Positions 1 to 29,232 of a stretch of DNA of 29,232 nt are shown here, one piece after another. The translations under genes and the position numbers were made by a program. Below the pieces are notes generated by a model. That model searched no databases and was not told the origin of the DNA. It was given only the letters and a program-made list of their open reading frames with translations. Each line of letters opens with the position of its first letter. Within the stretch, counting starts at the first letter, position 1. This stretch comes from a virus, in the IMG/VR virus record IMGVR_UViG_3300021964_000354, positions 1-29,232 of that record; one strand, given 5' to 3'.

Positions 1-304
1 CTGTGTATGACATTTTTACACCCTTATGGAATATCTGTGTTACCTGGGTATAAGCTCCTCTATTTCGACCAAGGTATTCAGTTGGCGCTCCGCCTTCTGT
101 ACCTTCTGTTGGTGCTGATGAAATAGTAGCGTTATCGGCTGTTTGGAATTGGAAGAAAGTTGATTGTATCACTTTTCCGCCACCAGTTAAGCCTCCCATA
201 GCAGATAAGAAAGGTGTTCTTTGTCCTCCGACTTTAAACAATTCTCCTTGAAAATTATTAATGTCTGAGGCGTAGATTGGGTCTGGGGTTGTTATTGCTC
301 CCAT
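1..304 (-). CDS. Major capsid protein, SU10-type, 3' end cut by window edge
   Basis: The reading frame begins with ATG at 304 and is open to base 1, giving the first 101 residues. The N-terminus (MGAITTPDPIYASDINNFQG) and the following ELFKVGGQRTPFLSAMGG stretch match what I know of SU10-like (DUF5309-type) HK97-fold major capsid proteins, which build the icosahedral shell. A good Shine-Dalgarno AGGAGAAG lies 8 bases before the ATG. It follows a scaffold-like gene, the usual scaffold-then-capsid order. The C-terminal part lies beyond the window, so length and fold cannot be checked. The family assignment comes from remembered motif similarity, not a search. Confidence 0.8.
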   Translation of the reverse strand, partial: MGAITTPDPIYASDINNFQGELFKVGGQRTPFLSAMGGLTGGGKVIQSTFFQFQTADNATISSAPTEGTEGGAPTEYLGRNRGAYTQVTQIFHKGVKMSYT

Positions 305-361
305 ATTTATCTTCTCCTAAATTATTACTATTACTATTACTTTGAAGAAGATTCAGAAAAC

Positions 362-841
362 TTATCTTAGTTTATCTTTACCTTCTTCTAAGACAGAAAG
401 TTTTGCTGCTATTGAGTTTCTAACACTTCCAGTTTTTTCTATTTCACGAATCTGTGAAGTCACATCTGTGTTGAAGTTATCAACTACTGAGTTCTGTTGT
501 ATGTTATTTAGGCGCTCTTGTGATTGCTCTGTACTTTGTACAGCTTCTTGTAATCTGTCTTGTTGCCCAAATTCTACTCCGAACTCTTCTGATGCGTACC
601 CTTGGATTCCCTCTACAGTTAAATCACCTTCGTACATCATCTCAACAGCTTTGCCGACACCTTTTGCAGTGTCTAACCCTGCTTGTTGAAAAACATTTTG
701 TCTTTCTTTAGCTTCAAATTCAGCAACTTTACTTTTAAGAAACTCGTTTTGCTCTCTCATCTCTTTCCAGTTTTTATCACTGCTTGTAGCTTGTTCTGAG
801 TTATTCAGTTCTTCTGTCATATTCTTTTGTCCATTCTTCAC
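362..841 (-). CDS. Scaffold-like capsid assembly protein
   Basis: This 159-residue protein is highly charged, rich in Glu, Gln, Lys and Asn, and has no cysteine. Residues 20-50 and 95-155 look helical or coiled-coil (heptad-like KSKVAEFEAKERQN and later ERLNNIQQN). It lies directly upstream of the major capsid gene, where phage scaffolding proteins normally sit, so a role in procapsid assembly is inferred from size, composition and position. The start is uncertain: ATG at 841 has no clear ribosome site, and ATG at 820 (MTEELNN, 152 residues) is equally possible. A 24-codon GTG frame (890-816) overlaps the 5' end in another frame. Confidence 0.6.
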   Translation of the reverse strand: MKNGQKNMTEELNNSEQATSSDKNWKEMREQNEFLKSKVAEFEAKERQNVFQQAGLDTAKGVGKAVEMMYEGDLTVEGIQGYASEEFGVEFGQQDRLQEAVQSTEQSQERLNNIQQNSVVDNFNTDVTSQIREIEKTGSVRNSIAAKLSVLEEGKDKLR

Positions 842-890
842 ACGCTTTTTTTACAAGTGGTGTATGAGTAGCCACTGCTTTTAGTCTACG
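816..890 (-). CDS. Possible 24-residue overlapping microprotein
   Basis: A frame opens with GTG at 890 and encodes MATHTPLVKKACEEWTKE followed by a short basic end, stopping inside the 5' end of the scaffold-like gene. There is no Shine-Dalgarno. A TAGACT hexamer lies 7 bases before the GTG, which would fit a leaderless transcript, or the frame may only be a leader that couples translation to the scaffold gene. No family is recognised. It may be chance. Confidence 0.2.
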
Positions 891-910
891 CTACTGTTTT
901 TAATTTGACA

Positions 911-935
911 GGTCTTGTCAGTAGGCATCAAGACC
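911..935. repeat. Inverted repeat GGTCTTG / CAAGACC in the gap before the scaffold gene
   Basis: A perfect 7-bp inverted repeat (911-917 with 929-935) has an 11-base spacer. An overlapping palindrome TGACA-5-TGTCA spans 906-920. There is no T-run on the leftward strand, so it is unlikely to be an intrinsic terminator. It lies between a candidate promoter (994-999) and the scaffold gene, so it could be an operator, an attenuator or an RNA processing site. Confidence 0.4.
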
Positions 936-993
936 GATTACAATTCTAGGTCTATTTTTTATTTCGGACCTTAGTACAAAATTAGCTAAGGCT

Positions 994-1031
994 AGTATAC
1001 CATATATAGTGGTTGTGCAAGTTGTTTAAAC
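994..1031 (-). promoter_or_regulatory. Candidate leftward promoter with GTTTAAAC for scaffold and capsid genes
   Basis: On the leftward strand TATACT (999-994) is a good -10 box. ACTTGC lies 17 bases upstream as a weak -35, and the palindrome GTTTAAAC is at 1024-1031, just outside the -35. The 194-bp gap 842-1035 is the only sizeable break in the late operon, so a separate promoter for the highly expressed capsid genes is plausible. The + strand shows TATACCATATATAGT (996-1010), repeated exactly at 19544-19558. Confidence 0.45.
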
Positions 1032-1035
1032 AGGT

Positions 1036-2091
1036 TTATGCTTCTGTAAGTCCTGTAACTGCACCTGCTTGTGTAGTAACAGCACCTAGTTGTGCAGCAC
1101 TTCTTGATTCTGTTTGACGCATTATATTAATTACTTGTTGTAGTTCTTCTTGTTGACCGAGTTGAGTACCTTCCATAATATCTTGAACTGATGGTACATC
1201 TCTACCTTGTGCTAGTGCTTGTTGCTGTATACCTCTTACTTGTTGAAATCCTCGTCTTGCATTTTCAACACTAAGACCTAGACTTCTTAACTCTTCAGCA
1301 ACTTCAAAACTTATATCTGTTCCTGCTAACAATGCCTCTGCACCTATCTGTGCTGTCTGTATTGTTTGTCCTACGACATCTCTAGAAGTAATAGTGCCAG
1401 AAACAATATCTTTACCTATGTTAGGGTCTATTGCAGATAATAATATTTCTTCATCTGTGAGAACTCTACTAAAGTTTCTTAAATAAAACTCTTTGACTTC
1501 TGGTATTGATTCCAAAATATTAGTTCTTACAGCTCCTATTCTTGTACCTAACTCATCAGGTGAAACAACATTCTCTATAAGTTGTGCTTTTCTTTCAGGA
1601 GTTAATACAATATCTGGATTTATATTTATAGATTCAAACTGTCTTCTGTAACCATCTTGTATCTGTGCATACTCTGTTTCTGTGTATTTAACTGTTGCAC
1701 CATCTGGGTTTAGGTTACCTGCAAAAGATACTTTATACTCTGGAGTTTGTCTTACTGCTGCTATAGCAGAAGATTCATCATTACCATTGTCAATGTATGC
1801 TTCTACCCATGTATCTAACAATGGTTGAGAAAGTAAATTACCAAATTTTAATTGACCTTTTTCTACAATTTTATTTTTTGCTTCTTGTGTAAGTGTTGTA
1901 GAGTTACTAACTTTATTAGCTTCTTCTCCTATAGAACCTGCGTAGTTAACTCCACCTAATGTAGAAGATGCTGCTAATGCTTCTTCATAAGATTCTGTAT
2001 AACCTGCACCTGCAATTAATTCGTCAGCTCTTGTCCTGTTTACTTGAAAACCTGTTAGGTCATCTTTTCTATATAAAGTTACTTGTGCCAT
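1036..2091 (-). CDS. Virion-type structural protein, unknown function (351 aa)
   Basis: I do not recognise a family. The protein is acidic, Gln/Glu/Ala-rich and mostly helical in appearance. The C-terminal 80 residues (QQVRGIQQQALAQGRD onward) are glutamine-rich and coiled-coil-like, ending in an Ala/Gly/Thr-rich tail. No signal peptide or membrane segment is visible. Its ATG overlaps the stop of the preceding 486-codon gene (TAATG), so the two are probably translationally coupled. It is the last of a five-gene run of large proteins between portal and scaffold, which suggests a virion component, possibly an internal or ejected protein. TTGCACAACC and GTTTAAAC follow the stop codon. Confidence 0.75.
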   Translation of the reverse strand: MAQVTLYRKDDLTGFQVNRTRADELIAGAGYTESYEEALAASSTLGGVNYAGSIGEEANKVSNSTTLTQEAKNKIVEKGQLKFGNLLSQPLLDTWVEAYIDNGNDESSAIAAVRQTPEYKVSFAGNLNPDGATVKYTETEYAQIQDGYRRQFESININPDIVLTPERKAQLIENVVSPDELGTRIGAVRTNILESIPEVKEFYLRNFSRVLTDEEILLSAIDPNIGKDIVSGTITSRDVVGQTIQTAQIGAEALLAGTDISFEVAEELRSLGLSVENARRGFQQVRGIQQQALAQGRDVPSVQDIMEGTQLGQQEELQQVINIMRQTESRSAAQLGAVTTQAGAVTGLTEA

Positions 2092-3551
2092 TATGTTGCA
2101 AATCCTCTCGATACACCTGTTGCACTAATACCCAATGAACTTGCTATATCATCAGTTGTTGTACCAAATACTTTTGCATTGTCATTGTTTAAACCATATA
2201 TAGTAACTAGCTTACTAGCTTCTGTTTGGTCATTAGATTGTAATATTTTCAACCAAACATCAGAAGTTTCACTCATTCTTTCTCCTAATTTAGTGAAGGT
2301 AAAGTTTCTCCAAGGTGTTGCTATCTCTTCATAAGTAAGATTCTCGTCATACATACTTGTAGGAAAAATACCTTTTCTCATAGCTTTAAATTTATCATTA
2401 AGCATTTGTGTACCAACTTGCTGGGATTCTGCATTTCTAAAATCTGCAGCTAAAGAAGACTGTGTAGCTGTATCAAGTTGTCCATATAAAGGACCTAGCC
2501 ATTTGTATGCTGTATTTTGTACAGTTGCATAACCTGATTTAGTCTGTGATAGTTTGCCTTTACCTTCTAACCAATCAGTTACATTACTATCTACCTCTAT
2601 ACTTGATTCATCATCTGCAATAGCTAGTACCTGAAACTCTGCGTAATTCTTTGTAAATTGACCAGTAGTAACCATATCTCCAAACCACTGTCCAAATGTT
2701 TTACCTGTGTTCTCATCAAAAATACTATCTGCATTTTGTACACCTGATGTCTTTAACTTCTGTGTATAAATTAATCTGTTCTCATCTCTAAGAGCCACAG
2801 CATCTGCAGGTAAGTTTTCATCATCAATACCTCTTGCTTTTGATAATGTTAACCAATCTATTACTTCTTCTGTTGCATTTTCAAACCAGTCAGTTGCTCC
2901 CCACTCTTCAGCAGTAATATCTCTATCTTCTACTAAACCTTGAATCCACAGATTACGAAGTTCTTCATCTGTTTCTAACCATGGTCTTGCATCTATTGCA
3001 GCATCCATAAGTTCTGTAAATCCTTTGAAAGGTGATGTACCTTGCAAAATAACATTAGGTGGCAACTCTGCTAAAGAGTCACCAAAGAATACTGAAGATG
3101 TCCATGTATCATCATCAACTGTTATTTCTTGTGGTTTAGGTCTTCCACTAAAAAATTGTCTTATCTCTTCATCAGTAGAGGCATATCGCATAAAGAATGG
3201 TTGACCAGGTACTTGCCAAACAACATATTTGACTCCATCTCTTACCCATATTTGTGTATTCTGAAATGCTTCGTTAGAAGTTGCTACTGTTGTTCCAACT
3301 GTTGACTCTCCATTGTCTACAATCTCTTCTGTCACAACTTCATCTTCTTCTACTGGTTCTAATAAATAGTTCCAATACACTTCGTTTAAATCTGTTTCTT
3401 GAAATTCCTCTAGTGTAAAAGGTCCGAAACTAGAGTATAAATTACTAGCGTAGTTTTTATACGCATCATAATCTAAATTCTTTCCTGATGCTGCTCCATT
3501 AACTGTTATGTAGTCGTTTAATGTTTTTATAAAAATTTCAAATTCTGTCAT
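2091..3551 (-). CDS. Large acidic virion-type protein, unknown function (486 aa)
   Basis: The protein is acidic and rich in aromatic residues and Glu/Asp. An N-terminal helical segment is followed by a low-complexity acidic stretch near residues 70-90 (EPVEEDEVVTEEIVDN) that looks like a linker. No cysteine clusters or membrane segments are seen. I chose ATG at 3551 (MTEFEIF); a TTG 9 bases upstream would add MNN but sits too close to its AAGAAGG. The start lies just past the stop of the lysozyme-like gene. The operon context with portal and giant protein suggests a structural or injected protein. The reading frame contains one GTTTAAAC (2187-2194) followed directly by CATATATAGT. Confidence 0.75.
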   Translation of the reverse strand: MTEFEIFIKTLNDYITVNGAASGKNLDYDAYKNYASNLYSSFGPFTLEEFQETDLNEVYWNYLLEPVEEDEVVTEEIVDNGESTVGTTVATSNEAFQNTQIWVRDGVKYVVWQVPGQPFFMRYASTDEEIRQFFSGRPKPQEITVDDDTWTSSVFFGDSLAELPPNVILQGTSPFKGFTELMDAAIDARPWLETDEELRNLWIQGLVEDRDITAEEWGATDWFENATEEVIDWLTLSKARGIDDENLPADAVALRDENRLIYTQKLKTSGVQNADSIFDENTGKTFGQWFGDMVTTGQFTKNYAEFQVLAIADDESSIEVDSNVTDWLEGKGKLSQTKSGYATVQNTAYKWLGPLYGQLDTATQSSLAADFRNAESQQVGTQMLNDKFKAMRKGIFPTSMYDENLTYEEIATPWRNFTFTKLGERMSETSDVWLKILQSNDQTEASKLVTIYGLNNDNAKVFGTTTDDIASSLGISATGVSRGFAT

Positions 3552-3552
3552 G

Positions 3553-4479
3553 TTATTCAAGACCTTCTTGTCTTAACTCTTGTACCTTTTTTCGTGCTTG
3601 AAGACTTTTAATATACTGTTTATTTCTTTCTTTGTATTCAAATGGTGATAAACCTAATGGTTCTCTTATTTTATTAACATAAGAAGCCATCATTTTTACG
3701 AACAACTCTGCACTCAATTTGTCTTCAGGCATAAACATAGGTGGAACACCAAACTGATTAGTAATACCTTCACTTCTAGATTCTGTATCTACTTCTCTAG
3801 GTGGTGTACCCATACTTCTTGTAGTAGTATCTATGTCAGAAGTTTCAGGAACTGTTGTGCTTGGTACAGGACCTGGTTCAAATCCATCTTCAGGCACTGG
3901 TATACCTCTATCATCTGGGGTATTTTGATACTCTACTACTTGGTTTTCTAAATCTTTTTTTAATGCTTGTGCGTCTTCATTGTCTAAGTCCATAAACTTT
4001 TTAGTTGTTAATACATACATAACATCCATAGCTTCTTTATCATCATTAGTCTTTAAATCTTTTTTCTTTTGCTCTAAAATATATTTAAACACTAATGCGT
4101 TGTCGTTTAGATTAGCTCTTTTAGCAAACCAGTCAGCAACAAATGCTTTTTGATTATCTGTAAAATTTAATAATGATTCTTGACCAGGTTGTGCAACATT
4201 AGAGATTAGTACTTTATCTTGTGCATCAGAAACTTCAGGAATAATAACTCCTAATTCTTTCATAGCTTTGTATATGCCTGGAGCCATACTATCTATGTTG
4301 GCTTGGAATATTCCCCATGATGGAGATACTTTATCTAAAGCATCTCTTACAAAAGGCACACCATCAACTCTTGATTCGTAACCTGCAATAGGTACTACAT
4401 ATTCAATAACCTCTTCTACAATACCAACACTTCTAAGTGCTTCTATAACTTCTGGTACTGAGTAACTGTCTTGTTCCAT
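3553..4479 (-). CDS. Virion protein with lysozyme-like (transglycosylase) domain
   Basis: The N-terminal 70 residues show the lysozyme-superfamily pattern: a candidate catalytic Glu in IAGYESRVDG (Glu35) and, about 20 residues later, SWGIFQANID (54-63), which corresponds to the conserved S-x-G-L/I-x-Q-I/N motif of SLT-type lytic transglycosylases. The middle is Pro/Thr/Ser/Glu-rich (about 185-230) and linker-like; the C-terminus (240-308) is basic and helical. In the virion such enzymes cut peptidoglycan locally during DNA entry. Its position within the run of large structural genes supports a virion-associated lysin rather than the release endolysin, which is probably in the 28 kb cassette. 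The ATG overlaps the upstream stop (TAATG). The domain call rests on motifs only. Confidence 0.6.
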   Translation of the reverse strand: MEQDSYSVPEVIEALRSVGIVEEVIEYVVPIAGYESRVDGVPFVRDALDKVSPSWGIFQANIDSMAPGIYKAMKELGVIIPEVSDAQDKVLISNVAQPGQESLLNFTDNQKAFVADWFAKRANLNDNALVFKYILEQKKKDLKTNDDKEAMDVMYVLTTKKFMDLDNEDAQALKKDLENQVVEYQNTPDDRGIPVPEDGFEPGPVPSTTVPETSDIDTTTRSMGTPPREVDTESRSEGITNQFGVPPMFMPEDKLSAELFVKMMASYVNKIREPLGLSPFEYKERNKQYIKSLQARKKVQELRQEGLE

Positions 4480-5552
4480 TATCCTGTTCCTCTAGGTGCA
4501 GACTTTCTTTCTACTGCTGCTAATCCTTGTAAGTTTCTTGTCATCCTAGCAAATGTCTTATCTTCTTCTCCTGAAGCTACAGCTAGTTCTTCTCTAGGTG
4601 CAAATATCTCATCAAGTATTTCATCTGTTTCTTCAGACAACACATCTTCAACATCTGGTTCTTGTGCTTCTACACCAGGAATAAATGCGGTTGTACCTGA
4701 TAGTGGGTCATAAGATAACTGGTCTTGTGTACCAACTTGTACTTCTCCTAGTTGACCTTCTACTTCTTCTATAGCACCACCAAGTTTCTTGTTGATAATA
4801 CCAAGTTCGTATGAAGATAACTTAGCACCTTTTCTAGCTTCTGCTCCTGCTATAACACTGTCTGCAAAATCACTAAGGTCTTCTTCTGAAAATTCGTATT
4901 TACCTGTTGCGTAAGCTCTTTGTGCTTGTGCTGATTCGTTCATCATCTTTGCTGATGACAACCAAGACATTTTACCACCATTGTTCATACTGAAATCCAA
5001 TACTAACTTCATACCTTTTAATGTTTCTGCATCTAGATAAGTTCCATAAGTTTTGTCTAAATTAATTAAACCTGCATTTGCAAGAAGGTTTTTAGTTTGT
5101 ACTCTTGTAGCAGGAGGAAGGTTGTTAAACTGTGCTGCTATATCTTTTTGATAATAGATAAACTTAAACGACTCACCACTACCAAACAACTTGCTTCTTT
5201 CTTCTTGATAGTCATCACTCCTTAAAAATATCTCTGCAGGAACATCTTTAGTTTTAGGAAGACCTGATTCTGGGTCAGTTCCTCCTACTTCTACTTTGTA
5301 TACTTTTTGAAAGTTCTTTCCTAATGGTTTATTAGGGTCTGTACTTGTTCCCTGTATTAAGTCCATAAACTCTTCTACACTAAATGTTGTTTGACTATTA
5401 ACATTTGGACCTAAAACACCTGGTGCTTCAGCTATTTGTCCTGGTGAAACAACTCCTGTATCCTCTGGTTCATCAGGCATAAGAAAAGATGTACCTTCTG
5501 GTACTACATTTTCTACTGGTTCTGTTTCTACATGTCCTGGTATATGTGGCAT
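4479..5552 (-). CDS. Virion-type protein, unknown function (357 aa)
   Basis: No family is recognised. The N-terminal 55 residues are Pro/Glu/Val-rich and look disordered. Residues 56-250 look globular, with YYQKDIAAQFNNLPP and helical stretches. The C-terminal 80 residues are again acidic and low in complexity (DVEDVLSEETDEILDEI), ending in a short basic tail. The start overlaps the stop of the giant gene (TAATG), so it is translationally coupled in the late operon. A role as an internal virion protein or as a partner of the giant protein is inferred from position only. Confidence 0.75.
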   Translation of the reverse strand: MPHIPGHVETEPVENVVPEGTSFLMPDEPEDTGVVSPGQIAEAPGVLGPNVNSQTTFSVEEFMDLIQGTSTDPNKPLGKNFQKVYKVEVGGTDPESGLPKTKDVPAEIFLRSDDYQEERSKLFGSGESFKFIYYQKDIAAQFNNLPPATRVQTKNLLANAGLINLDKTYGTYLDAETLKGMKLVLDFSMNNGGKMSWLSSAKMMNESAQAQRAYATGKYEFSEEDLSDFADSVIAGAEARKGAKLSSYELGIINKKLGGAIEEVEGQLGEVQVGTQDQLSYDPLSGTTAFIPGVEAQEPDVEDVLSEETDEILDEIFAPREELAVASGEEDKTFARMTRNLQGLAAVERKSAPRGTG

Positions 5553-8500
5553 TAGTTGGTGACTCCAAATCTGTTTAGCTCGTAACTAAATACTTCATCA
5601 AATACTACCATAAAAAGTGGTTCTTTTGCTATAATCTCGTAGGCTTTATCATATAATCTCATTCTTACTTCTTGTGCCTCTGTACTAGGGTCTGTAATAA
5701 TCCAGTTAATTGCACTACTTTCATTAGGATAATTTCTTATTTTCTGCACTGCACTGATTGCATTTTGTCTAGTATTGACATAATCTTTCAATGATGGTGT
5801 TATATCAAACTCATCAAACCTAGAATCTTTAGTTGTTCGTACTAGATAATCTACAAGAACATCATTAGATAATCTTTCGGGTAATTCTCCACCTAATACT
5901 TTATTCATTTGTTCTGACTTTCCATAAGCCATAGGAAACCAGTTACCTACTTGTGCATCAATAGCAGCGTTAGCTGCTTGTATATTGGCATTTGTATCTG
6001 TACCTGTTGCTATAAGACTTTGTAGTTTATTATCTTTTGCAGCTCTAGATACCATAGATGCTAAATATCTTTGTACTTCTAGATACATCTCATCACCATT
6101 CTTAGGTGTAATTAATCCTAAGTATTTAACAGACTGATAACCACTGAAATCAATTTTTCCTTCGTCTATTTCTCTAGAGAAGTATGTGAGAACAGGACCA
6201 AAGTCTTCTGCTAACTCTGGATGAGAGTTAACAAATTCATATTCTTTTGTTGTTCTAGGAACTCTACCTGCTTCAGATACTGTCTTACCTCTTACTTGCA
6301 GTCCTGCAGATGTTAATTGTTCTGTAATATTGTATTTATCTAAACCTAATAGTCTTACTACTTCTAACAATGCGTAGTACTCACCTTGTTTAGGACCAAG
6401 AACTGTTACCCATTGTTTTCTTTGGTCTTGATAAAAACCATGTATAGCTGATAGTTCAACCATGTTGTTGTAAGCTACACCTGCTTCATATCCTTCTTTG
6501 TCATACCATTCTTCAAAGTTTTGTTGGTTACCTTCAATCTTGTACAAAACATTTAACTTAGGTGCAAATGGGCTTACAAATCTATCCCATGTTCTAATTG
6601 TGTACAAGTTTTCTCTAACTAATGCTCCTACTTCCTGTAAAGCATCTACATCTCCTGTGAGTTCAGGATGTAACTGTGCTGCAATTTGCATACCATTTGT
6701 AGTTGCTGCTAACCATAAATCTTCATCTAATCCTTCTAAACCTACATTGTCCCCTACTGCCATAATCCAGTTCTGAGCAACAGAAGGTGTAGACATTTTA
6801 AATAACTCTGAAGGTATCTCTTTTAAAGATAGAGGCTCATTTGTAAAAGGTAATGGAAAACCCGCCATAATGTTTTTCTCTACCCATTTTTTTCCTGAAG
6901 GTTTATCTCTTAAAACAAATCCTAAAGGAAAAGTAATTCCATCACCTAATGATGGTAAGTAACCTACGCCACCAACACCTAATGATTTTAGAGGAAACCC
7001 TCTCTTTATATACACTCTGCTGTCTTCATTAGATACATCTTCTGTAGCACTGCCACCTAAATCTGATTTAGTGTGTACCTGTAAAGGTGTACCTGCAGTA
7101 GGCATAAACAAATACAAATCTCCAAATCTATCTTCTACTATAACATTTTCTTCTATACCTCTTCTTGTACCTTGACCTATCTGCACAGCAGCTTTTGGAT
7201 TGTTTGCAATAAGCAACATATACCTACCTACATATTCACGATATGCTTCAAAGAAAGCAAAACCACTTCTGTATGCTTGTGCAAAGTATCCTCGTTCAGT
7301 TAAGTTGTACAGCAAGTTAGCGTTAGCTTCCATAGCGGCTTCTAAAGCTCTTTCATGTATGTCCATAGCACTAAGGTTTCTTGTAATATCTGCTCTAACA
7401 TCATTCATGTCTAATACTGATGTGTACTGCCACTCAGTAGTGTTTTGCATTATGCTGTTTGTTCTTGGATTAAATACTTCTAGTTGTTTGTTTTTCCTAT
7501 CAAAAATACCTTTGATGAAAGATTGTTCAAATATACTATCAGGTACAAATGCTTTTTCATCAATCTCTACACCTTGTCTGCTTTGTAAATAATTCTTTCC
7601 TCTAACAATTACATCATCACCTAAAGCCTTAACTTGTTTCTCATTAAGTAATTTCTTACCTTTAGTTCTTAGTAAGTTATAAACTGCAGAGTTGTGTATA
7701 AGCTCATGTGTATCATCATACTTAAATATTAAATCTCCATTTTTAGCAAGGTATGTTTCTCCAAAAGATAACTGGTCAGCAGCTAAACCAAGGTACTTAA
7801 CCTTGTTATAAGCAGCAACACTAGCTACTTCTCTTGTATCTTTAACACCTCTGTTAAGTTTTACAGAAACATCTAAGTACCACTCACCTCTTGCTTCATC
7901 CCATCTTCCACCTAAGACATGGTCTACAAGTCTTAGCTTATCCTGATTATCTCTGACAAACATAGAAACAGCATCTTTAGTTAGCGAGTCTTTTCCTGCA
8001 AGAACTAACTGTCTTGTTTTGTATGGTGATACAAATAAACTTACTTCTTTACCCCATGATTCAGGGTTACCTAAATCTAAACTAAAACCATCTTTATTAT
8101 TTTGTGTAAACCTATACACATCATCAACAAGTTCATCTGTAATATCTTGTTTCTTTACAGCTACAGTTATTTTTTTACCTAAAGATTTTTCTATAGTCTT
8201 TCTTCCTACATCAAAAGTTATCTCACCTGTATATCTGTTAGGTTGTGATTTACCTTTAGTAGAAGATTGAAATTTAGCTCTCATCTCTGTTAGGTTTATT
8301 TGCTTATTAGATAAACCAAGGATGTTTTCTAATCCTTCTCTTGTAGCACCAGGTTTAGATAGGTATTCTTCAGCTTCTTTTAAGATAATGTCTATATCAG
8401 AATCTGCATATCCAGTGTCATAATTATTTTTAAGAACCTCTTTTAATTGTTGTTTGTTAGGTAATTGACCATTGTAAATTACTTCATCTTTTTTAAAGTT

Positions 8501-11500
8501 TGTAACAAATGTTCCTACTTTAGAGTCATCAAATCCTAATCTACCTTCTGCTATTGCATCTGCTGATTTATAAACAGCTTCCTCTGCTCTTTGTAAATCA
8601 GTAGTAAAAGTAATACTGTTTTTATTTAAAGGATTCTTAGCTAGATAGTTAACACTTCTGTTTCCACCTTGTTCTGTAAATACAGTAGCGGTAAATGTTG
8701 TTTCCCCTTTGTAGGTATTTTGTACAACTTTCGGCTTAATAACTTTTGACAAAACTTCGTCATACTCATCTAAAGTAGATGATGCTTTATTTGCTTGTGC
8801 TTCTAAAGTTTTAATAACATCATCTGAAAAATTAATAACGCTGTCAGGGTCGTTATGTATTTTTATTAATTCTTCTAATTCTGATTTTCTTCCAAATACT
8901 GCAAACGCTTGTACATATTCATCATAGGCTTGTTTTAGTGTAGGAATACGAATAAAACTACCTTCACCTTGTGTAGTTGCGAAATACAAAGATTGTATTA
9001 GATTTCTAAAACCATCTTTACTTAAATTAATTTCATTTTTAGTGTCTATCTTTGGATAAGGTATTTCAAATGGTAAGTTGTCTACATTTTTGTTATATAG
9101 CGTAGTAATTCTTCTTTCAGCTTTTATAGCAATATCTGTATTAAGTGAAGAAAAATCTCTAAGGTTTATATTACCTATTTTTGCATCAGCAATAACATTT
9201 AATAAATCAGCAGAACCACCTGTGTAATTGTCTATAGATTGACTGTAGTGTTTCGCTAATCTTACAAAATCTTCTGATGTTTCTACAAGACCAACTTCTA
9301 AGTTTCTTTCTTTAGGTCCTCGTATCCGAATAGCGTTGTTAGATTCTTCTACAATTTTTATAAATGCAGGTTCTGTTTCTAAAGTTTTTCCCATTTGCTC
9401 TACTGTATAACCTTGTCTTTTCATACCTGCTATAGAAGGTGCAAGTTCATCATCAACATACTTATACAAAAAATATACATAAGCCTTTACATGGTCTGCG
9501 TTACCTTTATTGATTAACTCGTGACCTGTATTTGTTACATGACGATTGTTTACAAACTTTACATCAGCAGAAAACAACTGACCTATTTCAGAAACACCGA
9601 AATTTTGTGAGTCAGAAAGAACACCTAAAGACTTTCTTACGCTTTGGGGTAAGACTTTATCTAGACCTTTAATTTCTACTGGCACAGTAGTTCTATATGG
9701 TCCAGTAATCATAGTCGTTGGTTTTATATTAAGTGCTTTAGCTAACATTCCTTCAGAGTCATTAAGCATTAACCTTAAATAATCAACAGGGTTTTTAAGT
9801 ATGTTTCTCATACCAAAAATATTCTGCTTAATAGTTCCATCTAACATAAGTTTTAAGGGATAAGACAATCTTCCTAATAAGAAAGCAGGATACCTAAATG
9901 TTCTCATAAAACCGAACATTATATTGTCGTATGTTTGTACTCCTTTTTCAAATGCTTGAAATAATATATTAGGGTCATCAAATTCTTCGTAGACATCATC
10001 AATAGCTTCTTTTAGTGGGCTACCCTCTTTCCAGAAATCTATTTCTACTCCTTCATCTTGTGCTTTTCTGACAATCTCAAACATTTCTTCTTCGCCTTCT
10101 TTGTTAATAAACTTCCTTCTAAATCTTCTTTTGTTAGAAGTAGCTCTTAACAATCCTTGTATGTCAGGTCCATGTATATCAAGATTCTTTAATTGTCCAT
10201 ATAACTCTATAGATTGTTTTGTTAGATGTACCATATCTTGTTGTGAAGCAACAGAGTTAAACATTCTATCAGTAATAATATCTACTTCCATAGGGTCGTA
10301 AAAATCTGGATTACGAGATGGTGACATTGGCTTAAAGATAGTATCATCAAAACCTTGTTTATCATTTAGATAATACTTATCAAAAAACTTTCCTATTTCA
10401 TTATCAGAAAGACCATAAGTATTTTTTAACTGTAATCCTACTTCTCCATAAATAAGTTTTTGTTTAAATATTTCTTTTGCTTGAAAATACTGACCATTAC
10501 TTATTGCAATATAAAACTCTTCTGCTAAGTCTTCTATTCTACTTTCTGGAACTTTAGCTGCATAAGCATAACGAGTAAAATACTCCATAGCTTCTTTTGT
10601 ATTATTAAGTTCTGCAGGTTTTAACTTTGGTAATTTAATATCCCTAGCTAAAACAGTATCTCTAAAGCCATTACCTCTTTTATACGCTGCATTAATACTA
10701 TCGTCTAATACTTTACTGAGTAATGCTTCTAAATTACTTTCATACAATACTTTAGATTGCAAGTATTTGTTTTTACCTCTGCCTGTAAAGTTCCCTCCAG
10801 AATACATATCTACTAAATAGCCATTCTCTATACCATCTTCTAATGTTTTAATTACATCATCTCTAGTAGTACTTGCTGCTTTTACACGATAAGCAAAGTC
10901 AGGATGAAATCCTTCGTTAATTAAAAATGTAGCAATAGGTCTTCCCTCATCTTTTGCCTGAACTATTATGTCAGCAACACTATTAAATATTTCTTTGTTC
11001 TCGTCATACACTTGTCTAAGTGTCATACCCTCATCTAGTTTTTCTGGTAAGGCTTTACCAAACGAAGTAAGAACTTCATCAAATTGTTTAGGTGTTTTTT
11101 TAAGTACACCAGAACCAGGGACAATATAGTTAAAAGGGTCTAGCGCTATATACTTAGCAACATTGATTAAACCTGCAAAGAACCCTGCCATACTTCTAGT
11201 TTTTTCGTAACCTATATCTTGTATAGCATTTTGTTTATCTAGTTCTGCTTGGTCTAGAATATTAAAATATTGTTCTCCGCTTATTGTTCCTGCATCCAAA
11301 GCATCTTGTGCTTCTTGTTCTTTTCTATCATATTCATCATCTAAGAACTGTGTAACATAGTTTGCATAACCATAGTTTGTAGATAGGTTACCTGTTAAAC
11401 CAAATACAATTCCATCACCTAAACCTACAGGTATAGCTTGACCAAAAAAAGTTTCATTAAGTTGTTGTTGTCTATCAAATTGTGGACTCATAGTTAATAA

Positions 11501-12430
11501 ACCTGCTAAACCTGGTTGGTCGGTTTCTGGGTCTATTAATTCATCTACTGCTTCTAAGTACAGTCCTGCTTTTTCTACAAAAGATAACTCTCTTCCTTTA
11601 CCTTCTTTTTCTACATTTATCTTTTCTCCTACTATGTCAGGAAATATCTCTGTAAATATATCTAGGTCTGTTTTAGTTATAAGAGGGTTACCTTCTTCAT
11701 CTACTATCCCTCTAGCTTTCAAAAAGTTTTGTGCTGTTTGTGAAGGTGTGTAATATAAATCATTGTTCTTTAGTCTTGCTTCACTTTGTTTTCTAAAACG
11801 ACTGTACGCTTTAGCATGTGCCATGACACCAACAATAAAGGGCAATTCATTATCTTGTAAATTTTCGTAACCTGCTATCTGTACAACATCAGAGAGTGTT
11901 TTACCTTCTTTGTTTAATTCTTCTTCTAATGTAGCTTGATACTCAACCATGTAGTTCCTAACACCTTTATCTACATTTTGTATAACTGCATCTCCTGCTA
12001 TACGAAGTGTTCCGAATACATAAGATGCAAATGTATCTAAAGCTCTTTTAGCACCTTCTTTTGTAGCAGTACCTAGATTTTCAAAAAAATCTCCTGTAAG
12101 TTTCATCATTAAAGCAGGTCCTAAACTGTAGGATTGTTTTACTTTTTGTTCTGCTGTGTAACCTCTGTTGTTTGTATAAACAGTAGGAGGTGTTGTTGTT
12201 TGTTTATGTAAATCTATAAACTGTTGGTCAGTTAAGTTCATGTCTGCTGCTGCAGCAATAAACTCTGGGTCTTCATTTGGTGCGAGTGATTCTAGTTCCT
12301 CGTATTTGTTTACAAGTTTTTCTACATCTGGTCCTAAGTCAGCTTCTGTTTTGTCTAACTCGTAGTCATACAACTTTTGTTGTTTAAGTTGTTTACTCCA
12401 GTTCTCGCTCCAATCTGTCCATAATGACAT
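5552..12430 (-). CDS. Giant virion-type protein (2,292 aa), probably internal or ejected
   Basis: A single uninterrupted 6.9 kb frame is about a quarter of the window and lies between portal and scaffold/capsid genes. The sequence is soluble-looking and mostly helical, Lys/Asp/Glu/Asn-rich, with few hydrophobic patches (for example around 400-440, GFFAGLINVAKYIALDPFNY) and no signal peptide. I see no polymerase, protease or kinase motif. Very long proteins at this place in other phages (T7 gp15/gp16, N4 virion RNA polymerase, DarB-like or polyvalent proteins) are packaged and injected with the DNA; assigning this one to that group is inference. Its ATG overlaps the stop of the 119-aa gene (TAATG). 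No frameshift is seen over the whole length, which argues for good local sequence quality. Confidence 0.8.
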   Translation of the reverse strand: MSLWTDWSENWSKQLKQQKLYDYELDKTEADLGPDVEKLVNKYEELESLAPNEDPEFIAAAADMNLTDQQFIDLHKQTTTPPTVYTNNRGYTAEQKVKQSYSLGPALMMKLTGDFFENLGTATKEGAKRALDTFASYVFGTLRIAGDAVIQNVDKGVRNYMVEYQATLEEELNKEGKTLSDVVQIAGYENLQDNELPFIVGVMAHAKAYSRFRKQSEARLKNNDLYYTPSQTAQNFLKARGIVDEEGNPLITKTDLDIFTEIFPDIVGEKINVEKEGKGRELSFVEKAGLYLEAVDELIDPETDQPGLAGLLTMSPQFDRQQQLNETFFGQAIPVGLGDGIVFGLTGNLSTNYGYANYVTQFLDDEYDRKEQEAQDALDAGTISGEQYFNILDQAELDKQNAIQDIGYEKTRSMAGFFAGLINVAKYIALDPFNYIVPGSGVLKKTPKQFDEVLTSFGKALPEKLDEGMTLRQVYDENKEIFNSVADIIVQAKDEGRPIATFLINEGFHPDFAYRVKAASTTRDDVIKTLEDGIENGYLVDMYSGGNFTGRGKNKYLQSKVLYESNLEALLSKVLDDSINAAYKRGNGFRDTVLARDIKLPKLKPAELNNTKEAMEYFTRYAYAAKVPESRIEDLAEEFYIAISNGQYFQAKEIFKQKLIYGEVGLQLKNTYGLSDNEIGKFFDKYYLNDKQGFDDTIFKPMSPSRNPDFYDPMEVDIITDRMFNSVASQQDMVHLTKQSIELYGQLKNLDIHGPDIQGLLRATSNKRRFRRKFINKEGEEEMFEIVRKAQDEGVEIDFWKEGSPLKEAIDDVYEEFDDPNILFQAFEKGVQTYDNIMFGFMRTFRYPAFLLGRLSYPLKLMLDGTIKQNIFGMRNILKNPVDYLRLMLNDSEGMLAKALNIKPTTMITGPYRTTVPVEIKGLDKVLPQSVRKSLGVLSDSQNFGVSEIGQLFSADVKFVNNRHVTNTGHELINKGNADHVKAYVYFLYKYVDDELAPSIAGMKRQGYTVEQMGKTLETEPAFIKIVEESNNAIRIRGPKERNLEVGLVETSEDFVRLAKHYSQSIDNYTGGSADLLNVIADAKIGNINLRDFSSLNTDIAIKAERRITTLYNKNVDNLPFEIPYPKIDTKNEINLSKDGFRNLIQSLYFATTQGEGSFIRIPTLKQAYDEYVQAFAVFGRKSELEELIKIHNDPDSVINFSDDVIKTLEAQANKASSTLDEYDEVLSKVIKPKVVQNTYKGETTFTATVFTEQGGNRSVNYLAKNPLNKNSITFTTDLQRAEEAVYKSADAIAEGRLGFDDSKVGTFVTNFKKDEVIYNGQLPNKQQLKEVLKNNYDTGYADSDIDIILKEAEEYLSKPGATREGLENILGLSNKQINLTEMRAKFQSSTKGKSQPNRYTGEITFDVGRKTIEKSLGKKITVAVKKQDITDELVDDVYRFTQNNKDGFSLDLGNPESWGKEVSLFVSPYKTRQLVLAGKDSLTKDAVSMFVRDNQDKLRLVDHVLGGRWDEARGEWYLDVSVKLNRGVKDTREVASVAAYNKVKYLGLAADQLSFGETYLAKNGDLIFKYDDTHELIHNSAVYNLLRTKGKKLLNEKQVKALGDDVIVRGKNYLQSRQGVEIDEKAFVPDSIFEQSFIKGIFDRKNKQLEVFNPRTNSIMQNTTEWQYTSVLDMNDVRADITRNLSAMDIHERALEAAMEANANLLYNLTERGYFAQAYRSGFAFFEAYREYVGRYMLLIANNPKAAVQIGQGTRRGIEENVIVEDRFGDLYLFMPTAGTPLQVHTKSDLGGSATEDVSNEDSRVYIKRGFPLKSLGVGGVGYLPSLGDGITFPLGFVLRDKPSGKKWVEKNIMAGFPLPFTNEPLSLKEIPSELFKMSTPSVAQNWIMAVGDNVGLEGLDEDLWLAATTNGMQIAAQLHPELTGDVDALQEVGALVRENLYTIRTWDRFVSPFAPKLNVLYKIEGNQQNFEEWYDKEGYEAGVAYNNMVELSAIHGFYQDQRKQWVTVLGPKQGEYYALLEVVRLLGLDKYNITEQLTSAGLQVRGKTVSEAGRVPRTTKEYEFVNSHPELAEDFGPVLTYFSREIDEGKIDFSGYQSVKYLGLITPKNGDEMYLEVQRYLASMVSRAAKDNKLQSLIATGTDTNANIQAANAAIDAQVGNWFPMAYGKSEQMNKVLGGELPERLSNDVLVDYLVRTTKDSRFDEFDITPSLKDYVNTRQNAISAVQKIRNYPNESSAINWIITDPSTEAQEVRMRLYDKAYEIIAKEPLFMVVFDEVFSYELNRFGVTN

Positions 12431-12789
12431 TATCCAGGAAACCTTCTACGAACCATATACCCATAATTATTTTGTATGATGTCTAGCAATATCTGTGTGT
12501 TACTACCTGAAGGTAATGATTCTGTTTGTTTACTAGAATCTGCAAATATAGATTCATTTTCATTTTCTGTAGGTTTACCTAAAACATCTTCTGGTGTGTA
12601 CTGTGGCAAATTACCTAATGTAGGCATTCCACTAGTTTGTTGTACTTCTCTTTGTATAGCATCTATTTGTGCTTCTTGTTGAGTTCTACCACCATACTCA
12701 TCATCAGGTATAGCTTTTAAGTCTGCATAAGCGCCATCTAGTTTTGTATCAGTTGCTTGTTTTAGCTTTGATGGTTTTCTTCCTCTCAT
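12430..12789 (-). CDS. Small hydrophilic protein, unknown (119 aa)
   Basis: The N-terminus is strongly basic (MRGRKPSKLKQATDTKLDG) and the rest is Gln/Glu/Ser/Thr-rich, probably disordered in the middle (residues 60-95). The end (NNYGYMVRRRFPG) is basic and aromatic. No family is recognised. Start and stop overlap the neighbours as TAATG on both sides, so it belongs to the late operon between portal and giant protein. It could be a minor structural or assembly protein. Confidence 0.65.
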   Translation of the reverse strand: MRGRKPSKLKQATDTKLDGAYADLKAIPDDEYGGRTQQEAQIDAIQREVQQTSGMPTLGNLPQYTPEDVLGKPTENENESIFADSSKQTESLPSGSNTQILLDIIQNNYGYMVRRRFPG

Positions 12790-13001
12790 TAGAAATCTCC
12801 TGGGTCTTCTACATCTAGTCCTATGTTAAGTCTAATCCACACTCCAGGTATAGGAGTCGGTACAATAACTTGTCCCACAGGAAAATCTCCAGGCATTTCT
12901 CCATCTGCAAAAAGTGTTGTTTCTATTGTTGGGTCAAGTTCTTCTGTAGATAGCTCATCCCAATCTTCTTGGTTTACTATATTATAAAATTCTTGATTCA
13001 T
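12789..13001 (-). CDS. Small acidic protein, unknown (70 aa)
   Basis: From ATG 13001 the protein begins MNQEFYNIVNQEDWDEL and is acidic, with a Pro/Val-rich segment (VGQVIVPTPIPGVWIRL) that may form strands. An upstream ATG at 13037 would add 12 residues but would overlap the portal gene; a GGAGG about 13 bases before 13001 favours the shorter form, though the spacing is long. The stop overlaps the next start. No family is recognised; the place just after the portal suggests a head-completion or virion role. Confidence 0.55.
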   Translation of the reverse strand: MNQEFYNIVNQEDWDELSTEELDPTIETTLFADGEMPGDFPVGQVIVPTPIPGVWIRLNIGLDVEDPGDF

Positions 13002-13002
13002 T

Positions 13003-14043
13003 TTAGACAACTGGACCTCCTTGTGCAGGTACGCCACCTGCTAATCCTGCAAGTACAGATGCTATATCTGGTTCACCTTGCGGAACTTGTGGTTGACCTA
13101 GCAACTGTGGCTCTTGACCAATTAAAGATTCTTCTTCTGGTGTAGGTTCTTCACCTTCTGGTGTGTAAAACTTATCAAGAACTTCTGTCATACTTTGTGG
13201 ATTCTTTCTTATCTCTATAGCTGCCATAGTAGCTTTAGGATTACCTTGTGCTGCTTGTGCCATAAGAGATTCAAACAATACTGTTTCTGCTTTTTCTGCA
13301 TTAATACGACTTTGTATCTTAGATATATTATCTAGTCCATCCATATTTTCTTGTAATGTCTGTGTATCAATGATGCCCTGTTGTTTTAATTGCAACCCTG
13401 TAATTATTTTTTGTGGCTCATCAAATCCTGCCATTACTCCATACACTCTTCGTGTATCATACATTTCAGAAATGTCAGAAGATGGTGTATAAGTTTCTTT
13501 AAAAGCTGTTCCATTGTGCATACCTGCAATAGGTTTACGAACATCAGCAAACAATGACTCATCATATTCTAATCTTTTAGCATCTAGTTCTTCTATAGCT
13601 TCTTTTAGTACGCTTTGATATTCTCGTACATGTAACGAAGCTGATTGACCTAGTTCTTCTAATCCTCTACCTGTGACAAATGCGTTAGGTGATTGTCCAT
13701 CATCAGATACTGGATAAGCTGCACCAAGTCTAAGGTGTCTTTCTAATCTATCTACTTGTTGAAATAATTGATATGGTAAGTTGTTAACTGGTTTTGATAC
13801 AGTTGAACCAGGAGCAAAGTAGTTTACAGCTCCTCTACCTTTTCTGTATTTTCCAGACTCTATCTCTCCTGTAATGTTTGTTTCTGTAAACACTGCATCT
13901 TCCATAGCAATAGTTCCAAGTATGTTAATCTTTGCCATGTTCGCCATAAGTCCTGTAATGTGTTGGAACTGACTTTGCATTTGGTCAAACGAATATCGTT
14001 TAGCTACAACAAAACAAGGTCCTGATTTCAACATATTAGGCAT
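13003..14043 (-). CDS. Portal protein, C-terminal part (separated by apparent frameshift)
   Basis: This 346-codon frame starts MPNMLKSGPCFVVAKRY and continues the portal protein encoded by the preceding frame. The frame is open upstream of its first ATG and reads N-K-I-I-D-F before MPNM, which joins naturally to the ...FLPEI end of the N-terminal frame. The body (MEDAVFTETNITGEIESGKY, then Tyr/Gln/Leu-rich helices) is typical of portal wing and stem regions, and the Pro/Gln/Glu-rich tail is the usual disordered portal C-terminus. It may be translated as one protein (assembly error or programmed frameshift) or by reinitiation at ATG 14043, 6 bases beyond the upstream stop. No strong Shine-Dalgarno precedes that ATG. 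Confidence 0.75.
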   Translation of the reverse strand: MPNMLKSGPCFVVAKRYSFDQMQSQFQHITGLMANMAKINILGTIAMEDAVFTETNITGEIESGKYRKGRGAVNYFAPGSTVSKPVNNLPYQLFQQVDRLERHLRLGAAYPVSDDGQSPNAFVTGRGLEELGQSASLHVREYQSVLKEAIEELDAKRLEYDESLFADVRKPIAGMHNGTAFKETYTPSSDISEMYDTRRVYGVMAGFDEPQKIITGLQLKQQGIIDTQTLQENMDGLDNISKIQSRINAEKAETVLFESLMAQAAQGNPKATMAAIEIRKNPQSMTEVLDKFYTPEGEEPTPEEESLIGQEPQLLGQPQVPQGEPDIASVLAGLAGGVPAQGGPVV

Positions 14044-14048
14044 AAAAT

Positions 14049-14783
14049 CTATAATCTTATTATTTCTGGTAGGAACACATAAGTTCCCTCTTTATCTCTA
14101 AACTCAACAACAACTTTTCCTTGACCAGTTGAGTTAGCCCAACTGCCTTGTCGTTCAGTTGTTTCTATAAGAACTGAGTATGCACTTTCTTGTGCTGTTT
14201 CGTTTTGTGCATAAATGTACTGTTTAGCTTCAGGATATTGTTCTGCAAGTATGCCATGAGGTACTCTACGAATAATTGCTAACTCACTAGGGTTTTGGTC
14301 ATTACCAAAGTTTCCTGGATAACAATTAAAAGAATCTTCTAGTTCTGCATAAGGATATGGATTTCCATCTCTATCTCTTCTATGTTTTATAGTCCAAACA
14401 ACAAAACCATAACCAGGTAACCATCTAGCTGCTTGTGGCAACTGTCTGTCTAGTTTATTAAATTTGTCATAAGAAGTAACAATGCGTTCTAGTTTTTCAG
14501 ATTTTTTCTTTGCTCTCTCTGAGTCTTTATCATTAATTAAATCTACTTTTAAGTCAGGCGCTCTACCTAATTTCTGTGCAAATCTTTCTAGTGCTGTTAA
14601 AAATAAGTTAGGTGCAGGTAGTTGATTATATTCAACTTTCATTTTGTCACCAAGTAATGCTTTTACTGCTGCTTCTCCACCATTCATAATGTCACGAATC
14701 CTAGACCTGTCTAACATTCCCTCTTGATTTATAGCTCGTAAGTAATCTACTTTTTGTGCTAATTGTTCGCTATTTAAAGGCAT
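14049..14783 (-). CDS. Portal protein, N-terminal part
   Basis: The first 244 residues (MPLNSEQLAQKVDYLRAINQ) directly follow the terminase stop with no gap and a TTGGAG ribosome site inside the terminase end. The order terminase-portal is standard. The portal is the dodecameric ring at the capsid vertex through which DNA is packaged and ejected. The frame stops at 14049 after VVVEFRDKEGTYVFLPEI plus three residues, in the middle of what should be one domain; the next frame (-1 relative) resumes it. Adding one A in the AAATAATAAG run near 14058-14067 would give one 593-residue protein, a normal portal length. Confidence 0.8.
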   Translation of the reverse strand: MPLNSEQLAQKVDYLRAINQEGMLDRSRIRDIMNGGEAAVKALLGDKMKVEYNQLPAPNLFLTALERFAQKLGRAPDLKVDLINDKDSERAKKKSEKLERIVTSYDKFNKLDRQLPQAARWLPGYGFVVWTIKHRRDRDGNPYPYAELEDSFNCYPGNFGNDQNPSELAIIRRVPHGILAEQYPEAKQYIYAQNETAQESAYSVLIETTERQGSWANSTGQGKVVVEFRDKEGTYVFLPEIIRL

Positions 14784-16703
14784 TTATCTCCAATTATCTA
14801 TATCTATACTACTAGGTTCGTACCCAGAAAAGCTAGGATTATAATCATATCCTAACTCAGCAAATCGTTCTTTTTGCATACGCCTAATGGATTTCATAGG
14901 AAACCAACTAGCCATAACAATATCAGTTTTAGTACCTACAGTTTTACTTTTATTTCTAGCTGAACTGAAATATACTAACTGACTTGTATATAAGTTTACC
15001 TTTTCTTGCGCTTCAAATCCAAGATATGGCAAAGAAATTTTTTGTTCTTGAAACATTGGACGCATAGCAGTAACACCATAAATAGGGTCAAATTTATTTT
15101 TATGTGTTTCATGTCCCTCTAAAAATATTGCATGTCCAGAAGCAAACTCTCTTATACTCTTGTCTTGTCGTATTGCTTTCTGAAAACCATTCTCTTCAAT
15201 CACCCAGTGTGATAAATTGTATTTCATCCACCACTCTTTGATAATTTCTAATGCTTGTGGAATACCTCCACCTAAACTGTTATTCATATCAACCATGTGT
15301 AATGTATTTTCTGCAGAGTCATAAGCCCACAAAAATGCAGCTTGATAACCTGTAGAGGCAGGGTCTAACCCTGCTATTAGTCTTGTACCTGGAGGTACTT
15401 GACCAATATCTCTTTTTTGATTACGACAGGCTTCTATCTCTTCACGACTAAATAAACTTAGACCATCAGGCATAGCAACATTGAGATAAACCATTTCAAA
15501 TATAGCTCTACCACCTGTAGTTTCTGCTGCTCGTTTTCTATCCATTAACCATTTGTAAGTTCTTTTTCCTGCCCACAACATACAGTCAACATGTTCTTCC
15601 TCATTCCAATCAGGTAATGTACATCCACTGTCATGTGCTTCTTCTACTAAAGTTTTCCAAGATTCGTTATCTACAAGATGAGAATACAAATCGTCATAGT
15701 GCTGTCGTGAACCAATTACAATCATAGCAGTATGTTCCTCTTTACGACTAGAGAGTGTTGTTGTCCACCAGTTCCTTGTGTTCTCTCTAGAAGCAGGTTG
15801 CATTGTAGAACTGTGGTCCTCAATGTCATCAGCAATAATTATGTCACAGTCACGAGATAGAATCTTACCACCACGACCTATACCCACCATTGTCGGTGAC
15901 TTAATACCAGTAACTGTTCTTGTACCTACTGTAAACTCTGTTGATGACCACGCTTTACCACTTCTGTTTTGTGGTTTAAATTTTGGTCCTGGTCCACATA
16001 TCTCTTCTATTAATAATTCATTATTTTCTAGTTGGTCCATTACAGAAGATACTGAGTTTTTTGCTATGTCTTCATTACCACCAACCCACAATATTCTTAC
16101 ATTAGGATTTTGTGTAATTAACCATACTGTAAAGTGTATAAGTAAATCAGTCTTACCATGTCGAGGTGGGGATAATATCATGTGCTGTTGACCTTTTTCT
16201 ATAGACTCCAATATAGACTCAATCCATCTTGTGTGGAACTTAGGTGTGTCATAAGGTTTACCTTGTTCTGTCTGAAAGTATCTAGCTCTAAATTCTTTAA
16301 AATGTTCTATGGTTTGTTCAGACTCAACAGGTGTCCAGTTTTCTTGTTGCATCTCTGTATCTAAATCTTCTAAGTATGCGTTGTACGCCATAGACACAGA
16401 AGCTACAGAAGTTTCTAATACTTTTGCTACATCTGATAAAGTCATTTTTTTTACAAGTATCTCGTTACCTAAACCAGATTCTTTTAGGTCATCATAAACT
16501 TTACCTCTACGACTTTGTACATTTTTTCTTTGGCTAGGTATAACTAAAGTATCTTCTTCTTGTGACCACACCTCACCTTTTTTCTTAGCTCTTTTCTTTT
16601 GTGTGTTTATTCTGTTACGACATTTCTCACTACAAAACTTTCTAGCTTTTGGTGGTAAAACTTTGTGACAACCTGCAGCGTAACATAATTTTTTATCTGC
16701 CAT
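14784..16703 (-). CDS. terL: Terminase large subunit (ATPase and nuclease)
   Basis: This is the packaging motor, which pumps DNA into the prohead and cuts concatemers. From ATG 16703 (639 residues) it has an N-terminal four-cysteine zinc finger (Cys 7, 12, 24, 28, ending FCSEKC), a helix-turn-helix-like segment (about 87-107, MTLSDVAKVLETSVASVSMAY region), a Walker A SPPRHGKTD (178-186), a Walker B CDIIIADDIED (286-296) and an RNase-H-like nuclease start at AGLDPAS (444-450). A GTG at 16712 would add three residues. The fused zinc finger plus HTH may take the place of a separate small terminase, since no small-subunit gene is seen next to it. The start lies inside the preceding zinc-ribbon microgene. 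Confidence 0.93.
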   Translation of the reverse strand: MADKKLCYAAGCHKVLPPKARKFCSEKCRNRINTQKKRAKKKGEVWSQEEDTLVIPSQRKNVQSRRGKVYDDLKESGLGNEILVKKMTLSDVAKVLETSVASVSMAYNAYLEDLDTEMQQENWTPVESEQTIEHFKEFRARYFQTEQGKPYDTPKFHTRWIESILESIEKGQQHMILSPPRHGKTDLLIHFTVWLITQNPNVRILWVGGNEDIAKNSVSSVMDQLENNELLIEEICGPGPKFKPQNRSGKAWSSTEFTVGTRTVTGIKSPTMVGIGRGGKILSRDCDIIIADDIEDHSSTMQPASRENTRNWWTTTLSSRKEEHTAMIVIGSRQHYDDLYSHLVDNESWKTLVEEAHDSGCTLPDWNEEEHVDCMLWAGKRTYKWLMDRKRAAETTGGRAIFEMVYLNVAMPDGLSLFSREEIEACRNQKRDIGQVPPGTRLIAGLDPASTGYQAAFLWAYDSAENTLHMVDMNNSLGGGIPQALEIIKEWWMKYNLSHWVIEENGFQKAIRQDKSIREFASGHAIFLEGHETHKNKFDPIYGVTAMRPMFQEQKISLPYLGFEAQEKVNLYTSQLVYFSSARNKSKTVGTKTDIVMASWFPMKSIRRMQKERFAELGYDYNPSFSGYEPSSIDIDNWR

Positions 16704-16791
16704 ACTTATCACATTCTTTATTCTTACACTTCATGTCGTCCTTTGGTAGCAACACCTCTCCACAACTTGGACAGGGGATTATAATACTCAA
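16693..16791 (-). CDS. Possible 32-residue zinc-ribbon protein (TTG start)
   Basis: A frame from TTG at 16791, directly after the stop of the previous gene, encodes a peptide with CPSC (7-10) and CKNKEC (22-27), the two halves of a zinc ribbon, and ends inside the terminase gene (11-base overlap with ATG 16703). The paired cysteines in so short a frame are unlikely to be chance, but there is only a weak AAGAAAAAA ribosome site and a non-ATG start. It may help couple terminase translation. Confidence 0.5.
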   Translation of the reverse strand: MSIIIPCPSCGEVLLPKDDMKCKNKECDKYGR

Positions 16792-16950
16792 TTATTTTTT
16801 CTTACGAGTTGTTTTCTTTTTATTCTTAGGAAATCCTGCCTTCATGTTAGCATACGCTTTAGGACTAATTGTAGAGTTCTTTTTAGACCTACTTGTCCCT
16901 GCTTTTTTCCTTTTGTTCATATTATGATACAAACCTTTTTTAGCTGCCAT
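16792..16950 (-). CDS. Small very basic protein (52 aa), MAAKKGLYHNMNKRKK type
   Basis: The protein begins MAAKKGLYHNMNKRKKAG and is over one third Lys/Arg, ending in a TTRKKK tail. Short proteins of this MxxKKGLxxNxxxKRKR type recur in marine phage genomes as far as I recall, with no known function. Nucleic-acid binding is a reasonable guess from charge. AAAGGTG lies about 7 bases before the ATG. The gene overlaps the end of the upstream cysteine protein gene by 11 bases and belongs to the leftward operon leading into terminase. Confidence 0.75.
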   Translation of the reverse strand: MAAKKGLYHNMNKRKKAGTSRSKKNSTISPKAYANMKAGFPKNKKKTTRKKK

Positions 16951-17128
16951 TTACAACACCTTTCCATTTAGCGCACCATGCAAATGATTGCACTGTTGCT
17001 TTCCATAGTGTACAGTAACCTGAAGGTTCATAGAAACCACAGTTACTACATTTCTGATTAGCTTTAGGTGCTAGTTGATACTTCTTAGGTAAATTACTAG
17101 ATAACTGTTCTTGGTTATTTATAGCCAT
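16940..17128 (-). CDS. Four-cysteine protein resembling high-potential iron-sulfur protein (62 aa)
   Basis: The second half shows C-x2-C-x8-C-x12-C (Cys 27, 30, 39, 52) with aromatic context CSNCGFYEP, GYCTLW and FAWCAKW. That layout matches the cluster-binding pattern of HiPIP proteins, which hold a 4Fe-4S cluster; a structural zinc site is the alternative. There is no Tat or Sec signal, unlike bacterial HiPIPs, so it should be cytoplasmic or packaged. It lies in the short-gene leader of the late operon next to other Cys-rich and Lys-rich small proteins. Confidence 0.7.
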   Translation of the reverse strand: MAINNQEQLSSNLPKKYQLAPKANQKCSNCGFYEPSGYCTLWKATVQSFAWCAKWKGVVNGS

Positions 17129-17131
17129 AAC

Positions 17132-17389
17132 TTACCAAGCTCTGCAAGACCAATACCTTGCTGTAGTTTCGTCAGTAGCTGTGTCACATTTCATCCTTGC
17201 TCTAAAACTTTTACGAGCTTCAGGATTATTTTTTCGTATTTTCATGTTAGGGTCACCAAACATTACCTTAATAACTTTGTCACCTTTTTTAACATAAACT
17301 TTAGATTTTTTACGACCATACCCTGGCTCACCTTTTTTAATTGATGAAGGTGACCTTAACTTAACCGACTTACCCTGGTATGTAGCCAT
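17132..17389 (-). CDS. Small basic protein with GDPNM...SFRARMKCD motif (85 aa)
   Basis: The protein is Lys/Arg-rich throughout. The C-terminal half carries FGDPNMKIRKNNPEARKSFR, then a Cys (CDTATDE) and a terminal ARYWSCRAW. I recall similar short proteins in marine phages, without assigned function. The ATG overlaps the stop of a 20-codon Lys-rich frame (TAATG) with AAAAGG about 8 bases before it. Charge and conserved Cys/Trp suggest nucleic-acid or metal binding. Confidence 0.75.
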   Translation of the reverse strand: MATYQGKSVKLRSPSSIKKGEPGYGRKKSKVYVKKGDKVIKVMFGDPNMKIRKNNPEARKSFRARMKCDTATDETTARYWSCRAW

Positions 17390-17451
17390 TAGTAACCTTT
17401 TTTCTTTTTCTTTCCTTTGGAAACTTTTTTCTTTTTTACTTTATATTTCAT
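17389..17451 (-). CDS. Possible 20-residue lysine-rich leader peptide
   Basis: From ATG 17451 the frame encodes MKYKVKKKKVSKGKKKKKGY, with 12 Lys in 20 residues, and its stop overlaps the next ATG (TAATG), so translation would be coupled. No Shine-Dalgarno precedes it; TATAGT lies exactly 6 bases upstream of the ATG (17463-17458), which fits a leaderless mRNA. It may be a true basic peptide or a leader feeding ribosomes into the operon. Confidence 0.45.
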   Translation of the reverse strand: MKYKVKKKKVSKGKKKKKGY

Positions 17452-17457
17452 AGTGTC

Positions 17458-17489
17458 ACTATATCACAAAACCTCCCCGAAGGGAGGTT
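17458..17489 (-). promoter_or_regulatory. Hairpin with UUCG loop followed by TATAGT, head of late operon
   Basis: On the leftward strand AACCTCCC-TTCG-GGGAGGTT (17489-17470) is an 8-bp stem with an extra-stable UUCG tetraloop, followed by TTTTGTGA and TATAGT (17463-17458). The hairpin plus T-rich tail could terminate leftward transcripts coming from the intergenic region, and TATAGT would be the -10 of the next unit, starting at or very near ATG 17451. No -35 is recognisable; the hairpin occupies its place. Confidence 0.5.
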
Positions 17490-17590
17490 CTGTCGTACAG
17501 TCTGTCCATTTACTGTAATGAAAAATATGAAATCCACAAAACTATCACATCTCTTTACATCAGTACACCATATACTTTTGTTACTTAAAG

Positions 17591-17656
17591 ATGAAAAGTT
17601 TTCTTTCTTTTCATAAATTGAATTGTATCCTCATACAATTGCCTGGATTTTCCAGG
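17591..17656. repeat. Three consecutive perfect hairpins
   Basis: ATGAAAAG/CTTTTCAT (17591-17598 with 17607-17614), AATTGTAT/ATACAATT (17621-17628 with 17633-17640, 4-base loop) and CCTGGA/TCCAGG (17642-17647 with 17651-17656, 3-base loop) follow one another within 66 bp. None has a long T-run directly after it on either strand. They lie between the late operon head and the 43-residue zinc-ribbon frame. Their function is unknown; candidates are a replication origin, RNA processing or protein-binding sites. Confidence 0.55.
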
Positions 17657-17664
17657 TATAAACA

Positions 17665-17796
17665 CTATAGTACAGGCGCGATTATATCGTTGAGAAAAAT
17701 TTTTTTATTTTGACACTTGTCACATAAACCATCAGTAAGTTGGTCCGCCCAAAAAGGTTGTAAACACTTGTCGCAATCTTCTACTGGTATATCCAT
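17665..17796 (-). CDS. Possible 43-residue zinc-ribbon microprotein
   Basis: The frame from ATG 17796 encodes a peptide with CDKC (8-11) and CDKC (25-28), separated by LQPFWADQLTDGL. This is a clear treble-clef or zinc-ribbon knuckle pair, ending in a hydrophobic tail (IFLNDIIAPVL). There is no Shine-Dalgarno. TATAGT lies exactly 6 bases upstream of the ATG (17808-17803), preceded by a GCAA-loop hairpin, the same arrangement as at 17451. It would be the first gene of the leftward unit. The cysteine pattern makes it more likely real than chance. Confidence 0.5.
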   Translation of the reverse strand: MDIPVEDCDKCLQPFWADQLTDGLCDKCQNKKIFLNDIIAPVL

Positions 17797-17802
17797 ACTG
17801 TT

Positions 17803-17832
17803 ACTATAGCAAAGCCTCACTTGCGTGAGGCT
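17803..17832 (-). promoter_or_regulatory. Hairpin with GCAA loop followed by TATAGT
   Basis: Leftward strand: AGCCTCAC-GCAA-GTGAGGCT (17832-17813), an 8-bp stem closed by a GNRA tetraloop, followed by TTGC and TATAGT (17808-17803), then AACAGT and ATG 17796. It has the same layout as the element at 17458-17489. It may be a terminator followed by a -10 for a leaderless start. Confidence 0.5.
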
Positions 17833-17840
17833 AGTACTAT

Positions 17841-17900
17841 ACAAACAAAGAAAGGAGGGCTATATATTAATCCAGAAGGATTGATTTATATTGCCTTTCT
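17841..17900 (+). ncRNA. Orphan leader plus long imperfect hairpin
   Basis: ACAAACAAAG followed by AAAGGAGG (17841-17858) has the same leader and ribosome-site layout as several early genes here, but no ATG or GTG follows. Instead the sequence folds into a long imperfect hairpin centred on an AGAA loop (17874-17877), with AATCC/GGATT and TATA-rich arms closing up to GGGC/GCCT, in all about 18-20 pairs with a few mismatches. It could be a small RNA, a terminator-like structure or a decayed gene start. Confidence 0.35.
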
Positions 17901-17945
17901 CTGCTTTTAGTATAACATACATTACCACTATGCAAGTAAAAGGTG

Positions 17946-18005
17946 TGGGGTTTCTGTGGTTGGGCGTAAGCGAAAGGAGGAAACTCTTACTAAACAAAAA
18001 CCCCA
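17946..18005 (+). ncRNA. Candidate nested stem presenting an anti-SD-like loop
   Basis: TGGGGTTT (17946-17953) pairs with AAACCCCA (17998-18005). Inside it GTAAG (17966-17970) pairs with CTTAC (17986-17990), leaving CGAAAGGAGGAAACT in the loop. No start codon follows the exposed AAAGGAGG. It may be a structured RNA element or chance in an AT-rich region. Confidence 0.25.
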
Positions 18006-18617
18006 TAATAAATACTACCACTAAAAACAAAGCATGGTATAGTAAAGAAACAAGCAAAGGTTTCTTCCTGCTTTTAGAAAAGGAATCTTGACAATATACA
18101 GTCAATAAAGTGGCACAGCAGGTCCATGGTAACTAGGGTTAAAGCCTATTACTTCACATATTTATTTGTTACTATTTTTAGTTCATTCTGGTTTTGGGAG
18201 GGAGTGACACAGGGTTAGAAGTACTGACCACTACAGTAAAGTAATATATTTATTTTTCACAATACTTACACTTAGTGATTTTTATTTCACAAATTACCCT
18301 TATTGTGTACATACTACATCTAGTACCACAATATATAGTACCACCTTTAACAGCATATCTTTTCAGGGTACAATACAATACAATAGGGGTACACACATTA
18401 AACCCCCCCTAATTTGTCCTATAATATACATTATGTTGCATTCGGTTATATATAGTAATTAGGTTTCTTTTGGATAAGTCTATAAACACTATGATTCAAT
18501 ATAGGGTGACAATGTACCTAGTTTAAACAGTTACAAGAGAGGGTATGCCTGTTAATACTCTCTAACCTTATCTAAAGAGTGGTAAAAAAAAACTAAGAAA
18601 TCTAAAAGAAATACTTT

Positions 18618-18642
18618 GTTTAAACTGAGTATGTTGTATACT
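18618..18642 (+). promoter_or_regulatory. Early promoter overlapped by GTTTAAAC
   Basis: TATACT (18637-18642) is a strong -10. The -35 is weak (CTTTGT or TTGTTT at 15-17 bases) and is overlapped by GTTTAAAC (18618-18625), the position of a classical repressor operator. The transcript would start about 6 bases after the -10, at AACAAACAAACAAAGG, the leader of the protease gene. Confidence 0.55.
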
Positions 18643-18671
18643 TCTATTAACAAACAAACAAAGGAAAAAAA

Positions 18672-19394
18672 ATGAAACAACTACAAGCAACAAACAAAAG
18701 ACACATGAGCCACTTGAAAGCAAGTGACTTAAAGCCAGAAGAATACCTTACAAAATTCGCTGAGTACTGTGTCGAGTTGGCTATTCAATCTGGTTGGGGC
18801 AGTCGTGAAAACCTAGGCACTGGGTTAACTGTTCACATCTCGGATACACGAGGAAGAAAAACCTCGGCTAATGCTAACCTAGGCCATGCAGTCGGAATCT
18901 GTTGGCACTCAATAACTTCGGAGGGTAATCACCGAAGAATTGAAATAGACCGAGAAACATCCGATACCATGAAAGCGTTGGAGATAGTGGCTCACGAGGT
19001 AAGCCATGCAGTAACCCCAGAAGATACAGGGCATAAAGGGGCATTTGTGGAATTGGTGTTTGGCGTGTTTAAACTGGGAGGAATACCAACAGCAACAGCA
19101 CCAACAGAGGAATTTCAACAACTAATATGGAATTGGTTAGAGCAAAATGGTACTTACCCACATATTAGATTTGTGGATAAAAGACCTAAGCAAACAACAA
19201 GAATGGTGAAGTTAGCATGTGCAGATATAAACTGTGCAGGAGCAACAGAAAAGAGCGTGAGGAATGGAGAGGGTACAATTTGGAGAATGTCTTCGGCAGT
19301 AGTTTTGAAAACTGTTGACCTTTTACAATGCCCAGTATGTCAAGGGTGGGATATTATCCTCCCCGAAGATATGCCCCAATCAATATATAAATAA
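18672..19394 (+). CDS. SprT-like zinc metalloprotease
   Basis: This 240-residue protein carries HEVSH (108-112), the HExxH zinc site, followed by a third-ligand candidate in DTGHKGAFVE (His121). That layout is typical of the SprT/Spartan (WSS1-like) gluzincin group, and a C-terminal zinc ribbon (Cys 183, 188, 220, 223) is also usual for SprT. Cellular relatives cut DNA-protein crosslinks. In a phage, possible roles are clearing proteins from DNA or processing host proteins early in infection, which is inference. AAAGGA lies 9 bases before the ATG. It is the first early gene, with its own promoter and terminator, and holds a GTTTAAAC (19067). Confidence 0.8.
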   Translation: MKQLQATNKRHMSHLKASDLKPEEYLTKFAEYCVELAIQSGWGSRENLGTGLTVHISDTRGRKTSANANLGHAVGICWHSITSEGNHRRIEIDRETSDTMKALEIVAHEVSHAVTPEDTGHKGAFVELVFGVFKLGGIPTATAPTEEFQQLIWNWLEQNGTYPHIRFVDKRPKQTTRMVKLACADINCAGATEKSVRNGEGTIWRMSSAVVLKTVDLLQCPVCQGWDIILPEDMPQSIYK

Positions 19395-19418
19395 CTAACT
19401 AACCCCCCTAACAACAAG

Positions 19419-19443
19419 CCCCCTTTATTAAGGGGGTTTTGTT
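19419..19443 (+). terminator. Rho-independent terminator after protease gene
   Basis: CCCCCTT (19419-19425) pairs with AAGGGGG (19430-19436) across a TATT loop and is followed by TTTTGTTT. It ends the protease transcript 25 bases after its stop, so the next genes need their own promoter. Confidence 0.85.
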
Positions 19444-19543
19444 TACCCCTATTTACACGATAGAGCCTATTTAAGAGCCTCTTATTGATTAGGCTACTGT
19501 CTACCACTCTTGACACAGAAACCCCTTAGAAACGATTTAAACC

Positions 19544-19683
19544 TATACCATATATAGTATGTACGAAAATAATGTGAGCTTGTTTAAACAGGGGTAGACA
19601 GGTCAACAACTAAATTATTATTTCTTTGTAAATAGTTGTTGTATAAATCATAGATGTAGTAAGGTTAGTAGTAACAAACAAAG
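19544..19683 (+). promoter_or_regulatory. Complex early promoter module A (GTTTAAAC, CAACAAC/GTTGTTG repeat, AACAAACAAAG leader)
   Basis: In order: TATACCATATATAGT (19544-19558); GTTTAAAC (19582-19589); an inverted repeat CAACAACTA (19604-19612) with TAGTTGTTG (19633-19641); a candidate -35 TTGTTG (19636-19641) formed by the right arm; 18 bases on, TAAGGT (19660-19665) as -10; then leader AACAAACAAAG (19673-19683) and ribosome site. A copy with the same internal spacings lies before the gene at 21836. The repeat over the -35 suggests operator control. Confidence 0.55.
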
Positions 19684-19692
19684 TAGGAGAAT

Positions 19693-19944
19693 ATGAAAAG
19701 CGAACACAAAACAGAAATTAAAAAGAGCTTAGGGGTTTCAATCTCTAAGGTGTGTGAATGGGATGGAAGTGACATTCTTGACATCATGCAAATAGCATTG
19801 GAAGATTCAAACTTCCATGATGTAAATAGAGCAATAGAAAAAGTTAGAGCTGACCTAAGTCTTATCTCTAATATGAGTTACTGCTTAGGAATTGGTGGAG
19901 AATCTCCAGAAGAAAAAGCATTTGAACAATGGCAAAATAAGTAA
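19693..19944 (+). CDS. Small early protein, unknown (83 aa)
   Basis: The protein begins MKSEHKTEIKKSLGVSISK and is mixed-charge and largely helical; residues 40-65 (NFHDVNRAIEKVRADLSLIS) look like an amphipathic helix. No family is recognised. GTAGGAG precedes the ATG by about 6 bases. It is the first gene of the long early operon driven by promoter module A, and its stop is followed by AAAGGAGG and GTTTAAAC leading into the next start. Confidence 0.7.
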   Translation: MKSEHKTEIKKSLGVSISKVCEWDGSDILDIMQIALEDSNFHDVNRAIEKVRADLSLISNMSYCLGIGGESPEEKAFEQWQNK

Positions 19945-19961
19945 AGGAGGATGTTTAAACA

Positions 19962-20183
19962 ATGATAGACGAACAAATTATAAAACAACAATTAGAACAT
20001 ATTAAAACAACACAGGCACATTTAGAGAGGTGGCTTGACCTTGACAGAGTGGAGGAGATTACTGCTGAGATAATGACTTCGTTCAAAGGGTTGACCGACC
20101 ATGTAATTAAGAGAGATATAAATATTATTTCAAGAGAGATTCTTGGGGGTAGTGTTGAAGACTTAATGAAAGGGGATGTTTAA
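19962..20183 (+). CDS. Small helical early protein, unknown (73 aa)
   Basis: The sequence MIDEQIIKQQLEHIKTTQAH starts a coiled-coil-like N-terminal half, and the rest is helical and mixed-charge. No family is recognised. AAAGGAGG, then GTTTAAAC (19953-19960), then one A precede the ATG. The stop TAA at 20181-20183 is inside the next GTTTAAAC (20178), giving a C-terminus KGDV. Confidence 0.65.
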   Translation: MIDEQIIKQQLEHIKTTQAHLERWLDLDRVEEITAEIMTSFKGLTDHVIKRDINIISREILGGSVEDLMKGDV

Positions 20184-20186
20184 ACA

Positions 20187-20636
20187 ATGACAGGCGAAAG
20201 AGGAATAGATTTCAGTAACTGTTATTACGCTAACTTCTGGGCGTTCAAAGAGATGGACAAGGAGGAACAGAAAGAATATGTTTTGGTTCATGCAGTCAGA
20301 GAAATGGCGCATGAATGGTGGGGTGGTCATGCTTTCCTACTTAACAAAAAGACTAATAAGATTTTGGATTTCTCTAATGGTAAAAGATTAGAGGGAACAA
20401 AAGAGGAGATGTTTAAACAGTGGAACATTCAAGAGGATGGATTAAGAATGTATTACGAATATACATTTAAAGAATCTGTTATCCAATGTGCTAAGACTGG
20501 TACTTATGGAGCTTGGGATTTACTGTTTGAAGACTGGAAGAACGAAGAATGGGGTAGCTATATGAATAACTATTTCATTCCAACATTCCAACCAGACCTA
20601 TACCAATTACGACAAACAAAGAAAGGGGTTGTTTAA
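20187..20636 (+). CDS. Early protein, unknown (149 aa)
   Basis: The protein is rich in aromatic residues (many Trp, Tyr, Phe). Residues 35-65 (HAVREMAHEWWGGHAFLLNK, then TNKILDFSNG) have a strand-turn-strand look reminiscent of papain-like or transglutaminase-type folds with a catalytic-looking His, but a Cys nucleophile is not evident, so I assign no function. The start follows GGGG and GTTTAAAC plus A. The stop is inside the next GTTTAAAC (20631), giving C-terminus KKGVV. Another GTTTAAAC is inside the frame (20411, encoding M-F-K-Q). Confidence 0.65.
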   Translation: MTGERGIDFSNCYYANFWAFKEMDKEEQKEYVLVHAVREMAHEWWGGHAFLLNKKTNKILDFSNGKRLEGTKEEMFKQWNIQEDGLRMYYEYTFKESVIQCAKTGTYGAWDLLFEDWKNEEWGSYMNNYFIPTFQPDLYQLRQTKKGVV

Positions 20637-20638
20637 AC

Positions 20639-20821
20639 ATGAAAGAATATTATTTTGATGATAAGAATTATATGAATCATTTTAAACGAGCATTTAAAAC
20701 TGGACTGTTTAAGGAGAACGAACCTTATATGTACATGGGAGAAGATAAAGAGAAAGTTTATTTTAAACATGGACTAACAAGACAGTACAAACATTTAATA
20801 AAAGAAAGGGAGGTTGTTTAA
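20639..20821 (+). CDS. Small Tyr/Lys-rich early protein, unknown (60 aa)
   Basis: It begins MKEYYFDDKNYMNHFKRAFK and is strongly basic and aromatic. No family is recognised. The ATG directly abuts GTTTAAAC (20631-20638), with AAAGGGG before it. The stop TAA is inside the next GTTTAAAC (20816), with C-terminus REVV. Similar size and edges to its neighbours suggest it is one of a series of interchangeable small accessory genes. Confidence 0.6.
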   Translation: MKEYYFDDKNYMNHFKRAFKTGLFKENEPYMYMGEDKEKVYFKHGLTRQYKHLIKEREVV

Positions 20822-20823
20822 AC

Positions 20824-21717
20824 ATGTACAACAAAGAACTAAAACAAACAATAACAAAAGGACAGGCAGTTGAGATTGCAGACGCAGAAATTTTCAACAG
20901 TCAAGTAAAGCCAGTAAGACTAGATGGAAGTGGCAACAGGCACAGAAGTCAGGGGTACAAGCCTAAGAAAGAGGTACTAGACAGGACAGAGTTAGACCTA
21001 ACGATTAGTTGTGACTCAATTTATAATGCCGACCATACCAATCTATTTATAGATGGCGACAGGTATGGAGATGGAATCAGAGTTGTTGGGTATGCAAAAG
21101 AAAAAGGTAAAGATTACAGAGATGACAAGACAAATGGATTCTCTATCTACTTAGACAATGAGGAGCAGATAATTCAATTTGCTCAGCAGTGCTTAGATGT
21201 ACTAGCAATTAAGAAAGAGAAAGGGTATTTGTTTAAACAGTATGAAGACAAACATCCAGAACTACTTAATCACTTTCCTAATCTAAAGGAAAGAACTATG
21301 TGCGAAACTGGATTGTACTACTGGGATGGTAGTTTAAACAAGGTAGTAGAAATTACAGAAGAAACAGATGGCGACCTGTTAGCAGACCATCCAACATACG
21401 ATACAGATGAAGATGGGAACTTTGAGCCAGACTACTGGAACGAAAAAGCCATGAAGAAACTACAAGGAATCATAGAGGGCGAGAAGTGTGGATGGTCAGG
21501 AGATACATACATGGACATCAACATAGGAGAGTTGCAAGTCGGTGGTACTTACCGAGATGGCTACCATGCTAGGAAAGTACGCACAGAAGAAGACAAAAGA
21601 AAAAAGAAATGGATTACTACATTCTTATACAAAGATGGAAGACAAAGAACTCTTGATGGTAAGTGGGAAGTAACAGACTATGGAACTCTATATAGAGATA
21701 CATGGGGAGAAAACTAA
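20824..21717 (+). CDS. Early protein, unknown (297 aa)
   Basis: This is the largest unknown of the early block. It begins MYNKELKQTITKGQAVEIAD and contains an acidic, Asp/Thr-rich region near 185-205 and a Trp/Gly/Asp-rich C-terminal half with probable beta structure (GDTYMDINIGELQVGGTYRD). Basic KRKKKW precedes the last 30 residues. No catalytic motif or membrane segment is recognised. The ATG abuts GTTTAAAC (20816-20823) with AAAGGGAGG before it. Two more GTTTAAAC copies are inside the frame (21231, 21332), and a fourth follows the stop (21724) at the start of promoter module B. Confidence 0.65.
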   Translation: MYNKELKQTITKGQAVEIADAEIFNSQVKPVRLDGSGNRHRSQGYKPKKEVLDRTELDLTISCDSIYNADHTNLFIDGDRYGDGIRVVGYAKEKGKDYRDDKTNGFSIYLDNEEQIIQFAQQCLDVLAIKKEKGYLFKQYEDKHPELLNHFPNLKERTMCETGLYYWDGSLNKVVEITEETDGDLLADHPTYDTDEDGNFEPDYWNEKAMKKLQGIIEGEKCGWSGDTYMDINIGELQVGGTYRDGYHARKVRTEEDKRKKKWITTFLYKDGRQRTLDGKWEVTDYGTLYRDTWGEN

Positions 21718-21723
21718 GACAGT

Positions 21724-21824
21724 GTTTAAACACATAGCACATAGTCAACAACCATCTATAAATAATATTGTAAATGGTTGTTGCTAAGTGTCAATGTGTG
21801 GTAACATGGTAACAACAAACAAAG
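21724..21824 (+). promoter_or_regulatory. Complex early promoter module B, copy of module A
   Basis: GTTTAAAC (21724-21731), then after the same 22-base offset CAACAACCAT (21746-21755) pairing perfectly with ATGGTTGTTG (21774-21783). TTGTTG (21778-21783) is a candidate -35, TAACAT (21802-21807) 18 bases later the -10, then leader AACAAACAAAG (21814-21824) and GGAG. TTGTAAATRGTTGTTG is shared with module A. The 10-bp stem could also terminate weakly or attenuate readthrough from upstream. Confidence 0.55.
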
Positions 21825-21835
21825 GAGAACAAACA

Positions 21836-22171
21836 ATGGCTAACGAAATAAAATCATTTCAAGGATATGTAAACCAATCTTTGATGGACGCAGGTAAACA
21901 CAAGACAGAAGATTACTTAGAGATAATGACTGGGTTGTTTGAACAAGGACATCTAAACATACATCAAGTATTTCTGTTTATGCAGACCTTAATAGTTAAG
22001 GCAGAGGATAAGAAAGTAAGAAGTTACTTAGAACTTAACCCAACTATTGCTAATAATGTGCAAGACACAATAGACTATGGATTCGTAACAGAGGATGGAG
22101 AGTTAACTCAACACTGTATTGACACTCTAACTAAAGAGGGTTACGAAGTAGAAACAAAGGAGGTTGTTTAA
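21836..22171 (+). CDS. Early protein, unknown (111 aa)
   Basis: I start the gene at ATG 21836 (MANEIKSFQGYVNQSLMDAG), which has AAAGGAG 8 bases before it; an in-frame ATG at 21788 lies inside the promoter module and has no ribosome site. The protein is helical and acidic; residues 30-55 (LFEQGHLNIHQVFLFMQTLI) form an amphipathic or hydrophobic helix pair. No family is recognised. The stop lies in GTTTAAAC (22166), giving the C-terminus KEVV shared in style with two other genes. Confidence 0.65.
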   Translation: MANEIKSFQGYVNQSLMDAGKHKTEDYLEIMTGLFEQGHLNIHQVFLFMQTLIVKAEDKKVRSYLELNPTIANNVQDTIDYGFVTEDGELTQHCIDTLTKEGYEVETKEVV

Positions 22172-22173
22172 AC

Positions 22174-22443
22174 ATGGCTAAGAACATTCAATATAAAGTA
22201 GATTTCTACCAAACAGTTTATCTTGGTAGTCAATTAGTTGAAGCCGAAGACAGGAAACAAGCTATAAGTGACGCAGAAGATATGAATTGGAAAGCAGGTA
22301 TCGGTCTAAAGTGGGCAGATGATTGGGAAGCAGAGATTGATACAGACCACGACTATCTTTTTATATGCACTTCTCATTCTAAACAAGAGTGTGAAGATGA
22401 TGAGTGTAACGAAGAATATTGGAAAATAATGGAGGAAGAATAA
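22174..22443 (+). CDS. Small acidic early protein, unknown (89 aa)
   Basis: It begins MAKNIQYKVDFYQTVYLGSQ, with two probable strands and a helix (LVEAEDRKQAISDAED). That strand-helix pattern recalls small phage proteins with YxVxVxxxxxxxVEAxseeEA repeats, whose function is unknown. The C-terminus is very acidic and has two Cys (QECEDDEC). The ATG abuts GTTTAAAC (22166-22173), preceded by AAAGGAGG. The stop overlaps the next ATG (TAATG). Confidence 0.65.
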   Translation: MAKNIQYKVDFYQTVYLGSQLVEAEDRKQAISDAEDMNWKAGIGLKWADDWEAEIDTDHDYLFICTSHSKQECEDDECNEEYWKIMEEE

Positions 22444-22634
22444 TGGTTTGGGAAGTAATACAACTAAGTGAATGCAGAAATAAATTTCCTAGCAACGCAC
22501 AAGATAATGTTGTTAATGGTAGTTGTACAAACACAGAGATATATGGAACACATCATTTAGATTTTGGTAATGGACTAGAAGCTATTGAAATGTGTAAAGA
22601 ATGTTATGAAGATTGGGATATGGGAGGATATTAA
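22443..22634 (+). CDS. Small early protein, unknown (63 aa)
   Basis: I place the start at ATG 22443 (MVWEVIQLSECRNKFPSN), which overlaps the upstream stop and follows GGAGGAAG at 5-6 bases; an in-frame ATG at 22419 would overlap the preceding gene. Four cysteines (two in CKEC near the C-terminus) suggest possible metal binding. No family is recognised. Confidence 0.6.
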   Translation: MVWEVIQLSECRNKFPSNAQDNVVNGSCTNTEIYGTHHLDFGNGLEAIEMCKECYEDWDMGGY

Positions 22635-22723
22635 TGTCAGTATATATAGAGTGTTGTTCAGTCAGCACACCTTATCCACCATACATACAAGCAATAGATT
22701 GTGACTGTAAGGAGAAAGAATAA
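22634..22723 (+). CDS. Cys-rich microprotein (29 aa)
   Basis: The frame MSVYIECCSVSTPYPPYIQA continues to a CDC motif and KEKE, with four Cys in all. Start and stop both overlap the neighbours (TAATG), so it fits the operon tiling exactly. The ribosome site is weak (GGGAGGAT). No family is recognised. Confidence 0.5.
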   Translation: MSVYIECCSVSTPYPPYIQAIDCDCKEKE

Positions 22724-22941
22724 TGTTCGCAGTAACAACTAAAGAATGTATACATTGTAGGCAGACAGGTACAGTTATGGTTGATAGGAGAGCTTATAAA
22801 GAGTTTACCCAAACACCACGACACCTACGCAGATTAATACAAGATATATTTCCAGAACATAGCAGAGCTGAGCGAGAGCAACTGATGACAGGTGTTCATC
22901 CAGAATGTTTTGAAGAAATGTTTAGAGGAGAAGGAGAATAA
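22723..22941 (+). CDS. Small zinc-binding-type early protein (72 aa)
   Basis: The N-terminus has CIHC (9-12), and a later HPEC region (about 59-62) could complete a metal site. The middle is Arg-rich and helical (HLRRLIQDIFPEHSRAEREQ). No specific family is recognised. AAGGAG lies before the overlapping TAATG start. Nucleic-acid or protein binding is possible. Confidence 0.6.
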   Translation: MFAVTTKECIHCRQTGTVMVDRRAYKEFTQTPRHLRRLIQDIFPEHSRAEREQLMTGVHPECFEEMFRGEGE

Positions 22942-23171
22942 TGGCTGAGTTAAAACAACTCTATCGTTTAAAAGATAAAGAGAAGAAAAACTATAAGAAA
23001 CTTAATAAAATACACAAGGAAAATTATTGTTTACATTGTGGTTACTTAGGTGGGGATAGTGAAGAACAAAGACAATGGGAATTAAATTACATTAAACAAG
23101 AGGGCGTTTGTAGTGCTTGTGATAATGAAGATTTAATACAAGATATAGCACAGAGAGAGGGAACAGAATAA
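22941..23171 (+). CDS. Small zinc-ribbon early protein (76 aa)
   Basis: A basic N-terminal helix (MAELKQLYRLKDKEKKNYKK) is followed by CLHC (30-33) and, about 25 residues on, CSAC (57-60), a likely zinc ribbon. No family is recognised. The start and stop overlap the neighbours (TAATG), with GGAGAAGGAG before the start. Confidence 0.6.
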   Translation: MAELKQLYRLKDKEKKNYKKLNKIHKENYCLHCGYLGGDSEEQRQWELNYIKQEGVCSACDNEDLIQDIAQREGTE

Positions 23172-23320
23172 TGGCTCATACATTAATGACTATGATTGAA
23201 AATATACATTCACAAATTCAAGAAGTGCTTAACGATAATGTAAACAAACTTGATATACAGAATGCACTATATCAATTAGAAGAAGTAAGAGATATTGTAG
23301 ATATTATGGGAGCAGAATAA
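23171..23320 (+). CDS. Small helical early protein (49 aa)
   Basis: The frame MAHTLMTMIENIHSQIQEVL encodes a likely coiled-coil or two-helix hairpin, acidic at the end (VDIMGAE). The start overlaps the upstream stop (TAATG) after GAGAGGGA, and its own stop forms TAATG with a further 27-codon frame that runs through a hairpin. No family is recognised. Confidence 0.55.
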   Translation: MAHTLMTMIENIHSQIQEVLNDNVNKLDIQNALYQLEEVRDIVDIMGAE

Positions 23321-23321
23321 T

Positions 23322-23363
23322 GTTTAAACAGGTAGTAGGGTTTCCCTTTGTTTCCCTACTACC
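23322..23363 (+). terminator. GTTTAAAC followed by strong hairpin
   Basis: GTTTAAAC (23322-23329) is directly followed by GGTAGTAGGG (23331-23340), which pairs perfectly with CCCTACTACC (23354-23363) across a 13-base loop. There is no T-run, so it is not a classical intrinsic terminator; it may be an attenuator, an mRNA-stabilising end or an operator. A 27-codon frame (23320-23403, MFKQVVGFPFVSLLPTPLSN...) crosses it. Confidence 0.5.
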
Positions 23364-23448
23364 TACACCTCTAAGTAATATTTATAAAAGACTATACATA
23401 TAGACAATAAGGACACTATAATTAAACATATATTGACATAGGAGAACT

Positions 23449-23601
23449 ATGAAGTACTTAGTAAGAAGTCTATCCATGTTCGGTGGTAGTGAAACATGGA
23501 AGTTTGATGACAAGCACGAGGCTATGTGCAAGGTTAGAGAACTTAAAGACACAGGTGGAATGTTCTTAGTAAGAGTTATAGAACTAGAACCTGCTAACTA
23601 A
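23449..23601 (+). CDS. Small early protein, unknown (50 aa)
   Basis: The frame MKYLVRSLSMFGGSETWKFD has a strand-helix-strand look ending in VRVIELEPAN. This is similar in style to small phage proteins with an 'xEAxxxVRELKxxG' helix. TAGGAG lies 7 bases before the ATG. A TTGACA (23433) just upstream has no suitable -10. No family is recognised. Confidence 0.6.
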   Translation: MKYLVRSLSMFGGSETWKFDDKHEAMCKVRELKDTGGMFLVRVIELEPAN

Positions 23602-23639
23602 ATAAACAAACAAAAGAATATGAGGATAAGGAGGAACAA

Positions 23640-23840
23640 ATGCCTAACATATTTAATGAGCCGAAAGAACTAAAGAAGTGGGCTATCAAATTAGCTAATG
23701 CTTGTGGAGGACAACGAGTAGAAAAGACTTTAGTTATGACTAAGGTTAACCCCCAACGCATAACTGAATTGATGGATGAGTTTGTTACAGACCACAATGA
23801 GAACACAATTAAGATAGCTAAACAAATGGAGGAGGAATAA
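23640..23840 (+). CDS. Small early protein, unknown (66 aa)
   Basis: It begins MPNIFNEPKELKKWAIKLAN and is basic and helical in the first half and acidic at the end (IAKQMEEE). AAGGAGG lies 7 bases before the ATG, with an AACAAACAAAAG leader variant (23605) upstream. The terminal Glu codons GAGGAGGAA supply the ribosome site of the next gene. No family is recognised. Confidence 0.6.
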   Translation: MPNIFNEPKELKKWAIKLANACGGQRVEKTLVMTKVNPQRITELMDEFVTDHNENTIKIAKQMEEE

Positions 23841-24025
23841 TGGATTGGTGGATACCGATACTGATAGCAGTGTTACTAATATCTTTAGTGATGTTAGCCA
23901 TGACACTGGTTGCAGTATGCTTATGGATTTATAACAACATACCTTTTAAATACATAAGACTTAATAAAGACGCAGTAAATTTCATAGACGAATTACAAAA
24001 AGATATCTATAAGGAGGATATATAA
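23840..24025 (+). CDS. Small membrane protein (61 aa)
   Basis: Residues 3-31 (WWIPILIAVLLISLVMLAMT and onward to WIYNN) form one long transmembrane segment; the remaining 30 residues are a charged cytoplasmic-type tail. No signal cleavage site is seen. Early expression, away from the lysis cassette, makes a holin less likely than a membrane-targeted host-interaction or superinfection protein, but function is not shown. Confidence 0.65.
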   Translation: MDWWIPILIAVLLISLVMLAMTLVAVCLWIYNNIPFKYIRLNKDAVNFIDELQKDIYKEDI

Positions 24026-24250
24026 ATGGGAATACAAGAGGAACAGTTGTTTAAACAACTTGATAGAATACAAAAAGATATTGAGTTACAAAAGAAAATA
24101 CTTGATGAGAAACTAGAGCAGAGAAAAACTGTCGTCAGGTTTTGTTACAATACTAAAAAAGTATCTGCAATAAAAATAGCACAGGCTCTTAACATGACCA
24201 GACAAAGAGTCTATGTACTTATAGAGGACAAGAAAGACGAGGAGGAATAA
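24026..24250 (+). CDS. Small HTH DNA-binding protein with coiled-coil N-terminus (74 aa)
   Basis: Residues 5-35 form a coiled coil (GIQEEQLFKQLDRIQKDIEL region). Residues 46-67 (VSAIKIAQALNMTRQRVYVL) are a good helix-turn-helix of the sigma-70 region-4 or MerR-like kind, with Ala-x3-Gly-replaced-by-Asn turn. It is a candidate transcription regulator of the early block, and the only clear DNA-binding regulator in the window, so it is a natural candidate for the GTTTAAAC sites; that link is speculation. GGAGG lies 8 bases before the ATG. Its frame contains a GTTTAAAC (24049). Confidence 0.65.
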   Translation: MGIQEEQLFKQLDRIQKDIELQKKILDEKLEQRKTVVRFCYNTKKVSAIKIAQALNMTRQRVYVLIEDKKDEEE

Positions 24251-25164
24251 TGGATAAAGAAACATATAAGAAGTTGACTAAAGACTTTCCTAAAAGTGTT
24301 GTTAAGAAAGCGCCACAAGGTAAGTTTGGCGACTATGTACCCCATCATATCTACACACAGAGATTAGTAGATGTTATTGGTGGAGGTTATGACTTTACTT
24401 TTGAAGAAACCAGAGATAAAACTGGAGCAATCATAGGTGCTAAGTGCAGACTATACATTAAGTCATCAGACCAAACAATAGAAGAAGTTGGGGATGTTGA
24501 TATGAATGCAGTAAAAAGAAACATAACTGAATCAGAGATATTAAAACTTGCAGTATCAGATGGTATTAAAAGATGTTGTATGAGATTAGGTATTGGCTTG
24601 GAGCTATGGACAGGCGGGGTTACAGAGGAAGAACACTATTCAACGCCACAAGTAGAGGTATCTAAACCTAAGATGACTAAGGACAAAGAGGACATTGAGT
24701 CATTAGAGAAAGCAAAGAAAGAGTTTGCTGAATCTATACAGGAAAAACCAGTCAAGAAAGCAGAGGGAAAAAATGCTAAACAACTTAACTCTGTAATATC
24801 TGGATTTGGTTTACCAGAAGATGTAGTTAAGGTGTACAAAGCCACTGCGTTTAAACAGTCAGGACTTTCAAATGATGTTGAGTCTTGGTCTAATGACGAC
24901 ATGAGTAAATTCTTAGACTTGTTTGAGGAGCAGACAAAGAAAGAAGTTAGCCCAATAGAAGAAGTATTTGGAGAAGTTGCAGACATATCTAAGTACTGCC
25001 CAGATTGTGGGAAGACAGAGTACATAGAAGACAACAGAGAAAAGAAGCAATCAGACCCTAAGTTTGCCAACATACCTAGTTGGACTTGTAGCAACTACAA
25101 GGAAAAAAATGGTTGTGGTTGGACTGCTTGGGGAGATACTGACTGCCCAACAGAGTGGCTTTAG
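24250..25164 (+). CDS. Rad52-type single-strand annealing protein
   Basis: The first 125 residues match the Rad52/Rad22 DNA-binding fold as I know it: GKFGDYVPHHIYTQRLVDVI (26-45), a beta-rich middle (CRLYIKSSDQTIEEVGDVDM) and SDGIKRCCMRLGIGLELW (about 103-120), the signature helix of this group. It anneals complementary single strands in phage recombination and concatemer formation. The C-terminus adds a zinc ribbon (CPDCGK at about 252 and two later Cys before CGWTAW), unusual for the core family. The start overlaps the upstream stop with GAGGAGGAATAATG. A GTTTAAAC (24849) lies in the linker. Confidence 0.8.
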   Translation: MDKETYKKLTKDFPKSVVKKAPQGKFGDYVPHHIYTQRLVDVIGGGYDFTFEETRDKTGAIIGAKCRLYIKSSDQTIEEVGDVDMNAVKRNITESEILKLAVSDGIKRCCMRLGIGLELWTGGVTEEEHYSTPQVEVSKPKMTKDKEDIESLEKAKKEFAESIQEKPVKKAEGKNAKQLNSVISGFGLPEDVVKVYKATAFKQSGLSNDVESWSNDDMSKFLDLFEEQTKKEVSPIEEVFGEVADISKYCPDCGKTEYIEDNREKKQSDPKFANIPSWTCSNYKEKNGCGWTAWGDTDCPTEWL

Positions 25165-25451
25165 AACAGACAGGTGGCGTAAGTTTAGACAACTTAATTA
25201 ATAGGATAAAAGAAAAATATCCTAATCATAATTTTGATGTGCCACCTGAACCAGATACTAAATGTAAAAGTCAGTTTCAATGTAATGGTTTACGCAACAT
25301 AACCTATTACGACAAAGACAACAATATCTTTTGTGGCAGAAGATATAAATTACAAGACGACAAGAACCCTAACTCGTGGGAATACCGAGAATGTCATGCC
25401 CTATTACAAAAAGGACAGCAAGGACAAGAACCCACAGAGTTACCATTTTAA
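25155..25451 (+). CDS. Small Cys-containing protein, unknown (98 aa)
   Basis: The frame from GTG 25155 (MALEQTGGVSLDNLINRIKE) overlaps the Rad52-type gene by 10 bases. It has four cysteines (about 36, 42, 60 and 79) that could bind zinc, and a Gln/Pro-rich acidic end (QQGQEPTELPF), the type of tail that contacts SSB-binding partners in some replication proteins. No Shine-Dalgarno is seen before the GTG, so translation is probably coupled. No family is recognised; the neighbours suggest a recombination or replication accessory role. Confidence 0.55.
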   Translation: MALEQTGGVSLDNLINRIKEKYPNHNFDVPPEPDTKCKSQFQCNGLRNITYYDKDNNIFCGRRYKLQDDKNPNSWEYRECHALLQKGQQGQEPTELPF

Positions 25452-25460
25452 GGAGGAATA

Positions 25461-26123
25461 ATGAAAACATTAGATAATGTATTAGAAGAATTTACAGGTA
25501 ACTGGAGAGGTTATAGTTACTATTACGATAAAAAATTAAGCGATAAAAGAAGAACAAAAGATACTAGAAGAAAGTATCTTATAGAACAAGCTAATTATAG
25601 AAGAACTAATTTTGTTTTTCGTAATTGGCAGGGTAAATTCTATTATGGAGAATACATTCCTACTGATGAAGAATTATTTTATAGTAATAATAGTTGGTCT
25701 GAAAAAATTATAAATTTTATTTGTCATTATGAATACGATTTTTTGTATAAGAATTTTTCAGATAGACAAAGTAAAACTTTGAAATGGCTTTTCCAATATC
25801 ATATAGAAAGAGCAAACGATATTAAACAAAAGAAAGTTAAAAAAGATAAATTAGAACTTGCATTAAGTCAATTACATAAAGAAGATTTAGTACAACTTTT
25901 AATGTTAAAAGATAAACATTTACAAGATATGACCGCGAAATTTCAAAAATTTGAAACTAATTATGTTGAAAATGAACAAAAAACTATAAAAGCAAAACAA
26001 AAAATGAGAGCCTATAGAGGTCTTGCTTGTGTAGTTTTAGATATGGATGTACAAACTGTAAATAAAATATTAGATAATGTTAGAAAAAACAAAGTTACTT
26101 TACAAAAAGCATTAGGAAAATAA
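25461..26123 (+). CDS. Basic protein of unknown function (220 aa), AT-richer than neighbours
   Basis: The N-terminal 90 residues are Tyr/Arg-rich (WRGYSYYYDKKLSDKRRTKD), the middle (95-180) is helical and Lys-rich with coiled-coil character, and the C-terminal 50 residues resemble a small helical DNA-binding domain (MRAYRGLACVVLDMDVQTVN). No family is recognised. Codon use differs visibly from the neighbours, with a strong preference for A/T-ending codons (AAA, AAT, TTT) where adjacent genes use more AAG and AAC, suggesting later acquisition. GGAGG lies 7 bases before the ATG, and the next gene uses the same junction. Confidence 0.6.
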   Translation: MKTLDNVLEEFTGNWRGYSYYYDKKLSDKRRTKDTRRKYLIEQANYRRTNFVFRNWQGKFYYGEYIPTDEELFYSNNSWSEKIINFICHYEYDFLYKNFSDRQSKTLKWLFQYHIERANDIKQKKVKKDKLELALSQLHKEDLVQLLMLKDKHLQDMTAKFQKFETNYVENEQKTIKAKQKMRAYRGLACVVLDMDVQTVNKILDNVRKNKVTLQKALGK

Positions 26124-26137
26124 TTAGAGGAGGAATA

Positions 26138-26620
26138 ATGGATAAGTATGACAATACTTTTGAAGAGAGAAACAAGAAAAACAAATACGATATGGCAGAC
26201 GAGTGTATGCAGAAGTATTTAAAATCAGAGGGACTAATAGAAAATAAGGACTGGATGAAAATTGGTACTGACCCTAAGACTAATGACATGAAGTTGATGT
26301 GGTTAGCTATACAGATTCTATTGATACCAGATTATATCTTTGTTATGAAAGACAAGTTATATCTAGCAGAGGTAAAAGGTACACTTAGGTTTAAAGAAAG
26401 TGATTACCTACATTTAAAAGAGATGTATGAAAGGTCAGAACCTTATGAGAATGTACGAGTAGGCATAACTTACTTTGCACATCCAGATGCCAAGCCTGTT
26501 TGGTTATCCTTTACTAAGATAAATGCACAGTGGAATGACGATAGAATACCTATTCAGTACTACCCAGAGTTAGACTTTCAAGGAAACAAGAAAGCATATA
26601 AGATGTTATTGAATAACTAA
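26138..26620 (+). CDS. PD-(D/E)XK-type nuclease
   Basis: IPDYIFVMKDKLYLAEVKGT (63-82) contains the Pro-Asp (65) and Glu-Val-Lys (78-80) of the PD-(D/E)XK nuclease core, with the expected hydrophobic strand between them and a following KESDYLHLKEM helix. An upstream Glu in the N-terminal helix could complete the site. Phage members act as recombination exonucleases, Holliday-junction resolvases or restriction-like enzymes; next to a Rad52-type annealer a recombination nuclease is likely (inference). It is the last early gene, followed 24 bases later by a terminator. Confidence 0.65.
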   Translation: MDKYDNTFEERNKKNKYDMADECMQKYLKSEGLIENKDWMKIGTDPKTNDMKLMWLAIQILLIPDYIFVMKDKLYLAEVKGTLRFKESDYLHLKEMYERSEPYENVRVGITYFAHPDAKPVWLSFTKINAQWNDDRIPIQYYPELDFQGNKKAYKMLLNN

Positions 26621-26644
26621 AAGCCTATAAACACTGAAGATTTG

Positions 26645-26680
26645 CTCCTCTTAGGATTCGTTTTAAGAGGAGTATTTTTA
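26645..26680 (+). terminator. Rho-independent terminator of early operon
   Basis: CTCCTCTTA (26645-26653) pairs perfectly with TAAGAGGAG (26664-26672), with a 10-base loop, followed by TATTTTTATT. It closes the rightward block against the convergent leftward genes. A second small inverted repeat GTGGCAC/GTACCAC (26684-26700) follows. Confidence 0.9.
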
Positions 26681-26736
26681 TTAGTGGCACTATGTACCAC
26701 AAGATTGTACAGTTTTTATACGATTACCTTAGTTGT

Positions 26737-27909
26737 TTAAACTGGGTAGTAATTATCCCATCCTTTATCGCTAATTGTAAAAGTGAGAACACCTGGGTGC
26801 GACCAAAGTCCAGTACTAGCAGTAAAGTCTATGCTCTTATCTATTGATGGTGCTTGAAACCAAGTCCTGTCACCTTGTTGTTTCATTCTTAGGTGATGGT
26901 AATGAGCAGTTACTAGAATCTCCGAGTCACCACTAGGTAGAAATCCAAACATCTGTCCTTTCCACCATGCTTCTATCTTTGCCTCTGGGTTTCCTCCACG
27001 ATTACCACTCATGTGTCCATGAGTAAAGCTACAAGACTTACCCTTAATCATTAATGTCTGGTGAAATCCCTCTGGTATGTTTACTTCTACCTTGCCATAC
27101 CTATCTGGGTTAGCAGACATTATCTCTCTACATATCTGTAGGTGCATAGTATCAGAGTTATCTAATCTTGATGTAGCTACCTGACCTTTACTTGTTCTAG
27201 ACATTTCTCCATGGTTTCCTGGTACTCCTGCGAGTACTAGCTTAGGTGCATGAGGTAGGAATGTGTCAATCGTTTTCATAATCATTGACCTAGCTAATGC
27301 GTATTGCTCAATCAGTGAGAGAGAAACATTGTGTGGTTGGCTTTCGTAAAAATGTGGTGTACAGTTTTCTGTGAGGTCACCTAAACCTACCATATAGATT
27401 TCATCTATCTGTACTCCAAGTTTACGCAGGTCTTTAATCCTGTTTACTCCATCTTGTAATGCCCTATCGTATCTCTTGATAGTGTTCTCAACTCCATAAT
27501 CTTTTTTTCCGAGTTGCCAGTCACTCATAAACCACATGAACGCTGTGTCACCTGCATTGTATTTCTTTTTTATGGGTGGTTTTTTCTTAGCGTGTTTAAA
27601 CAACTCTTGAAAATATCTATCGTGTCCAGGTTTTTTCTTACGAACAATACCTTTAAACGCATAAAAGGTTTCTACTGTTCCACCTTTAAGCTGTGTATTC
27701 CAAGATGAAGCTCTTACACTACCTTCAATTTCGTAGTGTTTGGGGTCGAATCCCCATTCTTTTAATATAGAATCGAATTTATTTCTGTAGTTTGGGTCTG
27801 TTCCTACATGAGTAATCTCACCTAGACCAGTCTGTTCATTGACTTCTAGTCCTGGTTGCCAACCAGTCTTGTAGAAATTATTACCCCATTCCTCTGGTAT
27901 GTTAGGCAT
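26737..27909 (-). CDS. Calcineurin-like metallophosphoesterase (SbcD/Mre11-type)
   Basis: All the metal-binding blocks of the family are visible: MSDWQLG (128-134), GLGDLTEN (175-182), GVPGNHGE (228-235), THGH (296-299) and TAHYHH (334-339). The 110-residue basic N-terminal part is additional. Related phage proteins are usually called SbcD-like DNA exonucleases or phosphoesterases; no SbcC partner is seen. It may trim DNA or nucleotides. AAGGAGG lies 7 bases before the ATG, and a TATACT -10 at 27943-27938 gives it its own promoter. Its stop codon TAA lies inside GTTTAAAC (26735), and a second GTTTAAAC (27594) is inside the frame. Confidence 0.88.
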   Translation of the reverse strand: MPNIPEEWGNNFYKTGWQPGLEVNEQTGLGEITHVGTDPNYRNKFDSILKEWGFDPKHYEIEGSVRASSWNTQLKGGTVETFYAFKGIVRKKKPGHDRYFQELFKHAKKKPPIKKKYNAGDTAFMWFMSDWQLGKKDYGVENTIKRYDRALQDGVNRIKDLRKLGVQIDEIYMVGLGDLTENCTPHFYESQPHNVSLSLIEQYALARSMIMKTIDTFLPHAPKLVLAGVPGNHGEMSRTSKGQVATSRLDNSDTMHLQICREIMSANPDRYGKVEVNIPEGFHQTLMIKGKSCSFTHGHMSGNRGGNPEAKIEAWWKGQMFGFLPSGDSEILVTAHYHHLRMKQQGDRTWFQAPSIDKSIDFTASTGLWSHPGVLTFTISDKGWDNYYPV

Positions 27910-27969
27910 ACTACCTCCTTGTCGCCCTGTTAGGCATAGTATAGAGGATTTATTTAATTATTTTGGTGT
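27910..27969 (-). promoter_or_regulatory. Promoter before phosphoesterase gene
   Basis: On the leftward strand TATACT (27943-27938) is a good -10; the -35 area is AT-rich without a clear match. The transcript would start about 30 bases before ATG 27909, with AAGGAGG as the ribosome site. The holin gene stop is at 27970. Confidence 0.45.
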
Positions 27970-28275
27970 TTACTTAGAAACTGTTTTACTGTTTTTAGGA
28001 CCAATTTGTTTTTTAGCGAACTCTTTTACAACAACTAAAGCTGCTGCTCCACCTGATAAGGCGGCAAGTTGGACTGCATTAGCGTCAACACCAACTAATG
28101 GTGCAACAGTTAACGCAGAAATAAACGCTTCAACAAAAGTCCAAACTGTTTTACTAAGAACATCTTTATATTCTTGGCTCATTTTGTAACTCCATGCTTC
28201 ATTCCAAGGCGTCCACACTACATCCTTTTTGAATGTACCATCAGAATTTCTTTTTCTTTTAAATTTTTCAAACAT
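27970..28275 (-). CDS. Holin, r1t-like
   Basis: The first 40 residues are basic and soluble (MFEKFKRKRNSDGTFKKD). Two hydrophobic segments follow (about 42-62, TVWTFVEAFISALTVAPL; and 66-84, NAVQLAALSGGAAALVVV), then a basic tail. That two-helix layout with an Ala/Gly-rich second helix matches r1t-type holins common in phages of Gram-positive and actinobacterial hosts, from memory. Holins form membrane holes that release the endolysin. The ATG overlaps the upstream stop (TAATG). The neighbouring DUF5675 and membrane genes complete a lysis cassette. Confidence 0.7.
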   Translation of the reverse strand: MFEKFKRKRNSDGTFKKDVVWTPWNEAWSYKMSQEYKDVLSKTVWTFVEAFISALTVAPLVGVDANAVQLAALSGGAAALVVVKEFAKKQIGPKNSKTVSK

Positions 28276-28871
28276 TAGCTTATTACTCTACCTTTAATCT
28301 TAGCATTTAAAGCTATGACCCCACCATTAATCTCTTGTAATTTTTCATATACGCTATCAGCTAGTATCATGTGGTCTTTAGCTTTATTATCCACTTCAGG
28401 TTTTTGTTCTAGTAACTTAGTTATAGTTGTATATTCTATAGAAACTTTCTTTCCTTGAAGTAATTGACCTGCAACTTTTGCATACATTTTTTTGTAAGCT
28501 TTTGTACTTGAACCAATAAAACCATCATTAGATACATCTAAATCTTGCTGTGTTTCACCGACAATAAGACATCCACTGGTATGCTCATCTGTGTTGCCTG
28601 TGTGTATAAGGATATAAGTAAAGTTAGGTACATCTTGTATGTGCAACATACCATAATGTGCATTTTGGTATCTCTCTGAATACTTAGCATGAAATCCACC
28701 TGTTTTTCTAAATTGTATATCGTATGTTCCTTCAGGTATGCAGGTTTCGTGCATGACTTTAACTGCTTGGTATTGGTCCTCTAGTGTATAACACTCAAAT
28801 AAACCATCTATAAACAACATTCCATTCGTTGCATCTTTGCCGAACTGTGTTCTAACAACTTGTAATTTCAT
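28275..28871 (-). CDS. DUF5675 protein, probable cell-wall enzyme
   Basis: The first 150 residues follow the DUF5675 pattern: an N-terminal LQVVRTQF strand, LFECYTLED (24-32), IPEGTYDI (45-52), and the diagnostic IHTGNTDEHTSGCLIVG (89-105) with His and Cys. The conserved His/Cys/Gly resemble an L,D-transpeptidase-like or amidase active site, so it is a plausible endolysin or wall-modifying enzyme, though the family is not characterised. The C-terminal 45 residues are helical and may bind the wall. Its place beside the holin supports a lysis role. Confidence 0.7.
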   Translation of the reverse strand: MKLQVVRTQFGKDATNGMLFIDGLFECYTLEDQYQAVKVMHETCIPEGTYDIQFRKTGGFHAKYSERYQNAHYGMLHIQDVPNFTYILIHTGNTDEHTSGCLIVGETQQDLDVSNDGFIGSSTKAYKKMYAKVAGQLLQGKKVSIEYTTITKLLEQKPEVDNKAKDHMILADSVYEKLQEINGGVIALNAKIKGRVIS

Positions 28872-28873
28872 TA

Positions 28874-29059
28874 CTATTCCTTTCTAAAACTAATGGTCAG
28901 CAACCATATAGCTAAAGTAATTACAGTAGCTAGTCCTGTCACCTGTTGTGCAGAACCAGTCAATGTTAATGTAGCAATAACAAGACCCACTAAAGTCCAA
29001 CTAAGGTTTAGTGTTTCTTTAATTACAGTTACTAACCATGACCATAACTTCTTTATCAT
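28874..29059 (-). CDS. Small two-helix membrane protein, possible second holin or antiholin (61 aa)
   Basis: Two hydrophobic segments are visible (about 17-35, LNLSWTLVGLVIATLTLTG; and 39-57, QVTGLATVITLAIWLLTI), with a basic N-terminus MIKKLW and basic end FRKE. AGGAGAAG lies before the ATG, whose first bases overlap the stop of the upstream partial gene (ATGA). Its place before the DUF5675 and holin genes makes it a candidate lysis regulator. Confidence 0.6.
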   Translation of the reverse strand: MIKKLWSWLVTVIKETLNLSWTLVGLVIATLTLTGSAQQVTGLATVITLAIWLLTISFRKE

Positions 29060-29232
29060 AAACTTCTCCTAAATACGAAAGCTGCCATACTAGCTATTCT
29101 AGTCAGAATAACTGGCACTACAACTTCTTGTGCTTTTTCTCTTTGGTCTTGTGTCATGTCATCACCTATGTTTGATAGTGTGACATCTTCAAAATCTAAA
29201 TCAACAAATGTTTCTATTGGGTTCTCTAAAAA
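29056..29232 (-). CDS. 3' end of an unidentified leftward gene
   Basis: The frame is open from the right edge and encodes the last 58 residues (FLENPIETFVDLDFEDVTLS and onward to AAFVFRRSL), ending at TGA that overlaps the next ATG. An acidic stretch (EDVTLSNIGDDMTQDQREKA) is followed by a hydrophobic, basic-tailed helix. No family can be assigned from this fragment; it probably lies at the end of the tail gene block. Confidence 0.6.
   Translation of the reverse strand, partial: FLENPIETFVDLDFEDVTLSNIGDDMTQDQREKAQEVVVPVILTRIASMAAFVFRRSL

Follow-up and report, generated by a model that had tools for sequence, protein, structure and literature searches.

The window, which denotes here the whole stretch of 29,232 nucleotides that was analysed, is taken from an IMG/VR virus record. 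The phage is marine and uncultured, and its early (plus strand) and late (minus strand) genes form divergent blocks. At 17452-17900, between these two blocks, six strong hairpins had been noted in the original prediction, and all six structures were found at their coordinates, folding as described. The window has seven perfect stems of at least 8 bp (loop 3-10), four of which fall within 17470-17832. In the 449 nt of 17452-17900, 4 such stems were observed compared with a mean of 0.06 and a maximum of 2 in 400 dinucleotide shuffles, and for stems of at least 6 bp, the corresponding values are 6 observed, a mean of 1.1 and a maximum of 5. The hairpins are therefore real, but the structured region does not end with them and runs on to about 18220. 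The closely spaced hairpins belong to two small structured RNAs, B and C, which together with RNA A represent three RNA families arrayed on the minus strand at approximately 17466-18220. When read on the minus strand, the tetraloops are UUCG (17470-17489) and the GNRA loop GCAA (17813-17832), which points to a minus-strand RNA. The folding z-score of RNA C is -5.3 on both strands, while that of RNA B is -6.7 on the minus strand and -4.6 on the plus strand. As the plus-strand values are also strong, the choice of strand is based on the loops, the terminator and the promoter-like sites, and not on the folding z-score alone.

The terminase of this phage is merely about 25% identical to those of cultured phages. 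A set of 80 relatives was fetched by terminase search. In BLASTN comparisons, conservation covers the block that extends upstream of the late genes as far as about 18411, despite the lack of a long ORF there. Two DNA patterns from the conserved block were scanned in IMG/VR, and the locus counts given below are counts among the matches listed. The three RNA families are conserved in more than 150 IMG/VR marine phage contigs. TerL lies downstream on the same strand in 180 of the 180 loci where it was found (among the matches listed), at a distance of 0.2-3.3 kb in most relatives, and the early genes lie upstream and are divergent. A stop-free frame on the RNA strand exists in just 1 of 65, 1 of 50 and 4 of 35 sequences in the three RNA alignments. 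The window's only DNA match to cultured phages is a small lysine-rich gene at 16775-16952 (minus strand), whose DNA is shared at 70-80% identity with pelagiphages, a Methylophilales phage and a cyanophage.

RNA C (approximately 17466-17660, minus strand) was found by nhmmer in 170 loci (among the matches listed), and its strand is that of RNA A in all 152 loci having both. Its covariation score is 0.574 compared with 0.209 for shuffled alignments. From its 5' end, RNA C consists of hairpin C1 (17642-17656; CCUGG, a loop of the AAAAU type, CCAGG), hairpin C2 (17621-17640; loop GAGG, which is G[A/G]GG in relatives), a palindromic arm (17591-17614), hairpin C3 (17496-17517) and a terminator (17467-17492). 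An inventory of stems was prepared with the loops as anchors and no constraint on the stems. In C1, 48 distinct stems carry a near-constant AAA(G/A)-type loop, and 97.7% of the cells are paired; C2 has 41 distinct stems on a GRGG loop; and the terminator has 45 distinct stems with UUCG, GCAA and other loops, with 95-98% of the cells paired. C3 (ACAGU/ACUGU) is nearly invariant, so covariation cannot test it; its helix was counted in a wrong register, and none of the claims depends on that count. The palindromic arm could form a local hairpin or a long-range pairing with a TTTCATA segment. The minimum-energy fold of RNA C opens the palindrome and pairs the 5' arm with the distal TTTCATA; hence the palindrome is present, but it may not be the separate hairpin that was first described.

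At the 3' end of RNA C, the UUCG-loop stem (17470-17489) runs into UUUUGU, and this GC-rich stem followed by a U tract constitutes an intrinsic terminator. The suggestion of a multi-terminator element thus holds for this hairpin alone and fails for the remaining ones. Directly after the terminator, at 17392-17452 (minus strand), there is a 20-codon lysine-rich micro-ORF (MKYKVKKKKVSKGKKKKKGY), which recurs, for example, in locus L115. Upstream of RNA C lies a region that is promoter-like by consensus (17664-17707, minus strand), with TATAGT at 17664-17669 and an A/T tract at 17694-17707, and by eye, the same arrangement is also seen in relatives. Between RNA B and RNA C, an ORF of 43 amino acids with two CxxC pairs was read from the sequence (17668-17796, minus strand), and tblastn found relatives of it in 73 loci (among the matches listed). 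In many genomes, a conserved A(5-9)T(5-9) tract, which is 17694-17707 in the window, is located at the end of the CxxC ORF and upstream of the RNA C promoter-like site; it is possibly an UP element.

RNA B (approximately 17801-17905, minus strand, both ends estimated) consists of a P1 hairpin, a linker and P2/P3. P1 is the long imperfect hairpin at 17849-17900, and P2/P3 includes the GCAA tetraloop hairpin at 17813-17832. The P3 hairpin has 39 distinct stems closed by GNRA loops, mostly GCAA or GCGA. The covariation score of RNA B is 0.360 compared with 0.134 for the control, an excess that is weaker than for RNA A and RNA C. The linker GCCCUCCUUUCUUUGUUUGUAUAG (17837-17860, minus strand), which contains an anti-Shine-Dalgarno (anti-SD) sequence and UUUGUUUGU, is the proposed pairing region, and in the predicted fold it is largely paired within P1. 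A promoter-like site (17909-17935, minus strand) precedes RNA B, with TTGCAT at 17930-17935, a 15-nt spacer and TATACT at 17909-17914. A site of the form TTGNNN-N15-18-TAWWNT, identified by consensus, lies upstream of the linker in 134 of 160 loci (among the matches listed), often with the unusual 15-nt spacer. Directly 3' of RNA B, no clear terminator was found in most genomes.

RNA A is a structured RNA with a pseudoknotted core of about 200 nt. The core (18006-18220, minus strand; most conserved at approximately 18036-18218) has five helices including the pseudoknot, whose 5' arm CCUGC(U) at 18117-18122 pairs with the 3' arm (A)GCAGG at 18067-18072. The alignment (A1) contains 65 copies, all below 90% identity, and in it 170 double-sided compensatory cells were counted, compared with 51 ± 5 in shuffled alignments. 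In the five-helix structure, 91.6% of the cells are paired and the pairing collapses when the structure is slid by one column; as the structure was defined by visual inspection of this very alignment, it has a head start over the slid versions, and it is the size of the gap that matters. In relatives, the pseudoknot occurs as CCUGC/GCAGG, GUAGC/GCUAC and CUAGC/GCUAG, and UCAC/GUGA versus CCAC/GUGG is an example of a compensatory change. Plain RNAalifold recovered part of the structure in the 5' domain, and we account for the partial recovery by the pseudoknot. In the TerL-linked groups, RNA A is followed by another hairpin, A' (17946-18005, minus strand), with a variable outer stem, an inner stem and a constant anti-SD loop AGUUUCCUCCUUUCG. 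With this loop as the search anchor, 42 distinct outer stems were counted in 69 loci (among the matches listed). Upstream of RNA A, at 18313-18411 (minus strand), there is a further conserved block. It comprises a GGGGGG tract and ATATGCTGTTAA together with the palindromic GGTACTAYATATAGT, which is directly repeated two to three times in units of about 15 bp. One possible role of this block is that of an operator or promoter region for divergent genes.

The array is arranged differently in a distant group of four loci (L195, L201, L221 and L259). There, RNA A lies between early genes and convergent tail/lysis genes, and RNA B/C are replaced by a different RNA-like element of about 110 nt, which consists of a closing stem, a constant CCCCUUU loop on variable stems and then a strong canonical intrinsic terminator. 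Such an arrangement, with its own terminator, speaks for an independent array of RNAs rather than for a leader of the late genes only. In locus L220 (1570-2400), an inserted ORF of 112 amino acids separates RNA A from the RNA element downstream, so that the two are separable modules.

With compensatory base-pair changes in all three families, a common strand and an intrinsic terminator on RNA C, the structured non-coding RNA that the original prediction had listed among several possible functions is strongly supported; structural conservation in relatives had been named there as a test that could refute it, and the covariation found is positive. At the gathering threshold, the window and six relatives have no match in Rfam 15, including GOLLD, ROOL and Phage_pRNA. 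A permissive scan gave sub-threshold Rfam matches only, the best being istR at 24.9 versus 45 bits, on the terminator. No credible match to RNAs A, B and C was found in 50,697 phage records, and blastn of RNA A, RNA B/C and the distant variants against cultured phages returned only short chance matches or matches of the UUCG-terminator type. The covariance model of RNA A scored 16.8 bits in HTVC010P (E 0.006, rough), at a site that overlaps annotated genes, while HTVC204P gave 11.9 bits, and both were judged to be chance matches because true RNA A members score 161-223 bits. In bacterial genomes (257 Gb), there were 5 exact pattern matches, about the number expected by chance in AT-rich DNA, and with L261 left out, none was confirmed as RNA A. 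No description of the three RNAs was found in the open-licence literature. What appears to be new is the trio of families, the array that they form and the set of several early leaders proposed below as targets; IMES-type marine RNAs were compared via Rfam.

The RNA B linker CCUCCUUUCUUUGUUUGU is complementary to the ribosome-binding sites of early genes. In the window, six early leaders are complementary to it. One predicted target is in the leader of early gene 20639 (20611-20629, plus strand), which contains a 15-nt perfect complement ACAAACAAAGAAAGG with a pairing energy of -25.0 kcal/mol (z -4.9). Further predicted plus-strand targets are in the leaders of early gene 18672 (ACAAACAAACAAAGGAAA; 18649-18666; -17.1 kcal/mol, z -4.7; 8-mer matches), early gene 19693 (19673-19688; -19.9 kcal/mol, z -2.6) and the gene with ATG at 21836 (21814-21829; -16.7 kcal/mol; 8-mer matches). 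The late leaders of the window are mostly near background, with the exception of gene 26737, through a strong Shine-Dalgarno (SD) sequence. In the early leaders 20639, 20824, 22174, 19962 and 20187 (plus strand), the spacer from the SD sequence to the start codon is nearly identical and contains GTTTAAAC, in the form GGTTGTTTAAACATG or GATGTTTAAACAATG.

The same trend was found in the genomes that carry this linker (group G1), where a match of at least 8 nt to the linker's non-SD half is present in 70 of 279 early leaders (5.2 expected), compared with 0 of 94 late leaders (0.7 expected); since the genomes are related, these match counts overstate independence. Leaders contain 20.5 linker matches per kb, compared with 3.5 for the early strand and 1.3 for the late strand, and the matches peak 11-14 nt before the ATG. 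Linker group G3 has a differing leader motif of its own, G3-like GGTTAATAAACAG, in 11-19 leaders compared with 2.5-3.9 expected. In G2 genomes, no leaders match the non-SD half (0 of 158 and 0 of 74). The energies of own versus swapped linkers are mixed, the own linker not being the best partner in G2 and G5, and a fine-scale test of covariation between linker and leader was not significant (p 0.23). Leaders with ACAAACAAA are also enriched in the cultured phage HTVC010P (7 of 28 compared with 1.7 expected), in which no RNA B was recognised, and hence RNA B need not be the reason for the leader motif. On the basis of these matches, RNA B looks built for pairing to the ribosome-binding sites of early genes in its own phage.

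We propose that the hairpins belong to a cassette of minus-strand structured small RNAs in the divergent control region and that RNA B is a GcvB-like silencer of early translation, a reading to which we give about an even chance of being correct. From the promoter-like sites and the linker matches, we infer that RNA B and RNA C are separate transcripts from their own sigma70-like promoters and that RNA B acts in trans. Its linker, with the anti-SD sequence CCUCCUUUC and UUUGUUUGU, would pair with the ACA-rich leader and SD sequence of early mRNAs (ACAAACAAA..AAGGAG), which would block ribosome binding and lower the translation of early genes, probably later in infection. RNA A and RNA C are probably regulatory RNAs as well, although their role is putative. 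In a wider form of the proposal, A, B and C would make up one RNA-based early-to-late switch in which B silences the early genes while A and C interact with the ribosome or with one another, with the CCUCC loops of A' and B kissing the GRGG loops of C; we regard this form as rather unlikely.

Two other readings keep the structured RNAs and assign them different roles. RNAs A to C may belong, as cis-acting modules, to a single long 5' leader on the late transcript and, without trans targets, serve in antitermination, processing or translation control of the CxxC gene and the late genes. The RNAs do share the strand of the late operon with TerL invariably downstream where found, the CxxC ORF of the window comes directly after RNA B and has relatives in other loci, and the linker is internally paired in the predicted fold. 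However, a conserved intrinsic terminator closes RNA C, promoter-like sites stand ahead of B and C, RNA A of the distant group lies upstream of convergent genes in an array with its own terminator, and the complementarity to early leaders is left unexplained, so that we consider the late leader possible but doubtful. Alternatively, the RNAs may have another trans function, for example on the ribosome, an RNase or RNA polymerase or as a protein decoy, and the match to early leaders would be a by-product of an anti-SD sequence meeting a common ACA-rich early leader. The constant loops of RNA A and RNA C, which have no known targets, the occurrence of ACAAACAAA leaders in HTVC010P and the negative G2 and fine-scale tests are consistent with this. 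The UUUGUUUGU half, which lies outside the anti-SD sequence, nevertheless matches early and not late leaders, and one early ribosome-binding site is matched perfectly over 15 nt; we consider a by-product unlikely.

The other functions suggested originally, a replication origin or a packaging (cos/pac) site, would make the DNA hairpins themselves the functional element. The divergent early/late boundary coincides with a minimum of the GC skew, and TerL is usually nearby. But the sign of the skew follows the coding strand throughout: it is negative again at 27-29 kb, where the genes are again on the minus strand, and so the minimum near 18 kb tracks gene strand and lends no independent support to an origin. 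Moreover, the stems covary, the loops are RNA tetraloops on one strand, and the terminator and promoter-like sites have that same orientation. A packaging site is likewise unsupported, as the position relative to TerL is not constant and, in the distant group, the region lies away from TerL between early genes and convergent tail/lysis genes. We therefore regard this explanation as very improbable.

Phage-encoded structured or antisense RNAs as such are an already known kind, and OOP of lambda and sar of P22 are small phage RNAs that control the phage's own genes by base pairing. The c4 RNA of P1/P7 (PMC12197685) resembles RNA B in the same way, as a small phage RNA that regulates the phage's own genes by base pairing. 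All three have one or few, mostly local targets, whereas RNA B is proposed to act in trans on several early leaders. In enterobacteria, GcvB exerts silencing through ACA translation enhancers located upstream of the SD sequence (PMC3879156), and the likeness proposed for RNA B consists in the pairing of a G/U-rich linker of the unpaired type with an ACA-rich sequence just ahead of the SD sequence in many mRNAs. RNA B differs in being phage-encoded, in its sequence and structure, in having an anti-SD sequence in the linker as well and in its proposed targets, the phage's own early genes. The C-rich sRNAs RsaE/RoxS and LhrC of Firmicutes (PMC9217828, PMC4132741) also have hairpin-held pyrimidine-rich CCUCC/CCCC motifs that suit SD pairing, but RNA B has no Rfam sequence match, belongs to different hosts and has an extended specificity part, UUUGUUUGU. 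RNA A is comparable to GOLLD and ROOL (PMC12286853), which are phage-encoded, structured RNAs with pseudoknots and of unknown function; it differs in its size (about 200 nt versus 600-800), in its structure and in having no tRNA island and no Rfam match.

RNAs A, B and C occur widely in marine viromes, in phages that are abundant but uncultured, yet they have no Rfam family and no convincing match in cultured phages. If the proposal for RNA B is true, a phage of the lytic type would turn down a whole block of its early genes through one trans-acting RNA, which would be a post-transcriptional switch. The structures of the three RNAs also provide RNA markers for following the infection of this lineage in ocean metatranscriptomes.

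Follow-up and report, generated by a model that had tools for sequence, protein, structure and literature searches.

The octamer GTTTAAAC, an 8-bp palindrome, is spread non-randomly through the early genes of this marine phage and, across very different phages, it is coupled to a gene encoding a SprT-like zincin. This co-occurrence points to a phage system of gene control that has not been described before, and to a candidate for repressors that so far have not been found. We favor, with a probability of roughly 0.6, the view that the octamer is the site of a dispersed-operator (stoperator-like) system for which the SprT-like protein is the marker or cognate, operating by the mechanism proposed below.

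Distribution of the octamer in the window

The window, that is, the whole stretch of DNA analyzed here (29,232 nt), contains 20 copies of GTTTAAAC, against an expectation of 1.25 under an order-2 Markov model. The original prediction, which had proposed such a background comparison, placed all 20 copies, and every coordinate proved exact on recount. The runner-up palindromic 8-mers reach 4 copies each, and the reversed control word, CAAATTTG, has 0 copies in the window. The predicted clustering also held up: 16 of the 20 copies lie within 18521-24856, the first 18.5 kb contains 2, and the remaining two are at 26735 and 27594; in 13 of the 20 copies, the palindrome extends to 10 bp. The copies and the associated features are listed below (coordinates, strand, description; a dot stands for the palindrome, to which no strand is assigned).

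1024..1031,., GTTTAAAC between two leftward late genes
2187..2194,., GTTTAAAC within leftward late gene 2091-3551
18521..18528,., GTTTAAAC upstream of the putative early promoter; non-coding context conserved
18618..18625,., GTTTAAAC, proposed operator in the putative early promoter, with TATACT following after 11 nt; kept in most relatives inspected
18637..18642, +, TATACT, hexamer resembling a -10 element, in the proposed early promoter (TATACT, TAAACT or TACACT in relatives)
18672..19394, +, gene of the SprT-like zincin (240 aa, phrog_6361), first of the early genes; its product is the proposed cognate of the octamer
19067..19074,., GTTTAAAC within the SprT-like gene
19582..19589,., GTTTAAAC, intergenic
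19953..19960,., GTTTAAAC in the gap between Shine-Dalgarno and ATG (19962)
20178..20185,., GTTTAAAC in the gap between Shine-Dalgarno and ATG (20187)
20411..20418,., GTTTAAAC within gene 20187-20636
20631..20638,., GTTTAAAC immediately 5' of the ATG at 20639
20816..20823,., GTTTAAAC immediately 5' of the ATG at 20824
21231..21238,., GTTTAAAC within gene 20824-21717
21332..21339,., GTTTAAAC within gene 20824-21717; context common to several distant motif-rich relatives
21724..21731,., GTTTAAAC, intergenic
22166..22173,., GTTTAAAC immediately 5' of the ATG at 22174
23322..23329,., GTTTAAAC, intergenic
24049..24056,., GTTTAAAC within HTH gene 24026-24250
24849..24856,., GTTTAAAC within Rad52-like annealing gene 24250-25164; kept in near relatives, missing from motif-poor homologs
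26735..26742,., GTTTAAAC overlapping the 3' end of leftward gene 26737-27909
27594..27601,., GTTTAAAC within the metallophosphoesterase gene; clearest synonymous conservation

Even spacing of the copies is borderline at best within the early block of the window (p 0.08); it is better supported in two relatives (p about 0.01 in G003 and G018), and in R26L, Microdon, YesChef and Pan1, the spacing is more even than chance genome-wide. Degenerate sites were ruled out inasmuch as variants with one mismatch show no enrichment in the named GTTTAAAC phages checked: 12 against 12.1 expected in R5C, 8 against 7.7 in Pan1, and 48 against 70.5 in Venkman. Such strictness is unusual for a transcription factor site and counts against the mechanism proposed below.

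Coupling of the octamer to the SprT-like gene

The SprT-like gene (18672-19394 in the window) is present in each of the 14 motif-rich contigs that extend to the locus and in none of the 21 motif-poor contigs, and in the terminase tree, motif-rich phages do not form a single clade but are interleaved with motif-poor ones. Lack of the octamer at aligned positions, which the original prediction had named as grounds for abandoning it, was seen only in relatives that also lack the SprT-like gene; no replacement palindrome was found in these motif-poor relatives.

The coupling extends far beyond this family. A search with the SprT-like protein alone yielded 79 loci. At 66 of them, GTTTAAAC or its one-base variant GTTTACAC is over-represented with p<1e-3 (with p<0.01 as the threshold, at 74), and the octamer often ranks first among all 8-mers, whereas only 1 of 42 control loci is enriched. 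Among 49 diverse phages, the SprT-like gene is the only widely common one (46/49), the next family being present in 9, and in bacterial genomes, just four loci carry the gene, all of them enriched for either octamer. Named phages with GTTTAAAC infect alpha-, beta- and gammaproteobacterial as well as cyanobacterial hosts and include Dinoroseobacter phage R5C (17 copies), Pseudanabaena phage Pan1 (16 copies) and Methylophilales phage Venkman (34 copies, concentrated in early genes). In actinophages, GTTTACAC replaces GTTTAAAC and is the top word, with 43 copies in Streptomyces phage Microdon against 0.05 expected. The link thus spans phages of Proteobacteria, Cyanobacteria and Actinobacteria, and the change of site with the clade of the SprT-like gene points to the encoded protein as the reader of the site. 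Searches of titles and abstracts for either octamer together with phage recovered only unrelated papers, and those for SprT together with repressor revealed no link of this kind.

Several loci depart from the pattern and count against the proposed mechanism. Quenya, CN1 and Epa43 encode clear SprT-like homologs and have neither octamer, and a search for cognate words of their own produced none that was convincing; at locus L246, which also has the gene, the octamer is absent over 9 kb.

Placement and conservation of the sites

Five of the 20 copies in the window (19953, 20178, 20631, 20816 and 22166) lie exactly 0-1 nt 5' of a start codon, occupying the gap between it and the Shine-Dalgarno sequence. 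Around the starts of genes in six related genomes, just two offsets are preferred, -9 (20 genes) and -8 (5 genes), and the start-codon preference recurs in Microdon and YesChef; about half of all copies in the relatives are intragenic. The possibility that the octamer serves as the -10 element of a promoter at each gene was rejected because the start-codon copies would put the transcription start inside the open reading frame.

A different placement is seen ahead of the early block, where GTTTAAAC-N11-TATACT, at 18618-18642 in an early promoter predicted from sequence, recurs in most of the relatives in which this upstream region was read. Octamer copies overlapping promoters are present in the family of the window, in ep3 and in cluster AZ phages, and 35 of 75 loci have a copy 5' of the SprT-like gene itself, where about 10 would be expected.

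Several intragenic copies of GTTTAAAC are kept through synonymous codon choice. In the metallophosphoesterase gene, the Leu codon ends in the G that makes GTTTAAAC in every phage carrying the motif, whereas five motif-poor relatives encode the same Leu-Phe-Lys without the octamer, one of them being 98% identical and yet lacking that G. Coding strands carry the asymmetric GTTTACAC in either orientation (24/17 in Microdon, 11/8 in Zeta1847), as fits a site in double-stranded DNA.

The octamer fits well the regulator site, distributed like L5 stoperators, that the original prediction envisaged: its copies are dispersed, one of them lies operator-like in the putative early promoter, it is conserved as DNA, and several relatives space it evenly. 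The binder named there, the HTH protein at 24026, found no such support: it has homologs in motif-poor genomes (G028, G029, G010), none was found in several motif-rich ones (G017, G018, G041, G042), and it was rejected as the cognate regulator because it fails to track the motif.

The SprT-like protein

The protein encoded in the window has the zincin signature H108-E109-x-x-H112 ... H121 and a C-terminal zinc ribbon preceded by an invariant QTTRxxK; all four signature residues are invariant across 51 sequences. The SprT-like proteins of other phages include gp103 of R5C, gp49 of Powerpuff and gp72 of Microdon. All 11 members searched match the phrog_6361 profile (best E 8e-15), which is listed as of unknown function, and Pfam PF10263 gives the window protein 13.7 bits, under the cut-off of 25.6 (best of 11 members, E 8e-5). 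The AlphaFold2 model (pLDDT 90) has weak Foldseek matches to zincins, including CapP (7t5t) and Spartan (6mdx, E 0.08), with no DNA-binding regulator among them, and a sequence search of the PDB recovered no relative. The protein resembles SprT, Spartan (SPRTN) and Wss1 in the HExxH motif, the further His and the C-terminal zinc-binding region, but the phage family differs by its invariant QTTRxxK and its tie to a specific DNA octamer, and for the window protein, the Pfam score is under the cut-off and the fold match to 6mdx is weak. The zincin centre is intact, although a pure DNA-binding regulator would not need it, and this counts against the mechanism proposed next, as does the lack of a DNA-binding regulator among the Foldseek matches.

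Proposed mechanism and alternatives

The SprT-like protein is probably the cognate protein of the octamer, which it is predicted to bind. Made first, from the early promoter, it would recognize GTTTAAAC as double-stranded DNA, probably via the zinc ribbon together with QTTRxxK; at 18618, it would repress its own promoter, and at the dispersed copies, it would act as a roadblock to RNA polymerase, lowering early transcription. In temperate relatives, this would probably silence the prophage; no integrase was seen in the lineage of the window, so that classical prophage silencing does not apply there. Repression, roadblocking and any use of the protease centre are proposals that stand apart from the observed enrichment and coupling. 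A stronger formulation, which we regard as tentative and somewhat short of an even bet, is that phrog_6361 zincins represent a novel kind of regulator that binds DNA sequence-specifically, with a zinc ribbon that reads GTTTA(A/C)AC. They would repress their own promoter, form roadblocks at dozens of dispersed sites and supply the immunity repressor that is missing in temperate actinophages of clusters AZ and EH.

The most serious competitor, although an unlikely one in our estimate, is an antirepressor arrangement in which another repressor, of the host or a small unrecognized phage protein, binds the sites and the SprT-like protease removes it. Mobile elements have known proteases that lift repression by HTH proteins (ImmA-ImmR, IrrE-DdrO, CapP-CapH), and these precedents, the invariance of the zincin residues in 51 members and the weak fold matches to CapP (7t5t) and Spartan (6mdx) all speak for it. 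However, there is no second common gene family to supply the repressor (the next best is in 9/49 phages); a host repressor would have to persist all the way from cyanobacteria to gammaproteobacteria, and the sites are missing from close motif-poor relatives obtained in the same marine sampling; moreover, the site varies with the clade of the SprT-like gene. The three protease-repressor pairs resemble the present case in having an HExxH metalloprotease associated with control through dispersed or promoter sites but differ in that the SprT-like gene lacks a conserved HTH repressor neighbour: none was detected beside it in 49 phages by blastp, which diverged small repressors could escape.

Less probable still is a role in DNA structure, replication, repair or recombination, with the SprT-like protein, a relative of DNA-protein crosslink proteases, loaded at regularly spaced octamers to maintain or package the genome. 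SprT/Spartan proteins act on DNA-bound proteins, recombination-type genes lie within the same early block, and spacing is even genome-wide in R26L, Microdon, YesChef and Pan1; against this, in the window family and in Venkman the sites cluster in early genes instead of covering the whole genome, and the promoters, start-codon gaps and frequent copies 5' of the SprT-like gene look regulatory. Placement, in start-codon gaps, a promoter and coding sequence, mostly of early genes, likewise gives no support to the replication or recombination signal that had been suggested alongside the regulator site. That the octamer acts in mRNA beside the start codon, in the style of cluster K, appears quite improbable, even though copies tend strongly to lie 0-1 nt 5' of the start codon, in Microdon and YesChef as well: just 5 of the 20 window copies are so placed, about half of all copies in relatives are intragenic, copies are also present in the stretch of the early promoter that is not transcribed, GTTTACAC is used in both directions, and the start-codon gap may be the sole free space in compact operons. 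Chance, compositional artefact or shared descent alone might be invoked given that GTTTAAAC and the genome are both AT-rich and that near relatives inherit copies in common, but this is refuted by the data: only 1.25 copies are expected and CAAATTTG is absent, enrichment is just as strong in phages of GC 0.6-0.7, and the octamer is missing in all 67 cases in which a motif-poor homolog encodes the same dipeptide.

Comparison with known systems and implications

The stoperators of cluster A (L5-type) phages are 13-bp asymmetric sites, dozens of which are dispersed, with one in the early promoter, and are bound by a repressor that combines an HTH with a stoperator domain and is proposed both to repress initiation and to block elongation (PMC9283540, PMC6550527). 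The window has, similarly, 20 dispersed short sites, one in the predicted early promoter, and the same dual action would be our proposal here. The differences are that the site is an 8-bp palindrome, or its one-base variant GTTTACAC, that the linked protein is a SprT-like zincin rather than an HTH plus stoperator-domain repressor, that no integrase was seen in the lineage of the window, and that DNA binding is here a prediction.

The start-associated sequences of cluster K (SAS/ESAS; consensus GGGATAGGAGCCC) are 13-bp and asymmetric, include the Shine-Dalgarno core and lie nearly always at gene starts in one orientation (PMC3203893, PMC11373665). Like them, our octamer is a short repeated sequence, some copies of which (5 of 20 in the window) stand beside start codons in the half of the genome that holds the non-structural genes, and the previously noted likeness goes no further: GTTTAAAC comes after the Shine-Dalgarno, has another sequence and is intragenic in half of its copies, and it is palindromic, with GTTTACAC running both ways where SAS keeps to one orientation. 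The cluster K phage Adephagia does encode a SprT-like protein, gp75, a weak match to the window's family (E 2e-5), and contains neither GTTTAAAC nor GTTTACAC.

A protease-annotated family of no known role is now tied to a precise DNA site; if the predicted binding is real, this would be a second, independent stoperator strategy, employing proteins of a class in which recognition of specific DNA sequences is not known. Powerpuff and other cluster AZ phages are temperate and form homoimmune lysogens with no identifiable repressor (PMC8758107), a puzzle that becomes directly testable: in these phages, the SprT-like gene lies near the integrase, and there are 26-27 GTTTACAC sites.

Octamer distribution and genome layout

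All 20 copies of the palindromic octamer GTTTAAAC that the original prediction had counted by eye are borne out at every coordinate, against 1.25 expected under an order-2 Markov model; the runner-up palindromic octamers in the window have 4 copies each, and the reversed control word has 0. The window, a 29.2 kb IMG/VR phage fragment that we compared with relatives from the same viral collection, is arranged as follows.

Late genes: leftward, with the terminase at 14784-16712
Divergent region: about 17.4-18.7 kb
Early block: rightward, small genes including one for a Rad52-like annealing protein; the first encodes a SprT-like protein (zincin plus zinc ribbon)

Five copies exactly fill the Shine-Dalgarno-to-start gap, and in 230 genes of six related genomes no offset near starts is favoured other than -9 (20 genes) and -8 (5 genes). 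The copy at 18618 is followed 11 nt later by TATACT, and most of the relatives inspected preserve this arrangement ahead of the same first early gene; all other copies lie within genes or in gaps.

TGCTTGTG is over-represented in the whole window too (11 versus about 0.8-1.4 expected), and TATTCCTCC, also recurrent, resembles a minus-strand Shine-Dalgarno context. Positions 17400-18650 (~1.2 kb), which separate the late genes from the divergent early block, are mostly non-coding, with only weak short ORFs and the terminator-like hairpins AACCTCCCCGAAGGGAGGTT and GCCTCACTTGCGTGAGGC. A 220-aa early gene (25461-26123) has a homolog in 0 of the relatives compared and no PHROG match.

Selection at the DNA level

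Where motif-rich relatives (those enriched in the octamer) encode the same dipeptide at in-gene sites, the octamer is present in 219 of 253 cases, versus 0 with and 67 without it among motif-poor homologs, the cells of this comparison being non-independent. The clearest case of DNA-level selection is the metallophosphoesterase site, where a TTG or CTG leucine codon and then TTT AAA C are found in the window and in all motif-carrying relatives, but five motif-poor relatives encode the same Leu-Phe-Lys with CTA or TTA, or with TTC for phenylalanine; one of these five proteins is 97.9% identical to that of the window over its length.

The metallophosphoesterase gene (26737-27909) is 98% identical between the window and the motif-poor contig G013 despite their differing early blocks, a likeness that reflects a recent exchange of genes between phages that carry the SprT-like gene and phages that lack it; on the G013 side, the octamer is absent.

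A gene that tracks the octamer

The relatives, collected via the terminase and the annealing protein, fall into motif-rich and motif-poor kinds that are interleaved in several terminase-tree clades. The SprT-like gene (18672-19394) is present in 14 of the 14 motif-rich contigs that reach its locus and in 0 of 21 motif-poor ones, counts over related contigs being non-independent; motif-rich contigs without it are short and partial or stop at that region (apparently so for G001). For contigs lacking annotation, gene calls came from a simple custom script. Unlike the SprT-like gene, the HTH gene at 24026, originally given as an example of a candidate binder, does not track the motif.

As an independent test, a protein-only query of viral and genome collections yielded 79 usable loci, among which GTTTAAAC or its one-base variant typical of actinophages, GTTTACAC, is enriched in 66 at p<1e-3 and in 74 at p<0.01. 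In most, the octamer ranks first of all 8-mers, including several phages with GC above 0.55, and it stands upstream of the SprT-like gene itself at 35 of 75 loci versus about 10 expected. Of the control set, 42 contigs of phages that lack the gene, a single one passes (G037, 8 vs 1.7). The SprT-like family is the sole widely shared gene family in 49 diverse phages that carry it (46; next 9). Quenya, CN1 and Epa43 have clear homologs, yet essentially neither octamer, and another locus (L246) lacks the octamer across 9 kb.

The enrichment of GTTTAAAC in G037, a 44.6 kb contig, is moderate, and the SprT-like gene is undetectable there. In Bordetella phage CN1 (record 31375), the most enriched AT-rich octamer is TACTTCTT (15 vs 0.58), possibly a promoter element or the cognate word of CN1 itself, which also lies shortly upstream of the SprT-like gene.

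Cultured phages and the variant site

Octamer copies in cultured phages (expected number in brackets)
GTTTAAAC: R5C 17, R26L 20, Pan1 16, Venkman 34, Mica 7, Alexa 8, KA2-1 7, Arya 7, ep3 4, Persinger 4
GTTTACAC: Microdon 43 (0.05), YesChef 26 (0.13), Zeta1847 22 (0.08), Soondubu 19 (0.24; plus 3 GTTTAAAC), Maureen 17 (0.19), Powerpuff 27, Cen1621 28, Caron 17

Arya, ep3, Persinger, Mica, Alexa and KA2-1 each have one GTTTAAAC about 15-30 nt ahead of the SprT-like gene. In actinophages with the homolog, GTTTAAAC is mostly absent and GTTTACAC is the top over-represented AT-containing octamer, lying immediately after a -10-like TAGACT at several promoters of YesChef, Maureen and Powerpuff, and filling the Shine-Dalgarno-ATG gap in Microdon and YesChef as well. 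Because GTTTACAC is asymmetric, its orientation can be read: it occurs on coding strands both ways in Microdon (24/17) and Zeta1847 (11/8) and is skewed one way in YesChef and Soondubu. Its occurrence in both orientations argues for a putative site in double-stranded DNA and against a signal read in mRNA. Site spacing is more regular than expected by chance in R26L, Microdon, YesChef and Pan1.

The SprT-like protein and its possible role

The window protein matches phrog_6361 (function not assigned in PHROG) and, weakly, the SprT-like family. Invariant over 51 aligned members are H108, E109, H112 and H121, as well as Q174, T176, R177 and K180 just N-terminal of the zinc ribbon. The AlphaFold2 model is confident (pLDDT 90), and Foldseek finds weak zincin matches only, including Spartan (6mdx) and CapP (7t5t).

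Several independent lines of evidence tie gene and site together. We infer from the sequences that the SprT-like protein itself probably reads the octamer, because it is the sole shared gene, the site varies with the protein clade, sites often lie upstream of its own gene, and an invariant polar strand adjoins the zinc ribbon. The main rival explanation casts the protein as a protease that removes a separate repressor. If the SprT-like protein is the reader, then, judging from site placement and the stoperator precedent, its binding would cause repression and act as a roadblock. The window lineage yields no tyrosine or serine integrase match, so the system there probably serves to time early transcription, not lysogeny.

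The resemblance originally drawn to the stoperators (dispersed repressor sites) of cluster A phages (PMC9283540) and the start-associated sequences of cluster K phages (PMC3203893) holds for layout, in which these are the nearest known systems; they differ in sequence, symmetry and protein. In the open-access library searched, we found no paper that ties phage regulation to either octamer or to SprT-like proteins. Cluster AZ phages are temperate and homoimmune, with no identifiable repressor (PMC8758107). They carry the SprT-like gene near a serine integrase, together with many GTTTACAC sites, so the regulatory idea is immediately testable in them.

In the cluster K phage Adephagia (JF704105, locus L355), a long inverted repeat, TGTTGACATGCATAC ... 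GTATGCATGTCAACA, and a start-associated sequence lie directly upstream of the SprT-like gene gp75; there too, the gene adjoins a repeated regulatory sequence, but a different one.
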